Shown here piece by piece: positions 1 to 64,000 of a stretch of DNA of 64,000 nt. Made by a program: the position numbers and the translations under genes. Origin of the DNA: Klebsiella sp. BIGb0138 (GTDB lineage: Bacteria > Pseudomonadota > Gammaproteobacteria > Enterobacterales > Enterobacteriaceae). Every line of letters starts with the position of its first letter. The stretch's first letter is position 1. The stretch lies in NCBI RefSeq assembly GCF_004342285.1, contig NZ_SMCV01000002.1, positions 310,001 to 374,000 on the forward strand, read 5' to 3'. A model generated the notes under the pieces. It saw only the letters and a list, made by a program, of their open reading frames with translations, searched no databases and had not been told where the DNA came from.

Positions 1-524
1 GCGTCTCTCTGGCGTCTAATTGTGGGGCAAAATCATTCGGGATATTCATCGTGAGCGATCCAATAAAAATACTAACACTCTTTATGTTGTAGACCTCATC
101 ATAACAACTCGGCAAACTAACACAATCGCGAATTGTGCATATACAATAATGATAGCCCCAGTGACAACAGGTCTGGTGCTCTCTTTTTTAGCCGAAAGTT
201 ACCGCTCCGCGGATACGTTTTCCCCAGTAATAATCATCAGCACATTCCCATCCGGACAAACTTAATGGGTCTGTTTATAAATGCCAGGAAATACCTTGAT
301 GCATAATTCCAACGCCCCCTTAACACCGGCGTGGACTTTTATGCAGGATAAATGGTCGATAGTGCATTGTAATGACAAGACCACCAGCTAATACTTAATC
401 AACCGATGCCGTTAGGGTTCTTCCAATAACATATTCAGCAATTTACTTCTGCGGCATCGCTGGGACAGAGCCATTCCGGCCTGCATGACTATTATCGAAA
501 AACCGCTATTCAGGATTAAAACTT
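1..524. other. Stretch without a convincing gene
   Basis: This AT-rich 0.5 kb has only an 81-codon plus-strand reading frame at 20-265, with no Shine-Dalgarno sequence, no recognisable domain and a composition unlike a protein. I see no tRNA, repeat or mobile-element end. The last 60 bases must hold the promoter and ribosome site of the dehydrogenase at 525 (AGGA about 10 nt before its ATG). Confidence 0.5.
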
Positions 525-1388
525 ATGAGTCAACTTGCAAAAACCTGGTATATCACCGGTGCGTCAAAAGGAATTGGTCTATCGCTTGCACGCAAGCTGT
601 TGGCAACCGGTGCTAACGTTGTCGCCACATCTCGTACGCTGACTTCACTCGTCGCGCAGATTGGCCCGGCTTCTGATACGTTTCTTCCGCTGCAGGTCGA
701 TCTCGTTGATGAGCGCAGCGTACAGGATAGCATCGAAAAAACCCTTGCTCATTTTGGCCGCATCGATGTGGTCGTGAATAATGCCGGTTATGGTCTGCAG
801 GGCACCTTAGAAGGAATATCTGACGAAGAATTACGTCGTAACTTTGACGTCAACGTCATCGCACCATCACATGTTATTCGTCACGTGCTGCCCCACCTGC
901 GTCGCCAACGTTCAGGCCATGTCTTTAACGTGGGTTCCATCGCGGGTTTCCAGGGCGGTTATGCGGGATGGGGGGTTTACGCCGCCACCAAATTCGCCAT
1001 TGCCGGGCTTACTGAAGCCCTGGCCGCTGAAGTTGCCGAATTTGGCATTAAGGCAACGGTCGTTTATCCCGGCCCGGTACGTACCGAATTCTTGTCTTCA
1101 GGCTCCTTAGTCGTTGCGAAGCGCAGCATCCCGGAATATACGGCTGCGCAAGACTTACTGGATTTACATCTCAACGAATTTGCCGGCGCGCAGGCTGGCG
1201 ATCCTGCTAAGGTTGCCTTACTGATAATTCAGGCCGCCGAAGTGCAGAAGGCCCCCCTGCATTTATTTGCTGGCCAGATAGCAAATGACTATGCTCTGCA
1301 AAAAGTGGCTGCGGTAGAGAAAGATATTGTTGAATGGCGCGAAGTTTCGGAGGCGACCGACTTCCCGGAGTCATTCAGCAGTCAGTAA
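525..1388 (+). CDS. Short-chain dehydrogenase/reductase (SDR)
   Basis: A 287-residue classical SDR, expected to be a cytoplasmic NAD(P)-dependent oxidoreductase. Visible motifs are the Rossmann glycine signature TGASKGIG (about residues 11-18), NNAG near residue 86, a serine in VGSIAG, and the catalytic pair in YAATK. The C-terminal third is variable and gives no substrate clue. It converges on a LysR gene, and a second SDR lies beyond that regulator, so the three may form one small locus. The start is the only ATG with an upstream AGGA. Substrate unknown. Confidence 0.85.
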   Translation: MSQLAKTWYITGASKGIGLSLARKLLATGANVVATSRTLTSLVAQIGPASDTFLPLQVDLVDERSVQDSIEKTLAHFGRIDVVVNNAGYGLQGTLEGISDEELRRNFDVNVIAPSHVIRHVLPHLRRQRSGHVFNVGSIAGFQGGYAGWGVYAATKFAIAGLTEALAAEVAEFGIKATVVYPGPVRTEFLSSGSLVVAKRSIPEYTAAQDLLDLHLNEFAGAQAGDPAKVALLIIQAAEVQKAPLHLFAGQIANDYALQKVAAVEKDIVEWREVSEATDFPESFSSQ

Positions 1389-1410
1389 CGGATAGTACTT
1401 ACCGGGCAGT

Positions 1411-1453
1411 GCAGAGTAGCGCGCACGCTATGAGAGTGCGCGGCTGCTCTTGC
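1411..1453. terminator. Stem-loop between convergent genes
   Basis: CGCGCAC (1420-1426) pairs with GTGCGCG (1436-1442), and the stem can extend imperfectly outwards through GCAGAG and CTCTTGC. It lies in the 89-bp gap where the SDR and the LysR gene converge. There is no clear T-run, so termination is inferred from position. Confidence 0.45.
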
Positions 1454-1477
1454 AGGCCAGGCCGTGGCTATCTAAGC

Positions 1478-2359
1478 CTAAGCCTTCAGCGCATCAATGA
1501 TAGCCCTCAGTCCCGCCGTTTGATGCTTACGACCAGAGAAATAGAGAAACAGGTCTTCCTCGATGGTACACCAGTCTTCCAGGCAGCGCTGCAACCGGCC
1601 ATCGTAGACATAGGGTGCGGCACGGTCTGCCCATATATAGGCGAGCCCCAGCCCACGCGCTGCGGCATCCACCATCAATTCCTGGCTATCCGTCGTCAAG
1701 GGACCGGTCACATCGACCTCTAGCATTTTCCCTTCCTTTGCGAACTCCCAGTTTAAAATCTTCCCGCTGGGAAAAGCATAGCGAATACAGGCATGCTGTT
1801 GCAGATCGTGTGGCGTGACGGGAGCCGGATGCGTCGCGAAATAGCCCGGCGAGCCCACAACGGCAAAGCGGAATTTCGGCTTGAGCCGAACGGCGATCAT
1901 ATCCTGTGACAGACGCTCACCGAAGCGGATCCCGGCATCAAATCCCTCTTCGACGATATCCACCAGAGCATCCGTGGCGACAACATCCAGCTTAAGCCCG
2001 GTGTTATGTGCCAGTAGCTCCATGGCTTCACCCAGAACGAATACCGCCAGTGAACTGGGGACATTAATTCTGACGGTGCCGAAAGGCGAAGCGCGAAATG
2101 AGTTCAGTCCGTCCAGGGCATTTTGCATATCGACTAGTGCCGGCTGTAGCTTTGCGTACAACACCTGCCCTGCTTCAGTCATCGAGACGCTACGGGTAGT
2201 GCGATGAAAAAGACGCACGCCCACACGAGTCTCAAGACTACGAATTGAATGACTCACTGCGGAGGAGGATGTGCCTCTTTCTATGGCAGCCCGACGAAAG
2301 CTTAAATGCTTCGCCACCGACGCGAACACGGTCAGTTCAATCATCTCGGCAGCATCCAT
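1478..2359 (-). CDS. LysR-family transcriptional regulator
   Basis: A 293-residue LysR-type regulator. The N-terminal winged helix-turn-helix is visible at about residues 5-60 (FRRAAIERGTSSSAVSHSI then SLETRVGVRLFHRTTR), followed by the effector-binding domain with the usual SFG-like beta segments. Length is typical (about 300). It is transcribed away from the SDR gene at 2498, separated by 138 bp, which is the classical arrangement for a LysR gene that controls its divergent neighbour. Effector unknown. It resembles the DmlR/AaeR-like subgroup of regulators paired with dehydrogenases. Confidence 0.9.
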   Translation of the reverse strand: MDAAEMIELTVFASVAKHLSFRRAAIERGTSSSAVSHSIRSLETRVGVRLFHRTTRSVSMTEAGQVLYAKLQPALVDMQNALDGLNSFRASPFGTVRINVPSSLAVFVLGEAMELLAHNTGLKLDVVATDALVDIVEEGFDAGIRFGERLSQDMIAVRLKPKFRFAVVGSPGYFATHPAPVTPHDLQQHACIRYAFPSGKILNWEFAKEGKMLEVDVTGPLTTDSQELMVDAAARGLGLAYIWADRAAPYVYDGRLQRCLEDWCTIEEDLFLYFSGRKHQTAGLRAIIDALKA

Positions 2360-2497
2360 TAGTGAACCTCATTCATCATAGTGGCAATTATTACCTACTT
2401 TATCATATCAATCGAAAACTCCAGAATGTGGTGCAAGACATATGAGAGAAAGTTCTCTCTGGCTTAACGATCTGATGCTATCAATCTGGAGAAATCG

Positions 2498-3271
2498 ATG
2501 ACTATCAAAACCGCTTCTCAAACCCTGTCAGGAAAAGTCGCGCTGGTTACCGGAGCAAGTTCTGGTATTGGCCGCGCCACAGCTATCGAACTGGCCCGCC
2601 GTGGCGCCAGGGTGGTCGCCAGCGCTCGTCGACGTAGCGAAATCGACGCGCTTGTCGCTGAAATCAAAAGCGAAGGTTTCGAAGCAACGGCCGTTGTGGC
2701 GGATATCAACGTTGAAAAAGAGGTGATCGATCTGGTCGCCGCAACGTGCGCTACCTATGGCCGAATCGACATAGCCTTTAACAATGCAGGTACCGAAGGT
2801 GAGTTTACGCCGTTCATTGAGCAATCAAATGAAGTCTATGACACCATCTTTAATGCCAACGTGCGCGGCGTCTTCTGGTCCATGAAACATGAAGCCAAAG
2901 CGATGCTGGCCCAGGGCAGCGGCGTCATCATCAACAATGCGTCAATGGGAGGGGTGATCGGCTTTGCCAACGCCGGCCTCTATATCGCCAGTAAGCATGC
3001 TGTTCTTGGGCTGACCAAAACCGCTTCCATTGAATGGTTCAAGCAGGGCGTGCGCGTTAATGCCGTTAATCCTGGCATCATCGACACCCCGTTCCAGGAC
3101 CGCATCTGGCCGGGCAGCGACGCGAAGAATGATTTCGCCGCTGCAACCGTAGCTGGTCGGGCAGGCTTACCGGAAGAAGTGGCTAGCGTCGTGGCGTTTT
3201 TAGCTTCTGATGACGCCTCTTTCGTTTCCGGTCATGGTCTTCTGGTTGACGCAGGTTATTCGATTGCCTGA
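2498..3271 (+). CDS. SDR oxidoreductase (glucose-1-dehydrogenase-like)
   Basis: A 257-residue classical SDR with all core motifs: TGASSGIG (residues 18-25), a basic ASARR after the second beta strand that suggests NADP preference, NNAG, NNASM, YIASK (catalytic Tyr and Lys) and the NPGIIDTPF loop. The C-terminal SGHGLLVDAGYSIA is typical of the FabG/glucose-1-dehydrogenase type. The ATG follows CTGGAG by 6 nt. It is divergent from the LysR gene, its probable regulator. Physiological substrate cannot be read from the sequence. Confidence 0.88.
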   Translation: MTIKTASQTLSGKVALVTGASSGIGRATAIELARRGARVVASARRRSEIDALVAEIKSEGFEATAVVADINVEKEVIDLVAATCATYGRIDIAFNNAGTEGEFTPFIEQSNEVYDTIFNANVRGVFWSMKHEAKAMLAQGSGVIINNASMGGVIGFANAGLYIASKHAVLGLTKTASIEWFKQGVRVNAVNPGIIDTPFQDRIWPGSDAKNDFAAATVAGRAGLPEEVASVVAFLASDDASFVSGHGLLVDAGYSIA

Positions 3272-4158
3272 TCGAGAACGGCACGGGGAACCCGCCCTGA
3301 TATAACGACTCAGTTCCAGAACGGATGCTGATTGATTCTACGTATTATAACGGGTAACGGCATAAACCGTTTCATAAAATATCTCGTCAGCGTTTTCTCA
3401 CGACGACAGTATTTGCGGCACCATACCGCGCATTATCCGGGAGTATTCGCAAGGTTGGATTGGCGGGAGGACGCTCCCGCTTCTCCTGAGGTACCGCTAA
3501 TGGTTCCCCTCTCCCTGATCCCCGTTTAACGGTACGCAGGGTTCTCTCATCGTATCGCTCAGATACCATCCCGAAGAGAGACCATCCACCGATGGCAGAA
3601 CCAGGAGGGTAAAAGATAAAGCGTCCTCTTGCTCTCTCAACGTTGGCGGCATAACGTCACCTGACTCATCGTTTAATACGCATTAAAATAAATAAGGCAA
3701 TACTCTGCAAATAGCGTCAGGGAAATGAATGATTTATCTTCTCAGCCATTTAAGCACTGTGCGATTATTATTAAAAATGAGGATAAGATAACCTCACGAA
3801 CAAAGCCGAATAAGCCTGAAGGTTCGACTCCACCGCGGATACTCAGCGCGAGCCTATTGCTGATGGTATTCGGTTCCCCCGGCTGAGGGTCGTTGTTAAT
3901 ACCCACATTTACTATGACGACTTCCCCATCAATGAACATCTTATGAGCTGGCCTTCAGTGATGAAGAAGCCCAGGAGGATGTTCTGGTATCAACCGCTCG
4001 TGGATAGTATGCTCAGAGCCATCGTTAACCGGCATTCCTTTGTTGGATCCAAACTCCGGTGGATAAGCTTAAAAATCACGCGTATGAGAAAAATACCTCA
4101 GGGTATCACCCATTCCTTTTTAAATTATTTCAATGCAAACAAGGTTCGTTAGTGACTC
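3272..4158. other. 0.9-kb region without a supported gene
   Basis: Only short, unconserved-looking frames occur here (for example 3742-3939 minus, 3943-4152 plus), none with a recognisable domain or good ribosome site. A GC-rich hairpin GCGGGAG-gacg-CTCCCGC (3463-3480) could end the upstream SDR transcript. The rest is AT-rich and probably carries the promoter of the iron-permease operon and perhaps decayed coding sequence. I found no good Fur-type palindrome here. Confidence 0.45.
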
Positions 4159-5241
4159 ATGAATATAACCATCAAAACGGATAAACAAAAGATAAGCACC
4201 GACGGCATGGGGCTTATCAATGGATATCAGCGTATTTTGCGTCGCCGTATTCTGATTATGGTAATACTGCTGATGCTCATCCTGGCGTCTTTACTGCTGG
4301 ATTTCACCATGGGTCCTTCCGGATTAACACTGGATACCATCTGGCAAACGCTGGTCTCCCCTGAGACGGTAAATACGGGTACGCGAGTCATCGTCTGGGA
4401 TATCCGGTTACCTTATGCGCTCATGGCTATTGTTGTTGGCCTGGCGCTCGGCCTGGCTGGCGCCGAAATGCAGACTATCCTCAACAATCCCTTAGCCAGC
4501 CCTTTTACACTCGGCGTCTCCTCAGCGGCGGCGTTCGGCGCAGCATTGGCGATAGTGCTTGGGATCGGCGTTCCGGGCGTTCCGGAGCAGTGGTTTATCT
4601 CGGCAAACGCGTTTGTGTTTGCGCTCCTGGCCGCCCTGCTGCTGGACGGAATTACCCGCTGGACAAATGTCGCTACCTCTGGCGTGATACTTTTTGGTAT
4701 CGCCCTGGTGTTTACCTTTAATGCCCTGGTGTCAATGCTTCAGTTTGTCGCCAGTGAGGATACGCTGCAGGGGCTGGTTTTCTGGACGATGGGCAGCCTT
4801 GCCCGCGCCTCATGGGAAAAAGTCGGTATCCTGTGTCTTATCCTGTTATTTATTTTACCGCTATCGCTGATGAGTTCCTGGAAACTTACCGCACTGAGGC
4901 TAGGAGAAGATCGTGCGATCAGCTTTGGTATTAACGTACGCCGTCTTCGTCTGACGACATTATTGCGTATTAGTATCTTATCCGCCGTTGCCGTAGCATT
5001 TGTCGGTCCTATCGGCTTTATCGGCCTCGTTGCACCGCATATTGCGCGCATGATTTTTGGTGAAGATCATCGTTTTTACTTACCGGGCAGCGCATTCACC
5101 GGCGCTCTGGTATTATCGCTCGCCTCAGTCGCATCAAAAAACCTCATTCCAGGGGTCATTATCCCGGTAGGGATTGTGACATCGCTGGTTGGGGTCCCTT
5201 TCTTTTTGAGTATTATTCTACGCCATCGGAGTAACGTATGA
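4159..5241 (+). CDS. FecCD/BtuC-type ferric-chelate ABC permease
   Basis: A 360-residue polytopic inner-membrane protein of the FecCD family, importing an iron-chelate from the periplasm. Hydrophobic segments start at about residue 32. Family motifs include the DIRLPYALMAIVVG stretch, GAEMQTILNNPLASPFTLG (cytoplasmic coupling region), the TMGSLARASW segment, and GFIGLVAPHIARM near residue 290. Only one permease gene is present, so a homodimer like BtuC is likely rather than a FecC/FecD pair. Its TGA overlaps the ATG of the ATPase gene, indicating translational coupling. The start has no strong Shine-Dalgarno sequence, so a start within the first 20 codons is possible. Confidence 0.9.
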   Translation: MNITIKTDKQKISTDGMGLINGYQRILRRRILIMVILLMLILASLLLDFTMGPSGLTLDTIWQTLVSPETVNTGTRVIVWDIRLPYALMAIVVGLALGLAGAEMQTILNNPLASPFTLGVSSAAAFGAALAIVLGIGVPGVPEQWFISANAFVFALLAALLLDGITRWTNVATSGVILFGIALVFTFNALVSMLQFVASEDTLQGLVFWTMGSLARASWEKVGILCLILLFILPLSLMSSWKLTALRLGEDRAISFGINVRRLRLTTLLRISILSAVAVAFVGPIGFIGLVAPHIARMIFGEDHRFYLPGSAFTGALVLSLASVASKNLIPGVIIPVGIVTSLVGVPFFLSIILRHRSNV

Positions 5242-6047
5242 CTCAGCCTGTACAGACGGGTTTGCGCCTTTCCCACTTCAGCGCAGGTTACCCCAGGCGC
5301 CAGATAATTCGCGATCTCACCGTGCCCCATCTGGCGCGCGGTAAAATCACGGTTTTACTGGGCCCTAACGGTAGCGGTAAATCCACCCTGCTGAGGGCGA
5401 TGGCAGGTCTGAATAGTTCTGACGGCGAATTATGGCTGGATGATACCGATCTGAAGACCCTGCCTTTCTCCCGGCGAGCGGAAAAAGTGGTTTATCTGCC
5501 GCAGACGTTACCGGCCGGGGTCCATCTTCATGTACTGGAATCGGTCATTGTCGCGCAGCGGGCATCAGGAGGGGTACAGACCTCTGCGCAGCAGGAAGAA
5601 GTGATGGCGCTCCTGCGTCAACTGGGGATTGAACATCTGGCACTGAGCTATCTGGATCAACTCTCTGGCGGGCAAAAACAGCTGGTAGGCCTGGCCCAGT
5701 CGCTGATTCGCGCGCCCTCCTTATTATTATTGGATGAACCCTTAAGCGCTCTGGATCTGAACCATCAATTTCACGTCATGAGTCTGGTGGCTCAGGAAAC
5801 GCGTCGGCGTAATATTGTTACCGTAGTCGTGGTCCACGATATCAATACCGCACTGCGTCATGGGGATCACATCCTGATGCTGAAACAGGGCGAGCTGGTC
5901 GCCAATGGCGCGGTTGATGAGGTGATTACGGAAGCCAATCTCGCCACCGTCTACGGTGTAAAAGGCAGAATTGAATTCTGCTCGCGCGGCTATCCCTATA
6001 CCATTATTGATGGTCTTATCGAACCCCAGGCAAGCTCTTCTTTCTAA
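5238..6047 (+). CDS. ABC transporter ATPase for ferric chelate
   Basis: A 269-residue FepC/FecE/BtuD-type ATPase that powers the permease encoded just upstream (ATGA overlap). All nucleotide-binding motifs are visible: Walker A GPNGSGKST (about residue 41), Q-loop in YLPQTL, signature LSGGQKQL, Walker B LLLLDEP, and the switch histidine in VVHDI. It ends near a receptor gene coming from the opposite direction, so the transport genes occupy three units: permease-ATPase, receptor, and binding protein. Confidence 0.92.
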   Translation: MTQPVQTGLRLSHFSAGYPRRQIIRDLTVPHLARGKITVLLGPNGSGKSTLLRAMAGLNSSDGELWLDDTDLKTLPFSRRAEKVVYLPQTLPAGVHLHVLESVIVAQRASGGVQTSAQQEEVMALLRQLGIEHLALSYLDQLSGGQKQLVGLAQSLIRAPSLLLLDEPLSALDLNHQFHVMSLVAQETRRRNIVTVVVVHDINTALRHGDHILMLKQGELVANGAVDEVITEANLATVYGVKGRIEFCSRGYPYTIIDGLIEPQASSSF

Positions 6048-6055
6048 ACTAACCT

Positions 6056-6084
6056 CTTCGCGGTGTATCCTCTACACCGCGAAG
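6056..6084. terminator. Convergent stem-loop between ATPase and receptor genes
   Basis: A perfect 12-bp stem, CTTCGCGGTGTA / TACACCGCGAAG, with a 5-nt loop, lies in the 46-bp gap between two convergent genes. It could stop transcription from both sides. U-tracts are weak. Confidence 0.7.
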
Positions 6085-6093
6085 GCTAACGCT

Positions 6094-8241
6094 TTAAAAT
6101 GCCAGAGACGCCTGCACAAAGAACGTTCTCGGTTCGCCGACATATTTCCCGTAGTTATTATCTGTCGAGCGCGTGTAGTAACGCTGATCGAAAAGGTTTT
6201 TGACACCGGCGCCCAGCTTCAGATTTGACCATGCAGGTCCCATGTCATATTCACCGCGCATATTCCACACCATATAGCCCGCGATATCACCGTACTGGCC
6301 GTCATCGCTCTCCTGCGTGATATAACCATTCCCGGCATCGGATGATCCTGGAGAATGCTGGCGAGATTGTGAATAGCCATCAACGTTCCAGACCCAGTTG
6401 CCCGTCGCATAGCGGGAGCCCACCGTCAGTACCTGACGGGAATAGAATGGCAGATCTTTACCCGAAAACTCTCCGCTGACGGATACGGCGCGGGTATAGG
6501 TATAGGTCGTGTAGACACTCAGGCCGTCCAGACTATTGGCTAACTCGCTGAGATCATAGTTCAGGGCCAGCTCAACGCCTTCATGCTTAGTGGCGCCTAA
6601 CGTGGTCCAGCCAATGGTATTGTTGATGTACTGCAGCTGATTATCAAAATCAATGTAGAAGGCGGTCAGCTCAGCTTTGAATAATGAATCGTCATAGCGG
6701 GTACCCACTTCATAGGTACGGGCCTTTTCAGGCTGTAGACCTGGAGCCGGCTGCCCATGATTGCCACCGCGCGTCAGCTGAAAATACTGTAAACTCCCGA
6801 AAGAGGTATTGGCATTCGCAAATAGTTTCCAGCTATCAGACAGGTGATACATCACGTTGACTGAGGGCAAAGGTTCGCTGTACGATTTTTCTCGGGCAAT
6901 ATCGGCAAAAGAATCATTCACATGCGTACGGATACTTTCATAGCGCAGCCCTGGCGTGATCGTCCAGTTCCCCACGTTTATCGCATCATCAATATAAAAC
7001 GCATTGGCCGCGGTACCGCCCGAGGTATGCTGATAATAATTGGCTTTGGAATTCGGCGCTGAGGTGGTGGTTGCCGGATCGTACCAGTCAGATCGATACC
7101 CTTTTTCATCCGATGTCTCATTCAGGTAACGATAGCCAAGGGTGACCTCATGAGCCATATCCCAAAACCGGAACAAATGAGAATAAGTAGGCTCGATGGC
7201 CCAGGTGGTGTAGTGACGCGGGGCTGCCGCCAGGCGACTCTGTCCTTCCTGCGCCCCGGTGCCATCGGTCTGAATATCGCTGGTCCGGAAACTTTTGGTG
7301 AAATAGGTCAGCACTTCAAACTGGCTATCCTCTTCCTGATGGCGATATTTGAAAGACATATCCTGACGGCGACCCGCAAACTGATCGAACGGCCGAACAG
7401 ACTGGAAGGGATTTTGCTGGTACTGCTCTTTCGTCAGACCGCCTGGCATACCTGCTGCGGCATTATAATAATGAAAGTTACCGGTCAGTTCGTCCTTAGG
7501 GGTGAAACGATAACGCGTTTTCAGCATAAAATCGTCAATATCGGTATTGTCATTGCTTTCTCTGTATCCCTGCCCGTGCAGACCAGAATAAAGCAACTCG
7601 GCCCCCAGACCATTCTCCGCCGTTCCACCAACGGAAGCGCTGGTCAACGTTTTTAACCCACCGTGGGACGCCCCTTCCGTTTGCGCGCTCACCGCGCCGC
7701 CGAACGCCTCCGGGATATCCTTCGAGACAAAGTTAATCACTCCGCCGACGTTCTGCGGTCCATAGCGGACGGCGCTACCACCACGAATAACATCAATGGA
7801 TTGAATGTTTCCCATTGAGAGGGGAGCCATTGACAGCTGAGGTTGGCCATAAGGGGCAACAGAGAGCGGCACGCCGTCCATCATGATCGTTGAGCGAGGA
7901 GAAAGACGCGAGGTCAGTCCGCGAACGCCAACGTTCAATGACACATCGCTACCGCCGGTCCCGTTATTCTCCTGAACCTGTACGCCAGGAATACCGCGTA
8001 GTGCTTCAGAAATCGTCTCTCCGCCTTTTTCCTTTACCTGCTGCTCCGTCACAATGGTTCTGGCACCAGCATGATCGAGAACAATAGTGTCGTAATCCGG
8101 CGAATCAAGCCAGTTACCCACAACCGTCAGTGTATCCGTACGATCGGTTGATGAAGCGTTATCATTTTTATCAGCAGCCCAGGTCGGTAGCGCTAAAACA
8201 ATAGCAGTCGCAAGCAACGAGTGCCGGAAGTGACCAGACAT
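6094..8241 (-). CDS. TonB-dependent outer-membrane receptor, FecA-like
   Basis: A 715-residue outer-membrane receptor importing an iron chelate. It has a signal peptide (MSGHFRHSLLATAIVLALPTWA), a TonB-box-like DTLTVVG, a plug domain (about residues 50-180, with DVIRGGSAVRYGPQNVGGVI) and a 22-strand barrel ending in a terminal Phe. The closest relative I recall is E. coli FecA: shared stretches include LTVVG, RSTIMMDGVP, APYGQPQLS and LRYE-type barrel turns. Unlike FecA, it begins with the plug and lacks the N-terminal STN signalling domain, and no fecI/fecR genes are nearby, so Fur alone probably controls it. The start at 8241 is chosen for AGGGG upstream and the signal peptide. Ligand: ferric citrate or a similar small carboxylate siderophore is a guess. 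Confidence 0.88.
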   Translation of the reverse strand: MSGHFRHSLLATAIVLALPTWAADKNDNASSTDRTDTLTVVGNWLDSPDYDTIVLDHAGARTIVTEQQVKEKGGETISEALRGIPGVQVQENNGTGGSDVSLNVGVRGLTSRLSPRSTIMMDGVPLSVAPYGQPQLSMAPLSMGNIQSIDVIRGGSAVRYGPQNVGGVINFVSKDIPEAFGGAVSAQTEGASHGGLKTLTSASVGGTAENGLGAELLYSGLHGQGYRESNDNTDIDDFMLKTRYRFTPKDELTGNFHYYNAAAGMPGGLTKEQYQQNPFQSVRPFDQFAGRRQDMSFKYRHQEEDSQFEVLTYFTKSFRTSDIQTDGTGAQEGQSRLAAAPRHYTTWAIEPTYSHLFRFWDMAHEVTLGYRYLNETSDEKGYRSDWYDPATTTSAPNSKANYYQHTSGGTAANAFYIDDAINVGNWTITPGLRYESIRTHVNDSFADIAREKSYSEPLPSVNVMYHLSDSWKLFANANTSFGSLQYFQLTRGGNHGQPAPGLQPEKARTYEVGTRYDDSLFKAELTAFYIDFDNQLQYINNTIGWTTLGATKHEGVELALNYDLSELANSLDGLSVYTTYTYTRAVSVSGEFSGKDLPFYSRQVLTVGSRYATGNWVWNVDGYSQSRQHSPGSSDAGNGYITQESDDGQYGDIAGYMVWNMRGEYDMGPAWSNLKLGAGVKNLFDQRYYTRSTDNNYGKYVGEPRTFFVQASLAF

Positions 8242-8307
8242 CAAGAAGATCCCCTGTAAAAGAACACAATTTGAATTATGAACGATTTGCATTATGAGAA
8301 ACGGAAT

Positions 8308-8322
8308 GATAATAGTTAGCAA
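8308..8322. promoter_or_regulatory. Putative Fur box
   Basis: TGATAATAGTTAGCA matches 12 of 14 positions of the Fur 7-1-7 consensus (TGATAAT-N-ATTATCA). It lies between the divergent receptor and binding-protein genes, so one site could repress both under iron-replete conditions. Confidence 0.65.
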
Positions 8323-8423
8323 TACATAGAAATGTAAACTAATTTTTAAGAACCGAATGTTGTTTTACACCCCAGACAACCAGGCTGGGCTGTCTCACGG
8401 CTACGGGTATACGGATTAAGAAA

Positions 8424-9554
8424 ATGAGACAGCAATTTTTGTGGCGTAGGGTATTAGGTTGTCTGCTTTTACTGTCGGCTGCGAACCTGCAGGCATCTCC
8501 GGTCACGGTGACCGATATTGCCGGGCGGGAGGTCACACTTCAGCAGCCGGCAAAAAGGGTGATTCTGGCGGACGCCCGGGCGATTCAGGCGTTACAGATT
8601 GTGCATCCGCAGAATCCGTTTGCTCAGCTTATTGCCTGGGATAACACCCTCAAAACCAAAGCGCCGGACTTGTACTCACTTTATCTGGCAAAATACCCCC
8701 AGCTAAAACAGCTGCCGATGCTCGAAAATGCGTATCTCACTGATTTTAGTGTTGAACGCGCCGCTCAGATGCATCCCGATCTGATCATTTTCGACTTTGG
8801 CGTAGTGAGTAAACTAAAAGAAAGCCGCGTGCTGGATCAGCTTGCGGCGATAGGCATTCCGGTATTATTTATCGACTTTCGCCTACGCCCGCTCACCAAC
8901 AGCATCACCAGTATCAGGCTTCTTGGTAAAGTACTGGGTGATGAGCAGCACAGCGAAGCCTGGGCTCGTTTCTATGAAGAGCGGCTCAAGCTGATACGTC
9001 AGCGTACCGCAGGGTTAAATGAAAAAGAAAAGCCGTTAGTCTTTATTGAACGCCATGCCGGCATGACCGGCGATGAATGCTGTTTTACCTACGGTAAAGG
9101 AAGCTTCGGCGAGTTCATTGCGACTGCTGGCGGTATTAACGTCGGCAGCGCATTGTTTGCCGGGAAAAACGGTACCATGAGCCTGGAGCAGCTTATTACT
9201 TCAAACCCATCCTACTACATCATGACGGGCGCAGACTGGAGTAGTAATTTCCAACAAAGTATCGGTATTCCTCTGGGCTATGATGCTGATACGAAAGTAA
9301 CTGAACAGCGATTGGATCACCTGATCAAACGCACAGGAATAGAAACGCTTGATGCGATGCAAAATAAACGGGTGCTGGCGATTTATCATCAGTACTACGA
9401 TAGTCCCTTGAATATCATGGCTGTTGAAGTTATTGCAAAATTCCTGCACCCGGCCTTATTTGCAGATCTGGATCCGGAAACAGATATTGAGAATATTCAT
9501 AAGAACGTATTGAATTTCCCTTATTCCGGCACATTCTGGCTCCAGGCCAAATAG
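8424..9554 (+). CDS. Periplasmic iron-chelate-binding protein
   Basis: A 376-residue class III substrate-binding protein (BtuF/FepB fold, Peripla_BP_2). A Sec signal peptide is visible (MRQQFLWRRVLGCLLLLSAANLQA). The mature protein opens with VTVTDIAGREVTL and AKRVILADARAIQAL, the usual first lobe. PDLIIFDFG and IPVLFIDF mark the first domain, and a long linker helix precedes the second lobe. It is divergent from the receptor gene over a shared promoter region with a Fur-like box. It probably hands the chelate to the permease-ATPase encoded at 4159-6047, the only such transporter nearby. Confidence 0.88.
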   Translation: MRQQFLWRRVLGCLLLLSAANLQASPVTVTDIAGREVTLQQPAKRVILADARAIQALQIVHPQNPFAQLIAWDNTLKTKAPDLYSLYLAKYPQLKQLPMLENAYLTDFSVERAAQMHPDLIIFDFGVVSKLKESRVLDQLAAIGIPVLFIDFRLRPLTNSITSIRLLGKVLGDEQHSEAWARFYEERLKLIRQRTAGLNEKEKPLVFIERHAGMTGDECCFTYGKGSFGEFIATAGGINVGSALFAGKNGTMSLEQLITSNPSYYIMTGADWSSNFQQSIGIPLGYDADTKVTEQRLDHLIKRTGIETLDAMQNKRVLAIYHQYYDSPLNIMAVEVIAKFLHPALFADLDPETDIENIHKNVLNFPYSGTFWLQAK

Positions 9555-9571
9555 TCATCAATTAATGGTAA

Positions 9572-9596
9572 CGCCATATACATGCAGTATATGGCG
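9572..9596. terminator. Stem-loop after binding-protein gene
   Basis: CGCCATATAC-atgca-GTATATGGCG, a 10-bp perfect stem 17 nt past the stop codon of the binding-protein gene. There is no T-run. It probably separates the iron locus from the ergothioneine-type cluster that follows. Confidence 0.55.
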
Positions 9597-9765
9597 CTCC
9601 CCTGCTGTCTATGCCTTGTTTTCATTCAACGCACGAAGCCGACGCCGGGCCATACATCAAAAAAGCGGAATGGTTAAAAGGCGCCCGGAAGAGAGGACGG
9701 CCCTCATTCAGAAACTGGCGCTTATTTAAACGCAACACGATGTCTGGCGACCGGAAAACGAATGG

Positions 9766-11429
9766 CTATTTCTTCGTCACATCTTGCATATCGAATGCCT
9801 TCACAACCTGTGCCGCCGCGGCGAAGTCCGGGCTGAGCGGGTGGTCGCTATCCATAAATTTCACCTGGCGTCTGAGCGCATCGTATAACACGCTGGTCGG
9901 CTGCGACATGGTGAAACCGTTTTTCTTCTGCTTACGCAAATCAATCGCCTGTGCGTCATGGACCAGTAAAATGCCCAAAAGCTGATAGCTGTTATCGATT
10001 TGTCTCTGCAGACGCTGCGCGACCTCTGGTGCATTCGTCGCGATGTCTTCAATATCGCCCGCAACCGGCATGTAATCCAGCGATACCGGCATCGCCAACG
10101 CTTTATTGCGCATCGCCAGCGACATCACCGGTTTTTCCATCGCCCCAAAGGCATGAACGGTATTCTCCGTACCGAGAAAACGTGTAAGCCCGGTAAATGA
10201 TGGATTATTTAGTTTTACGACCTGCTGAGCATTGGCCAACGAGTTGTGGGCCAGCGCCAGGCTGAGCTGTTCGAAGGAGATAACCCATGGCAAGGGCTCA
10301 AAGTTGGCGGTTGGCAATACGGCACCTTTCACCCCATCTTGATCCACATAGCCCAGACGATCCTGCGGGCGGTCCGATGGCGCGGCAACGTCGATAGCGA
10401 CACCGGGGTTGTCATCCGAACTATTGAGCTGTATCAGTAGCTGGTCATAGGCCAGCTGATAGCTGCGCTGTAGTTCGGCAAGTAAATAGACACCGGAACG
10501 GAAGCTCAGCGGGTCCTGCAACGGACGGCTGTCGTCATGTTCCCACAAGCTGGAGCCCGCCAGCAGGGTGCGCAGGTGTTGACCCATCGCCACCACTTCA
10601 GGGTAGGAACGCAAGGCCAGAGTATTTCAAGGAAAGGAGAAACGTTACCGTTCAACGCTTCAAGGCTGGTGGCATAAATCAAGGAATTAAGGGGCAGCAG
10701 ATGAGCCAGGGAATTCAGCGCCAGCGCGGCGCTGGCCGCAGAATACGCATTCGAACTTAAAATGGCTAATGCGTCTTTGGCATAAGGGACAACAACCGAC
10801 GTTTTGCTATGGTCCAGTGCGAGTTGTGCCGGAACTTTTTTCCCCTGATAGTACACGTCGCCTTCGCCTATCATCGCCAGGCCGATATGGCTGATAACCG
10901 TAATGTCCCCCTCGCCGATTGAACCATCACACGGGATAAGCGGCGTGATGCCCTTATTGAGAAAGCTGACATAGGCGTCGATGACTTCAGGCTGCACGCC
11001 ACCGCCGCCGGTTAACAAGGTATTTAAGCGGGTAACCATTGTCGCACGAGCCGCACGCTGGCTCATTGGTTCACCGATGCCCCCCGAATGGGCGTGCAGC
11101 AAGCCAATATTAAATTTCTTTGACGCCGCGATCACTTCATCGGTCAGTTTACCGTGGACATCGACCATCGGACGGTCTTTATTCAAACCGACGCCCACCG
11201 TCAGGCCATATATTTTTTGTCCATTCTGCGCCGCTGCAATCAGCACCTGATGCGCTTTTTTTACCCGGTCGGTAGCGGCTGGAGAAATAGCGACCGTTTC
11301 GCCATCCGCCACGCTGGCAATAATGGCTGGCGTGATGGTGTGTCCATCGAGAGTGACGGTAGACCTGCTCAGCTGGCTGTAGCTCAGCGTGAGCAAGGCA
11401 ATCATCGAAAGGGAGAACTTTGCTGGCAT
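9766..11429 (-). pseudogene. Ergothionase (HAL-fold, MIO-less), frameshifted
   Basis: Two adjoining minus-strand frames together give one histidine-ammonia-lyase-like protein of about 554 residues. The first frame (from 11429) is good to about 10626. The homology continues in another frame from about 10620 to 9766. The combined span is 1664 nt, one base short of a multiple of three, so a single base is missing (or two added). The N-terminus is an apparent signal peptide of about 22 residues before the enzyme fold. Where canonical lyases have GSVG-ASG-D, whose Ala-Ser-Gly makes the MIO cofactor, this protein reads GSIG-EG-D (residues 169-175). It therefore cannot form MIO. Ergothionase, which releases trimethylamine from ergothioneine, is the known MIO-less member, and the neighbours fit it. 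The gene is last of four in its unit, 81 nt after the transporter. Either the strain has lost it or the base is a sequencing error. Confidence 0.75.
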
Positions 11430-11510
11430 AGAGAAAACCCTCTTATTATTGGTGATGCTGTATGAGTCAGGAAATGGATTAATTACTATTTTTATATTTA
11501 TATCGGTTGG

Positions 11511-12848
11511 TTAATCTTTTCCTCTGGCCTTCTGACGCTCAATCCTGACTAAAGCAATCATCGCCAGAATACTGGCAATCATGACGTACCACGCCGGGGC
11601 GAACCGCGTTCCGATGTTTTCGGTCAGCCAGGTCAGCACTGCCGGAGCAAAGCCGCCAAAGAGGGTCACCGCAAGGTTGTAAGAAACCGACATCCCGCTG
11701 GCGCGAACATCGGTGGGGAAAAGTTCAGACAGCGCCAGAGGAGCCACGCCAACGAACAGCGATACCAGGATACAGAACAGGCTTTGCACCAGAATCAGCG
11801 TCCCGGTGGTATGCGAAGCATCAAGCAACAGCAGCAGTGGATAGCTGCAGATGAGCAACAAGCCGGCCCCCACCATCAGTAACTTATGCGAGCCGATACG
11901 ATCGGAATAGCTGCCTGCGACAACACAGCCCACCACCATAAAGCAGTTACCAATCAGCGCCGCGAGGAAGGCCTGGTGGCTCTCAAAATGCAGCTGACGT
12001 TGGACATAAATCGGCATGAAGATGATCAACGAGTAGACGCTAACGGCCCACAGAACAGACAGACCGGTACCGAGTAATACCGCGTTGCTGTGCGTTTTAA
12101 ACAGCTGTAGCAGCGGCATCACCGGTTGGATCTTCTCTGCCTGACGGCGGGCCTGTTCTTGAACAAATAGCGGCGTCTCCTCCAGCGTTTTACGCATCCA
12201 CAAACCAATTGGCGCGATAGACAGACCGATAATAAACGGTATGCGCCAGCCCCAATCGCCAATCTGTTCATGGCTGAGGGTCAACGTCACCACGGTGGCG
12301 ACCAGCGCGCCAAAGATGTTGGAGATCCCCATGCTGGCCTGTAGCCAGGAGGCATACTGTCCCTTCTTTTCGGCCGGAGCATGCTCGACCAAAAAGGCCG
12401 CCGCGCCGCCCACTTCCCCTCCAGCGGAGAAGCCTTGCAATACCCGGCCACACAGAATCAACAGCGGTGCGCCAATGCCAATGGCGCTATAGGGTGGCGC
12501 AAACGCAATGATGGCGGTTCCCACGGCCATCGTCATAATTGTCAGCGTCAGCGCGGCTTTGCGCCCTACCCGATCGCCATAGACCCCGATAGCCAGCGCC
12601 CCCAGAGGACGGATCACAAAACCGAGCCCAAACGCTAAAAAGGCTTCGAACAACTGCGCCCCGGCATCGGCTTGATGAAAGAAGTTCTGCGCGATGTAGA
12701 CGGCAAAAAAGGCATAGATGGAAAAGTCGTACCATTCCAGCGCATTACCGATTGATGCAGCCGCAATCGCTTTATAGCCCTTATTGCGTTGTCCCGGTAC
12801 GGACTGACACACCCGAGCGGTCAAGGGAGAAATCGTGCTTTTTGTCAT
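11511..12848 (-). CDS. MFS transporter, metabolite:H+ symporter (MHS/ProP-ShiA type)
   Basis: A 445-residue, 12-TM inner-membrane symporter. MHS-family marks are ASIGNALEWYDFSIYAFFAV at the first helix, GDRVGRKAALTLTI in loop 2-3, and GGEVGGAAAFLVEHAP in helix 5. Relatives carry betaines (ProP), shikimate and dicarboxylates. It sits 19 nt after the hydratase and before the ergothionase, and the ATG follows GAGG, so it is probably the importer for the pathway. If the ergothionase is periplasmic, the cargo could be thiourocanate; otherwise ergothioneine, itself a betaine. Cargo is inferred from context only. Confidence 0.82.
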   Translation of the reverse strand: MTKSTISPLTARVCQSVPGQRNKGYKAIAAASIGNALEWYDFSIYAFFAVYIAQNFFHQADAGAQLFEAFLAFGLGFVIRPLGALAIGVYGDRVGRKAALTLTIMTMAVGTAIIAFAPPYSAIGIGAPLLILCGRVLQGFSAGGEVGGAAAFLVEHAPAEKKGQYASWLQASMGISNIFGALVATVVTLTLSHEQIGDWGWRIPFIIGLSIAPIGLWMRKTLEETPLFVQEQARRQAEKIQPVMPLLQLFKTHSNAVLLGTGLSVLWAVSVYSLIIFMPIYVQRQLHFESHQAFLAALIGNCFMVVGCVVAGSYSDRIGSHKLLMVGAGLLLICSYPLLLLLDASHTTGTLILVQSLFCILVSLFVGVAPLALSELFPTDVRASGMSVSYNLAVTLFGGFAPAVLTWLTENIGTRFAPAWYVMIASILAMIALVRIERQKARGKD

Positions 12849-12867
12849 AATGACCTCATACGCAAGG

Positions 12868-14520
12868 CTAGATGGCCGACGATAAATTAATATAAGGAAT
12901 TGATTTTTCTTTTATTTCATCCAGAGATTCCTGATATCCCGCATCGGCATAGCGCATCACGCCGGTACTGGTATCATTGGTCATGGCGAGCTGCAGGCGC
13001 TGGGCCGCGGCATCTGAGCCATCGGCCACCACCGTCACTCCGGAGCTGGTCATATAACCGCTATATCCACCGCCGCCGGAATGAATAGCCACCAGATCCG
13101 CCATTGAGGCGCAATTCACCAGAGCATTGAGTAGCGGCCAGTCGGCGATGGCATCTGAGCCATCTTTCATCTTTTCAGTCATAATGTTGGGATGGGCCAT
13201 TGCCCCCGCATCCAGATGGTCACGGGTGAAGGCAATCGGCCCACTCAGACGGCCATCGGCAACCATGCGGTTCACCTCCAGCGCCAGTTCCGTTCGCTCG
13301 CCATGGCCAAGCCATGCGATTCGCGCGGGTAAACCTTCGAACGGCACTTTCTCACGGGCCAGACGGATCCAGTTGCTGACAATTTTGTTATTGGCAAAAC
13401 GATCTAATAAATAGTTATCGATGAGCCTGATGTCATCGCTGTTATTGGACAAGGCGATCCAGCGGAATGGTCCGATAGCGCGGCAGAACAGCGGGCGCAG
13501 GAAGGCCTCGGTAAAAATGGGGATCTCAAAGGCGCGTTCGACGCCGCCTTGATGGGCGTGGGTGCGGATAAGATTGCCGTTATCAAACACCACGGCGCCT
13601 TTATCCATAAACCCCAGCATGGCGGTGACATGCTGGACGATCGAACGACGGCTGGCATCCATCAACACATCAATATCGTTCTCCCGCTGGGCGGCAGCCT
13701 GTTCCGGCGAGTAACCTGAAGGCACATAGCCGTACACTAAATCATGGGCAGCGGTCTGGTCGGTGACGATATCGGGGATGATACCTTTCGCCAAAATAGC
13801 AGGATAAACATCGGCAGCGTTGGCAAGCAAACCGACTGAAATGGGTTGGCGATCGTGCTGCGCATTGCGAATGAGCGTCAGCGCATGTTCAAGGTCCTGC
13901 GCCTGATACTGCAGAAAGCCGTTTTTCAAGCGCTTGTCGATACTCTTTTGGTTGACCTCTACCGTGAGAATAGCCGCTCTGGCCATGGTACCTGCCAACG
14001 GTTGAGCCCCGCCCATCCCCCCCAGACCGGCGGTAAGGATAAAGCGCCCGGCCAGGTCATTATCAAAGTGCCGTTCCGCAATGCGTGAGAAAATCTCATA
14101 GGTACCCTGAATGACGCCTTGTGAACCGATGTATTGCCAGTCGCCGGCGGTTAAGCCCCCCCAACAGATCAGATTGGCCTTTTCCCAACGATAAAAATTG
14201 TCCGCTTTGGCCCACTGACCGACCATGTTGCAATTGGCCATAATAACCAGCGGTGCGTTGACATGGGTTTGCAGGAGGCCGATCGGCTTGCCGGACTGGA
14301 CCAGCAGCGTTTGATCTTCACGCATGGTTTGCAGCGCTTGCACAATCGCATCGTGTGAAGGCCAGTCGCGCGCGGCGCGGCCTAATGCGGCATAGACCAC
14401 CAGTTCGTCAGGTTTTTCCCCGACGGCCAGTACATTTTCCAGCAAACGGAGCAAGGCTTCCTGGCGCCAGCCTAAGCAGCGCAGCTGATTACCCGAAGTC
14501 ACGCTGAAGGTCCTGGTCAT
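12868..14520 (-). CDS. Thiourocanate hydratase (urocanate hydratase family)
   Basis: A 550-residue NAD+-dependent hydratase of the HutU family, expected to convert thiourocanate to the thiohydantoin 3-(5-oxo-2-thioxoimidazolidin-4-yl)propionate. Family landmarks remain: GGLTAGDWQYIGSQGVIQGT, GLGGMGGAQPLAG, RDHLDAG and KDGSDAIADWPLLNAL. Two regions conserved in true urocanate hydratases are altered: LPARICW reads LPARIAW (Ala402), and the HHGGGVGxGxSxHxG loop reads HSGGGGYSGYMTSSG (residues 480-494). No hutI, hutG or hutC gene is present. These changes and the DUF917 partner favour the thio-substrate. Its ATG overlaps the stop of the desulfurase gene (ATGA), showing coupled translation. Confidence 0.78.
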   Translation of the reverse strand: MTRTFSVTSGNQLRCLGWRQEALLRLLENVLAVGEKPDELVVYAALGRAARDWPSHDAIVQALQTMREDQTLLVQSGKPIGLLQTHVNAPLVIMANCNMVGQWAKADNFYRWEKANLICWGGLTAGDWQYIGSQGVIQGTYEIFSRIAERHFDNDLAGRFILTAGLGGMGGAQPLAGTMARAAILTVEVNQKSIDKRLKNGFLQYQAQDLEHALTLIRNAQHDRQPISVGLLANAADVYPAILAKGIIPDIVTDQTAAHDLVYGYVPSGYSPEQAAAQRENDIDVLMDASRRSIVQHVTAMLGFMDKGAVVFDNGNLIRTHAHQGGVERAFEIPIFTEAFLRPLFCRAIGPFRWIALSNNSDDIRLIDNYLLDRFANNKIVSNWIRLAREKVPFEGLPARIAWLGHGERTELALEVNRMVADGRLSGPIAFTRDHLDAGAMAHPNIMTEKMKDGSDAIADWPLLNALVNCASMADLVAIHSGGGGYSGYMTSSGVTVVADGSDAAAQRLQLAMTNDTSTGVMRYADAGYQESLDEIKEKSIPYINLSSAI

Positions 14521-15617
14521 TTTAGGGCTCCTTGCTGAATATGGCTGAACAATTCGATACCCAAAACCTTCTCGACGGGCGGATAAACCGCAGGATCGGT
14601 AACCGATGAAGAGAGCGGGATCTGGCTATGGTGCTGGTGAAAAATCACAATTTCGAGGCCCGGTTTAAGCTGCCCTGCGCTGACAGGGTTGCCCTGCATA
14701 TCCAGGGTGGTAATGATGTCGGGATAGGTGGCAATGCGCTGGCCATGGCTGTCCTCCACCGCCATATGCTCATTCATGACATGTATGCGACGCAGGTTTT
14801 CTCCCTGACCCACGTCGATAATGCCGACGTCAAAAGCCTCATCGGTATATTGCAGGGTGGTTTGCGTCACTTTACCGCTACCGATGATCTGCCCCCCGGT
14901 GTGGTTGCAAATTGCATCGATCGTCGCGCTGCCGCCCTTTTTACTGGCGGAGATAATGGTTTCACCAAGAGAGAGGGCCAGGCTGATACCGCCGTGTGCG
15001 GCATGCTGGCGCACATAAGAACCACGGATCGGATTACGGCAGCTGGCGATAAAGCCACCGGACATATCCGAGGCTTTACGCAATATGGGGGAGACTTTGG
15101 CGGTCGCGCCTTTGACGACGAGCTCAATATAGGCATGACGCTTGCGGTTGCCGCCAACGGCCGCCTGAATCATGGGTTGTGTGCTGGAAGCAAGGCCTAA
15201 TGACCCCATATCGCCAGTAGGATGGGCGCGCAGGTCCCCCACCGCATCGACCACTTTAGTACCGAGAATAGCGGACGGTAGCCAGCCGTTTAGCGTACTG
15301 GACATCCCGTTTTGCCCGATAATCAGCCCATAAATGGGCTCCCCCAGCTCTTTTTGTACCAGCTGGACGGCTTTAACATAGTCGACACCGAGCATTTCCC
15401 AGTCGGTCAGCCCCCCAGGCGCACCAATGGCTGCGGCGGTGGCAATCCAGGCACTGTCGGCAACCTCTTCCATCGTGACCAGCTCAGGACGACCAATGGT
15501 GACGGCCATTTTGCCCAACTCCAGCCCATGTTCGACCCAACCGCCGCCGCCACAGGCAAACACTGACCCACCCTTCACCGCGGCTTCGACATCAGCCAGC
15601 GTTAAAATTCGACCCAT
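14517..15617 (-). CDS. DUF917 thiohydantoin desulfurase
   Basis: A 366-residue cytoplasmic protein of the DUF917 family, now linked to (S-methyl) thiohydantoin desulfuration. In ergothioneine breakdown this step removes sulfur as H2S from the thiohydantoin, giving hydantoin-5-propionate. Visible features are the N-terminal SVFACGGGGWVEHG (about residues 16-29), GAPGG, DMGSLGLASS and a C-terminal HQHHSQIPL. The start is the ATG at 15617, behind a strong GGAGGAATAGCA. A longer in-frame extension to 15659 lacks one. It is first in the minus-strand unit, followed by hydratase, transporter and ergothionase. The promoter lies in 15618-15845 with a candidate LysR site. Confidence 0.78.
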   Translation of the reverse strand: MGRILTLADVEAAVKGGSVFACGGGGWVEHGLELGKMAVTIGRPELVTMEEVADSAWIATAAAIGAPGGLTDWEMLGVDYVKAVQLVQKELGEPIYGLIIGQNGMSSTLNGWLPSAILGTKVVDAVGDLRAHPTGDMGSLGLASSTQPMIQAAVGGNRKRHAYIELVVKGATAKVSPILRKASDMSGGFIASCRNPIRGSYVRQHAAHGGISLALSLGETIISASKKGGSATIDAICNHTGGQIIGSGKVTQTTLQYTDEAFDVGIIDVGQGENLRRIHVMNEHMAVEDSHGQRIATYPDIITTLDMQGNPVSAGQLKPGLEIVIFHQHHSQIPLSSSVTDPAVYPPVEKVLGIELFSHIQQGALK

Positions 15618-15750
15618 TGCTATTCCTCCAGAAGTACAGAACCAGTAATCCGGCCTCAAAGTGCATAATTAATGAATAATCATTGCGGCCTTTGTTCGAT
15701 ACTAGAGGGCACCTGGTCAAAATGTCATATTACTTTTTGGCCACGGCGTA

Positions 15751-15763
15751 TAACAAAATGTTA
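15751..15763. promoter_or_regulatory. Candidate LysR-regulator operator, site 1
   Basis: TAACAAAATGTTA is a 13-bp near-perfect palindrome with the T-N11-A form of LysR boxes, 134 bp upstream of the DUF917 start. It differs at one base from a site at 16760-16772 beside the LysR gene. A GCATAA hexamer at 15663-15668 also recurs (inverted or direct) at 16770, 16791 and 16877. Confidence 0.6.
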
Positions 15764-15845
15764 ACGGTCGAAAAATTCAAAGCCGTTGTGCTTGACCAGA
15801 AAAGATGTGAAACAACGCTAAAGTGTGAGGGGGATAAAAAACAGG

Positions 15846-16742
15846 CTATCTCGACCAGTGCACCTGAATAGATTCCAGGGTGGTGATAAATTCCTGAGCT
15901 AATCGTGAAAGCGGTTCATACATCCCGTGGATGATGCTAATGGGCGTTTTAGCCGTGGGTGAAATGGGACGAAAGACGACGTTTGTCCATACCGGGCCGC
16001 TGGCGGTAATTTCATCAATCAAGGCGATGCCGACCCCCGCCTGAACCAAAGCACAAGCCACGTGAATCTGCTGTGATTCAACGATGGGACGTACAACAAT
16101 ACCTTCATTATTAAAGAGTTGGCGGACAATCTGGCCAATGGGGATATCTGAGCCATAGCCAATAAACGGTTGGCCAACCAAATCCTCCACATTGATAATG
16201 TTTTTTGCCGTAAGCGGATGAGTAGCCGGGAGCGCCACCACTAAATGATTCTCATACAGCACCCGGGACTGCACGTTCGGATGACCTTCATGCAGAAAGG
16301 CAATCCCTAATTCCACCTGCTGGGTCAGGACTGCCTGAAGTAAAACATCGGGGATCATGGTATGCAAAATCACCCTGGCGTCCGGCAGCGTTCGGTGAAA
16401 TTTGGCAATGGCATTGGGAATTAAACCCTGCCCAAGGCTCGGGCTACAGGCAATCCTCAGATGCCCCATCCGGTTTTGAATCAGATCTTCTGCAACTTCA
16501 TTGACCCGCTGCACGCCGAGATAGACCGAGTTGACCTCGATAAACAGATGCCGCGCTTCCGGAGTGGGATAAAGCCGTCCTTTTATGCGTTCAAACAGCG
16601 ATAACCCCAGACGCTGTTCGGTATAGCTGATTAAGCGCGAAACCGCCGGCTGAGAAACATGTAATAGTTTTGCCGCGCCGCTGATTGAACCCGTCAACAT
16701 AATGGCGCGAAAGACTTCAATTTGTTTGAGATTTAAGCGCAT
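15846..16742 (-). CDS. LysR-family regulator of the ergothioneine cluster
   Basis: A 298-residue LysR-type regulator with the N-terminal helix-turn-helix (FRAIMLTGSISGAAKLLHVSQ, then SRLISYTEQRLGLSLFER) and a standard effector domain. The ASKLL-type helix and PTPEARHLF linker resemble the NAC/Cbl-like and GcvA-unlike subgroup that controls amino-acid catabolism. It lies between the two halves of the cluster and is divergent from the hydantoinase gene. Near-identical T-N11-A palindromes occur just upstream of it and upstream of the DUF917 gene, so it likely controls both units and itself. The inducer may be ergothioneine or thiourocanate (inference). Confidence 0.88.
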   Translation of the reverse strand: MRLNLKQIEVFRAIMLTGSISGAAKLLHVSQPAVSRLISYTEQRLGLSLFERIKGRLYPTPEARHLFIEVNSVYLGVQRVNEVAEDLIQNRMGHLRIACSPSLGQGLIPNAIAKFHRTLPDARVILHTMIPDVLLQAVLTQQVELGIAFLHEGHPNVQSRVLYENHLVVALPATHPLTAKNIINVEDLVGQPFIGYGSDIPIGQIVRQLFNNEGIVVRPIVESQQIHVACALVQAGVGIALIDEITASGPVWTNVVFRPISPTAKTPISIIHGMYEPLSRLAQEFITTLESIQVHWSR

Positions 16743-16759
16743 TGCACCCTCAATAAAGT

Positions 16760-16772
16760 TAACACAATGTTA
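16760..16772. promoter_or_regulatory. Candidate LysR-regulator operator, site 2
   Basis: TAACACAATGTTA, one mismatch from site 1 at 15751. It starts 18 bp upstream of the LysR start codon and lies about 147 bp before the hydantoinase start, a position suited to autorepression and divergent activation. An adjoining dyad TTATGC-N15-GCATAA (16770-16796) may be a second recognition element. Confidence 0.6.
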
Positions 16773-16918
16773 TGCATGAGTGATAAATAAGCATAAGACA
16801 TAATACATACAGCCACCCTACACTAGACGCAGACTTTGGAAAAGGGCCCGACTACTCATCGGTCACATATGCATTTTTATGCAAAATTTTCGCTAAAAGT
16901 TATAAGGGAGCGTTGGTC

Positions 16919-18286
16919 ATGGCTGTGCAGAAAAAATGGGACATCGTGGTAAAGGGAAACCTGGTCGATGCCGACAGCATCACGCCTGATGGCTGGATAG
17001 CTATCGACGAGGGGAAAATTATCGCCACCGGCAGCGGCCAGCCGCCGCAGGCAGAGAGAACCATCGACGCCAGCGGCAAATGGGTCATCCCCGGCGTGAT
17101 CGATGGGCAGGTACACTCAGGCAGCCAGGCCAATCAGGAGGGACTCGGCCGGGCCTCACGCGCAGCCGCAGCGGGAGGGGTGACGGTGATGGTGGATATG
17201 CCTTACGACGACCCTGAGCCCGTTGCCAGTCGCCGCCTGCTGGACAATAAAATTGCTGAAATTGAACGCGACTGCCATGTAGACGTAGCGCTATTCGGTA
17301 CGCTCAACCACAAGCAGGGTTTTGACGCAGCGGCAGGGTTGATTGAAGGCGGCGTCTGCGCGTTTAAATTCTCGACTTTCGAGGCGATGCCCGGCCGCTT
17401 CCCTCGGGTTGAGGAAGACGACCTGCAGTATGCATTTCAGCTGATCGCCCCAAGCGGTTTAGCCTGCGCGGTACACAACCAGATGCAGGAAATGACGCGC
17501 AAAAATATCCAACGCATGATGGCGGAAAACAATACCGGCTGGGACGCATTCATGCGTGCTCACACTCCCCTGATCGAAAACCTGGCGACCGCGCAGCTGT
17601 ATGAAATTGGCGCGGTAACTGGCGCCCGCGCGCATGCGGTTCACGTTTCGACCTCGCGCGGATTTGAGATTTATAAAATGTACAAAAATGCCGGCTATCC
17701 GGTCTCTATCGAAACCTGCGTTCAGTATCTGATGCTTAACCATGAAGAACACACTTTAAGGCTAGGGGCAAAAACCAAACATTACCCCCCTATTCGGCCA
17801 AAATCCGAGTCCGAACGATTATGGGTCCATATTGCGCAAGGGGATTGTACATTTGTCTCTTCTGACCACGTCAGCTGGGGACTGGAGCGTAAAAGCGATG
17901 CGAATATTTTCAAAAACGCCTCCGGCGGACCGGGACTGGAAACGTTATTACCTGCGCTGTGGACCGGATGTGAGCAGCGCGGGATTTCGCCCACCACGGT
18001 TGTTCAGCTGTTGTGTCGCAATCCGGCGCAACACTTCCTGCTGGATGACCGTAAGGGGTCATTTGCTACCGGGAAGGATGCCGATTTCGTCATTCTGAAT
18101 CCTGAAAGCTATCGTTTCGATCCCTCTGGCAGCCTGTCGGCGGTGACCTGGAGCTCATTCGCCGGCATGGCGTTTACCGTGCGCATTGAACAGACATGGT
18201 GCCGCGGTATGCAGGTCTTTCACCACGGCAAAATCGTCAATCAGGCCGGCGATGGCCAGTTCCTCCGCCCACGCCGGGTCGCCTAA
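16919..18286 (+). CDS. Hydantoinase (dihydropyrimidinase/allantoinase family)
   Basis: A 455-residue cyclic amidohydrolase (TIM-barrel, binuclear metal), expected to open hydantoin-5-propionate to N-carbamoyl-glutamate. The barrel metal sites can be followed: the first motif, normally DxHxH, reads IDGQVH (Gln64, His66); the bridging carboxylated lysine is in CAFKFS; a histidine is in AVHNQ (where relatives have HAE); further ligands are in AVHVST and SSDHVSW. The C-terminal half returns to the small beta domain (KGSFATGKDADFVILNP). It has a good ribosome site (AGGGAG, 8 nt). The amidohydrolase gene follows by 13 nt. The first-His-to-Gln change is unusual and may reflect a one-metal or altered site. 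Confidence 0.82.
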   Translation: MAVQKKWDIVVKGNLVDADSITPDGWIAIDEGKIIATGSGQPPQAERTIDASGKWVIPGVIDGQVHSGSQANQEGLGRASRAAAAGGVTVMVDMPYDDPEPVASRRLLDNKIAEIERDCHVDVALFGTLNHKQGFDAAAGLIEGGVCAFKFSTFEAMPGRFPRVEEDDLQYAFQLIAPSGLACAVHNQMQEMTRKNIQRMMAENNTGWDAFMRAHTPLIENLATAQLYEIGAVTGARAHAVHVSTSRGFEIYKMYKNAGYPVSIETCVQYLMLNHEEHTLRLGAKTKHYPPIRPKSESERLWVHIAQGDCTFVSSDHVSWGLERKSDANIFKNASGGPGLETLLPALWTGCEQRGISPTTVVQLLCRNPAQHFLLDDRKGSFATGKDADFVILNPESYRFDPSGSLSAVTWSSFAGMAFTVRIEQTWCRGMQVFHHGKIVNQAGDGQFLRPRRVA

Positions 18287-18299
18287 AGAAGAGAACATC

Positions 18300-19583
18300 A
18301 TGACAACACCACACCATGAAATCGTCCACGATCGCGATCTCATTAATTCCGCCCGCCTGTGGACCAACGCCAATACGTTAGCAACCATTACGCTACCGAA
18401 TGTGCCATGGACCCGCCGGGCCTTTACGCCGTTATTCAGCGAAGGCCGCCAGTGGTTAAAGCTCAAAATGGAGCAAGCTGGCCTGAGCGTCGCTCTTGAT
18501 GCGGGGGGTAACCTGATCGGTCGCCGGGCCGGGCGACGCCCTGACCTGCCACCGCTGGTAATCGGTTCTCATAGTGATACCGTGGTTGGCGGCGGACGTT
18601 ATGATGGCATTATCGGTGTCCTGGCCGGCATCGAGATCGCATTCAGCCTCCAGGAACGGGGGATACAGCTTGAACATCCGCTGGAAGTGATCGATTTCTT
18701 GTCGGAAGAGCCGAGTGATTACGGTATTTCCTGCGTTGGCAGCCGAGCTTTTTCCGGATCGCTCGATAGCGGCATGCTAGCATCTAAAAACCATGCCGGA
18801 GAAACGTTGGCGGAGGCGATGGTACGGGTTGGCGCGAAACCCGAGCTATTAACGGCGCCGATACGTACCTCAGGCAGCACGGCGGCATATATTGAACTGC
18901 ACATTGAGCAAGGTCCGGTACTGGAAAACGCGGACCTACCCATTGGCGTAGTGACGCATATCGTGGGGATCCGCCGCGTGCGGATACTGGTGCACGGCCA
19001 GCCGGACCATTCCGGCACCACGCCGATGGATGTACGCCGGGATGCTTTAGTCGGCGCCGCACAGGTGATAACTCTGGTACATCAGGCGGCTAGCGCCCGA
19101 AGCGGCAACCCGCACTACGTCGTGGCAACGATTGGCCGTATCGCGATGACTCCGAACGCGCCCAACGCGGTTCCCGGCTGGGTTGAACTGATGCTTGAAG
19201 TCCGCAGCGACAGCCAGCAGGTTCTGGACACTTTCCCTGAAGACATCATGCAAATGGGTGAATCATCGCTGGCAAGCCTGGGTCTATCCGCCACGCTGGA
19301 GCATGTGAGCCGCGCCAGCCCGACGCCTTGCTCCGATATCGTGATGCAGGCGATAGCAGAAGCCGCGGGCCGTTTACAGCTCGCGTATCGACATCTGCCA
19401 AGCGGTGCAGGCCACGACGCCGTCTATGTTGCGCCGACGGGTCCGGTAGGGATGGTCTTTATCCCGTGCCTGGCCGGGCGAAGTCATTGCCCGGAAGAAT
19501 CGATTACCGAACAACAGCTGGCGAATGGCGCAGCGGTCGTCGCGCAAACTCTGATGAATCTGGATCGTCGCCTGGCAGGCTAA
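18300..19583 (+). CDS. N-carbamoyl-L-amino-acid hydrolase (M20 family)
   Basis: A 427-residue metal-dependent amidohydrolase of the M20 branch that includes beta-ureidopropionase, allantoate amidohydrolase and N-carbamoyl-amino-acid hydrolases. In this cluster it should release glutamate, CO2 and ammonia from N-carbamoyl-L-glutamate. Motifs: GSHSDTVVGGGRYDG (His91, Asp93 metal ligands), DFLSEEPS (Glu pair), LHIEQGP (from His201), DHSGTTPM and SGAGHDA in the dimerisation and second metal region. The start is the ATG at 18300 after AGAAGAG, 13 nt past the hydantoinase stop. A longer in-frame extension into that gene is unlikely. Confidence 0.85.
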   Translation: MTTPHHEIVHDRDLINSARLWTNANTLATITLPNVPWTRRAFTPLFSEGRQWLKLKMEQAGLSVALDAGGNLIGRRAGRRPDLPPLVIGSHSDTVVGGGRYDGIIGVLAGIEIAFSLQERGIQLEHPLEVIDFLSEEPSDYGISCVGSRAFSGSLDSGMLASKNHAGETLAEAMVRVGAKPELLTAPIRTSGSTAAYIELHIEQGPVLENADLPIGVVTHIVGIRRVRILVHGQPDHSGTTPMDVRRDALVGAAQVITLVHQAASARSGNPHYVVATIGRIAMTPNAPNAVPGWVELMLEVRSDSQQVLDTFPEDIMQMGESSLASLGLSATLEHVSRASPTPCSDIVMQAIAEAAGRLQLAYRHLPSGAGHDAVYVAPTGPVGMVFIPCLAGRSHCPEESITEQQLANGAAVVAQTLMNLDRRLAG

Positions 19584-19603
19584 TTCGCTCCGTTCCCCAG
19601 CCG

Positions 19604-19627
19604 AAGGAGGTACGCCAGTATCTCCTT
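19604..19627 (+). terminator. Rho-independent-like terminator
   Basis: AAGGAGGTAC-gcca-GTATCTCCTT (10-bp stem with one G-T pair) followed by TATTATTC, 20 nt after the amidohydrolase stop. It closes the plus-strand half of the cluster. Confidence 0.7.
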
Positions 19628-19787
19628 TATTATTCATGATGATCCATCGGCACAGCGAGGTATCTGGCGATATCCTGACTTTGCGCCGGTTTTGCTGGCA
19701 TCTCCTGACCTTATCCCCCCTTGCCTGTAGATTGCGGCCGCTGACAAATTTATACTTGGCGCACAATTTTAACCCTAAGGCCTGGAC

Positions 19788-21029
19788 ATGAAGTTCTCTT
19801 CCCCACTAAACAAACGCGGCGTAACGCCGGCTAAAGCGATGGTCGCCGCGATCAGCGGTTATGCAATGGATGGCTTTGATCTGCTGATCCTGGGTTTCAT
19901 GCTGCCCGCCATCAGCGCTTCACTGGCGCTCAGCGCCTCTCAGGCAGGTTCCCTCGTCACCTGGACGCTGGTTGGCGCGGTACTGGGCGGGATTTTTTTC
20001 GGCCATCTCAGCGATCGCCTGGGGCGTATTCGCGTCCTGACCTTCACGATTCTGATGTTCTCGGTCTTTACCGGCCTCTGTGCGGTCGCGCAGGGCTACT
20101 GGGATCTGCTGGCCTATCGTACCCTTGCCGGGATGGGGTTAGGCGGTGAGTTCGGCATCGGTATGGCGTTGATTGCCGAAGTCTGGCCCGCCAGTAAACG
20201 CAATCGCGCCTCGGCATGGGTCGGCATCGGCTGGCAGCTTGGCGTGCTGCTTGCCGCTTTTATCACCCCTCTTCTGCTGGATATCATCGGCTGGCGCGGG
20301 ATGTTCCTGGTCGGGCTGCTGCCCGCTCTGGTCTCATTTGCCATTCGCCGCGGCATGGGGGAACCCGACGCGTTTACCAAAGATATCGCGGTCACCCAGG
20401 AGGTCTCCTTCGCGACCCGTCTCAGGATGCTGTTCGCCGACCGCACTACCTCGAAGGCCAGTATCGGGATCCTCATTCTGTGTTCGGTGCAGAATTTTGG
20501 CTACTACGGCCTGATGATCTGGATGCCCAGCTATCTGTCCTCCAGTTTTGGCTTTTCTCTCACCAAATCCGGGCTCTGGACAGCGGTCACCGTGGTGGGA
20601 ATGACCTTCGGCATCTGGCTGTTTGGCGTGCTGGCGGATCGCTTCTCGCGCTGGAAAATCTTCCTGATTTATCAGGTGGGCGCCGTGGTGATGGTGATTA
20701 TCTACGCTCAGCTGCGCGATCCGACCATCATGCTGTTTACCGGGGCGGTTATGGGGATGTTTGTGAACGGGATGATCGGCGGTTACGGGGCGCTGATCTC
20801 GGATACCTATCCGCTCAAAGTGCGCGCTACTGCGCAAAACGTCCTGTTTAACCTGGGGCGCGGCGTCGGCGGCTTTGGCCCGCTGGTGATTGGGCTGTTC
20901 GTCAGCCACTGGTCCTTTAGCGCGGCCATCACGCTGCTGGCCCTGCTGTACCTGCTGGATATTTTCGCCACCCTGTTCCTGCTGCCGAAAAAACAGGGCA
21001 GCGAAGATGCGCTGGGGGCGATAGGCTAA
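19788..21029 (+). CDS. MFS transporter (aromatic acid/sialate-like H+ symporter)
   Basis: A 413-residue, 12-TM inner-membrane carrier. The first helix carries SGYAMDGFDLLILGFMLP, typical of the AAHS/NanT-like group. Loop 2-3 has GHLSDRLGRIR, and helix 5 has GEFGIGMALIAEVWP. Relatives take up aromatic or sugar acids. It lies after a terminator and has GC-rich codon use like the conserved genes downstream, so it may belong to the core rather than the catabolic cluster. The AUG follows AAGGCC about 6 nt upstream. Substrate unknown. Confidence 0.85.
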   Translation: MKFSSPLNKRGVTPAKAMVAAISGYAMDGFDLLILGFMLPAISASLALSASQAGSLVTWTLVGAVLGGIFFGHLSDRLGRIRVLTFTILMFSVFTGLCAVAQGYWDLLAYRTLAGMGLGGEFGIGMALIAEVWPASKRNRASAWVGIGWQLGVLLAAFITPLLLDIIGWRGMFLVGLLPALVSFAIRRGMGEPDAFTKDIAVTQEVSFATRLRMLFADRTTSKASIGILILCSVQNFGYYGLMIWMPSYLSSSFGFSLTKSGLWTAVTVVGMTFGIWLFGVLADRFSRWKIFLIYQVGAVVMVIIYAQLRDPTIMLFTGAVMGMFVNGMIGGYGALISDTYPLKVRATAQNVLFNLGRGVGGFGPLVIGLFVSHWSFSAAITLLALLYLLDIFATLFLLPKKQGSEDALGAIG

Positions 21030-21075
21030 CGGGGGTTATCGCTTCGAAGCCGGCGTTCCCGCCGCGTCAAAATAA

Positions 21076-21101
21076 CAAAGCCCGGGGTTTCCCGGGCTTT
21101 G
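21076..21101. terminator. Bidirectional terminator
   Basis: CAAAGCCCGGG-gttt-CCCGGGCTTTG, a perfect 11-bp stem with A/T-rich flanks on both sides, between the convergent MFS and phoH genes. Confidence 0.85.
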
Positions 21102-21116
21102 CACAACAGATAACGG

Positions 21117-21905
21117 TTAGTAGTAGGCTTTCAGCGTTCGCTGGCAGAGCATCGAACGGACGCAATCATCGGCGGTAAAGCGGACGATACCGACCATTTC
21201 GTCTTCCTCAAAACGCGCCAGCGCATCGACCAGGCCGGACTTCACGCCAGAGGGTAAATCACACTGGGTAATGTCGCCGTTGACGATGACCGTCACGTTC
21301 TCCCCGAGGCGGGTCAAAAACATTTTCATTTGCGCTGCCGTCACGTTCTGCGCCTCGTCCAGAATCACGACGGCATTTTCAAATGTACGTCCGCGCATAT
21401 AGGCGAACGGCGCGATTTCCACCTTGCCGATTTCCGGCCGCAGGCAGTATTGCATAAAGGAAGCGCCCAACCTCTTCACCAGCACATCATAAACCGGGCG
21501 GAAATAGGGAGCGAACTTCTCGGCGATATCTCCCGGTAAGAAGCCGAGATCTTCGTCGGCTTGCAATACGGGACGGGTAACAATAATCCTGTCCACATCC
21601 TTATGTACCAGGGCTTCGGCCGCTTTCGCCGCACTAATCCAGGTTTTCCCGCACCCGGCTTCGCCCGTAGCAAAAATCAGCTGTTTATTGTCGATGGCAT
21701 GCAAATAATGCGCCTGAGCGTCATTGCGCGCCTCAATTGGAGAAGTATCACGGCTGTCCCGCGCCATGCCAATTGCTTCTACGCCACTCATTTGCACAAG
21801 CGATGTGACCGATTCTTCTTCGCGTTGCTTATGGCTGCGCGAATCGCGTCTCAGCACACGTTTTGCCTCACGACGAGCTTTGATCACTGCTTTTTGTCTT
21901 CCCAT
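21117..21905 (-). CDS. phoH: PhoH, phosphate-starvation-inducible ATP-binding protein
   Basis: A 262-residue cytoplasmic P-loop ATPase of the PhoH family. Walker A is GEAGCGKT and Walker B is AVVILDEAQN. The N-terminus MGRQKAVIKARREAKR and most of the sequence match E. coli PhoH. The ATG at 21905 has AAGGTG 7 nt upstream. The same frame stays open to an ATG at 22184 that also has a GGAG, giving a 355-residue form close to the roughly 354-residue E. coli database length I remember. Both starts are therefore possible. It converges on the MFS gene. Exact role remains poorly defined even in E. coli; a link to RNA metabolism is proposed for the family. Confidence 0.93.
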   Translation of the reverse strand: MGRQKAVIKARREAKRVLRRDSRSHKQREEESVTSLVQMSGVEAIGMARDSRDTSPIEARNDAQAHYLHAIDNKQLIFATGEAGCGKTWISAAKAAEALVHKDVDRIIVTRPVLQADEDLGFLPGDIAEKFAPYFRPVYDVLVKRLGASFMQYCLRPEIGKVEIAPFAYMRGRTFENAVVILDEAQNVTAAQMKMFLTRLGENVTVIVNGDITQCDLPSGVKSGLVDALARFEEDEMVGIVRFTADDCVRSMLCQRTLKAYY

Positions 21906-22394
21906 GGATAGCACCTTGCGTTGTTGGTTTACATCACACGCGTCAGCATCGACGCGATTATGCGCACAAACGATTGAGGTTTGGCTTCCTTTTAAGCCAT
22001 TGCTTGCCTGTTGAATTGACAATGAGTCACGGCTACGCGCACCGCGTACCCTGTCAGGGTTCGGTTGTTCTGTGGTGGTGGAAGGAGGTGACTTTACGCT
22101 GACGAAGTCGCTGCCGGAGGTGTGTCCTCCGCGCTGAAGAGTGCGGTGTGTTGTTTTGCGTTGTCCGGTACAGGACCCTACCATTCGCGATCTCCATAGT
22201 GAAACGACATCACTGCCGGGAACTACCGCGTCTGTAATAAGTACATCAAAAAATATTCTTAATGCAACTTATTTTTTACACAAGCGCAACAAATAATTCC
22301 CCGAACAGCTGAAGAGAGTTTCCGTCATTTAGATTACAGAAAAATAACACAAGGCAGGAAATACAAAAAAAGAATGGAAAAACAGCAGAAAACG
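21906..22394 (-). promoter_or_regulatory. phoH leader/promoter region
   Basis: This stretch upstream of the short phoH start holds the promoter. The nearest 279 nt stay open in the phoH frame and encode a Ser/Arg/Thr-rich peptide, so it is either an N-terminal extension or a structured leader. A GGAGG-tgtgt-CCTCC stem is at 22116-22130. Further upstream, around 22330-22350 on the minus strand, CTGTAATCTAAATGACG weakly resembles a Pho box. Confidence 0.4.
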
Positions 22395-22414
22395 CCCTGC
22401 CCTTACGGGCAGGG
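22395..22414 (-). terminator. Terminator of efeUOB
   Basis: CCCTGCCC-ttac-GGGCAGGG stem; on the minus strand it is followed by GCGTTTTCTGCTGTTTTTTCC, a broken U-tract just past the efeB stop. Confidence 0.85.
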
Positions 22415-22418
22415 TACG

Positions 22419-23702
22419 TCAGGCTTCGAGCAAAGACTGAGCCAGATAGTGCTGGTTATCGATGACACCGGGCAATACAAAGAAGTAGCCGCCGCCGATC
22501 GGTTTGACATACTCTTCCAGCGCCTCGCCGTTAAGGCGTTTTTGCACCGTCAGGAAACCTTTCTCCAGATCGTGCTGATAGCAGACAAACAGCAGTCCCA
22601 TATCCAGCTGCCCGGAGTTGGTTACCCCCAGGGAATAGCTGTAGCCGCGGCGCATCATCAGGCTCGACTGCGTCTGCGGCGTGCGCGGATTGGCCAGACG
22701 GATATGGCTATCCAGCGCGATAATGTCGCCGTCCGGATCCTTGCTATAATCCGGCACATCGTGCTCGTGCTGCATGCCCAGCGGCGCGCCGCTGTGTTTA
22801 TCCCGACCAAAAATGGTCTGCTGCTCTTTCAGCGGCGTGCGATCCCAGAACTCGACGTGGAACTGGATGATACGCGCCGCCTGATAGCTGCCGCCGGTCG
22901 CCCACGCGGGTTCGCCCTGGCCAGCGGTAACCCACACCACCTCATCCATCAGCGCCTTATCGGTGCTGACGGGGTTTGCGGTGCCGTCCTTAAAGCCCAG
23001 CAGGTTAACCGGCGTCTCTTTGCCTTTACTGCGCGCGGCGCTATCGGAGATAAAGCCTTCGCGTTTCCAGCGCACGCTGAGGAGATCCGGGGTGTGTTTA
23101 ATCACATCGCGCAGCGCGTGAATCACCGTATCCTGCGTATTGGCGCAAATTTGTAACAGCAGATCGCCATGGCAGAGCGCGGCGTCCAGCGCATCGTTGG
23201 GAAAGCGCGTCATTTTTTGCAGCTTTTTCGGCGCCTTGTCGGCTAACCCGTAGCGTTCATCGAACAGCGAATGGCCGACCGAGACGGTAACGGTCAGATT
23301 ATCCGGGGAAATCCACGGTCCGAGAATCCCCGAATCCATTGGCGGCAGCCGCGGATTCGGCGTATCCGGCGCCGGACCGCCTTTGGTCAGAAAAGCAATC
23401 CGCTGGGTCAGCAGACGAAACAGACGCTCCAGATCCGCTTTATCGCTGGCCAGTACATCGAAGGCCACCAGCATCATCGATGCCTGCTGCGGCGTTAGCA
23501 CGCCGGCCTGATGCTGGCCGTAAAAAGGCTGCGCCTCGCTGCGCGCATCCGGCGACAACACGCCTGGAGAGCTGTTACCTTTCGCCGCGTGCGCCACCGG
23601 ACAGCCGCCGGTAATGGCCAGCGCGCCGCCAAGCGCGCCGATCCCTTTTAATAACCGACGACGTGAAGGTTCATTCACGTCGCGTTGCTTCTGTTGTGCC
23701 AT
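22419..23702 (-). CDS. efeB: EfeB, periplasmic haem-type peroxidase of ferrous iron system
   Basis: A 427-residue DyP-type haem peroxidase exported by the Tat pathway: the N-terminus has the twin-arginine motif [10 protein letters not shown] then a hydrophobic [12 protein letters not shown]. DyP landmarks are GFKDGTANP (catalytic Asp and Gly) near the middle and the haem-proximal histidine region. EfeB works with EfeO and EfeU in acid-induced Fe(II) uptake. The start at 23702 lies 4 nt after the efeO stop. The frame continues upstream into efeO, but the Tat signal fixes the start. Third gene of the efeUOB operon. Confidence 0.95.
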
Positions 23703-23706
23703 CGAC

Positions 23707-24834
23707 TTAGTCCAGCCCGAGGATCCCGCGCAGCTGAGCCAGATCTTCCGCCAGCGTGGTGATCGGCCCTTTAAGCGCGTTGCGGTCCGCATCCGTCAGC
23801 TTGTCGTAGGTCTCGAAGCCGTCTTTGGTGCGGTATTTACTGAGGATGCCGTCAACTTTCTTGAAGTTAGCGTCAATTTTCGCCAGCAGCGCGCTGTTCT
23901 CTTTTTGCAGCTGCGGACGCAGCAGGTCGACAATCTTCTGTGCGCCGTCGATGTTGGCCTGGAAGTCCCACAGGTCGGTATGGCTGTAGCGATCTTCTTC
24001 GCCGCTGATTTTGCTGGCCGCCACTTCTTCGATCAGGCCGGCGGCGCCGCCTACCACTTTAGACGGCGGGAACGCCAGCTCGCTGATGCGTTTTTGCAGC
24101 TCAAGCACATCGCTGTTCAGCTGGTCGGCATACTGGTCCATCCCTTTGACGCTGTTGTCGCCAAACAGGGCTTTTTCCAGACGGTGGAAGCCGGTGAATT
24201 TCGGGTCTTCGGCTTTTTTCTCATAATCGTCTTCACGGGCATCGATGCTGCCGTCAAGGTCAGAGAACAGCTCAGCGATAGGCTCGATACGTTCGTAGTG
24301 CTGACGCGTCGGGGCATACAGCGCTTTCGCTTTTTCGATATCGCCCGCTTTCACCGCGTCGGTGAAGGCTTTCGTACCGCTGACCAGCTGCGCGGTTTCC
24401 GCCGTCACGTAGGTTTTATAAGCGGTAATCGCCTCGCCGAGGCTCAACAGCGCATTGGCTTTCGCCGCATCTTTGGTCGCCGCGCCGGTCACAATCAGCT
24501 TCCCTTTCGGGTTGGTCAGCAGCCCGCAGGTCATGTCGTATTCGCCCGGCTGCAGGTTAGCGGTCAGCTTTTGCGTAAAGCCAGGGGCGATGTTTTCGCG
24601 CTCTTCCACCACCATCACGCCCTTGAGGATTTCCCACTCCAGCGCTTTCTGACTGTGGTTCTGAATAATGAACTGTGTTTTACCCGCTTTCACGGTCACG
24701 TTCATCGGCTCACACTGTTTGTCGTTAACGGTGACTTTTACCTGCGGGATATCCGCAGCCTGAGCGCAAAAGGCAGAGCTGAACAACGCTGCGACGGCAA
24801 ACTGCAGCGCATTACGGCGAAAATGAGTCATCAT
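23707..24834 (-). CDS. efeO: EfeO, periplasmic iron-binding cupredoxin/M75 protein
   Basis: A 375-residue periplasmic protein with a Sec signal ([22 protein letters not shown]). The N-terminal cupredoxin-like domain ([25 protein letters not shown]) is followed by the M75 imelysin-like domain with the HxxE metal motif inside [13 protein letters not shown]. It passes iron to the EfeU permease. Of four clustered ATG codons, the one at 24834 has the best spacing (6 nt) from AAGGG and gives the E. coli length. Middle gene of the operon. Confidence 0.95.
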
Positions 24835-24882
24835 GATCATCCCTTTCGGTAAGTATGTTGTAACGATGTATCCTGCGCCACC

Positions 24883-25722
24883 CTACTTAAGCGGGGCGGT
24901 ACGCGAGGTGGCTGTATTGCTACGTGGCGGCAGCGCGAACAGCACCAGCGCCGGAATCAAATAGATAAAGTACACCGCCACTTCACTGATGGTCGGCGTT
25001 TCCTGATAACCGAAGATCCCTTCCAGCAGGGTCCCAAAGAGGGTATGCGTCGACAGCACGCCGCTCAGGTCAAAGGCAACGTCCTGGAAGTGGTTCCACA
25101 GCCCGGCCTCATGGAATGCGCGAATCGCCCCGGCGGCCAGCCCGGCCGCCACCAGCAGAATGAACAGGCTGGTCCATTTAAAGAACACGGCGAGATTGAG
25201 ACGAATACCGCCCCAGTACAGCAGAAAACCGAGGACGATGGCCGTCGCCAGACCCAGCATCGCGCCAAGCGGCGGCCAGATGCCAACGTCCTGCTGGAAT
25301 GCCGCCAGCAGGAAAAACACCGACTCCAGCCCTTCCCGCGCCACGGCGAAAAAGACCATCATCACCAGCGCCCAGCCGTGATGGTTGCCGCGTTGCAGCG
25401 CGTTATCGACCGCCTGCTCCAGCTGCTGCTTAACGTTGCGGGAAACTTTGCGCATCCAGAATACCATCCACGTCAGGATGCAGACCGCCACCAGCGCCAC
25501 GATGCCTTCGAACAGCTCCTGTTCGCGCTGGGGAAATTCGCCGGTGGTTTCATTGATAAAGATCCCCAGCCCCAGGCACAGCGCCGCCGCCAGAATCACC
25601 CCGATCCACATGACGCCAATCCAGCGGCCACGCTGGGTGCGTTTGAGGTAGCTGGCAATCAGGCTGACGATCAGCGCCGCTTCCAGACCTTCGCGTAACA
25701 TAATGAGAAATGGAACAAACAT
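24883..25722 (-). CDS. efeU: EfeU, ferrous iron permease
   Basis: A 279-residue, seven-TM inner-membrane permease of the OFeT/Ftr1 family. The two REGLE iron motifs are visible: LREGLEAAL near residue 10 and AREGLESVF near the middle. E. coli K-12 carries a frameshifted efeU (ycdN); this copy is intact, so the system should be functional. The start MFVPFLIML at 25722 matches E. coli, whereas five more upstream codons are in frame but unlikely. First gene of efeUOB, with a Fur box 58 bp upstream. Confidence 0.95.
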   Translation of the reverse strand: MFVPFLIMLREGLEAALIVSLIASYLKRTQRGRWIGVMWIGVILAAALCLGLGIFINETTGEFPQREQELFEGIVALVAVCILTWMVFWMRKVSRNVKQQLEQAVDNALQRGNHHGWALVMMVFFAVAREGLESVFFLLAAFQQDVGIWPPLGAMLGLATAIVLGFLLYWGGIRLNLAVFFKWTSLFILLVAAGLAAGAIRAFHEAGLWNHFQDVAFDLSGVLSTHTLFGTLLEGIFGYQETPTISEVAVYFIYLIPALVLFALPPRSNTATSRTAPLK

Positions 25723-25779
25723 GCCGACACCCTTCAATGTGAATCGCAGTCAATGGATGCAAAGATAGGTAAATATTTC

Positions 25780-25794
25780 TGATAGTGATTATCA
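25780..25794. promoter_or_regulatory. Fur box of efeUOB
   Basis: TGATAGTGATTATCA matches 13 of 14 positions of the Fur 7-1-7 consensus and lies 58 bp before the efeU start, as expected for iron repression of this operon. Confidence 0.85.
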
Positions 25795-25995
25795 TTACAA
25801 TAATGAGAAACACAAGTGAAATGTAGAGAGAATGGTGACGAGTTGTAAATTAATCGCTGCAAAATAATTACTTATGGGATTATCTGCCTGCCGCGTCATT
25901 GAGCGGCAGCAACAACGGTTTTTTCGCCGCAGATATTTACCGGACGTAGCGGCTATGGCTAAATAGCGGCCTTATTGACCTTTGAAATGAACAAC

Positions 25996-27180
25996 ATGAC
26001 ACAATTCTTGCACTTCCTGCTGGCGCTGGCGGTTATTCTCGGCCTTGCCTGGCTCGCCAGCTATGACCGACAAAAAATCCGTATTCGCTATATTATCCAG
26101 TTAATTATTATTGAAATTATCCTGGCATTCTTTTTTCTCCACGCCGAAAGCGGCCTGTGGATAGTTAAAAATATCTCAAACTTTTTCACCTCTTTGCTGG
26201 GCTTTGCCGCCGAGGGCAGCAATTTTGTATTTGGCGGCATGAGCGAAAAAGGGCTGGCGTTTATTTTCCTCGGCGTGCTGTGCCCGATTGTGTTTATCTC
26301 GGCGCTGATCGGTATTCTCCAGCACTGGCGTATTCTGCCGATTTTTATCCGCGCGATCGGCACCCTGCTGTCCAAAGTTAACGGCATGGGCAAGCTCGAG
26401 TCCTTTAACGCCGTCAGCTCGCTGATCCTTGGGCAGTCGGAGAACTTTATCGCTTACAAAGGGGTACTCGGCGACCTCTCCTCTCGCCGTCTGTTCACCA
26501 TGGCGGCAACCGCTATGTCGACGGTGTCGCTGTCGATTGTCGGCGCCTATATGAGCATGCTCGATGCGAAATATGTGGTGGCGGCGCTAATCCTTAATAT
26601 GTTCAGTACCTTTATTGTCCTGTCGATTATTAATCCGACGCGCCCGGGTAGCGAAGAAGAGATTAAGCTGGAGAAGCTGCACGAATCACAAAGCTTCTTT
26701 GAAATGCTCGGCGAATACATTCTCGCCGGTTTCAAAGTCGCGATGATTATTCTGGCGATGCTGATGGGCTTTATTGCCTTAATCAGCGCCATTAACGCCC
26801 TGTTTGCCACGGTATTTGGCCTCAGCTTCCAGCAAATTCTCGGCTATGTCTTTTATCCGCTGGCCTGGCTGATCGGTATTCCGCTGAGCGATGCGCTGAA
26901 TGCCGGCAGCATTATGGCGACCAAGCTGGTGGCTAATGAATTCGTGGCGATGATCGAGCTGCAAAAAATCGCCGCCGGTATGACCCCGCGCGGGCTGGGT
27001 ATCCTGTCGGTGTTCCTGGTATCGTTCGCTAACTTCGCCTCAATTGGCATTATTGCCGGAGCGATTAAAGGCCTGAACGAGCAGCAGGGCAATATCGTTT
27101 CCCGCTTCGGCCTGCGCCTGGTGTACGGCGCGACGCTGGTCAGCCTGCTTTCCGCCAGCTTTGCCGGGCTGGTGCTGTAA
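25996..27180 (+). CDS. NupC-type nucleoside:H+ symporter (CNT family)
   Basis: A 394-residue concentrative nucleoside transporter of the inner membrane. It is strongly NupC-like: [63 protein letters not shown] and the C-terminal [14 protein letters not shown]. These include the conserved QSEN and NEF substrate/cation motifs. The start at ATG 25996 (MTQFLHF) aligns with E. coli NupC MDRVLHF. In-frame starts at 25975 and 25987 lie 7 and 3 codons upstream, and none has a strong ribosome site. Because enterics carry nupC elsewhere, this may be a paralogue. Substrates should be pyrimidine or purine nucleosides. Confidence 0.88.
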
Positions 27181-27187
27181 ACGAAAC

Positions 27188-27211
27188 GGCGGGGGAGCCC
27201 CGCCATTTTTT
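27188..27211. terminator. Terminator after nucleoside transporter
   Basis: GGCGGGG-gag-CCCCGCC followed by ATTTTTT, 7 nt past the transporter stop and abutting the stop of the converging lipoprotein gene. Confidence 0.88.
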
Positions 27212-27648
27212 CAGAAGTGAACGCAGACCGGCTGGTCAACACGCATCACCGATTCCTGCGCGAAGCGTGATTTGTAGCGATTGCGTAACGCCTCAATGCC
27301 CTCTTCGCTGCGGCCGTCTGCGCCATGGATCAGCATCAGCGCTTTGCTTTGCTCGCGGGCAACCGTCCCGTCATTGCCCAGCCACTGCCCGCGGGCGTCA
27401 AACACCGTCAACCCCGCGCGAAAGCGCGGCGTCACATCCCGATCGACAAACTGCTGCCACTCCTGAGCGGTAATATCTTTCCCCGCCGGGCGGCTCAGCC
27501 CGAAATAGAGGGTAGTCTGAACCATGGCATTTTCCGCCGGGCACGCCGCGGCGGCGGCCGGAACCGGCGCGCTGTTTTTTGCCGGCGCCACACAGCCGCC
27601 GAGCACGCCTGCCAGCATCAGCGCCAGCGCCCCTTGTCTGAACCTCAT
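27211..27648 (-). CDS. DUF3574 lipoprotein
   Basis: A 145-residue predicted lipoprotein: signal peptide MRFRQGALALMLAGVLGGC with the lipobox LGGC (Cys19). The mature domain has VQTTLYFGLSRPAGKDITAQEW, FVDRDVTPRFRAGLTVFDARGQW and a KALMLIHG segment, the pattern of DUF3574 proteins. The residue after Cys19 is Val, so outer-membrane sorting is likely. The start at 27648 is preferred over an ATG ten codons upstream because the signal peptide begins there. Function is not known. It lies downstream of putP on the same strand but beyond a terminator. Confidence 0.82.
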   Translation of the reverse strand: MRFRQGALALMLAGVLGGCVAPAKNSAPVPAAAAACPAENAMVQTTLYFGLSRPAGKDITAQEWQQFVDRDVTPRFRAGLTVFDARGQWLGNDGTVAREQSKALMLIHGADGRSEEGIEALRNRYKSRFAQESVMRVDQPVCVHF

Positions 27649-27815
27649 TTTGCTATCCTCATTGTTTTTTTGTGCCACGATATCAGCGTATTTTCAGGCA
27701 ATTAGCAAGAGGGGGAGAAGTTAAGGATCGCTGAGCGGGCCAGTACCTGGCAGTGCCGCTAAGCGAGGATGTCTTTTTTCGGTGCTTTGGGCGACCCCAC
27801 GATAAACCATAAAAA

Positions 27816-27842
27816 ATGCTGGTCACCTTAGGTGACCAGCAT
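27816..27842 (-). terminator. putP terminator
   Basis: A 13-bp near-perfect stem, ATGCTGGTCACCT / AGGTGACCAGCAT, followed on the minus strand by TTTTTATGG; 36 nt past the putP stop. Confidence 0.88.
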
Positions 27843-27878
27843 GGCGCAGAATATGGGCCTGAAGGAGAAGCGCGGTAT

Positions 27879-29387
27879 TTACTCTGCGGTGACCCGTACC
27901 GGCGGAGCCGAGTGATAATGGGCATCCGCTTCGGCGAAACGTTGCTGCATCGCCGCGGACGGCGCTTTACCCAGCAGACTGAAGACCACGATCCCGATGC
28001 TGCCGAAGATAAAGCCAGGGATGATTTCGTACAGCCCCAGCCAGCCGAACTGCTTCCAGACAATGACGGTCAGCGCGCCAATCACCATCCCGGCCAGAGC
28101 GCCGTTACGCGTCATGCGAGACCACATCACCGAGAACAGGACCACCGGGCCAAACGCGGCGCCAAAGCCCGCCCAGGCATAGCTCACCAGACCCAGGACG
28201 CGGTTTTCCGGGTTGGCCGCCAGCGCAATCGCCACCAGCGCCACCACCAGCACCATCATCCGACCGACCCACACCAGCTCTTTCTGGCCGGCGTTTTTAC
28301 GCAGGAAGGCTTTGTACAGGTCTTCGGTAATCGCGCTTGAACACACCAGCAGCTGGCAGCTCAACGTCGACATCACCGCCGCCAGAATCGCCGACAGCAG
28401 GATACCGGCAATCCACGGGTTAAACAGGATTTGTGCCAGTTCGATAAATACGCGTTCTGAGTTCTGGTTGACCGCTCCCGCCAGCGCCGGGTTGTTATTG
28501 AACCAGGCGATACCGAAGAAACCGACCGCCACGGCGCCCGCCAGGCAGAGGATCATCCAGGTCATACTGATACGACGCGCATGCACGATGCTATGATGCG
28601 AGTCCGCCGCCATAAAGCGCGCCAGGATATGCGGCTGCCCGAAGTAGCCTAACCCCCAGCCCATCAGCGAAATAATCGCCACGAAGTTCAGTCCTTTGAG
28701 CATGTCGACGTTTTCAATGCTCTTCTGCTTAATAACCTCCAGCGAATCGCCAAAACCGCCGACGGATATAATGACCATCACCGGCGTCAGGATCAGCGCG
28801 AAGATCATCAGGCTGGCCTGAACGGTATCGGTCCAGCTCACCGCGAGGAATCCCCCCACGAAGGTATAAATAATGGTCGCCGCAGCCCCGGCCCACAGAG
28901 CAGTTTCATAGCTCATACCAAAAGTGCTTTCAAACAGACGGGCGCCGGCCACAATACCGGAGGCACAATAAATGGTGAAGAACAGCAAAATAACCAGCGC
29001 GGAAATAATCCGCAGCACCCGACTGTTATCTTCGAAACGACCGGTGAAATAATCCGGCAGCGTCAGGGCGTTATTATTCGCCTCGGTATGAACGCGCAGA
29101 CGACCGGCAACCAGTTTCCAGTTAATCCATGCACCGAGCGTCAGGCCGATGGCGATCCAGCTCTCGGAAATACCGGAGAGAAATATCGCTCCCGGCAATC
29201 CCATCAGCAGCCAGCCGCTCATATCAGAGGCCCCGGCGGACAGCGCCGTGACAAATGGCCCCAGGCTCCGCCCGCCAAGAATATAATCATCAAAATTCTT
29301 TGTCGATCGCCAGGCAATAAAACCGATCAGTACCATGCCAAAGATATAAATAATAAAAGTCACCAACATGGGGGTGCTAATAGCCAT
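27879..29387 (-). CDS. putP: PutP, sodium:proline symporter
   Basis: A 502-residue SSS-family symporter with about 13 membrane helices importing L-proline with Na+. It is nearly identical to E. coli PutP throughout, including the Na+ site helix DYILGGRSLGPFVTALSAG and the GIVAGARLFE and LSAILAAVMSTLSCQLLV segments. The start MAISTPMLV at 29387 gives the E. coli length; 15 further in-frame codons upstream are not expected to be used. It is divergent from putA across the 425-bp put control region, where PutA represses both genes when proline is absent. Confidence 0.97.
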   Translation of the reverse strand: MAISTPMLVTFIIYIFGMVLIGFIAWRSTKNFDDYILGGRSLGPFVTALSAGASDMSGWLLMGLPGAIFLSGISESWIAIGLTLGAWINWKLVAGRLRVHTEANNNALTLPDYFTGRFEDNSRVLRIISALVILLFFTIYCASGIVAGARLFESTFGMSYETALWAGAAATIIYTFVGGFLAVSWTDTVQASLMIFALILTPVMVIISVGGFGDSLEVIKQKSIENVDMLKGLNFVAIISLMGWGLGYFGQPHILARFMAADSHHSIVHARRISMTWMILCLAGAVAVGFFGIAWFNNNPALAGAVNQNSERVFIELAQILFNPWIAGILLSAILAAVMSTLSCQLLVCSSAITEDLYKAFLRKNAGQKELVWVGRMMVLVVALVAIALAANPENRVLGLVSYAWAGFGAAFGPVVLFSVMWSRMTRNGALAGMVIGALTVIVWKQFGWLGLYEIIPGFIFGSIGIVVFSLLGKAPSAAMQQRFAEADAHYHSAPPVRVTAE

Positions 29388-29812
29388 GTAAAATCTCCAG
29401 ATATTTTTGTCGACAACGTCCTGCTTTGTCATTTTATTCCACTACCGGAACGGGGTAATGGCACAAGGATTGTATTGGGCGACCGTATCCTGACGGAAGC
29501 GCTGGCATTTCACAAACGATTTAACACAGCATTTACACTAATTCCCGCCATCACCAAACTTCATTTTGTCATAGGTTGCACTCTCTCACGTTTTTATCGG
29601 TTGCACCTGATAAAACTGTTAACTGACGCAGATAAATACCCTATTGGACAAAGGTTAAATTTCGGTGTAACCATCGATTAAATTTAACATTCAGCGCATT
29701 TTGCAGCCTGCCGCACAAGTCACGATCAACAAGGTTGCACAAAGTTGCAACATAGTGGATATTTCCACGCAACCGCATAAGAGACCAACGATTGATAACA
29801 GGAGTTTTAAGC
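29388..29812. promoter_or_regulatory. put control region with PutA operators
   Basis: This divergent regulatory region has four copies of the PutA operator core GTTGCA: 29575-29580, 29600-29605, 29734-29739 and 29744-29749; the last forms the palindrome GTTGCAAC. PutA binds such sites through its N-terminal ribbon-helix-helix and leaves them for the membrane when proline reduces its flavin. The AT-rich centre probably holds the putP and putA promoters. Confidence 0.8.
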
Positions 29813-32800
29813 ATGGGCACCACCACCATGGGTGTTAAGCTTGATGACGCGACCCGCGAACGGATTAAATCCGCTGCGAGCCGGATCGACCGCACGCCGC
29901 ACTGGCTGATTAAACAAGCCATCTTCAACTATCTGGAAAAGCTGGAAAACGACGAGACGCTGCCCGAGCTGCCGGCGCTGCTCTCCGGCGCGGCCAATGA
30001 AAGCGATGACGCGGCCAGCCCGGTCGATGAACCGTATCAGCCGTTCCTTGAATTTGCCGAGCAGATCCTGCCGCAGTCGGTGACCCGAGCCGCCATTACC
30101 GCCGCTTACCGCCGCGCGGAAACCGACGCCGTGCCGATGCTGCTGGAGCAGGCGCGCCTGCCGCAGCCGCTGGCCGAACAGGCGCATAAGCTGGCTTATC
30201 AGCTGGCGGAAAAGCTGCGCAATCAAAAAACCGCCAGCGGCCGCGCGGGGATGGTGCAGAGCCTGCTGCAGGAGTTTTCCCTCTCTTCCCAGGAGGGTGT
30301 GGCGCTGATGTGTCTGGCGGAAGCGCTGCTGCGTATTCCGGATAAAGCCACCCGCGATGCCCTGATCCGCGACAAAATCAGCAACGGCAACTGGCAGTCG
30401 CATATCGGCCGCAGCCCGTCGCTGTTTGTCAACGCCGCCACCTGGGGCCTGCTGTTTACCGGCAAACTGGTCTCAACCCATAACGAAACCAGCCTGTCGC
30501 GCTCGCTGAACCGGATCATCGGCAAAAGCGGCGAGCCGCTGATTCGCAAAGGCGTCGACATGGCGATGCGTTTGATGGGCGAACAGTTCGTCACCGGCGA
30601 AACCATCGCCGAAGCGCTGGCAAACGCCCGTAAGCTGGAAGAGAAAGGGTTCCGTTACTCCTACGATATGCTGGGCGAAGCCGCGCTCACCGCCGCCGAT
30701 GCCCAGGCCTACATGGTCTCCTACCAGCAGGCCATCCACGCGATTGGTAAAGCCTCTAACGGCCGCGGCATCTATGAAGGCCCGGGTATTTCCATCAAGC
30801 TTTCCGCTCTCCATCCACGCTACAGTCGCGCGCAGTATGACCGGGTGATGGAAGAACTGTACCCGCGCCTGAAATCGTTAACCCTGCTGGCACGTCAGTA
30901 CGACATCGGGATCAATATCGACGCCGAAGAGGCGGATCGTCTGGAGATCTCCCTCGATCTGCTGGAGAAGCTGTGCTTTGAGCCCGAGCTGGCCGGCTGG
31001 AACGGCATTGGCTTCGTTATTCAGGCCTACCAGAAACGCTGCCCGTTCGTCATTGATTCCCTGATTGACCTCGCCACCCGCAGCCGTCGTCGCCTGATGA
31101 TCCGTCTGGTTAAAGGCGCCTACTGGGATAGCGAAATCAAACGCGCGCAGATGGACGGACTGGAAGGCTACCCGGTGTATACCCGCAAGGTGTACACCGA
31201 CGTCTCCTACCTCGCCTGCGCGAAGAAACTGCTGGCGGTGCCGAGTCTGATTTATCCGCAGTTCGCCACCCACAACGCCCACACCCTCGCGGCGATTTAC
31301 CAGCTCGCCGGGCAAAACTACTATCCGGGTCAGTACGAATTCCAGTGCCTGCATGGCATGGGCGAACCGTTGTATGAGCAGGTGGTGGGTAAAGTAGCCG
31401 ATGGCAAACTGAACCGCCCATGCCGGATCTACGCGCCGGTGGGCACCCACGAAACGCTGCTGGCGTACCTGGTGCGTCGTCTGCTGGAAAACGGGGCCAA
31501 CACCTCCTTCGTCAACCGGATTGCCGATACCACGCTGCCGCTGGATGAACTGGTCGCCGACCCGGTCGCCGCGGTGGAAAAACTGGCCCGCCAGGAGGGT
31601 CAGGCCGGTCTGCCGCATCCGAAGATTCCGCTGCCGCGCGATCTGTACGGTGCGGGCCGCAGCAACTCCGCGGGTCTGGATCTGGCCAACGAACATCGTC
31701 TGGCCTCCCTCTCCTCCTCGTTGCTGAACAGCGCGTTGCATAAATGGCAGGCGCTGCCGGTGCTGGAGCATCCGGTTATCGCAGGTGAGCTGCAGACGGT
31801 GGTTAACCCGGCCGAGCCCAAAGATATCGTCGGTCACGTGCGTGAGACCAGCGAGCAAGAAGTCGAGCTGGCGCTGACCAGCGCGGTCAATAATGCCCCG
31901 ATCTGGTTCGCCACCCCGCCGCAGGAACGTGCCGCGATCCTTGAACGTGCCGCGGTTCTGATGGAAGACCAGACCCAGACGCTGATCGGCATACTGGTGC
32001 GTGAGGCCGGTAAAACCTTCAGTAACGCCATCGCCGAAGTGCGCGAAGCGGTCGACTTCCTGCACTACTACGCCGGTCAGGTACGCGACGATTTTGATAA
32101 TGAGACCCACCGCCCGCTGGGCCCGGTCGTTTGTATCAGCCCGTGGAACTTCCCGCTGGCGATTTTCACCGGCCAGATTGCCGCCGCGTTAGCCGCCGGC
32201 AACAGCGTCCTGGCGAAACCCGCCGAACAGACGCCGTTGATCGCCGCTCAGGGGGTGGCGATTCTGCTGGAAGCCGGCGTGCCGCCGGGGGTTATTCAGC
32301 TACTGCCAGGCCGCGGGGAAACCGTCGGCGCGGCGCTAACCCGCGACGAACGCGTTCGCGGCGTGATGTTCACCGGTTCGACCGAAGTCGCCACCCTGCT
32401 GCAGCGCGCTATCGCCACGCGTCTGGATGCCCAGGGCCGTCCGACGCCGCTGATCGCCGAAACCGGCGGAATGAACGCGATGATCGTCGACTCCTCCGCC
32501 CTCACCGAGCAGGTGGTGGTCGACGTGCTGGCCTCGGCGTTCGATAGCGCCGGTCAACGCTGCTCCGCTCTGCGGGTTCTCTGTCTGCAGGAAGAGATCG
32601 CCGACCATACCCTGACCATGCTGCGCGGGGCGATGGGCGAATGCCGGATGGGTAACCCAGGCCGTCTGACCACCGATATCGGCCCGGTTATCGATGCGCA
32701 AGCGAAGGAGAATATCGAACGACATATCCAGGCGCTCCGCGCCAAAGGCCGCAGCGTCTTCCAGGCCGTACGCGAGAACAGCGACGATGCGCGGGAATGG

Positions 32801-33775
32801 CAAAGCGGAACCTTCGTCCCGCCGACGCTTATCGAACTCGAGAGCTTCGATGAACTGAAAAAAGAGGTCTTTGGTCCGGTCCTGCACGTGGTGCGCTACA
32901 ACCGCAACGAACTGGATCAGCTGGTTGAGCAGATCAACGCATCCGGCTACGGCCTGACTCTCGGGGTGCATACCCGCATCGACGAGACCATCGCCCAGGT
33001 GACCGGCAGCGCGAAGGTCGGTAACCTGTATGTGAACCGCAATATGGTCGGTGCCGTCGTTGGCGTACAGCCGTTCGGCGGCGAGGGTCTGTCGGGTACC
33101 GGACCGAAAGCCGGCGGCCCGCTCTATCTGTACCGTCTGCTCTCCAGCCGCCCGCAAAACGCCGTGGGAACCACGCTCGCCCGCCAGGATGCCGAACGTC
33201 CGCTGGACGCGCAGCTGAAAACCCTGCTGGAAAAACCGCTGAACGCCCTGCAGCAGTGGGCGGCGGGTCGTCCGGAACTGCAGGCGCTGTGCCAGCAGTA
33301 CAGCGAGCAGGCGCAGGCTGGCACCCAGCGTCTGCTGCCTGGCCCGACCGGCGAGCGCAATACCCTGACCTTTATTCCGCGCGACCGCGTCCTGTGCGTG
33401 GCGGATAATGAGCAGGATGCGCTGATCCAGCTGGCGGCGGTCACCGCCGTCGGATGTGAAATCCTGTGGCCGGATAATGCCCTGCATCGCGAGCTGGCGA
33501 AAAAGCTGCCGCGCGAAGTGAGCGAACGGATCCACTTTGCCAAAGCCGAGACGCTAACCGCGCAGACCTTCGATGCGGTGATCTACCACGGCGATTCCGA
33601 CCAGCTGCGCGAACTGTGTGAGCAGGTTGCGGCCCGCGATGGCGCGATTGTCTCCGTTCAGGGCTTCGCCCGTGGCGAAACCAACCTGCTGCTGGAACGC
33701 CTGTACATTGAACGCTCGCTAAGCGTCAATACCGCGGCCGCCGGCGGTAACGCCAGCCTGATGACCATCGGCTAA
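29813..33775 (+). CDS. putA: PutA, proline dehydrogenase / P5C dehydrogenase / put repressor
   Basis: A 1320-residue trifunctional flavoenzyme that oxidises proline to glutamate and represses put genes. The ribbon-helix-helix is at residues 1-45 (TTMGVKLDDATRERIKSAAS). The FAD-dependent proline dehydrogenase barrel runs about 260-610 (GPGISIKLSALHPRYSRAQ, RLVKGAYWDSEIK, QFATHN). The aldehyde dehydrogenase module spans about 650-1130 (SPWNFPLAIFTGQ, catalytic Cys917 in GQRCSALRV). A C-terminal domain follows. The start MGTTTMGV matches E. coli, and seven extra in-frame codons upstream are dismissed. A clear terminator follows. Confidence 0.98.
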   Translation: MGTTTMGVKLDDATRERIKSAASRIDRTPHWLIKQAIFNYLEKLENDETLPELPALLSGAANESDDAASPVDEPYQPFLEFAEQILPQSVTRAAITAAYRRAETDAVPMLLEQARLPQPLAEQAHKLAYQLAEKLRNQKTASGRAGMVQSLLQEFSLSSQEGVALMCLAEALLRIPDKATRDALIRDKISNGNWQSHIGRSPSLFVNAATWGLLFTGKLVSTHNETSLSRSLNRIIGKSGEPLIRKGVDMAMRLMGEQFVTGETIAEALANARKLEEKGFRYSYDMLGEAALTAADAQAYMVSYQQAIHAIGKASNGRGIYEGPGISIKLSALHPRYSRAQYDRVMEELYPRLKSLTLLARQYDIGINIDAEEADRLEISLDLLEKLCFEPELAGWNGIGFVIQAYQKRCPFVIDSLIDLATRSRRRLMIRLVKGAYWDSEIKRAQMDGLEGYPVYTRKVYTDVSYLACAKKLLAVPSLIYPQFATHNAHTLAAIYQLAGQNYYPGQYEFQCLHGMGEPLYEQVVGKVADGKLNRPCRIYAPVGTHETLLAYLVRRLLENGANTSFVNRIADTTLPLDELVADPVAAVEKLARQEGQAGLPHPKIPLPRDLYGAGRSNSAGLDLANEHRLASLSSSLLNSALHKWQALPVLEHPVIAGELQTVVNPAEPKDIVGHVRETSEQEVELALTSAVNNAPIWFATPPQERAAILERAAVLMEDQTQTLIGILVREAGKTFSNAIAEVREAVDFLHYYAGQVRDDFDNETHRPLGPVVCISPWNFPLAIFTGQIAAALAAGNSVLAKPAEQTPLIAAQGVAILLEAGVPPGVIQLLPGRGETVGAALTRDERVRGVMFTGSTEVATLLQRAIATRLDAQGRPTPLIAETGGMNAMIVDSSALTEQVVVDVLASAFDSAGQRCSALRVLCLQEEIADHTLTMLRGAMGECRMGNPGRLTTDIGPVIDAQAKENIERHIQALRAKGRSVFQAVRENSDDAREWQSGTFVPPTLIELESFDELKKEVFGPVLHVVRYNRNELDQLVEQINASGYGLTLGVHTRIDETIAQVTGSAKVGNLYVNRNMVGAVVGVQPFGGEGLSGTGPKAGGPLYLYRLLSSRPQNAVGTTLARQDAERPLDAQLKTLLEKPLNALQQWAAGRPELQALCQQYSEQAQAGTQRLLPGPTGERNTLTFIPRDRVLCVADNEQDALIQLAAVTAVGCEILWPDNALHRELAKKLPREVSERIHFAKAETLTAQTFDAVIYHGDSDQLRELCEQVAARDGAIVSVQGFARGETNLLLERLYIERSLSVNTAAAGGNASLMTIG

Positions 33776-33858
33776 AACCCTCCCCGGCGCCGCCCCCCGG
33801 GAAAGCGGTCGGCGTCAACGTCAGCTAATGACAGCGGATGCAGGCTATGGTTAATTAG

Positions 33859-33883
33859 AGCTCCCCCAACGGGAGCTTTTTTT
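33859..33883 (+). terminator. putA terminator
   Basis: AGCTCCC-ccaac-GGGAGCT followed by seven T residues, a textbook intrinsic terminator 83 nt after the putA stop. Confidence 0.92.
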
Positions 33884-33897
33884 ATGGGAGTGGATCA

Positions 33898-34293
33898 ATG
33901 AAACGTACTTTACTTGCCCTTACCGCCCTGCTGGTCAGCGGGCCTGCGCTGGCGGACGAATGCGCCAACGCCAGTAATCAGGCGGAGATGAATCAGTGCG
34001 CGGCGGCGCAGTATCAGGCGGCGGATAAAAAACTGAATCAGACCTATCAGGAAGCGCTGAAACGCGCCCCGGGCAAACAGCTGGAGCTGCTGAAAAAGGC
34101 GCAGCATACGTGGATCGCGCTGCGTGACGCCGACTGCGCCTTCCTCGCTTCCGCCGCCGAAGGCGGAAGCGTCCAGCCGATGCTGATCGCGCAGTGCATG
34201 GCGGACAAAACCGTCGAACGGGAGTCGTTCCTCGCCTCGCTGCTGCAGTGCGAAGATGGCGATCAGAGCTGCCCGCTTCCCCCGGCGAATTAA
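33898..34293 (+). CDS. Secreted DUF1311/LprI-like protein
   Basis: A 131-residue periplasmic protein with a Sec signal (MKRTLLALTALLVSGPALA, cleaved before DEC). The mature part is the DUF1311 pattern: ECANASNQAEMNQCAAAQYQ, a helical KLNQTYQEALK, and AQHTWIALRDADCAF. Six cysteines probably form disulfides. Some family members inhibit lysozyme; whether this one does is unknown. GGGAG precedes the ATG. Its stop overlaps that of rutR by 4 bp on the other strand. Confidence 0.85.
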   Translation: MKRTLLALTALLVSGPALADECANASNQAEMNQCAAAQYQAADKKLNQTYQEALKRAPGKQLELLKKAQHTWIALRDADCAFLASAAEGGSVQPMLIAQCMADKTVERESFLASLLQCEDGDQSCPLPPAN

Positions 34294-34928
34294 CGCACCC
34301 GGATCCCTTCAATGATCAGCCGCTGGACGTTCTCCACGGTTTGTTGAAAGAACGTCTCATCGCGTAGCGTCGCGCCGGTGACCGCCTCGATCTGCGTGGC
34401 GAAATCGGCGTAATGCTGGGTGGTCGCCCAGATCATAAAGATCAGATGCTGAGGGTCGACCGGCGCCAGCTTGCCGCTGTCGATCCAGCCGGAGACAATC
34501 GCCGACTTTTCATCCACCAGCGCTTTCAAATCGCCGGTCAGTTCGCCCATCAGCAGCGGCGCCCCCTGCAGCATTTCCAGGCAGAACAGCTTCGATGCCT
34601 GCGGATAATCGCGAGACACCTCCAGCTTCAAACGAATATACTCGCGGATAGCCACCAGCGGGCTGATATCTTCGCGAAAGGCCCGCAGCGGCGCCAGCCA
34701 GATAGTCAGGATCTGCTGCAGCACGGCAATATACAGCGCCTCTTTCGACGGGTAGTAATAGAGCAAATTCGTTTTCGATACCCCGGCCAGCTCCGCAACC
34801 TGTTCAAGACGCGTGCCGTGGATACCAAATTGCGAAAAAGCATCCAGCGCAGCGGCCAGAATAGCCTCTTTTTTTGCGCTCACCGCCTGCGAACGTTTTC
34901 CGGTTTTTTTCACGGCGCCCTGTGCCAT
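34290..34928 (-). CDS. rutR: RutR, TetR-family pyrimidine/purine regulator
   Basis: A 212-residue TetR-type repressor. The helix-turn-helix spans about residues 20-65 (AALDAFSQFGIHGTRLEQVA, then GVSKTNLLYYYPSKEALY), and the C-terminal domain binds uracil or thymine. The sequence is close to E. coli RutR. It is divergent from rutA and represses the rut operon when uracil is scarce. E. coli RutR also acts at many other loci, including pyrimidine biosynthesis. Confidence 0.96.
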   Translation of the reverse strand: MAQGAVKKTGKRSQAVSAKKEAILAAALDAFSQFGIHGTRLEQVAELAGVSKTNLLYYYPSKEALYIAVLQQILTIWLAPLRAFREDISPLVAIREYIRLKLEVSRDYPQASKLFCLEMLQGAPLLMGELTGDLKALVDEKSAIVSGWIDSGKLAPVDPQHLIFMIWATTQHYADFATQIEAVTGATLRDETFFQQTVENVQRLIIEGIRVR

Positions 34929-35033
34929 ACCTCATCTCCTTCTTTCGACGCCATCAGCATAGCAAAAGCCCAACGCCGACACGACCTTATGCACCCCAAT
35001 TGCGCATGACTGCCGTTTTTTCGTGCACTCTTT

Positions 35034-35049
35034 TTGACCATCCAGTCCA
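35034..35049. promoter_or_regulatory. RutR operator
   Basis: TTGACCATCCAGTCCA has a perfect left half of the RutR consensus TTGACCA-NN-TGGTCAA and a right half with 4 of 7 matches. It lies in the rutR-rutA divergent promoter region about 160 bp before the rutA start. Confidence 0.65.
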
Positions 35050-35210
35050 CTTTTTTCACCACCATATTCAGCAACTAACACGCAACACATTAATAACATT
35101 GATTTTTGTAAAACTGGCATCCCCTTTGCTTTATCTTTCCTGCGAGGTGACCCAGGGAGATGCAGGATGCAACGCCGCGCGCCTTCTTCAACGACTGCAG
35201 AGAGGTACGT

Positions 35211-36302
35211 ATGAAAATTGGTGTCTTCGTTCCGATTGGTAATAACGGCTGGCTGATTTCCACCCATGCCCCGCAGTACATGCCGACGTTTGAGCTGAAT
35301 AAAGCCATCGTCCAGAAAGCCGAGCACTACCATTTTGATTTCGCCCTGTCGATGATCAAACTGCGCGGCTTCGGCGGAAAAACCGAATTCTGGGAGCATA
35401 ACCTCGAATCCTTCACCCTGATGGCCGGTCTGGCGGCGGTGACGTCACGGATCCAGATCTATGCCACCGCCGCGACGCTCACCCTACCGCCGGCGATTGT
35501 CGCCCGGATGGCCTCGACCATTGACTCCATCTCCGGCGGCCGCTTCGGCGTCAATCTGGTGACCGGCTGGCAAAAACCGGAATATGAGCAGATGGGCATC
35601 TGGCCCGGCGATGACTACTTCGCCCGCCGCTACGACTATCTCACCGAATATGTCCAGGTACTGCGCGACCTGTGGGGCACCGGGCATAGCGACTTTAAAG
35701 GCGACTATTTCACCATGAACGACTGCCGCGTCAGCCCGCAGCCGTCACAACCGATGAAGGTGATCTGCGCCGGGCAAAGCGACGCGGGTATGGCCTTCTC
35801 CGCGCAGTACGCCGATTACAACTTCTGCTTCGGTAAAGGGGTCAATACCCCGACCGCCTTTGCCCCCACCGCCGCGCGGATGATGCAGGCGGCGGAAAAA
35901 ACCGGCCGCGACGTCGGGTCGTACGTGCTGTTTATGGTGATTGCCGACGAAACCGACGAGGCCGCTCGCGCCAAATGGGAGCACTACAAGGCGGGAGCCG
36001 ATGACGAAGCGCTGGCGTGGCTCACCGAGCAAAGCCAGAAAGACACCCGCTCCGGCAGCGACACCAACGTCCGCCAGATGGCCGATCCGACCTCGGCGGT
36101 CAATATCAACATGGGAACGCTGGTGGGCTCCTACGCCAGCGTCGCCCGTATGCTCGACGACGTCGCCTCCGTCCCCGGCACCGACGGCGTCCTGCTGACG
36201 TTTGACGATTTCCTGATCGGCATTGAAGCCTTCGGCCAGCGTATTCAACCGCTGATGCGCTGCCGCGACCATATTGCCACCGTTACCCGCGAGGTTGCCT
36301 GA
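35211..36302 (+). CDS. rutA: RutA, pyrimidine monooxygenase
   Basis: A 363-residue FMN-dependent luciferase-like monooxygenase that opens the uracil ring between N3 and C4, giving a ureidoacrylate peroxide product. It begins [17 protein letters not shown] as in E. coli; [17 protein letters not shown] and [18 protein letters not shown] are family landmarks. A longer start at 35160 (MQDATPR) resembles the 382-residue E. coli entry and cannot be excluded. AGAGGTACGT precedes 35211. First of seven rut genes; its TGA overlaps the rutB ATG. Confidence 0.96.
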
Positions 36303-37012
36303 TGATTACCCTGTCCGCCCGTCCGGAATCCCTGAGCTTCCCGGCGCAAAATAGCGCGCTGATCGTTGTTGATATGCAAAACGCCTACGCCAGCCAGGGG
36401 GGATATCTCGATCTCGCCGGGTTTGATGTCTCCGCCACCCGGCCGGTTATCGACAATATTAATACCGCCGTCGCCGCCGCCCGCGCCGCCGGCATGCTGA
36501 TTATCTGGTTCCAGAACGGCTGGGACGATCAATATAGGGAAGCCGGCGGCCCGGGCTCGCCGAACTACCACAAATCCAACGCCCTGAAGACTATGCGCCA
36601 GCGCCCTGAACTACAGGGTAAGCTGCTGGCCAAGGGCGGCTGGGACTATCAGCTGGTCGATGAACTGCAGCCGCAGCCCGGCGACGTGGTGCTGCCGAAA
36701 CCGCGCTACAGCGGCTTTTTCAACACCCCGCTGGACAGCATTTTACGCAGCCGCGGCATCCGTCACCTGGTCTTTACCGGGATCGCCACCAACGTCTGCG
36801 TGGAATCGACCCTGCGCGACGGCTTCTTCCTCGAATACTTCGGCGTCGTGCTGGAAGACGCCACCCATCAGGCCGGACCGGCCTTCGCCCAGCAGGCCGC
36901 GCTATTCAACATTGAGACCTTCTTTGGCTGGGTCAGCGACGTCGCCAGCTTCTGCGAGGCGCTCCAGCCTGCCGCTCCACTCCCTTTCAGCGAGGAGAAA
37001 CGTTATGCCTAA
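36302..37012 (+). CDS. rutB: RutB, ureidoacrylate amidohydrolase
   Basis: A 236-residue isochorismatase-fold cysteine hydrolase acting after RutA to release carbamate and aminoacrylate species. The catalytic triad can be placed: Asp in [11 protein letters not shown], Lys in LLAKGGWDY and Cys in [15 protein letters not shown]. It overlaps rutA by one base at its start and rutC by 8 bp at its end, so translation is coupled. Confidence 0.95.
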
Positions 37013-37400
37013 ACAGGTGATTATTCCGCCCGGCACCACCACGCCGATTGCCCCTTTCGTCCCTGGCACGCTGGCCGATGGGGTGGTGTATGTCTCCGGC
37101 ACCCTGCCGTTTGACAAGCAAAATAACGTGGTCCACATCGGCGACCCAAAGGCGCAAACCCGCCACGTTCTCGACACGATCAAAACGGTGATCGAAACGG
37201 CGGGTGGCAGTCTGGAGGATGTGACCTTCAACAGCATTTTTATCACCGACTGGAAAAACTACGCCGCGATTAACGAAGTCTATGCCGAATTTTTCCCCGG
37301 TGATAAACCGGCGCGCTTCTGCATTCAGTGCGGGCTGGTCAAGCCGGAGGCGCTGGTGGAGATAGCGACGGTCGCCCACATCGGGAAGCCGACGCCATGA
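37005..37400 (+). CDS. rutC: RutC, RidA-family aminoacrylate deaminase
   Basis: A 131-residue RidA/YjgF-family protein that helps remove aminoacrylate. Family marks are [27 protein letters not shown], the conserved arginine in [15 protein letters not shown], and the trimer-forming hydrophobic strands. GAGGAG lies 8 nt before the ATG inside rutB. Its stop overlaps the rutD start (ATGA). Confidence 0.94.
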
Positions 37401-38197
37401 AGCTGAATATCTCCCCCGCCCCCGATGATGGCGCGACGGTGGTGGTGATGAGCGCCGGCTTAGGCGGTGCGGGCAGCTACTGGCTACCGCAGCGCGCGGC
37501 GCTGGCGGAACAGTATCAGCTGGTGACCTACGACCACAACGGCACCGGTGAGAATGCCGGCCCGCTGCCCGCCGGCTATAGCATGGCGACCATGGCCCAG
37601 GAGCTGTGGCGCGCGCTGCAGGAGGCCGGCATCTCGCGCTTTGCGCTGGTCGGCCATGCGCTGGGGGCGCTTATTGGCTTACAGCTGGCGCTGGATCGGC
37701 CGCAGGCGGTCAGCGCGCTGGTGCTGGTCAACGGCTGGCTGACCCTTTCGCCGCACACCCGCCGCTGCTTCCAGGTGCGCGAACGCCTGCTGCATGCCGG
37801 CGGCGCCCAGGCGTGGGTCGAAGCGCAGCCTTTATTCCTCTACCCGGCGGAGTGGATGGCCGCGCGGATGCCGCGGCTGGAGGCGGAAGATGCTCTCGCC
37901 CTCAGCCACTTTCAGGGCAAGGAGAATCTGCTGAAGCGGCTGCAGGCGTTGAAGCAGGCCGATTTTTCCCGCCAGGCTTGTGCGGTGACCTGCCCGACGC
38001 TGATTATCAGCGCCCATGACGATCTGCTGGTGCCCGCCTCCTGCTCGCGCACCTTACAGGAGGCGATAGCGGGCAGTCAGCGGGTGGAGATGACCTGGGG
38101 CGGTCATGCCTGCAACGTCACCGATGCCGGAACCTTCAACGCTATTTTATGCGACGGCCTGGCCACTCTGCTGGCCCCACATAAGGAAAATCTATGA
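37397..38197 (+). CDS. rutD: RutD, alpha/beta hydrolase
   Basis: A 266-residue alpha/beta-hydrolase thought to speed breakdown of a toxic pathway intermediate. The nucleophile-elbow site reads GHALG rather than GHSxG, as it does in E. coli RutD, so it may not act as a serine hydrolase. ISAHDD and WGGHACN mark the acid and histidine positions. The start at 37397 is fixed by ATGA overlap with rutC; the in-frame extension upstream lies in rutC. It overlaps rutE by 4 bp. Confidence 0.93.
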
Positions 38198-38784
38198 GCG
38201 AAAGCATTAGCCAAAGCGCGCGTGACACCCTGTTCAATCACGCCCGGACCCATAACGGCTGGCTGGATAAACCGGTCACCGATAGCCTGCTGCATGAAGT
38301 TTATGACCTGATGAAAATGGGGCCGACCTCCGCCAACTGTTGCCCCGCGCGCGTGCTCTTTGTCCGCACGCCGGAGGGCAAGGAGAAACTGCGCCCGGCG
38401 CTCTCCAGCGGCAACCTTGAAAAAACCCTGAGCGCGCCGGTGACCGCCATCCTCGCCTGGGATCGCGTCTTCTACGATCGTCTGCCGGAGCTGTTCCCCC
38501 ACGGCGACGCCCGCAGCTGGTTCACCTCCAGCCCACAGCTGGCGGAAGAGACCGCCTTTCGCAACAGCTCTCTGCAGGCGGCGTATCTCATTTTCGCCTG
38601 CCGCGCCCTTGGCCTGGATACCGGCCCGATGTCAGGATTTGACCGCGATAAAGTCGATGCGGCGTTCTTTGCCGACAGCGGCTGGAAAAGCAACCTGTTG
38701 ATTAATATTGGTTATGGCGACGCAGCCAAACTGTATGGCCGCCTGCCGCGCCTGTCCTTTGATGATGCCTGCCAGCTGGCGTAA
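38194..38784 (+). CDS. rutE: RutE, malonic semialdehyde reductase (nitroreductase family)
   Basis: A 196-residue nitroreductase-fold enzyme expected to reduce malonic semialdehyde to 3-hydroxypropionate. Features include a short FMN-binding [13 protein letters not shown] and a C-terminal INIGYGD. The length is that of E. coli RutE. It overlaps rutD by 4 bp and is followed closely by rutF. Confidence 0.94.
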
Positions 38785-38793
38785 GGAGATCCC

Positions 38794-39288
38794 ATGTCCG
38801 TAGCGGATAAACAGAGTTTTCGTGACGCCATGGCCCAGGTCGGCGCGGCGGTCAACGTGATTACCACCGATGGCCCGGCGGGCCGCGCCGGGTTTACCGC
38901 CAGCGCGGTCTGTAGCGTCACCGATACCCCGCCGACGCTGCTGGTCTGTCTGAACCGCTCCGCCTCGGTATGGCCGACCTTCAGCCAGCATCAGGCGCTG
39001 TGCGTCAATACTCTGGCGGCGGGGCAGGAATCCTTATCGAATCTTTTTGGCGGCAAGACGCCGATGGCGGAACGGTTTGCCGCCGCCGAATGGCAAACCG
39101 GTCTCACCGGCTGCCCGCGGCTCTCCGATGCGCTGGTCAGCTTCGACTGCCGCATCAGCCAGATAGTCAGCGTCGGCACCCACGACATTTTGTTCTGTGA
39201 AGTCGCCGCCGTCGTCAGACATCCGGAGCCGCGCGGACTGATGTGGTTCGACCGCGGCTACCACACGCTTATGCGTCCAGCCTGTTAA
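38794..39288 (+). CDS. rutF: RutF, NADH:FMN reductase
   Basis: A 164-residue flavin reductase of the HpaC-like family that supplies reduced FMN to RutA. It has [27 protein letters not shown] N-terminal strands, [16 protein letters not shown], and a C-terminal WFDRGYH. A good AAGGAG lies 6 nt before the ATG. Sixth gene of the operon. Confidence 0.95.
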
Positions 39289-39309
39289 CCTCAAACCCGG
39301 GATATCATC

Positions 39310-40629
39310 ATGGCACTTTTCGATTTTCCTCGCTGGCAGTTGACCTCCCCCTCCGCCGCATCCGGCGTGGTGGCCCCCGATGAACGTCTCTCCCTCGGGC
39401 AGACTATGGTGATGGGCGTGCAGCACGCGGTGGCGATGTTTGGCGCCACCGTCCTGATGCCGATCCTGATGGGGTTGGATCCCAATCTGTCGATTTTAAT
39501 GTCCGGCATCGGCACGCTGCTGTTTTTCCTGGTGACCGGCGGGCGGGTGCCAAGCTATCTCGGCTCCAGCGCCGCCTTCGTCGGGGTGGTGATCGCCATT
39601 ACCGGGTTTAACGGCCAGGGGCTGAACCCGCACCTCAGCGTCGCTCTCGGCGGAATTATCGCCTGCGGTCTGGTATACACCCTGATTGGCGTCGTGGTGA
39701 TGAAAGTCGGTACCCGCTGGATTGAACGCCTGATGCCGCCGGTCGTGACCGGGGCGGTGGTGATGGCCATTGGCCTGAATCTGGCGCCGATTGCCGTGCG
39801 CAGCGTCTCGGCAACCGCCTTTGACGGCTGGATGGCGGTACTGACGGTGCTGTGTATCGGCCTGGTGGCGGTCTTTACCCGCGGGATGATCCAGCGGCTG
39901 CTGATTCTCGTCGGCCTGATTGTTGCCTGCGTGCTGTATGCGCTGCTGGCCAACGTCTTCAGGTTAGGGAAACCGCTGGATTTCACCTTACTGGAACAGG
40001 CCGCCTGGTTCGGACTGCCGCAATTCACCACGCCGACGTTCAGTAGCCAGGCGGTCATGTTGATTGCGCCGGTGGCGGTGATTCTGGTGGCCGAAAACCT
40101 CGGGCATTTGAAAGCGGTGGCCGGGATGACCGGGCGCAATATGGACCCGTATATGGGGCGGGCGTTTGTCGGCGACGGGCTGGCGACGATGCTTTCCGGC
40201 ACGGTCGGCGGCAGCGGCGTGACCACCTACGCGGAAAATATCGGCGTGATGGCGGTGACCAAAGTCTACTCCACGCTGGTCTTCGTTGCCGCGGCGCTCA
40301 TTGCCGTTCTGCTCGGGTTTTCGCCGAAGTTTGGCGCGCTGATCCACACCATTCCCGGGCCGGTTATCGGCGGGGCATCGATCGTGGTCTTCGGTTTGAT
40401 TGCCGTCGCGGGCGCGCGCATCTGGCTGCAGAACCGGGTGGATCTGAGCCACAACAGCCATCTGATTATGGTGGCCGTGACGCTGGTGTTAGGCGCCGGG
40501 GATTTCGCCCTGTCGATCGGCGGCTTCACCCTTGGCGGCATAGGGACGGCCACCTTTGGCGCGATCTTACTGCACGCGCTGCTCAACCGCCGGGCCGCGC
40601 TGGCGGAACAGTCCAACGCCACCGTCTGA
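39310..40629 (+). CDS. rutG: RutG, pyrimidine permease (NCS2 family)
   Basis: A 439-residue NCS2/UraA-type symporter with about 14 membrane segments, importing uracil and thymine. Marks include the GVQHAVAMFGAT opening helix, GSSAAFVG, the ENLGHLKAV substrate motif (conserved Glu) and the GGSGVTTYAENIG signature. Last gene of the rut operon, near a converging terminator that also serves ymdF. Confidence 0.96.
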   Translation: MALFDFPRWQLTSPSAASGVVAPDERLSLGQTMVMGVQHAVAMFGATVLMPILMGLDPNLSILMSGIGTLLFFLVTGGRVPSYLGSSAAFVGVVIAITGFNGQGLNPHLSVALGGIIACGLVYTLIGVVVMKVGTRWIERLMPPVVTGAVVMAIGLNLAPIAVRSVSATAFDGWMAVLTVLCIGLVAVFTRGMIQRLLILVGLIVACVLYALLANVFRLGKPLDFTLLEQAAWFGLPQFTTPTFSSQAVMLIAPVAVILVAENLGHLKAVAGMTGRNMDPYMGRAFVGDGLATMLSGTVGGSGVTTYAENIGVMAVTKVYSTLVFVAAALIAVLLGFSPKFGALIHTIPGPVIGGASIVVFGLIAVAGARIWLQNRVDLSHNSHLIMVAVTLVLGAGDFALSIGGFTLGGIGTATFGAILLHALLNRRAALAEQSNATV

Positions 40630-40675
40630 GCCACCTTTTCGCCGGTTGCGCCGCACGCGGCCGGGGAAGAAAAAA

Positions 40676-40695
40676 CCGCCGGCGGATGCCGGCGG
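40676..40695 (-). terminator. Terminator between ymdF and rutG
   Basis: CCGCCGGC-ggat-GCCGGCGG; on the minus strand it is followed by GGTTTTTTCTTCC, so it terminates ymdF and perhaps rutG from the other side. Confidence 0.82.
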
Positions 40696-40757
40696 CGAGG
40701 TGGATGTGGCTGGCGCCCGGGAGATTAAAACCACATCACAGACAGTCCGCGTATCCG

Positions 40758-40931
40758 TCAGCTGTGGCGGTTACCGTGACTGTTTTTGCCCCCTTTTTTG
40801 CCAGCTTCCGAGGCGCGCTGAGGATCGTTTTTGAAGTTCCCCCCGCTATGCTGACCACCTTTACGACCTGCTTCTGATGCTCTTTCACGATCCTCGGCAA
40901 AGTTGCCGGAACCGCCACGATGGTTTGCCAT
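40758..40931 (-). CDS. ymdF: YmdF, KGG-repeat stress protein
   Basis: A 57-residue hydrophilic protein too short for usual ORF cut-offs. The translation starts MANHRGGSGNF and contains two copies of the acidophilic/KGG repeat, RASEAGRKGGQ and RASEAGKKGGK, separated by about 20 residues, as in E. coli YmdF and YciG. The ATG follows GGAGGTCAGTG. Position between rutG and wrbA also matches E. coli. Family members accumulate under stress or in stationary phase. Molecular function unknown. Confidence 0.92.
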   Translation of the reverse strand: MANHRGGSGNFAEDRERASEAGRKGGQHSGGNFKNDPQRASEAGKKGGKNSHGNRHS

Positions 40932-41909
<978 letters not shown>

Positions 41910-41929
41910 CCTTCAGCAGGAGGATTTGC

Positions 41930-42157
41930 ATGCCAACTCAAGAAGCGAAAGCCCATCACGTGGGTGAATGGGCAAGTTTACGAAACACTTCTCCAGAGAT
42001 CGCCGAAGCGATTTTCGAATTAGCCGAATATGATGAAAAGCTCGCGGAGAAAATTTGGGAAGAAGGCAGCGATGAGGTCCTGCCCCTGGCCTTCGCGAAA
42101 ACGGATAAAGATTCCCTTTTCTGGGGTGAGCAGACTATCGAGCGTAAAAACGTCTGA
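41930..42157 (+). CDS. yccJ: YccJ, conserved small protein
   Basis: A 75-residue acidic cytoplasmic protein ([20 protein letters not shown], then [20 protein letters not shown]). It matches E. coli YccJ in sequence and in position immediately after wrbA, with which it is probably co-transcribed (AGGAGG 7 nt before the ATG). Function not known. Confidence 0.93.
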
Positions 42158-42198
42158 CTCGTCGTGCCCGGTATGCCTACCGGGCAGACCTGAACAAT

Positions 42199-42229
42199 AA
42201 GTGGGCGGGCCGCCATGGCCCGCCCACTT
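42199..42229. terminator. Bidirectional terminator yccJ/agp
   Basis: AAGTGGGCGGGC / GCCCGCCCACTT, a 12-bp stem followed by TTTTA on the plus strand, between convergent yccJ and agp. A smaller stem, CCCGGTA-tgcc-TACCGGG, precedes it at 42167-42184. Confidence 0.88.
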
Positions 42230-42230
42230 T

Positions 42231-43478
42231 TTATTTCGCCGCGTCGTTCATCACCTTCTTAAATGTCTCCATCGGGCAGAAACCGTTCGCATCCACCGGG
42301 CAACCGTTGAGCGCCAGGGTCACTTTCTGCGGCGGCGACTGTAGCGTCAGGGCCTCGGCGTTGCGCAGCTGCGCGGTGCTTTGATAAACATATTCAATCT
42401 TCATCAGCTCACGATTCGCGCCGCTGTCATGCCAGCGCTGAAAGACGATTTTGCCACCGATTGGCGTACGCTCGTTCTGCGCATGAAGCTGATAGGGTTT
42501 GAAATCCAGCGCCGTCAGCAGCGAGGCAATATTCGAGTCATGGCCGACCAGCAGCGTCACCTTCGCCGTTTGTGCCGCATCGCCGACCAACGCGTTGTCG
42601 ATATACTTCACCAGCGGCTTAGCGACATTGCGCGCCACTTCCGTTGAGGTAAACAGGCTATCCTGATAACCGTTTTTCAGCTTCGACAGCACCTGCCACT
42701 GCTTGTCGGTTTTAATTTCCCCCCACGCCACCTGGTCCTGCGGGAACCCTTCGTAATACTGCAGGGTGAAAGCATCGACCAGCGAGTTGCCGACCTTCAG
42801 CGGCCCGGAGACGCCCGGCTCCTGCTGATATTTGGCGCTGAAGGTGTCTTTTCCGTCGCTCAGCGAGCACTGCTGCTTCTCCTTACAGGAAGGCGAATTG
42901 CGATAGTCGGTCATCTCTTCGAGCAGCTTGTAGCTGTCGGTAAGCGGCATTTTTTGCCGCTCTTTTTCCATCGCCTGCACGGCTGTTTCGCTGAAGGCCG
43001 CGGAATCATCGGTAATCACCGGGTTAAACGTCGGGTCCATCGTGCCCATCTGCGGCTGATGATGCACCGTCACGCCGCAGCCCGGGAAGGCGCCGGTAAT
43101 AAAGAACTGCGCGGTGGCCACCGTGCGTTGCAGGCTGTTGGCATAAGCGTAAACCGCGTTTTCCGGCGGGCACTCGCCGCTGGTAACCAGCCCCTGCTGC
43201 GCCAGCCATTCACGCATATAGTGCCCCATGTAAACTTCCAGCACCCCACCTTTGGTGGTTAACTGACCGCCGGGAACATCCCACTCTGGCCATGATTTCG
43301 GCGTTGACTGCTCCAGCACGCTGCCGTTATTCGCCAGCGGCGCGCGCAGGTTGTGGCGGCTCATGATCAGCACCTGCTGCAGCTGATAGCCCTGCGGTGC
43401 CGCTTGTTCCTGTGCCTGGACCGCTGCGGATACCAGTACGGCGCCTGCGACAATGCCAGCGAGTAGACTCTTTCTCAT
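42231..43478 (-). CDS. agp: Agp, periplasmic glucose-1-phosphatase
   Basis: A 415-residue periplasmic histidine acid phosphatase that hydrolyses glucose-1-phosphate and also has phytase activity. A Sec signal ([22 protein letters not shown]) is followed by the catalytic RHNLRAP (Arg41, nucleophile His42) and the proton-donor region LLVGHDSN. Cysteines occur in pairs fitting disulfides. It matches E. coli Agp in length and context. Confidence 0.95.
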
Positions 43479-43597
43479 CCCTTAACCCTCAGTCAGTGAT
43501 TATCATCGCCTTTATTGTGACAAATTTATGACATTTTTCCGGGTAATAGCTCGCAAACTGAGGTGACGACAGAAACTTTTCCCTGTCCGGCAAAATA

Positions 43598-43612
43598 GTT
43601 TTATAATAAAAC
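43598..43612. promoter_or_regulatory. Palindrome over the HxlR-gene promoter
   Basis: GTTTTA-taa-TAAAAC is a perfect 6-bp dyad that contains the -10-like hexamer TATAAT (43602-43607), 23 bp before the HxlR-type start codon. It resembles the arms of the larger inverted repeat at 44140-44195, suggesting autoregulation. Confidence 0.5.
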
Positions 43613-43634
43613 CATTGAAGCTACAGGAGTCATC

Positions 43635-44084
43635 GTGAAACGTACCCGTCTGGAAAACAGCTGCTGCCCTATCGCCCGCTCCCTTGATGTTATCGGCGAC
43701 TGGTGGTCATTACTGATCGTCCGCGACGCCCTGCGTGGAACCCGGCGCTTCAGTGAATTCCAGAAAAACCTCGGCATCGCCAAAAATATGCTCGCCGGGC
43801 GGCTGAAAATGCTGGTGGAAGAAGAGATTCTGACGCTCCAGCCCGCCTCTGACGGCAGCGCCTGGCAGGAATACGTGCTCACTGAAAAAGGGCGCGGCCT
43901 GCAAACCGTGCTGGTGGCGCTCGGTCAATGGGCCGATGAGTATCTGTTTACTGCCGATGAGCCCGCTACGGTGCTGATCGATACCCTCTCGCGCCAGCCG
44001 CTGCGCAAACTGGTGCTGCAGGCCGCCGATGGCCGCGCGCTCCGCCCCGATGAGATCACCGCCCGACTGCCAACAACAGATTGA
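43635..44084 (+). CDS. HxlR-family winged-helix regulator
   Basis: A 149-residue regulator with the HxlR/MarR-like winged helix: NSCCPIARSLDVIGDWWSLL is the family opening, RFSEFQKNLGIAKNMLAGRL the recognition helix, and EILTLQP the wing. Two adjacent cysteines near residues 10-11 could sense redox or electrophiles, as in some relatives. The start is GTG behind AGGAG. It is followed by an SDR gene, with a long inverted repeat between, so it probably represses that dehydrogenase. Confidence 0.9.
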   Translation: MKRTRLENSCCPIARSLDVIGDWWSLLIVRDALRGTRRFSEFQKNLGIAKNMLAGRLKMLVEEEILTLQPASDGSAWQEYVLTEKGRGLQTVLVALGQWADEYLFTADEPATVLIDTLSRQPLRKLVLQAADGRALRPDEITARLPTTD

Positions 44085-44139
44085 TTTAAATAATTATTCA
44101 ATTCTGATCTGCTGATATAACAAAAAAATTTCGCGCTAT

Positions 44140-44195
44140 TGGTTGCATTATTAAACCAATTATCTCATGCTGAATTTGGTTTAATAATGCAACCA
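44140..44195. promoter_or_regulatory. 20-bp inverted repeat, probable HxlR operator
   Basis: TGGTTGCATTATTAAACCAA (44140-44159) and its exact reverse complement (44176-44195) are separated by 16 bp, just upstream of the SDR gene. Each arm is itself a dyad, TTGGTT...AACCAA, so this could be two adjacent dimer sites. The AT content makes it unlike a terminator. Confidence 0.65.
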
Positions 44196-44214
44196 TATTA
44201 ATTGAGGCTTCACC

Positions 44215-45009
44215 ATGACTACGTACTCCCCAACCGCTTTAATTACCGGCGCCTCTTCCGGCATCGGCGCTGTCTATGCCGGGCGCCTCGCCGCCCGGGG
44301 TTACAACCTGATCCTGGTCGCCCGGCGTGAACCACGCCTGCAGGCCCTCGCGGACCAACTGCAAAGCCAGTATGGCATTCAGGCCAGCGTGCTGAAGGCT
44401 GACCTGAGTGAAGAAAGCGGTATTCGCGCCGTTGAACAACGCCTGCAGTCGGACCCGACGATTGCGTTATTTATCAATAACGCCGGAACCGCGAAAATGG
44501 GCGGATTTCTTGCCTCCGACGTGAGCGAACACCAGACCATTCATACCCTGAACACCACCGCCCTGCTGCGTCTGAGCTATGCGGCGCTGGCCGCCTTCAG
44601 CCCGCGCCGTCAGGGGACGCTGATCAATATCGCCTCGATTCTCGCGCTCCATACCCTGCCCGGCAGCGCCGTTTATAGCGCCAGCAAAGCGTGGGTTCTC
44701 AGCTTTACCCGCGGACTGCAGGAGGAGTTTGCCGACAGCGGCCTGCGTATCCAGGTCGTTCTCCCGGCGGCGACGGCGACGGACCTGTGGCCGACCTCCG
44801 GCGTCGCCCTTGACGCGCTGCCTGCCGGCTCGGTGATGACGACGGAAGATCTGGTGGACGCCGCGCTCAGCGGCCTGGATCAGGGGGAAAACGTCACTTT
44901 ACCGCCGGTCCACGAGCTGGCGCTGTGGGAGAACTTCGACCAGGCGCGGCTGGCGCTGTTTAGCACCGCGCGCACCGGGCAGCCTGCGCCGCGCTATCGC
45001 TCATCGTAA
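44215..45009 (+). CDS. SDR oxidoreductase, HxlR-linked
   Basis: A 264-residue classical SDR: TGASSGIG (residues 11-18), the basic VARRE after beta-2 (NADP-type), NNAG near residue 86, IASIL and YSASK as catalytic Ser/Tyr/Lys region. The sequence fits the DltE-like subgroup. It is probably induced when the upstream HxlR-type regulator leaves its operator, a common arrangement for reductases handling quinones or aldehydes. Substrate unknown. Confidence 0.88.
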   Translation: MTTYSPTALITGASSGIGAVYAGRLAARGYNLILVARREPRLQALADQLQSQYGIQASVLKADLSEESGIRAVEQRLQSDPTIALFINNAGTAKMGGFLASDVSEHQTIHTLNTTALLRLSYAALAAFSPRRQGTLINIASILALHTLPGSAVYSASKAWVLSFTRGLQEEFADSGLRIQVVLPAATATDLWPTSGVALDALPAGSVMTTEDLVDAALSGLDQGENVTLPPVHELALWENFDQARLALFSTARTGQPAPRYRSS

Positions 45010-45141
45010 CGTTTGAGCGGATGAGCACGCCGCAGTAGCTGGCAAAAGCCCGATATCTGGCATCTGATGAATCCAGCGATGTCGAGGGTAGCGAGCTGCG
45101 GGTTGATGGCGGTACGGCAAACCTGTAGCCGATGGCGGCGG

Positions 45142-45366
45142 TTACTCCGGTAGCGGGACCGCCGTCAACGTGCAGATGGCTTCATGTTCACCGCCACGGC
45201 GATCGACCATCACCACTTTGTCACCGGCTTTTTTGCCTTCACAGGGTTTCAGCACCTGATCCATGATCCGTTCGCGGGTTTGCTGACGTTCTGACTCCGC
45301 CAGGGTGGTAAAGGAGGCCAGGATGAGGGTCAGCCCAATCAGGCTGACGACATGTTTATTACGCAT
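45142..45366 (-). CDS. Small hypothetical periplasmic protein
   Basis: A 74-residue protein with a clear signal peptide (MRNKHVVSLIGLTLILASFTTLA, cleaved before ESE). The 50-residue mature part has two cysteines (KPCEGK and AICTL) that could form one disulfide, and a charged VVMVDRRGGEHE. I do not recognise the family. It is separated from both neighbours by over 100 bp and lacks a strong ribosome site, so coding status rests mainly on the signal peptide. Confidence 0.6.
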   Translation of the reverse strand: MRNKHVVSLIGLTLILASFTTLAESERQQTRERIMDQVLKPCEGKKAGDKVVMVDRRGGEHEAICTLTAVPLPE

Positions 45367-45593
45367 TCATTATTCTCAGACAATTCGTACTCACGTGGAG
45401 AGTAACAGCCTGGAGGCCGCGCGTCTGTAAAATCACTTAACGGAGTGTTACCCCGCCCGACAAAACAACAGGTTTACCTGGCGCGTTTGTTAGGTTTTAC
45501 CGATGGAAGAGTCATATTTCAGACATATCCCGATGCTATCTTAGCCGCGTATTTATAGAGTGCATCGTTTTCAACCAGGGCCCAGGATTGTGT

Positions 45594-45716
45594 ATGTCCG
45601 GTATTATTCTCCTTCTCGCTGCGGTCATTTTGCTGGGGGTTGCGCTTTACAGTTTGGTGTCATACGTCAAGGAGCGTCGCGCCAGCCAGCTGCCTTTTCA
45701 CAAGAAGAAAAAATAA
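45594..45716 (+). CDS. Small single-pass membrane protein (40 aa)
   Basis: A 40-residue protein reading MSGIILLLAAVILLGVALYS, then a basic tail with LVSYVKERRASQ and a terminal KKKK. It has one hydrophobic helix (residues 3-24) and a positively charged cytoplasmic end, the pattern of enterobacterial 'small membrane proteins'. A strong intrinsic terminator follows 33 nt later, and an AT-rich promoter-like region precedes it, which support a real transcript. The ribosome site is weak. Function unknown. Confidence 0.72.
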   Translation: MSGIILLLAAVILLGVALYSLVSYVKERRASQLPFHKKKK

Positions 45717-45749
45717 TCTCCGCTCTGCTATAGAGACGCTATAGCGACA

Positions 45750-45782
45750 AAAGAAAAGCAGGCATGTTGCCTGCTTTTCTTT
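45750..45782. terminator. Bidirectional intrinsic terminator
   Basis: AAAGAAAAGCAGGCA-tgt-TGCCTGCTTTTCTTT, a perfect 15-bp stem with A-rich and T-rich ends, serving the small membrane protein gene and the converging puuP. Confidence 0.93.
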
Positions 45783-45800
45783 ATTCAGTGACCACCTGCG

Positions 45801-47192
45801 CTACGACTCCCAGGCCTGCTCCGCTTTTCTACCATCAAACTGCGGCGGAGGCTGACGGAAACGTCGGGTCAGCCAGGTCAGGTACAGCAGGCCGACGGCC
45901 GCCCACACCAGACCCAGCGTCAACGACGTCACTTCCAGATTCACCCACAGCACCGCCACCGTCGCCGCGCCAATCAGCGGCAGAATCAGGTAGTGCACGC
46001 GATCTTTCCCCGTTTTGTTATAGCCTTTACGCCGCCAGAAGTGGTTGAACACCGACAGATTAACGAAGGTAAAGGCCACCAGCGCACCGAAGTTAATCAG
46101 CGCCGTCGCGGTCACCAGGTCAAAGAACAGCGCCGACAACGCCACAGCGCCGACCATCAACACATTGAGAGCCGGGGTACGCCATTTCGGGTGCACATAG
46201 CCAAAAATACGCTCCGGGAAGACGTTATCGCGCCCCATCACATACAGCAGACGGGAAACGCTGGCATGCGAAGCCAGACCCGACGCCAGGGTATTCACAA
46301 AGGTGGTGCAGAGGAAGATCGACTGGAACAGTTTCCCGCCAACGTACAGCGCAATTTCCGGCAGCGCGGCATCGGGATCTTTAAAGCGGCTGATATCCGG
46401 AAAGAAGAGCTGCATAAAGAAAGAGGCGACGATAAAGATAATCCCGCCGTATACCGCGGTCAGAAAGATCGCTTTCGGGATAGTGCGCGCGGCGTCCGGG
46501 GTTTCTTCCGACAGCGTAGTCACCGCGTCAAAGCCGAGGAACGAGAAACAGACGATTGTCGCCCCGGTAATGATCGGGATCAGATGGGCGTTCTGGCTGA
46601 TAAACGGTTGCAGCGACCAGACGGTCCCGACCCCTTCACCTTTATGCAGCCCTTGCACCACCAGGAAGATAAACACCACCATGATCGCAATCTGTACCAG
46701 CACGAACAGAGTGTTAAAGTTCGCCACCAGGTTGACGCTTTTGAGGTTCGCCGCCGTCAGAATCGCGACAAAGCCCACCACCCACATCCACGGCGGCACT
46801 TCCGGGAACAGCGCGGACAGATAGATCTTCGCCAGTAAGACGTTGATCATCGGCAAAAAGAGATAATCCAGCAGCGATGACCAGCCCACCATAAAACCCA
46901 CGTGCGGGCCGATCGACTTCTGCGCGTAGGTATACGCCGACCCCGCTTCCGGGAACTGACGCACCAGCTTACCGTAGCTGATGGCGGTAAACAGCACGCC
47001 AGCCAGCGCCAGAAGATAGGAGGCCGGTACGTGACCGTTACTGATTCCCGACACAATCCCAAAGGTATCAAACACCGACATCGGGGTGAGATAGGCTAGC
47101 CCCATCACCACCACCTGCCACAGTTTGAGCGACTTGCGCAGACGCGGCTTGCCATCTGCGGATGACATCACAGAATCGGAATTAGCAGCCAT
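45801..47192 (-). CDS. puuP: PuuP, putrescine importer
   Basis: A 463-residue APC-family importer with about 12 membrane helices bringing putrescine in for the Puu pathway. It matches E. coli PuuP along its length ([50 protein letters not shown]). The start at 47192 (MAANSDS) aligns with E. coli; 18 further in-frame codons upstream are not credible. It follows puuA on the same strand with a 366-bp gap that may hold its own promoter or a processing site. Confidence 0.95.
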
Positions 47193-47558
47193 GAACGTGT
47201 CCCCCCATGCCAACGAGGGTTTGTGGGCGCAATGACCGGGTAACAAACCTGCTTAGCAAGGGGGTAAAACGGGGACCATCGGCTAAAACGTACCGGCGAG
47301 CGGCGGTGGATTTGCATTCATTACGGCATTCATTACGGCCTTCATGGCCCCCTTCTCCCTGCGGGTATTTGAACATCTGCATCATCTCATTTCCTCGTCA
47401 CACACTGTGTCGTTAACTGAAGCCCCGTTGCCGCCTGCGCTCCTTTACGCGACATCCGGGAAATGGCTGGGCTGCCAGCAAAACGTTCGACCAGGCTCCG
47501 CTCAGGCCGTATGATGCTACCTGTCGATCAAACCTGTCGGCCCCTTGCGGGGCGCCGA
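47193..47558 (-). other. puuA-puuP intergenic region
   Basis: This gap holds two exact tandem copies of GCATTCATTACG (47314-47337) and a GC stem, GCCCC-ttgc-GGGGC (47540-47553), just past the puuA stop. The stem could attenuate transcription into puuP or stabilise the puuA message. A 67-codon minus frame here is repeat-derived and not called. Confidence 0.5.
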
Positions 47559-48977
47559 TCAGGCGTTTTTCAACATCCAATCAATTTCTGTTTCGGTGAT
47601 AAGTCGTTCAAACTGCAGTAATTCGTCGTGCTTACAGGCGTGGTAAACGTGACAGAAACGTTCACCCAGGCGCTCGCGCAGGCTAGCGTTTTGCATAAAT
47701 TCCCACAGCGCATCGCTTTGCCGAATCGGGAACGGCAACCCTTCCTGTTCGAGGCCATTTCCCTCCACTTCTTCCTGAAGCGGCAACGTGTTGTCCAGTC
47801 CGTGCAGGATCCCGGCGAAGATGGCCGCCATCACCAGGTATGGATTGGCATCTGCCCCCGCCACGCGGTACTCGACGCGATGATTATTGCGATCGCCGCA
47901 GGGAATACGCAGCGCCACCGTCCGGTTATTGTGTCCCCACGAGGCCTGAGTCGGAACATACATTCCCGGCTGGAAGCGACGCCAGGAGTTAACGTTTGGC
48001 GCCAGCAGCGCCATCGACGCCGGCATCAGGTCAATCATCCCGGCCAGCGCGCGTTTCAGCAGCGCTGAATCTTCGCCATCGTCATCCGCCAGCACGTTTT
48101 CACCCTTATTGTTTTGCATGCTGATATGGATGTGCATCCCGCTACCCGCATGCTCTTCATAAGGCTTCGCCATAAAAGTGGCGTGCATCTTATGCTTCTC
48201 CGCCACTAAACGCACGAGGCGTTTTAACGCCAGCGCATCATCGCAAGCCTCCAGCACGTTATCGGTGTGGTACAGGTTGATTTCAAACTGACCGGGCGAC
48301 GCTTCGGCGACCGCGCCGTCGGCCGGGATCAGCTGCAGCTGGGCCAGCTCATCAATATCGTTCAGCACGTCGGCGAAGTGGTTGAGGTTGTCAACGGAGT
48401 AGACCTGGCTTTGGGTGTTGCGATCGCCGGTCCCCGGTGCGCAAGGCGGCTGCAGGTAGCCTTCGGCATCGCGTTTCCGATCGAGTAAATAGAACTCCAG
48501 CTCTACCGCTACCACGGGGAACAATCCGCGCTGGCGCAACTGCTGCCAGAGGCGGTTCAGTACGTTCCGCGGCTCAACGTCAAAGGGAGCGCCATCTTCA
48601 TCAACCATCGTCAGTAGCAGCTGGCCGATAGACTCTGGATCGGCAGCGGAAGGGGTTAAGGTTCCCGGCACCGGTAAGCAGGTACAATCCGGCTCGCCCA
48701 TGTCCTGACCCAGGCCCGCCTCTTCCACCACATTGCCGAGAATATCCATGGCAAAAACCGACGCCGGGAAGTAGCAGCCCTTCTCCAGCTTGCTCAGGCT
48801 GGAGACCGGAATACGTTTGCCGCGGAAACAGCCGTTCAGATCGGTCAATAACACGTCGACATACTGTGTATTCGGATAGCGTTCAAGGTAGCGTTTCACT
48901 TCGTGCGCAAATGCGCTGCCCCGTCTCTCTTCTGACTGCTGAACAAAATTCTCAACTTCTACGATATTGGTTTCCAT
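47559..48977 (-). CDS. puuA: PuuA, gamma-glutamylputrescine synthetase
   Basis: A 472-residue glutamine-synthetase-fold enzyme joining glutamate to putrescine with ATP, the first Puu step. The N-terminal beta-grasp (RYPNTQYVDVLLTDLNGCFRGKRIP) is followed by catalytic-domain motifs AEASPGQFEINLYH, HATFMAKPYEEHAGSGMHIHIS (metal and ATP ligands) and NRTVALRIPCGD. Length equals E. coli PuuA. Divergent from puuD over a shared PuuR-controlled region. Confidence 0.97.
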   Translation of the reverse strand: METNIVEVENFVQQSEERRGSAFAHEVKRYLERYPNTQYVDVLLTDLNGCFRGKRIPVSSLSKLEKGCYFPASVFAMDILGNVVEEAGLGQDMGEPDCTCLPVPGTLTPSAADPESIGQLLLTMVDEDGAPFDVEPRNVLNRLWQQLRQRGLFPVVAVELEFYLLDRKRDAEGYLQPPCAPGTGDRNTQSQVYSVDNLNHFADVLNDIDELAQLQLIPADGAVAEASPGQFEINLYHTDNVLEACDDALALKRLVRLVAEKHKMHATFMAKPYEEHAGSGMHIHISMQNNKGENVLADDDGEDSALLKRALAGMIDLMPASMALLAPNVNSWRRFQPGMYVPTQASWGHNNRTVALRIPCGDRNNHRVEYRVAGADANPYLVMAAIFAGILHGLDNTLPLQEEVEGNGLEQEGLPFPIRQSDALWEFMQNASLRERLGERFCHVYHACKHDELLQFERLITETEIDWMLKNA

Positions 48978-49120
48978 TATTCACCGCCGTTGTGTTGGTT
49001 TCGGACTCAGGCTTTCTTGCCGTTAAATATAATGCCCACCATTCGAATGTGTATGCAAATAAATTGTTTGTCAAATGTTAAATTAAGTTTGCAAACGGCT
49101 ATTTGCGCTGCTAGATTGAG

Positions 49121-49162
49121 AAAATATTGAACGATATGGCCATTTGATACCCTAAATGGTCA
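49121..49162. promoter_or_regulatory. Probable PuuR operator region
   Basis: Between divergent puuA and puuD, AAAATATTGAACGA (49121-49134) resembles the E. coli PuuR site AAAATATAATGAACA. An inverted repeat, TGGCCATTT (49137-49145) / AAATGGTCA (49154-49162), follows with one mismatch. PuuR is expected to bind here and dissociate on putrescine. Assignment is from resemblance only. Confidence 0.5.
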
Positions 49163-49190
49163 TAATTTAGTCCACTTTGTGAGGGCGATC

Positions 49191-49955
49191 ATGGAAAATA
49201 TAATGTACAAGCCAGTTATTGGCGTCGTGATGTGCAGGAACAGGCTGAAGGGTCACCAGACCCAGACCCTGCAAGAAAAGTACCTGAATGCCATTATTAA
49301 CGCCGGAGGGTTGCCGATTGCCCTGCCGCACGCGCTGGCGGAGCCAGAACTGCTTGCCGCGCTGTTACCGAAACTGGACGGAATTTATCTGCCAGGCAGC
49401 CCCAGCAATGTGCAGCCGCACCTTTATGGTGAAAACGGCGATGAGCCTGACGCCGATCCCGGGCGTGATCTTCTGAGCATGGCATTGATTAATGCCGCAC
49501 TCGAAAGGCGCATCCCCATTTTCGCCATCTGCCGTGGGTTACAGGAACTGGTTGTCGCCACCGGCGGGACTCTGTATCGTCGTCTTTTCGAGCAGCCGCA
49601 GCTCCTCGAACATCGCGAAGATCCTGAACTGCCGGTAGAACAGCAATATGCGCCTTCTCACGAAGTGCAGGTTCAGGAAGGAGGATTACTTTCTCAGTTA
49701 ATACCGGGCTGCAACACGTTTTGGGTAAACTCGCTACATGGGCAGGGAGCAAAAACGGTAGGCTCGCGTCTGCGCGTCGAAGCCCGCTCTTCAGACGGTC
49801 TGGCAGAGGCGGTCAGCGTCAATGACCATCCGTTCGCGCTGGGTGTGCAGTGGCACCCGGAATGGAACAGTAGCGAATACGCCCTGTCGCGTTTGTTGTT
49901 TGAAGGTTTTATCACCGCCTGTCAGAAGCACATTGCTGAAAAGCAGCGGCTCTGA
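49191..49955 (+). CDS. puuD: PuuD, gamma-glutamyl-GABA hydrolase
   Basis: A 254-residue class I glutamine-amidotransferase-like hydrolase releasing GABA from gamma-glutamyl-GABA. Catalytic triad: Cys in PIFAICRGLQEL, then His and Glu in GVQWHPEW. Residues from MENIMYKPVIGVVMCRNRLKG onward match E. coli PuuD; the four upstream in-frame codons are dropped. First gene of the puuDRCBE unit. Confidence 0.95.
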   Translation: MENIMYKPVIGVVMCRNRLKGHQTQTLQEKYLNAIINAGGLPIALPHALAEPELLAALLPKLDGIYLPGSPSNVQPHLYGENGDEPDADPGRDLLSMALINAALERRIPIFAICRGLQELVVATGGTLYRRLFEQPQLLEHREDPELPVEQQYAPSHEVQVQEGGLLSQLIPGCNTFWVNSLHGQGAKTVGSRLRVEARSSDGLAEAVSVNDHPFALGVQWHPEWNSSEYALSRLLFEGFITACQKHIAEKQRL

Positions 49956-49980
49956 CCATTACAGTTAAGGAAATGCAAAT

Positions 49981-50538
49981 ATGAGCGATGACGGACTGGC
50001 GCCAGGAAAACGTCTGTCAGCGATCCGCCAACAGCTGGGTCTCTCACAACGTCGTGCCGCCGAACTGTCTGGGTTAACACATAGTGCCATCAGTACCATA
50101 GAACAGGACAAAGTCAGTCCTGCCATCAGTACGCTGCAAAAGCTGCTGAAAGTTTATGGGCTGTCGCTCTCGGAATTCTTTTCTGAACCAGAAAAACCTG
50201 ATGAACCGCAGGTGGTTATTAATCAGGACGATCTTATCGAAATCGGCAGTCAAGGGGTTTCGATGAAACTGGTGCACAACGGAAATCCGAACCGTACGCT
50301 GGCGATGATTTTTGAAACTTACCAGCCTGGAACCACAACCGGGGAGAGGATCAAGCATCAAGGTGAAGAGATAGGCACCATACTGGAAGGTGAAGTCGTG
50401 CTGGTGATTAACGGCCAGGCGTACCACCTGGTTGCTGGGCAAAGCTATGCCATCAACACCGGCATACCGCACAGTTTCAGTAATACCTCGGCAGGCGTTT
50501 GCCGAATTATCAGTGCCCATACTCCCACCACATTCTGA
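49981..50538 (+). CDS. puuR: PuuR, putrescine-responsive repressor
   Basis: A 185-residue repressor with an N-terminal Cro/XRE helix-turn-helix (LGLSQRRAAELSGLTHSAIS, about residues 20-40) and a C-terminal cupin (GTILEGEVVLVINGQAYHL). It controls the puu genes in response to putrescine. It lies 25 nt after puuD and is followed by a stem-loop, so puuCBE may have a second promoter. Confidence 0.96.
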   Translation: MSDDGLAPGKRLSAIRQQLGLSQRRAAELSGLTHSAISTIEQDKVSPAISTLQKLLKVYGLSLSEFFSEPEKPDEPQVVINQDDLIEIGSQGVSMKLVHNGNPNRTLAMIFETYQPGTTTGERIKHQGEEIGTILEGEVVLVINGQAYHLVAGQSYAINTGIPHSFSNTSAGVCRIISAHTPTTF

Positions 50539-50544
50539 TTTTTT

Positions 50545-50570
50545 AGCCTGAGAATATTTCAGGCTTTCTT
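50545..50570 (+). terminator. Stem-loop after puuR
   Basis: AGCCTGA-gaatatt-TCAGGCT followed by TTCTT, 6 nt past the puuR stop. It may partly terminate the puuDR transcript before puuC, which has a 239-bp leader. Confidence 0.7.
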
Positions 50571-50777
50571 CAGGCCTGCTCCGTCGGATGCCCTGTTTCC
50601 GGCGGAGCGAAGAACACGCAAATAATACACAGCGTTGTGCGGAAGATTATTTCCTGCTGGCCGCAATAATCCGCGCAAATATACACGCGCTTAAGACGGT
50701 ATCTGACTCCGGGGACGCCCTACGCCCTGTGCTGTCTGTCATGCCCACTATTCGATTATGTGATTAAGGAGTCTTAT

Positions 50778-52265
50778 ATGGATTTCAAACCTCTGTCCTG
50801 GTGGCAGGATAAAGCGAAAAGCATCGAGATAGAAACGCGGTTATTTATTAATGGCGAATATTGCTCTGCTGTCGATAATACCACCTTTGAAACCATCGAC
50901 CCCGCCGCCCAGCAAACGCTGGCGCACGTTGCCCGCGGGAAAAAAGCCGATGTCGAGCTTGCCGTCAAGGCCGCGCGCGAAGCGTTCGATCGCGGCGACT
51001 GGTCGCAGGCCTCGCCGGCGCAGCGTAAAGCGGTGCTCAATAAGCTGGCCGACCTGATGGAAAGTCATCGTGAAGAGCTGGCGCTGCTGGAGACCCTGGA
51101 TACCGGTAAACCGATCCGCCACAGCCTGCGCGACGATATCCCCGGCGCCGCCCGCGCCATCCGCTGGTATGCGGAAGCTATCGACAAAGTGTATGGCGAA
51201 GTCGCGCCGACCGGCGCCGGTGAGCTGGCGATGATCGTCCGCGAGCCGGTGGGGGTCATTGCCGCCGTGGTTCCGTGGAACTTCCCACTGCTGCTGGCCT
51301 GCTGGAAACTCGGCCCGGCGCTGGCCACCGGCAACAGCGTGATCCTGAAACCTTCAGAAAAATCTCCGCTTACCGCCCTGCGTCTTGCCGCCCTGGCGAA
51401 AGAGGCCGGGCTGCCGGACGGCGTACTGAACGTGATCAGCGGGTTTGGCCACGAAGCAGGCCAGGCTCTGTCGCTGCACCCGGACGTCGAGGTCATCACC
51501 TTTACCGGCTCCACCCGTACCGGCAAGCAGCTATTAAAAGATGCCGGCGACAGCAATATGAAACGCGTCTGGCTGGAAGCCGGCGGAAAAAGCGCCAACA
51601 TCGTCTTTGCCGACTGTCCGGACCTGCAAACAGCGGTCAACGCCACCGCCGGCGGCATTTTCTATAACCAGGGCCAGGTGTGCATCGCCGGGACCCGCCT
51701 GCTGGTTGAAGACAGCATCGCCGATGAGTTTCTCCGCCGCCTGCAGGAACAGGCTCGCCACTGGCAGCCGGGCAACCCGCTCGACCCGAACACCACCATG
51801 GGTATGCTGATCGATAACACCCATGCCGACAGCGTGCACAGCTTTATTCGCGTCGGTGAAAGTCAAAGTACACTGCTGGTCGACGGGCGAAAAAACCCGT
51901 GGCCGGCCGCCGTCGGCCCGACCATTTTCGTCGATGTCGATCCGGCCTCCCCCCTGAGCCGGGAAGAGATTTTCGGCCCGGTGCTGGTGGTTACCCGCTT
52001 CGCCTCAGAAGAGGAGGCGTTGCGGCTGGCCAACGACAGCCACTACGGCCTTGGCGCGGCGGTATGGACGCGCGACCTCTCCCGCGCCCACCGCATGAGC
52101 CGCCGCCTGAAAGCGGGCTCCGTCTTTGTAAACAACTATAACGATGGTGACATGACCGTCCCCTTTGGCGGCTATAAGCAAAGCGGCAACGGACGCGATA
52201 AGTCTCTGCACGCGCTGGAAAAATTCACCGAACTGAAAACGATCTGGATGACTCTGGAGTCTTAA
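50778..52265 (+). CDS. puuC: PuuC, gamma-glutamyl-gamma-aminobutyraldehyde dehydrogenase
   Basis: A 495-residue NAD(P)-dependent aldehyde dehydrogenase oxidising gamma-glutamyl-aminobutyraldehyde. Motifs: VPWNFPLLLACWKLGPALATG (cofactor), FTGSTRTGK, ELEAGGKS-type EAGGKSANIV (general base Glu) and the catalytic Cys in GQVCIAGTR. The start MDFKPLSWWQDKA matches the E. coli position; six earlier in-frame codons are dismissed. AAGGAG precedes the ATG. Confidence 0.96.
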   Translation: MDFKPLSWWQDKAKSIEIETRLFINGEYCSAVDNTTFETIDPAAQQTLAHVARGKKADVELAVKAAREAFDRGDWSQASPAQRKAVLNKLADLMESHREELALLETLDTGKPIRHSLRDDIPGAARAIRWYAEAIDKVYGEVAPTGAGELAMIVREPVGVIAAVVPWNFPLLLACWKLGPALATGNSVILKPSEKSPLTALRLAALAKEAGLPDGVLNVISGFGHEAGQALSLHPDVEVITFTGSTRTGKQLLKDAGDSNMKRVWLEAGGKSANIVFADCPDLQTAVNATAGGIFYNQGQVCIAGTRLLVEDSIADEFLRRLQEQARHWQPGNPLDPNTTMGMLIDNTHADSVHSFIRVGESQSTLLVDGRKNPWPAAVGPTIFVDVDPASPLSREEIFGPVLVVTRFASEEEALRLANDSHYGLGAAVWTRDLSRAHRMSRRLKAGSVFVNNYNDGDMTVPFGGYKQSGNGRDKSLHALEKFTELKTIWMTLES

Positions 52266-52267
52266 TC

Positions 52268-53548
52268 ATGACCGAACATACCACCAGTTATTACGCCGCC
52301 AGCGCCAACAAATACGCCCCCTTTCCGGCGCTGAATGAATCGATCAGCTGCGACGTCTGCATTGTCGGCGGCGGCTATACCGGCCTCTCCTCGGCGCTAC
52401 ATCTGGCCGAAATGGGCTACGATGTGGTGCTGCTGGAAGGGGCGCGCATTGGCTTCGGCGCCAGCGGACGCAACGGCGGCCAGCTGGTTAACTCCTACAG
52501 CCGCGATATCGACGTCATTGAAAAAACCTACGGCCCGGATGCGGCCAAAATGCTCGGCAGCATGATGTTCGAAGGCGGCGAGATCATCCGCGAACGCATC
52601 CAGCGCTATCAGATTCAGTGCGACTATCGGCCCGGCGGTCTGTTTGTCGCGCTGAACCACAAACAGCTGGAGACTCTGGAAGAGCAGAAGGCGAACTGGG
52701 AGCGCTACGGCAATAGCCAGCTGGAGCTGCTGGACGCCAGCGCCATTCGCCGCGAAGTAAACAGCGATCGCTATACCGGCGCCCTGCTCGATCGCAGCGG
52801 TGGCCATATTCATCCCCTGAATCTGGCCATCGGCGAGGCGGATGCCATCCGGCTGAACGGCGGCCGGGTTTACGAGCAGTCGCCGGTCACCCGGATTCAG
52901 CACACCAGCCCGGCGGTGGTCACCACTGCCCACGGTCAGGTGACCGCGCGCTACGTCATCGTCGCCGGTAATGCCTACCTGGGCGATAAAATCGAGCCGG
53001 AACTGGCAAAACGCAGCATGCCGTGCGGCACCCAGGTGGTGACCACCGAGCCGCTGTCCGCGGACGTGGCCCGCTCGCTGATCCCGCAAAACTACTGCGT
53101 GGAAGACTGTAACTACCTGCTGGACTACTACCGTCTGACCGGCGATAACCGCCTGCTGTACGGCGGCGGCGTGGTCTACGGCGCCCGCGACCCGGATGAC
53201 GTCGAACGCCTGATTCTGCCAAAGCTGCTGAAGACTTTCCCGCAGCTGAAAGGGGTGAAAATCGATTATCGCTGGACCGGCAACTTCCTGCTGACGCTCT
53301 CAAGGATGCCGCAGTTCGGCCGCCTGGACAAAAACATCTATTACATGCAGGGCTACAGCGGCCACGGCGTGACCTGTACCCACCTCGCCGGCCGCCTGAT
53401 TTCCGAGCTGCTGCGCGGTGACGCCGAGCGCTTCGACGCCTTTGCCAACCTGCCGCACTATCCGTTCCCGGGCGGCCGGAGCCTGCGTATTCCGTTTACC
53501 GCGATGGGCGCGGCGTACTACAGCTTGCGCGACCGTCTCGGGGTGTAA
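52268..53548 (+). CDS. puuB: PuuB, gamma-glutamylputrescine oxidoreductase
   Basis: A 426-residue FAD-dependent oxidase of the DAO family oxidising gamma-glutamylputrescine. The FAD dinucleotide fold is CIVGGGYTGLSSALHLAE (about residue 30), with ASGRNGGQL as the second flavin contact and GYSGHGVTCTHLAG near the C-terminus. It starts 2 nt after the puuC stop, so translation is coupled. Confidence 0.95.
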   Translation: MTEHTTSYYAASANKYAPFPALNESISCDVCIVGGGYTGLSSALHLAEMGYDVVLLEGARIGFGASGRNGGQLVNSYSRDIDVIEKTYGPDAAKMLGSMMFEGGEIIRERIQRYQIQCDYRPGGLFVALNHKQLETLEEQKANWERYGNSQLELLDASAIRREVNSDRYTGALLDRSGGHIHPLNLAIGEADAIRLNGGRVYEQSPVTRIQHTSPAVVTTAHGQVTARYVIVAGNAYLGDKIEPELAKRSMPCGTQVVTTEPLSADVARSLIPQNYCVEDCNYLLDYYRLTGDNRLLYGGGVVYGARDPDDVERLILPKLLKTFPQLKGVKIDYRWTGNFLLTLSRMPQFGRLDKNIYYMQGYSGHGVTCTHLAGRLISELLRGDAERFDAFANLPHYPFPGGRSLRIPFTAMGAAYYSLRDRLGV

Positions 53549-53595
53549 GTTTGCCCGCAGGTCCAGGTAATGATGTTTAACTAAGGGTATTAACC

Positions 53596-54861
53596 ATGAG
53601 CAACAGCGAATTTCATCGACGTCGTCTTTCCGCCACCCCACGCGGGGTGGGCGTCATGTGTCAGTTCTTCGCCCGGTCCGCTGAAAATGCGACGCTGACC
53701 GATGTCGAAGGCCAGGAGTATATCGATTTTGCCGCCGGGATTGCGGTGCTCAATACCGGGCATCGCCACCCTGCGCTGGTCGCCGCGGTGCAGCAACAGC
53801 TGCAGCGCTTTACCCATACCGCCTATCAGATTGTCCCCTACGAGAGCTATGTTTCACTGGCTGAGAAGCTTAACGAACTGGCCCCGGTCACCGGCCCGGC
53901 GAAAACCGCCTTCTTTTCTACCGGCGCAGAAGCGGTAGAAAACGCGATTAAAATCGCCCGCGCCCACACCGGGCGCCCGGGGATTATCGCCTTTAGCGGC
54001 GGCTTCCACGGGCGCACCTATATGACCATGGCGCTGACCGGCAAAGTCGCGCCATATAAGCTGGGCTTTGGCCCCTTCCCGGGTTCCGTTTATCACGTGC
54101 CTTATCCCTCAGTTCAGCAGGGGATCGGCACCCAGGATGCAATTACCGCTATCGAACGCCTGTTTAAAGCCGATATTGCAGCCAGTCAGGTCGCCGCGAT
54201 TATTTTTGAGCCGGTACAGGGCGAAGGCGGTTTTAACGTGGCGCCGCCTGAGCTGGTCGCCGCCATTCGCCGCATCTGCGATGAGCACGGGATTGTGATG
54301 ATCGCCGATGAGGTACAAAGCGGATTTGCCCGTACCGGCAAACTCTTCGCCATGGACCATTATGCCGAGAGGCCGGATCTGCTGACGATGGCCAAAAGCC
54401 TGGCCGGTGGCATGCCGCTGTCCGGCGTGGTGGGCAACGCGCAGATCATGGATGCGCCCGCGCCGGGCGGCCTGGGCGGGACCTATGCCGGTAACCCGCT
54501 GGCGGTGGCCGCGGCCCACGCGGTGCTGGACATCATCGACCAGGAAGCGCTCTGCGCGCGCGCCCGGCGGCTGGGGGAGCGTTTAACCGCCGCCCTCAAT
54601 GAGGCGAAGAGCGGGTGCCCGGGGCTGGCGGAAGTGCGCGGCGTGGGATCGATGATTGCCGCTGAGTTCGTTGACCCGGCGACCGGCGAACCTTGCCCAG
54701 CGCTGGCGCAGAAAATTCAGCAACGGGCGCTGGAACAGGGGTTGCTGCTGCTGACCTGCGGCCAGTACGGCAACGTGATTCGCTTCCTCTATCCGTTAAC
54801 CATCCCCGATGCGCAGTTCGCCAGCGCGCTGACCATTTTGCAAAACGTCATCCGGGATTAA
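53596..54861 (+). CDS. puuE: PuuE, GABA aminotransferase
   Basis: A 421-residue class III PLP-dependent aminotransferase converting GABA and 2-oxoglutarate to succinic semialdehyde and glutamate. Motifs: STGAEAVENAIKIAR, GGFHGRTYM (PLP ring), IADEVQSGFARTG (Asp on the pyridine N) and the Schiff-base lysine in MAKSLAGGMP. Last gene of the Puu set, ended by a GC-rich stem-loop. Confidence 0.95.
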   Translation: MSNSEFHRRRLSATPRGVGVMCQFFARSAENATLTDVEGQEYIDFAAGIAVLNTGHRHPALVAAVQQQLQRFTHTAYQIVPYESYVSLAEKLNELAPVTGPAKTAFFSTGAEAVENAIKIARAHTGRPGIIAFSGGFHGRTYMTMALTGKVAPYKLGFGPFPGSVYHVPYPSVQQGIGTQDAITAIERLFKADIAASQVAAIIFEPVQGEGGFNVAPPELVAAIRRICDEHGIVMIADEVQSGFARTGKLFAMDHYAERPDLLTMAKSLAGGMPLSGVVGNAQIMDAPAPGGLGGTYAGNPLAVAAAHAVLDIIDQEALCARARRLGERLTAALNEAKSGCPGLAEVRGVGSMIAAEFVDPATGEPCPALAQKIQQRALEQGLLLLTCGQYGNVIRFLYPLTIPDAQFASALTILQNVIRD

Positions 54862-54868
54862 CGCTCCC

Positions 54869-54902
54869 CGCGTCGCCGACGGCGCCTGCCCTCGGCGACG
54901 CG
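54869..54902. terminator. Stem-loop between puuE and dmlR
   Basis: CGCGTCGCCGA / TCGGCGACGCG, an 11-bp perfect stem with a 12-nt loop, in the 44-bp gap between convergent puuE and dmlR. Confidence 0.72.
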
Positions 54903-54905
54903 ACC

Positions 54906-55838
54906 TTACCTGACGTCGCCGCTGGCAACACACTGCTGCGGATAGTGCTGCTGAAAGTAGTGACGTAAAAACTCCACCGTGGTTCGAATTTTCGCCGAGG
55001 TCGCCAGCCGCGAGACATATACCGCCCAGATGTTAGCCGGTTGATAATACTCTGGCAGCAGATGCACCAGATGCCCGCTGGCAATATTCTCACTCACGTC
55101 CCACCACGATCGCAAAGAGATGCCCTGCCCATCCAGACACCACTGATGCACGATCTCCCCGTGGTTAGAGGAGAGCGGGCCGGTCACCTTGATGGCCTGT
55201 TCTCCCTCCTTCCCATGCAGTTGCCACACGCCAAAGGGCCGATCGCGCTCTTTAATCACCAGACAGGGCAAGGTCGCCAGATCGCTGAGCTGCCTGGGCT
55301 GCGGATAGCGGGCCAGAAACGCCGGCGAAGCGCAGAGAATCCGCTGGTTGGTCGCCAGTTTGCGGGCAATCAGATTAGGGGCAATATCATCACCGACGCG
55401 AATATCGAGATCGACGCCTTCGTTCACCAAATCCACCAGCCGGTCTGCGACATCGAAACGCAGCTCCAGCTGAGGATACTGACGGGCCAGCGCCGACAGC
55501 GCGGGGGCGACCACCCGGCGGCCGAAGCCAAAACTGCTGATAATCCGCAGCGTACCCTGCGGCACCTGGCGTACATCGGACAGTTCATCCATCATCTGGT
55601 CCACATCCTGCAAAATACGCTGCGCCCATTCATAGATGCGCTCCCCCTCCTCGGTAATGGTCACCCGCCGGGTGGTGCGATGCAGCAATACCACATTCAG
55701 CGTCTGCTCCAGCAACGCAATGCGTTTACTGACGAAGGCGGGAGAAACGCCGAGCTCTTCGGCGACGGAGGCAAATCCGGCGCGACGGGCAACCCGCATA
55801 AACACGCGTAAATCATTTAGCAGCGGCAGATTGTTCAT
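54906..55838 (-). CDS. dmlR: DmlR-like LysR regulator
   Basis: A 310-residue LysR-type regulator: LLNDLRVFMRVARRAGFASV then EELGVSPAFVSKRIALLEQT form the helix-turn-helix, and HRTTRRVTITEEG begins the linker. It is divergent from the D-malate dehydrogenase gene, exactly as dmlR lies beside dmlA in E. coli, where it activates it for aerobic growth on D-malate. The start may instead be a GTG seven codons upstream (55859); both lack a strong ribosome site. Confidence 0.85.
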   Translation of the reverse strand: MNNLPLLNDLRVFMRVARRAGFASVAEELGVSPAFVSKRIALLEQTLNVVLLHRTTRRVTITEEGERIYEWAQRILQDVDQMMDELSDVRQVPQGTLRIISSFGFGRRVVAPALSALARQYPQLELRFDVADRLVDLVNEGVDLDIRVGDDIAPNLIARKLATNQRILCASPAFLARYPQPRQLSDLATLPCLVIKERDRPFGVWQLHGKEGEQAIKVTGPLSSNHGEIVHQWCLDGQGISLRSWWDVSENIASGHLVHLLPEYYQPANIWAVYVSRLATSAKIRTTVEFLRHYFQQHYPQQCVASGDVR

Positions 55839-55941
55839 GATCTGTGTTTTATGTTTCACCAGTTAGCGTGATTAATTATGAAGCAGTCAATTATAGGATA
55901 AGGGGGAAGTCAATTTTGATGGTTGATAAGTGAGAACCGGT

Positions 55942-57027
55942 ATGAAGAAAACCTATCGTATTGCCGCCATCCCCGGAGACGGGATTGGTCAAGAAGTGCT
56001 TCCTGAGGGCATTCGCGTATTACAAGCCGCGGCGCAACGTTGGGATCTGGCATTAAGCTTTGAGCAGATTGAATGGGCCAGCTGCGACTATTATGCCCGC
56101 CACGGCAAAATGATGCCCGACGACTGGCATCAACAGCTTAAAACCTTTGATGCTCTCTATTTCGGCGCCGTCGGCTGGCCCGACACCGTGCCGGATCACG
56201 TCTCCCTGTGGGGGTCGCTGCTCAAATTTCGCCGCGAGTTCGATCAGTACGTCAACCTGCGTCCGGTGCGCCTGTTTCCCGGCGTCCCCTGCCCGCTGGC
56301 GGGCAAACAGGCCGGGGATATTGATTTCTATGTCGTTCGTGAAAATACCGAAGGCGAATACTCTTCCCTCGGCGGTCGCGTCAACCCCGGCACCGAGCAT
56401 GAACTGGTGATTCAGGAGTCGGTCTTCACCCGCCGCGGCGTAGACCGGATCCTGCGTTACGCCTTTGAACTGGCGCAGAGCCGCCCGCGTAAAACGCTGA
56501 CCTCGGCCACCAAATCCAACGGCCTGGCGATCAGCATGCCCTACTGGGATGAGCGGGTGGAGGCCATGGCCCGCCATTATCCCGATATTCACTGGGACAA
56601 GCAGCATATCGATATCCTGTGCGCCCGTTTCGTCCTGCAGCCGGAACGCTTCGACGTGGTGGTCGGCTCAAACCTGTTCGGCGATATTCTGTCCGACCTC
56701 GGCCCGGCCTGCACCGGCACCATCGGTATCGCCCCTTCGGCAAACCTGAACCCCGAGCGCACCTTCCCGTCGCTGTTCGAGCCGGTACACGGCTCAGCGC
56801 CGGATATCTATGGTAAAAACATCGCCAACCCGATTGCCACCATCTGGGCTGGCGCGATGATGCTCGATTTCCTCGGCGCGGGCGACGCGCGCTACCAGGC
56901 GGCGCATAATGGCATTCTGGCGGCCATTGAGCAGGTTATCGCCCGCGGCCCGAAAACGCCGGACATGAAAGGGGATGCCTCTACCCGGCAGGTCAGCGAA
57001 GCCATTTGCCAGGCGATTCTGCAATAA
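55942..57027 (+). CDS. dmlA: DmlA, D-malate dehydrogenase (decarboxylating)
   Basis: A 361-residue isocitrate/isopropylmalate-dehydrogenase-family enzyme, oxidising D-malate to pyruvate and CO2 with NAD+ and metal. Motifs: AAIPGDGIGQEVLPEG, FRREFDQYVNLRPVRL (substrate arginines), TEGEYSSLGGR, the TSATKSNGL lysine and SNLFGDILSDLGPA (metal Asp pair). It matches E. coli DmlA closely. An alternative GTG lies four codons upstream. The promoter gap has two direct AGTCAATT repeats 23 bp apart. Confidence 0.95.
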   Translation: MKKTYRIAAIPGDGIGQEVLPEGIRVLQAAAQRWDLALSFEQIEWASCDYYARHGKMMPDDWHQQLKTFDALYFGAVGWPDTVPDHVSLWGSLLKFRREFDQYVNLRPVRLFPGVPCPLAGKQAGDIDFYVVRENTEGEYSSLGGRVNPGTEHELVIQESVFTRRGVDRILRYAFELAQSRPRKTLTSATKSNGLAISMPYWDERVEAMARHYPDIHWDKQHIDILCARFVLQPERFDVVVGSNLFGDILSDLGPACTGTIGIAPSANLNPERTFPSLFEPVHGSAPDIYGKNIANPIATIWAGAMMLDFLGAGDARYQAAHNGILAAIEQVIARGPKTPDMKGDASTRQVSEAICQAILQ

Positions 57028-57034
57028 CCTGCAT

Positions 57035-57059
57035 CCCCGGTGGCGCCGCGCCGCCGGGG
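57035..57059. terminator. Stem-loop between dmlA and frwA
   Basis: CCCCGGTGGCG-ccg-CGCCGCCGGGG, an 11-bp stem with one G-T pair, in the 36-bp gap between converging genes. Confidence 0.68.
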
Positions 57060-57063
57060 GGAA

Positions 57064-59565
57064 CTATAGCTCCAGCTCATGCTGCAATAACGTGGCGATA
57101 GCCTCGCTGCTGTCGGCGGTTACCAGGGCACGGCGAAACGCTTCATGCATAATGCGCCGCGCCAGACGCGAGAAGATGCGCATGTGCTGATCCCCGGCCG
57201 CGTGCTTGTTCAGCGTGAGCATGATCACAAATTGTGCCTCATCATCGCCCCATGCCACCGGCTGGGCGAGGCGCGCCACGCTGATGGTCGACTGCTCAAT
57301 ATGCTCTGATTTGCTGTGCGGTATCGCAAAGCTGAAGCCTAACCCGGTGGAGAACACCGCCTCGCGGGCCCACAGATCGGCCTCCAGCTTACGCGGATAG
57401 CGGCAACGCCCCGCCAGCAGCAGATTGTCGGTCATGCCTTTCATCACCTCCTCTTTGCTGCGCCAGTCGCTGTTCAGGGTGATGCACTGCGCGGTAATCA
57501 GCGGCGCATCCTGCTGAGTCATACGGAAGCGGGCGAGTAAATGTTCCACCTCCAGCGAGGTGCGACACTGCATGGCCTGGTTCAGCAGCTGGCGACAGGC
57601 CCGGCTGTCCAGCTGAGCCAGACGGGCTTTCGTGGCCGGTATCGACGGCGCGCTCATGCTCAGCTCGTCCAGCCCCAGTCCGACCAACAGCGGCAGGACC
57701 GAACCTTTCGCCCCCAGCTCGCCGCACAGGCCAATCCACTTACCCTGGCGATGCACCGCCTGTACGGCATAGTCCAGCGCGCGCAGAAATGCCGGGTTCA
57801 GGCTATTGTAGTGGCGGGTCACCTTGCTGTTATCGCGATCCACCGCCAGCAGATATTGCGTCAGGTCGTTGCTACCGATACTAAAAAAATCAATTTCTTC
57901 ACAACACTGGTCGATGATAAACATCACCGAGGGCACTTCCAGCATGATGCCGAACGGGATCTTTTCATCAAACGGGATATGCTCATCGCGCAGCGATTGC
58001 CTGGCGTCGGCCAGCTGGTCTTTCACCCACAGAATCTCTTCCATCGAGGAGATCATCGGGATCATAATTTTCAGCGAGCCGTGCGCCGAGGCGCGCAGAA
58101 TGGCCCTGAGCTGGGTGCGGAACAGCGCCTGATACTCTTCGTAAATACGCACCGCGCGATAGCCGAGGAAGGGGTTGTTTTCCACCGGAATGTTAAGATA
58201 CGCCACCGGCTTATCTCCTCCGATGTCCATGGTGCGGACGATGATACTGCGGCCGTTAGCCGGCTCCAGCGCCTGGCAGAAAATGTTATACAGTTCGTCC
58301 TCTGACGGCGCGCTGGGGCGGTCCATATACAGCATTTCGGTGCGGAACAGCCCTATCGCCTGCGCCCCGTTGTCAAAGGCCGCGGCGGCTTCAACGGAGT
58401 GGGCGATATTCGCCGCCACTTCCAGCCGCATGCCATCTTTGCTGAGCCCTTCTTTATCCAGCCACGCCTGCTGCTGGCTGCGAATTTGCGCCGCAACCCA
58501 GGCTTCCTGGCGATAGTAGCGCGTGAGCGCCTCATCCGGATTGACCGCCACCAGCCCGGCATTGCCGTCGATATACACCGGCTGGCCGACCCACGGCTGC
58601 AGCGCCGCCATCTCAACGCCAACCAGTGTTGGAATATTAAACGAACGCGCCAGAATCACCGTATGCGAGGTAGTCCCTCCGCAGCACAGCAGCAGCCCTT
58701 TCAGCAGCGTTTTATCCAGCTCAAGAAACTGACCCGGCGTGAGCTCGTCGGCAAGGCAAATAGCGGGCTCAGTCAGCTGACCCGGTGCCGGGAAGCGGGA
58801 CTCGCCATAAATATGCTGCAGCAGCTGGAAACAGATATCGCGCACGTCCAGCACGCGCTCCTGTAAATAGCGGTTGCCGGAGTCGCGGAACTGCGCGCAG
58901 AAATGTTCGCCGCTGGCGACGATCGCCTGCGCGCAGCTCAGGCCGGTCAGCAACCCGCCGAGCAGATGCTGACGCAGGGAAGCATCCGTCGCCAGCGAGC
59001 GATGCGCATCAAGAATGGCGCTGGCGGTTCCGTCGTTATCCAGCAATCGCAGTTCAATATTTTTGACCAGCAGCTGCAGGCCTTTATCCAGCTGCGCCTG
59101 CTCCTGCTCAATATTCCCGGCAGCGGGCAGCGTTCCTGAGTCGCGCAGATCAAACGCTTTCAGATGGGTCAGCGTGCCGCCCGCGCTGCCGGCGCACACC
59201 GGCAGCGCATGAAATAAGGTCGGGTTGAGACGGGATAGCGATTCAGGTATCGGCTGAATATCCATGCTGTCCCCCGCCGGCAACGGCGCGTCGCAGTAGG
59301 GAAATTGCTCCTGCATAAATGCCGACAGCGTAGTAAAGGCCTGCTGTTCATCGTCACCGCTGATAATTAACTGACATTCATCACCTTTAATGGTGTTGGT
59401 GCCGATAATCGCCAACGCGCTTTTGGCATTGCCGCGGAGATCGCTGCGGCGGTTCAACCACTCAACAGAAGATGAAAATGTATTACACAACGTTTCCACC
59501 AGACTGGCCGGGCGGGCGTGTACGCCATTGGGCAAATCGCATATGAAGTTAATGACCTGAGCCAT
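57064..59565 (-). CDS. frwA: FrwA/PtsA, multiphosphoryl transfer protein (HPr-EI-EIIA)
   Basis: An 833-residue PTS fusion: HPr-like domain (LPNGVHARPAS, phospho-His16), enzyme I (GGTTSHTVILARS active histidine in the middle; GLFRTEMLYMDR and GICGELGAKGS-type PEP site LCGELGAKGS) and a C-terminal fructose-type EIIA (GFSFAIPHSKSEH). It is almost identical to E. coli PtsA (FrwA, YijH). It should phosphorylate the FrwB/FrwC transporter encoded divergently. Six in-frame codons before 59565 are dropped. Confidence 0.95.
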   Translation of the reverse strand: MAQVINFICDLPNGVHARPASLVETLCNTFSSSVEWLNRRSDLRGNAKSALAIIGTNTIKGDECQLIISGDDEQQAFTTLSAFMQEQFPYCDAPLPAGDSMDIQPIPESLSRLNPTLFHALPVCAGSAGGTLTHLKAFDLRDSGTLPAAGNIEQEQAQLDKGLQLLVKNIELRLLDNDGTASAILDAHRSLATDASLRQHLLGGLLTGLSCAQAIVASGEHFCAQFRDSGNRYLQERVLDVRDICFQLLQHIYGESRFPAPGQLTEPAICLADELTPGQFLELDKTLLKGLLLCCGGTTSHTVILARSFNIPTLVGVEMAALQPWVGQPVYIDGNAGLVAVNPDEALTRYYRQEAWVAAQIRSQQQAWLDKEGLSKDGMRLEVAANIAHSVEAAAAFDNGAQAIGLFRTEMLYMDRPSAPSEDELYNIFCQALEPANGRSIIVRTMDIGGDKPVAYLNIPVENNPFLGYRAVRIYEEYQALFRTQLRAILRASAHGSLKIMIPMISSMEEILWVKDQLADARQSLRDEHIPFDEKIPFGIMLEVPSVMFIIDQCCEEIDFFSIGSNDLTQYLLAVDRDNSKVTRHYNSLNPAFLRALDYAVQAVHRQGKWIGLCGELGAKGSVLPLLVGLGLDELSMSAPSIPATKARLAQLDSRACRQLLNQAMQCRTSLEVEHLLARFRMTQQDAPLITAQCITLNSDWRSKEEVMKGMTDNLLLAGRCRYPRKLEADLWAREAVFSTGLGFSFAIPHSKSEHIEQSTISVARLAQPVAWGDDEAQFVIMLTLNKHAAGDQHMRIFSRLARRIMHEAFRRALVTADSSEAIATLLQHELEL

Positions 59566-59873
59566 CGCCTCTCTCCTGAGCAATAGGTTAATGACTCAAA
59601 AGTAATGAAAGCGCGTCGCCGGGACTACGCGAAAAAACACTCAATTACTGGATAATTGTACACAGCGCTCTTTTTTTCGTTCCGCGTCACAAATCGGGCA
59701 TTCTGCCGCAACTATCACCCGACAACATGAAGATTTGAGGTGGATCGCAATTTCATTCGCATCTTACAAATATCCAGTAAATGCACTTTTTCTCTACTAT
59801 TTTCTCCGCCGCCGTTTTCCTACTGTTGAGGCATCAATACTGTCACGAGCGATATCCCGCTCAGGAGCAAGCA
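59566..59873. promoter_or_regulatory. frwA-frwC divergent promoter region
   Basis: A 308-bp AT-rich gap between divergent frwA and frwC that must hold both promoters. GATAATTGTACA (59651 onwards) is AT-rich and promoter-like. I see no long palindrome. An in-frame extension of frwC to 59781 encodes a hydrophobic peptide that is not expected to be translated. Confidence 0.45.
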
Positions 59874-60950
59874 ATGAACGAACTGGTGCAAATACTAAAA
59901 AATACACGCCAGCATCTCATGACCGGCGTCTCACACATGATTCCCTTTGTTGTCTCCGGCGGGATCCTGCTCGCGGTCTCCGTGATGTTATACGGCAAGG
60001 GTGCCGTCCCCGACGCCGCAACCGATCCCAACCTGAAAAAACTGTTTGATATTGGCGTCGCCGGCCTGACGCTGATGGTGCCTTTTCTGGCGGCCTATAT
60101 CGGCTATTCCATTTCCGACCGCGCGGCGCTGGCCCCATGCGCCATTGGCGCATGGGTTGGCAACAGCTTTGGCGCCGGTTTTTTCGGCGCCCTGATTGCC
60201 GGGATGATCGGCGGGCTGGTGGTCTATTACCTGAAGAAGATCCCGGTGCATAAAGTGCTGCGCTCCGTGATGCCAATTTTTGTCATCCCGATCGTCGGCA
60301 CCTTCATTACCGCCGGGATCATGATGTGGGGTCTGGGTGAACCCATCGGCGCGCTAACCGTCAGTCTGACCAGCTGGTTGCAGGGGATGCGCGAGGGCAG
60401 CATCGTGCTACTCGCCATCATCATGGGCCTGATGCTGGCCTTCGACATGGGTGGCCCGGTCAATAAAGTGGCCTACGCCTTCATGCTGATTTGCGTTTCG
60501 CAAGGGGTCTATAGCGTGGTCGCCATCGCGGCGGTCGGTATCGCCGTCCCGCCGCTGGGCATGGGCCTGGCGACCCTGATTGGCCGCAAATACTTCACCC
60601 CGGAGGAGCGTGAAACGGGGAAAGCCGCGCTGGTGATGGGCTGCGTCGGCGTCTCCGAGGGGGCGATCCCCTTCGCCGCCGCCGATCCGCTGCGCGTTAT
60701 CCCGTCAATCATGATCGGCGCCGCCAGCGGCTGTGCAGCGACCGCTCTGCTTGGCGTTCAGTGTTACGCCGGCTGGGGCGGGCTGATTGTCCTGCCGGTC
60801 GTCGAGGGGAAAGGCGGGTTTATCGTTGGCCTGCTGGTCGGGGCATTTGTCAGCGCCGCCAGCGTCATCATGCTCAAAGCGCTGACTAAAAAGAAAGCGT
60901 CAGAAGCCAGGGCCGACGACGAGCTGGATCTGGATTTCGAAATTAACTGA
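59874..60950 (+). CDS. frwC: FrwC, fructose-family PTS EIIC
   Basis: A 358-residue membrane domain of a fructose-type PTS permease. It begins MNELVQILKNTRQHLMTGVS as in E. coli FrwC. PFLAAYIGYSI, GAWVGNSFGAGFFGALIAG and GLGEPIGAL are EIIC landmarks, and it ends in an acidic tail. AGGAG lies 7 nt before the ATG. It forms the channel; the sugar it carries is not established even for the E. coli homologue. Confidence 0.94.
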   Translation: MNELVQILKNTRQHLMTGVSHMIPFVVSGGILLAVSVMLYGKGAVPDAATDPNLKKLFDIGVAGLTLMVPFLAAYIGYSISDRAALAPCAIGAWVGNSFGAGFFGALIAGMIGGLVVYYLKKIPVHKVLRSVMPIFVIPIVGTFITAGIMMWGLGEPIGALTVSLTSWLQGMREGSIVLLAIIMGLMLAFDMGGPVNKVAYAFMLICVSQGVYSVVAIAAVGIAVPPLGMGLATLIGRKYFTPEERETGKAALVMGCVGVSEGAIPFAAADPLRVIPSIMIGAASGCAATALLGVQCYAGWGGLIVLPVVEGKGGFIVGLLVGAFVSAASVIMLKALTKKKASEARADDELDLDFEIN

Positions 60951-60970
60951 AACGCTGGAAGGAAAATTCT

Positions 60971-61291
60971 ATGACTAAAATCATCGCCGTTACCGCATGC
61001 CCGTCGGGCGTTGCCCACACCTATATGGCCGCTGAAGCGCTGGAAAGCGCCGCCAAAGCCAAAGGCTGGCAGGTCAAAGTGGAGACCCAGGGCTCCATCG
61101 GCATTGAGAACGAGCTGTCGGCGGACGATGTCGCCAGCGCCGATATGGTTATCCTGACCAAAGATATCGGTATCAAGTTCGAAGAACGTTTCACCGGTAA
61201 AACCATCGTCCGCGTCAATATCAGCGATGCGGTGAAACGCGCCGACGCCATCATGAACAAAATCGATAGCCACCTTGCACAGAAGGCCTGA
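60971..61291 (+). CDS. frwB: FrwB, fructose-family PTS EIIB
   Basis: A 106-residue cytoplasmic EIIB domain. The phosphorylatable cysteine is in AVTACPSGVAHTYMAAEAL (Cys10), the fructose EIIB signature. It accepts phosphate from the EIIA domain of FrwA and passes it to substrate entering through FrwC. Starts 20 nt after frwC behind GGAAGG. Confidence 0.94.
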   Translation: MTKIIAVTACPSGVAHTYMAAEALESAAKAKGWQVKVETQGSIGIENELSADDVASADMVILTKDIGIKFEERFTGKTIVRVNISDAVKRADAIMNKIDSHLAQKA

Positions 61292-61320
61292 ATAACGCGC
61301 GGCGAAGCTGCGCAAGACTC

Positions 61321-61381
61321 AGCGCCTGGCTCAGCAGGCGCCATCATCGCATGGGCCAATTAGCCTGCTGAGAGAGGCGCT
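61321..61381 (+). repeat. Imperfect 19-bp inverted repeat before pflD
   Basis: AGCGCCTGGCTCAGCAGGC (61321-61339) pairs with GCCTGCTGAGAGAGGCGCT (61363-61381), 17 of 19 positions complementary, around a 23-nt loop. The stem ends 15 nt before the pflD start. It has no U-tract, so it may shape frwCB versus pflDC expression rather than terminate. Confidence 0.6.
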
Positions 61382-61396
61382 TACATGGAGTGAGTC

Positions 61397-63694
61397 ATGA
61401 CCAATCGCACCCAACGTTTAATAGACAGCCTGTTTGCCCAACCCCGGGAAATCTCTCTTGAGCGCGCCCTGCTATACACCGCAAGTCATAAACAGACCGG
61501 GGGCGAGCCGGTGATGCTTCGCCGGGCGAAGGCCACCGCGTGGATCCTTGACCATGTCCAGATTTCAATACGTGACGACGAACTGATAGCCGGAAACCGC
61601 ACCATCAAACCGCGCGCCGGGATCGTCTCGCCGGAGATGGATCCTTACTGGCTACTCAACGAGCTGGAGCAGTTCCCGACCCGGGCCCAGGATCGCTTCG
61701 CCATCAGCGCAGAGGATAAGCGCATTTATCGTGAAGAGTTGTTCCCCTACTGGGAACAACGCTCGATGAAAGACGTTATTAATGGCCGGATGACCGCCGA
61801 AGTGACAGAGGCGGTAAGCACGCAGATTTTCAGCATCAACCAAACCGACAAGGGCCAGGGCCATATCATTATTGATTATCCCCGGCTGTTAAATAAGGGG
61901 CTGGCGGCGCTGGTGACGGAAATGCAAACCCTGACCCGCCGGCATCCGCAGAACCACTTTTATCAGGCGGCGCTGATCGTGCTAGAAGCTTCGCAGCGCC
62001 ATATGCTGCGCTACGCCACGCTTGCCGACGAGATGGCCCGCGGCTGCGATAATCCGCAGCGCCGCCGGGAGCTGGAGACGATCGCCGACATTTCGCGCCA
62101 TAATGCGGTACATCGCCCGGAAGATTTCTGGCAGGCCTGCCAGCTGTTCTGGTACATGAACATCATTTTGCAATACGAGTCCAACGCCAGCTCTATTTCA
62201 CTGGGGCGTTTTGATCAATATATGCTGCCGTTCTACCAGACGTCGCTAAATCGCGGCCAGGATCCCGCGTTCCTGAAAGCGCTGCTCGAATCGCTGTGGG
62301 TCAAATGCAACGATATCGTTCTGCTGCGCTCATCCAGCAGCGCCCGCTATTTTGCCGGGTTCCCGACCGGCTATACCGCGCTGCTCGGCGGCCTGAGCGA
62401 AACCGGGCGCAGCGCGGTCAACGTGCTTTCCTTCCTCGCGCTTGACGCCTATCAGAACGTCAGGCTGCCGCAGCCTAACCTCGGGGTTCGGGTCAATGAA
62501 CTGATCGACCGCCCGTTCCTGCACAAAACGGCGGAAACGATCCGTTTAGGCACCGGGATCCCGCAAATTTTCAACGATGAAGTGGTCATCCCGGCATTTC
62601 TTAATCGCGGCGTCTCGCTGGAAGATGCGCGAGATTATGCCGTCGTGGGCTGCGTCGAACTCTCCATCCCCGGGCGCACCTACGGCCTGCATGATATTGC
62701 GATGTTCAACCTGCTGAAGGTGATGGAGATCGTGATGCTGGAAAATGAAGGCAATGCCGATATCAGCTGGCAAGGGTTGCTTGGGCAGATCCGCGCTAAA
62801 ATCCGCTATTACATCAGGCTGATGGTCGAAGGCAGCAATATTTGCGATCTCGGCCACCGGGACCAGGCGCCGGTTCCCCTGCTCTCCTCATTTGTGCTGG
62901 ACTGCGTTCAGCACGGCAAAGATATCACCGAAGGCGGCGCACGCTACAATTTCTCCGGCGTTCAGGGGATCGGTATCGCCAACCTCAGCGATTCGCTGCA
63001 TGCGCTGAAAGGGATGGTTTTTGACCAGCAACGCCTTAGCTTCGATGAACTGCTCCAGGTCCTCAAAGCCAATTTTCAGACGCCGGAAGGTGAAAAAATT
63101 CGCGCCCGTCTGATTCATCGTTTTGAGAAATATGGCAATGATATCGATAAAGTCGACAATATCAGCGCCGACCTGCTGCGGTTTTACTGCAAAGAGGTTG
63201 AACAGTACCGCAACCCGCGCGGCGGACATTTCACTCCGGGGTCGTACACCGTATCGGCGCACCTACCGCTGGGCTCCGTTGTCGGGGCCACGCCGGATGG
63301 CCGTCTGGCCGGCGAGCAGCTTGCCGACGGTGGGCTGTCGCCGATGGTCGGCCAGGACTCTCAGGGGCCAACGGCGGTACTGAAATCGGTCAGCAAGCTG
63401 GATAACTACCTGCTCTCCAACGGCACGCTGCTCAACGTAAAGTTCACCCCCGCGACCCTGAGCGGGGATGGCGGGCTGCATAAGCTGGCGGATTTTTTAC
63501 AGGCCTTCACCAAGCTGAAGCTTCAGCACATTCAGTTTAACGTGGTCAATGCCGACACCTTGCGCGAAGCGCAGCGGCGTCCGCAGGATTTCGCCGGACT
63601 GGTGGTACGCGTCGCGGGCTATAGCGCCTTCTTTGTCGAGCTATCAAAGGAGATTCAGGATGACATTATCCACCGCACCACGCATCAGCTGTGA
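61397..63694 (+). CDS. pflD: PflD, glycyl-radical enzyme
   Basis: A 765-residue glycyl-radical enzyme. The thiyl-forming cysteine is in VVGCVELSIPG (Cys419), with the GCVE form found in dehydratase/lyase-type members rather than the CC of pyruvate formate-lyase. The radical glycine is in RVAGYSAFF (Gly741), 24 residues from the end. It matches E. coli PflD, whose substrate is not known. The operon with a sugar PTS suggests it acts on an imported sugar or polyol derivative, under anaerobic conditions. GGAG precedes the ATG. Confidence 0.93.
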   Translation: MTNRTQRLIDSLFAQPREISLERALLYTASHKQTGGEPVMLRRAKATAWILDHVQISIRDDELIAGNRTIKPRAGIVSPEMDPYWLLNELEQFPTRAQDRFAISAEDKRIYREELFPYWEQRSMKDVINGRMTAEVTEAVSTQIFSINQTDKGQGHIIIDYPRLLNKGLAALVTEMQTLTRRHPQNHFYQAALIVLEASQRHMLRYATLADEMARGCDNPQRRRELETIADISRHNAVHRPEDFWQACQLFWYMNIILQYESNASSISLGRFDQYMLPFYQTSLNRGQDPAFLKALLESLWVKCNDIVLLRSSSSARYFAGFPTGYTALLGGLSETGRSAVNVLSFLALDAYQNVRLPQPNLGVRVNELIDRPFLHKTAETIRLGTGIPQIFNDEVVIPAFLNRGVSLEDARDYAVVGCVELSIPGRTYGLHDIAMFNLLKVMEIVMLENEGNADISWQGLLGQIRAKIRYYIRLMVEGSNICDLGHRDQAPVPLLSSFVLDCVQHGKDITEGGARYNFSGVQGIGIANLSDSLHALKGMVFDQQRLSFDELLQVLKANFQTPEGEKIRARLIHRFEKYGNDIDKVDNISADLLRFYCKEVEQYRNPRGGHFTPGSYTVSAHLPLGSVVGATPDGRLAGEQLADGGLSPMVGQDSQGPTAVLKSVSKLDNYLLSNGTLLNVKFTPATLSGDGGLHKLADFLQAFTKLKLQHIQFNVVNADTLREAQRRPQDFAGLVVRVAGYSAFFVELSKEIQDDIIHRTTHQL

Positions 63695-64000
63695 GGTTAT
63701 GGATACGCGCGCCGACAGGGCGCGCATTTTCAATATCCAGCGCTACTCTCTGAACGATGGTCAGGGGATCAGAACCGTCATTTTTTTTAAAGGCTGCCCG
63801 CATACCTGCCCGTGGTGCGCCAATCCGGAATCTATTTCAGCAAAAATCGAAACCGTGCGGCGGGAAAGCACATGCCTGCACTGCGCGCGTTGCCAGCAAG
63901 ACGTGGATGAGTGCCCCTCCGGCGCGTGGCAGCAGATTGGTCGCGATGTCACCCACGCAGCGTTACTCGAAGAAGTGCTAAAAGATGAGATCTTCTTCCG
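63660..64000 (+). CDS. pflC: PflC, glycyl-radical activating enzyme (partial)
   Basis: The first 113 codons of a radical-SAM activase; the window ends inside the gene (E. coli PflC has about 292 residues). The radical-SAM CxxxCxxC reads CPHTCPWC, and a second cysteine-rich segment, CLHCARCQQDVDEC, will hold auxiliary Fe-S clusters. It starts at an ATG inside pflD, overlapping it by 35 bp, with AGGAGATTCAGG upstream. It installs the radical on PflD Gly741. Confidence 0.9.
   Translation, partial: MTLSTAPRISCEVMDTRADRARIFNIQRYSLNDGQGIRTVIFFKGCPHTCPWCANPESISAKIETVRRESTCLHCARCQQDVDECPSGAWQQIGRDVTHAALLEEVLKDEIFF

Follow-up and report, generated by a model that had tools for sequence, protein, structure and literature searches.

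A probable ergothioneine-degradation cluster with a frame-broken ergothionase gene in an enteric genome

Background

Ergothioneine is an antioxidant from mushrooms, and its catabolism by bacteria was reportedly described by Beliaeva, Leisinger and Seebeck in 2021 as a five-step pathway. The enzyme families and reaction order of that pathway are all the same as those found in the 64,000-nucleotide stretch of DNA analysed here (the window), which differs in its enteric host, in its two divergent units, in having an MHS carrier and in its broken lyase frame. The closest solved relative of the window lyase is the ergothionase of Treponema denticola (6s7j and 6s7q; 3e-80 in a PDB search); the two have a MIO-less SIGEGDI motif in common, though the T. 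denticola protein lies far from the window lyase in trees and its alignment begins at chain residue 13. (The second lyase tree was built without L128 and L129 and after removal of four rows that were long-branch or outgroup sequences.) Gene order and divergence are the same as in the window in clusters of Serratia and Pseudomonas gingeri (L006-L013) and of Burkholderia (L030-L035, L037, L042 and L043), and the Ert proteins of the first two are 71-90% identical to the window's; in all three groups, however, the lyase gene is one open frame. Histidine (hut) loci have the HAL and urocanase folds in common with the window, but in the window cluster the MIO is missing from the lyase, and a desulfurase, a hydantoinase and a carbamoylase stand in place of hutI and hutG.

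Results and discussion

Organization and identity of the cluster

The seven contiguous genes of the original prediction, in two divergent units, are all present between 9766 and 19583 and belong to the families it had named (Table 1). The six other than the lyase are open and full length. An AAHS-type transporter (19788-21029) was rejected as a member: it sits in a stretch common to cluster-free congeners L116, L119 and L120 (3 of 5 regions), and its matches in related loci are only 24-29% and coincide with the MHS matches.

Table 1. Features of the cluster and its surroundings (window coordinates)
Feature	Position	Strand	Evidence
Frame-broken ergothionase gene (HAL fold lacking the MIO; N-terminus signal-peptide-like)	9766-11429	-	Motif; PDB and orthologue matches
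Ergothionase ORFs (N part; C part), overlapping	10506-11429; 9766-10614	-	Frames meet near 10626
MHS-type MFS symporter, likely thiourocanate or ergothioneine carrier (predicted substrate)	11511-12848	-	TIGR00883 and position
Thiourocanate hydratase (urocanase family)	12868-14520	-	NF058530; tree
Thiohydantoin desulfurase (DUF917/S-Me-THD)	14517-15617	-	NF058529; longest ORF from 15659, probable ATG at 15617, start aligned with homologues
LysR-type regulator, recurrent cluster member	15846-16742	-	Family match; 49/62 related loci
Divergent intergenic region, 170 bp, presumed two-way promoter	16743-16912	.	Sequence
ErtD, hydantoin-5-propionate amidohydrolase (cyclic amidohydrolase)	16913-18286 (ATG 16919)	+	NF058538
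ErtE, N-carbamyl-L-glutamate amidohydrolase (M20)	18300-19583	+	NF058540; longest ORF from 18186, probable ATG at 18300
Segment missing from a congener	9036-19726	.	L120 comparison

Four of the enzymes score above the cut-offs of NCBIfam equivalog models: the thiourocanate hydratase (NF058530, 1005 bits against 930), the thiohydantoin desulfurase (NF058529, 594 against 440), ErtD (NF058538, 663 against 600) and ErtE (NF058540, 617 against 520). Their E-values in the profile search run from 8e-179 to 7e-303, so chance is excluded for these four cytosolic enzymes. The MHS carrier reaches 385.7 bits on TIGR00883, under the cut-off of 443. On the point that the original prediction had put forward as a test against itself, a grouping of the hydratase with true urocanases, the tree instead clusters it with Ert hydratases and apart from HutU (SH-aLRT support only). 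The 62 related loci were gathered by a desulfurase query and therefore contain a desulfurase by design (62/62); ErtD is found in 60 of them, the hydratase and ErtE in 58 each, the MHS gene in 52, LysR in 49 and the lyase in 44, the other 18 having yielded no lyase within the DNA segments retrieved. The MHS gene lies between those for the hydratase and the lyase in related clusters. With these four equivalogs and a MIO-less lyase nearest to the T. denticola ergothionase, the step-for-step correspondence originally proposed is borne out: the cluster very probably encodes the bacterial route from ergothioneine to glutamate that is already known, and was most likely horizontally gained, with predicted lyase export, MHS import and LysR control in the relatives whose lyase is intact.

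That this is instead an ordinary hut locus is hardly credible, and the original prediction was right to set it aside. The HAL fold and the urocanase family are both present, and the hydratase exceeds the cut-off of the broad hutU model as well (688 bits against 375); it nevertheless scores better on the thiourocanate model, no cluster protein matches the hutI or hutG families, and a desulfurase is there. A true hut locus lies elsewhere in the same genome, with hutH at 721 bits (cut-off 539) and hutU at 1002 (cut-off 375). That the pathway serves S-methyl-ergothioneine, or a methylated thiohydantoin related to it, and not ergothioneine itself is very improbable: the homologous models do match (CH3_S_urocan, 743.7 bits; CH3_S_uro_de_S, 265.5 bits), but both fall under their cut-offs of 880 and 450, whereas the models for ergothioneine exceed theirs. 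Both readings were rejected on these grounds.

The ergothionase gene

The lyase has no MIO triad, a two-residue motif standing at the position of the HutH Ala-Ser-Gly. The motif reads GSIGEGDI in the intact orthologue P0291, with the same letters in the N part of the window gene, against GSVGASGDL in the genome's own HutH. Among the 231 lyase homologues listed, 230 are MIO-less, one ends before the motif and none has ASG. No ergothionase model in NCBIfam matched the lyase; its best matches there were histidine ammonia-lyase models, far under cut-off.

The one part of the original prediction that did not hold is that the cluster is "apparently complete". Its first gene is not a single open frame: against eight intact orthologues it aligns in two collinear stretches without gaps, each in its own frame, with the junction at 10,626. 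P0291, of 554 aa, is 99.6% identical to the window lyase, and Raoultella terrigena proteins are 89-91% identical, which together with the enteric-like order of the neighbouring genes points to a host of the Klebsiella/Raoultella group. Because the ergothionase frame is broken, the route is incomplete in this genome, unless an error of sequencing accounts for the break; the window isolate would thus be unable to carry out step one, of which its near-identical relative should be capable. The break, together with the lack of a cluster match in the 19 other genus genomes searched, would also fit a decaying, unused insertion that is being lost in the lineage. This is possible but doubtful, given that none of the remaining six genes is interrupted or shortened, that an intact lyase 99.6% identical exists, and that the break may be confined to this strain or be due to sequencing error.

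Proposed mechanism

The following is described as it would be built in relatives with an intact lyase; export, carrier substrate, regulation and direction of transfer are what we infer from sequence. Ergothionase in the periplasm would convert ergothioneine to thiourocanate and trimethylamine, and the MHS carrier would bring thiourocanate (or ergothioneine) into the cytosol. There thiourocanate hydratase and then thiohydantoin desulfurase, with release of sulfide, would act, and ErtD and ErtE would complete the route to glutamate, CO2 and ammonia. The LysR protein would govern both divergent units.

A home-made heuristic, which gives false positives, found signal-peptide-like starts in 51 of 61 lyases as against 0 of 61 hydratases, 4 of 63 desulfurases, 4 of 61 ErtD and 1 of 59 ErtE proteins; P0291 also passes. 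Since most lyases examined look exported, trimethylamine is probably released in the periplasm. An ergothionase located in the cytosol, to which the MHS carrier would deliver whole ergothioneine, is the less likely arrangement. It would suit the betaine carriers among MHS members, such as ProP (PRK10642, 295 bits, under the cut-off of 544), as well as the Bacillota lyases examined (Paenibacillus, Cohnella and Seinonella), from which a signal-peptide-like start is absent; the N-termini of the window-type lyases, unlike those of Paenibacillus and Cohnella, and the disparity between lyases and hydratases speak for the periplasmic enzyme.

Insertion and distribution

The cluster looks inserted, because one congener (L120) has 315 bp in place of 10.7 kb, its matches covering window 6010-9035 and 19727-27715. 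The left edge of the segment is uncertain, since the gene at 8424-9554 extends beyond 9035. L120 alone of five congener regions matches both flanks; L116 and L119 match only rightward from about 19.7 kb, and in L117 and L118 the match starts only at about 21.07 kb. A search for terminal repeats at the insertion gave short repeats only, and a search for a tRNA there found none. The cluster is rare in the family, occurring in 2 of 392 genomes, one of them this one. No near match was seen in plasmid or E. coli collections, in which records close to the window's genome may have been left out; a desulfurase homologue at 1e-40 occurs in 18 plasmid records, none of them enteric.

Related MIO-less lyases outside the window

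For the window cluster the pathway is the known one, with the enteric host, the site of insertion and the break in the first gene as additions; the lyase findings outside it are the newer part. In a 2026 paper (PMC13405746), ergothionase is called rare and is doubted in E. coli, BLAST matches having borne ammonia-lyase names. On the gut route to trimethylamine and sulfide that the original prediction put forward as a possibility, the same paper reports that ergothioneine supplements gave no rise in plasma TMAO. The missing MIO triad is an immediate mark by which ergothionase-type enzymes differ from true ammonia lyases. It is therefore possible to count and assay how widely they occur in enterics, and with them the microbial sources of trimethylamine formed from betaines in the diet.

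A related MIO-less lyase was found in 142 of 5426 E. coli genomes, and 141 of these carriers also have matches to most of the hutU-hutI-hutG cluster around it, from which hutH is missing; searched with a Klebsiella-type hutH, the 5426 genomes gave no chromosomal hutH. This arrangement suggests hercynine use, in which the lyase would convert hercynine (histidine betaine) to urocanate and trimethylamine. Hut-locus lyases occur separately in Paracoccus saliphilus and Paraburkholderia sp. PGU19. At 1e-90, MIO-less lyases were found outside the family in 1 of 369 class genomes and, in a search without a positive control, in 0 of 398 phylum genomes. There is perhaps an even chance that the window ergothionase and these proteins belong to one family of betaine lyases, exported and MIO-less, with three fates, namely ergothioneine assimilation, hercynine use in hut loci and anaerobic respiration. 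If so, an ergothionase-clade enzyme is hidden in E. coli as a HAL/PAL/TAL ammonia-lyase, a point of relevance to the 1962 report of ergothionase in E. coli, which is disputed. As to the last fate, 13 enterobacterial loci (in 13 species genomes) encode a MIO-less lyase together with a urocanate-reductase-like flavoprotein and multihaem cytochromes, for which the product of the lyase may serve as electron acceptor.

The ergothioneine cluster of the window

The window (positions 310001-374000 of contig C2 in a genome of 5.60 Mb) contains a known pathway, from ergothioneine to glutamate (Ert), in a further enteric, with its first gene broken. The seven genes named in the original prediction all lie where it placed them, each matching the family it named, but its description of the cluster as complete holds for gene content and not for the first enzyme, because the HAL-fold lyase gene consists of two overlapping ORFs rather than one frame. 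Eight intact 554-aa orthologues align to it without gaps in two collinear pieces, which lie in different frames and meet at 10,626; the orthologue P0291 is 99.6% identical to it in both pieces, and seven Raoultella- and Salmonella-named orthologues are 86.7-90.6% identical.

On the thiourocanate hydratase model, whose cut-off is 930, the hydratase reaches 1005 bits; hutU gives it 688 and the S-methyl model 744, under a cut-off of 880. As a thiohydantoin desulfurase the DUF917 protein reaches 594 bits (cut-off 440), and 265 with the S-methyl model, under its cut-off of 450, while ErtD and ErtE reach 663 (cut-off 600) and 617 bits (cut-off 520). A tree of 27 hydratases, built by a short search with SH-aLRT support only, groups the window protein with those of Serratia and P. 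gingeri, as predicted among Ert hydratases and not HutU; the Ert group also takes in Paenibacillus and Cohnella, and four HutU proteins are separate from it with a support of 100. An ordinary hut locus was considered and rejected: about 380 kb away, the same genome carries a true hutH, at 721 bits against a cut-off of 539, and a true hutU, at 1002 against 375.

The best PDB match of the lyase is the T. denticola ergothionase (E = 3.2e-80). Its motif, GSIGEGDI, is one residue shorter than the GSVGASGDL of the genome's own HutH and lacks the serine for MIO formation. At the HutH active-site columns (P. putida HAL numbering), Asn195 is replaced by Ser and Tyr280 by Leu, likewise in most alignment rows; the Tyr53, His83, Gln277, Arg283, Phe329 and Glu414 columns are conserved. 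The MIO-less motif is present in 230 of the 231 lyase homologues listed, the other ending before it, and Ala-Ser-Gly in none. The Seinonella peptonophila lyase (L067), on a long tree branch, has SVGVSDL, differing from other MIO-less rows.

A congener region (L120) aligns to window 6010-9035 and, after 315 bp in place of the window's 10,691, to 19727-27715. The left edge of the apparently inserted segment is uncertain, since a periplasmic-binding-protein gene extends to 9554. Four other congener regions match only rightward of the cluster, two from ~19.7 kb and two from ~21.07 kb, so the left flank is itself variable; the AAHS transporter to the right is flank. A search for tRNA genes and long terminal repeats at the apparent insertion found none.

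Distribution and predicted export

No match was found in the 19 other genomes of the genus; among relatives, 1 of 60, the window's own genome, was over the family cut-off, and 2 of 392 family genomes, that one and one other, matched at 1e-60. Scanning for desulfurase relatives in one genome per species, which may have left out records near the window's genome, gave 62 loci. Their partners (ErtD 60, hydratase 58, ErtE 58, MHS 52, LysR 49, lyase 44) are lower bounds because some loci stop at a contig edge. The window gene order is common to Serratia, P. gingeri and Burkholderia. In 18 of the 62 loci the fetched DNA has no ergothionase; some of these stop early, while in the rest the entry enzyme may be a different one or the lyase may lie elsewhere.

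The known pathway has five steps: cleavage of ergothioneine to thiourocanate and trimethylamine, hydration, desulfuration, ring opening, and decarbamoylation to glutamate. To this the survey adds a possible location for the first step. A simple signal-peptide test allowing any start codon, applied to lyases of all contexts and including a few near-duplicate loci, gave a plausible export signal for 51/61 lyases, 0/61 hydratases, 4/63 desulfurases, 4/61 ErtD and 1/59 ErtE proteins. The window lyase's orthologue also passes. Among the ten failing lyases several are hydrophobic at the start by eye; that of L025 and those of the Bacillota (L063, L064, L067) have no hydrophobic start. Judged from such N-termini, the window-type lyase is likely exported; trimethylamine would then be released in the periplasm, and thiourocanate would be taken in through the MHS carrier, as its putative substrate.

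Features of the loci compared
Locus	Position	Feature	Context
Window	21122-21315 (+)	Rfam match, Yersinia sRNA Ysr251, 158.8 bits	antisense to end of phoH-like gene
L098 (E. coli CREC-544)	8938-10608	MIO-less exported lyase (predicted)	hutU-NCS1-hutD-hutI-hutG cluster without hutH
L122 (Paracoccus saliphilus)	7920-9608	MIO-less lyase, export-like N-terminus	beside true hutU
L123 (Paraburkholderia sp. PGU19)	7944-9587	MIO-less lyase, export-like N-terminus	beside true hutU
L121/L124 (Sinorhizobium meliloti pSymA)	9001-10563	MIO-less lyase	LysR genes on either side
L128 (Paracoccus seriniphilus)	2149-5115	S-methyl thiourocanate hydratase, 946 bits (cut-off 880)	
L086		lyase, FAD_binding_2 reductase, cytochrome c3, cytochrome b561-type protein, sigma-54-activator-like protein	putative respiratory operon
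L015, L020, L022-L024, L027, L028, L047, L049, L051-L057, L061, L066		Ert loci	no lyase in fetched DNA

MIO-less lyases in hut clusters

More novel than the cluster itself is that MIO-less lyases seem, from sequence and gene context, to be spread unnoticed through E. coli and its relatives. According to PMC13405746, ergothionase is confined to a few genera, BLAST returned ammonia-lyase hits only, and the E. coli ergothionase of Wolff (1962) is deemed questionable. These enteric loci are not reported in what was accessible of the open-access literature on ergothioneine catabolism, hercynine, E. coli hut genes and ergothioneine as electron acceptor, nor mentioned in the available portions of PMC13405746, PMC10882135, PMC7921117, PMC9732360 and PMC7653990; no open-access paper on ergothioneine in Raoultella was found.

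Among the lyase-search matches are proteins of E. coli and E. marmotae whose motif, GSIGAADI, is MIO-less; of the E. coli proteins listed, two pass the export test. A query of DNA back-translated from one such protein found the lyase in 142 of 5426 complete E. coli genomes, always on the chromosome; in the rows listed it is annotated as HAL/PAL/TAL, as aromatic amino acid ammonia-lyase or as hutH. In two records (L098, L099) the order is hutU, NCS1 permease, hutD, hutI, hutG, lyase and LysR, flanked by sucD and cobO. The hutU, hutI and hutG are over their equivalog cut-offs, and this hutU is under the thiourocanate cut-off (670 against 930). At least 80% of the 8.9-kb stretch is matched in 141/5426 genomes. 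Among 20 inspected, spread over the ranking of the 1085 with any match, 3 have the whole stretch and 17 the LysR end only; in 14 of the latter the final ~130 bases of the lyase remain, a remnant resembling a deletion scar. In the 5426 genomes, a search with hutH DNA of the Klebsiella type, which a more diverged hutH would escape, found no chromosomal match and only 11 plasmid genes, at 68% identity. These (H108-H118) are annotated hutH, the match covering 75% of the window genome's hutH.

Since a MIO-less lyase would here feed a urocanate pathway, the arrangement points to hercynine (histidine betaine) as the E. coli substrate. The pairing recurs in Paracoccus saliphilus, where the adjoining hut operon has its own ASG-type HutH, and, with hutU, in Paraburkholderia sp. 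PGU19, where E. coli-type queries found no hutI or hutG nearby. The three lyases occupy separate parts of the tree: that of Paracoccus adjoins Ert lyases; that of Paraburkholderia falls, with weak support for its precise position, within a group of 23 rows made up of Ert lyases and lyases of unknown context; and that of E. coli is next to the lyases of Enterococcus and of the respiratory group, within a larger group including Ert lyases. Against the hercynine reading stands the 72% identity between the P. saliphilus lyase and one from a P. denitrificans Ert cluster, so that specificity may be unchanged and the enzyme may accept both betaines.

Near the Sinorhizobium meliloti lyase no hut or Ert partners were found; an ABC transporter and a gene annotated dimethylsulfoniopropionate lyase are nearby. 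Beside the L128 hydratase are a short lyase gene and the gene of an imidazolonepropionase-family protein that only just reaches its cut-off (299/298).

A putative respiratory operon

The E. coli lyase is matched in 15 of 392 family genomes at 1e-90. Two were set apart, a Serratia Ert lyase and G382, which has no recognised partners; in the remaining enterobacterial genomes (L083-L095), relatives of the five L086 genes are side by side in 13/13. The L086 cytochrome c3 has four CXXCH motifs and the cytochrome b561-type protein seven. The best PDB match of the reductase is the urocanate reductase UrdA (2.6e-65). By our own count along that alignment, Arg411 is retained, Asp388 is Gln, and Tyr373, which in PMC7921117 separates urocanate from fumarate reductases, is Gly. 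The candidate electron acceptor is thus probably an acrylate of the urocanate kind, perhaps thiourocanate.
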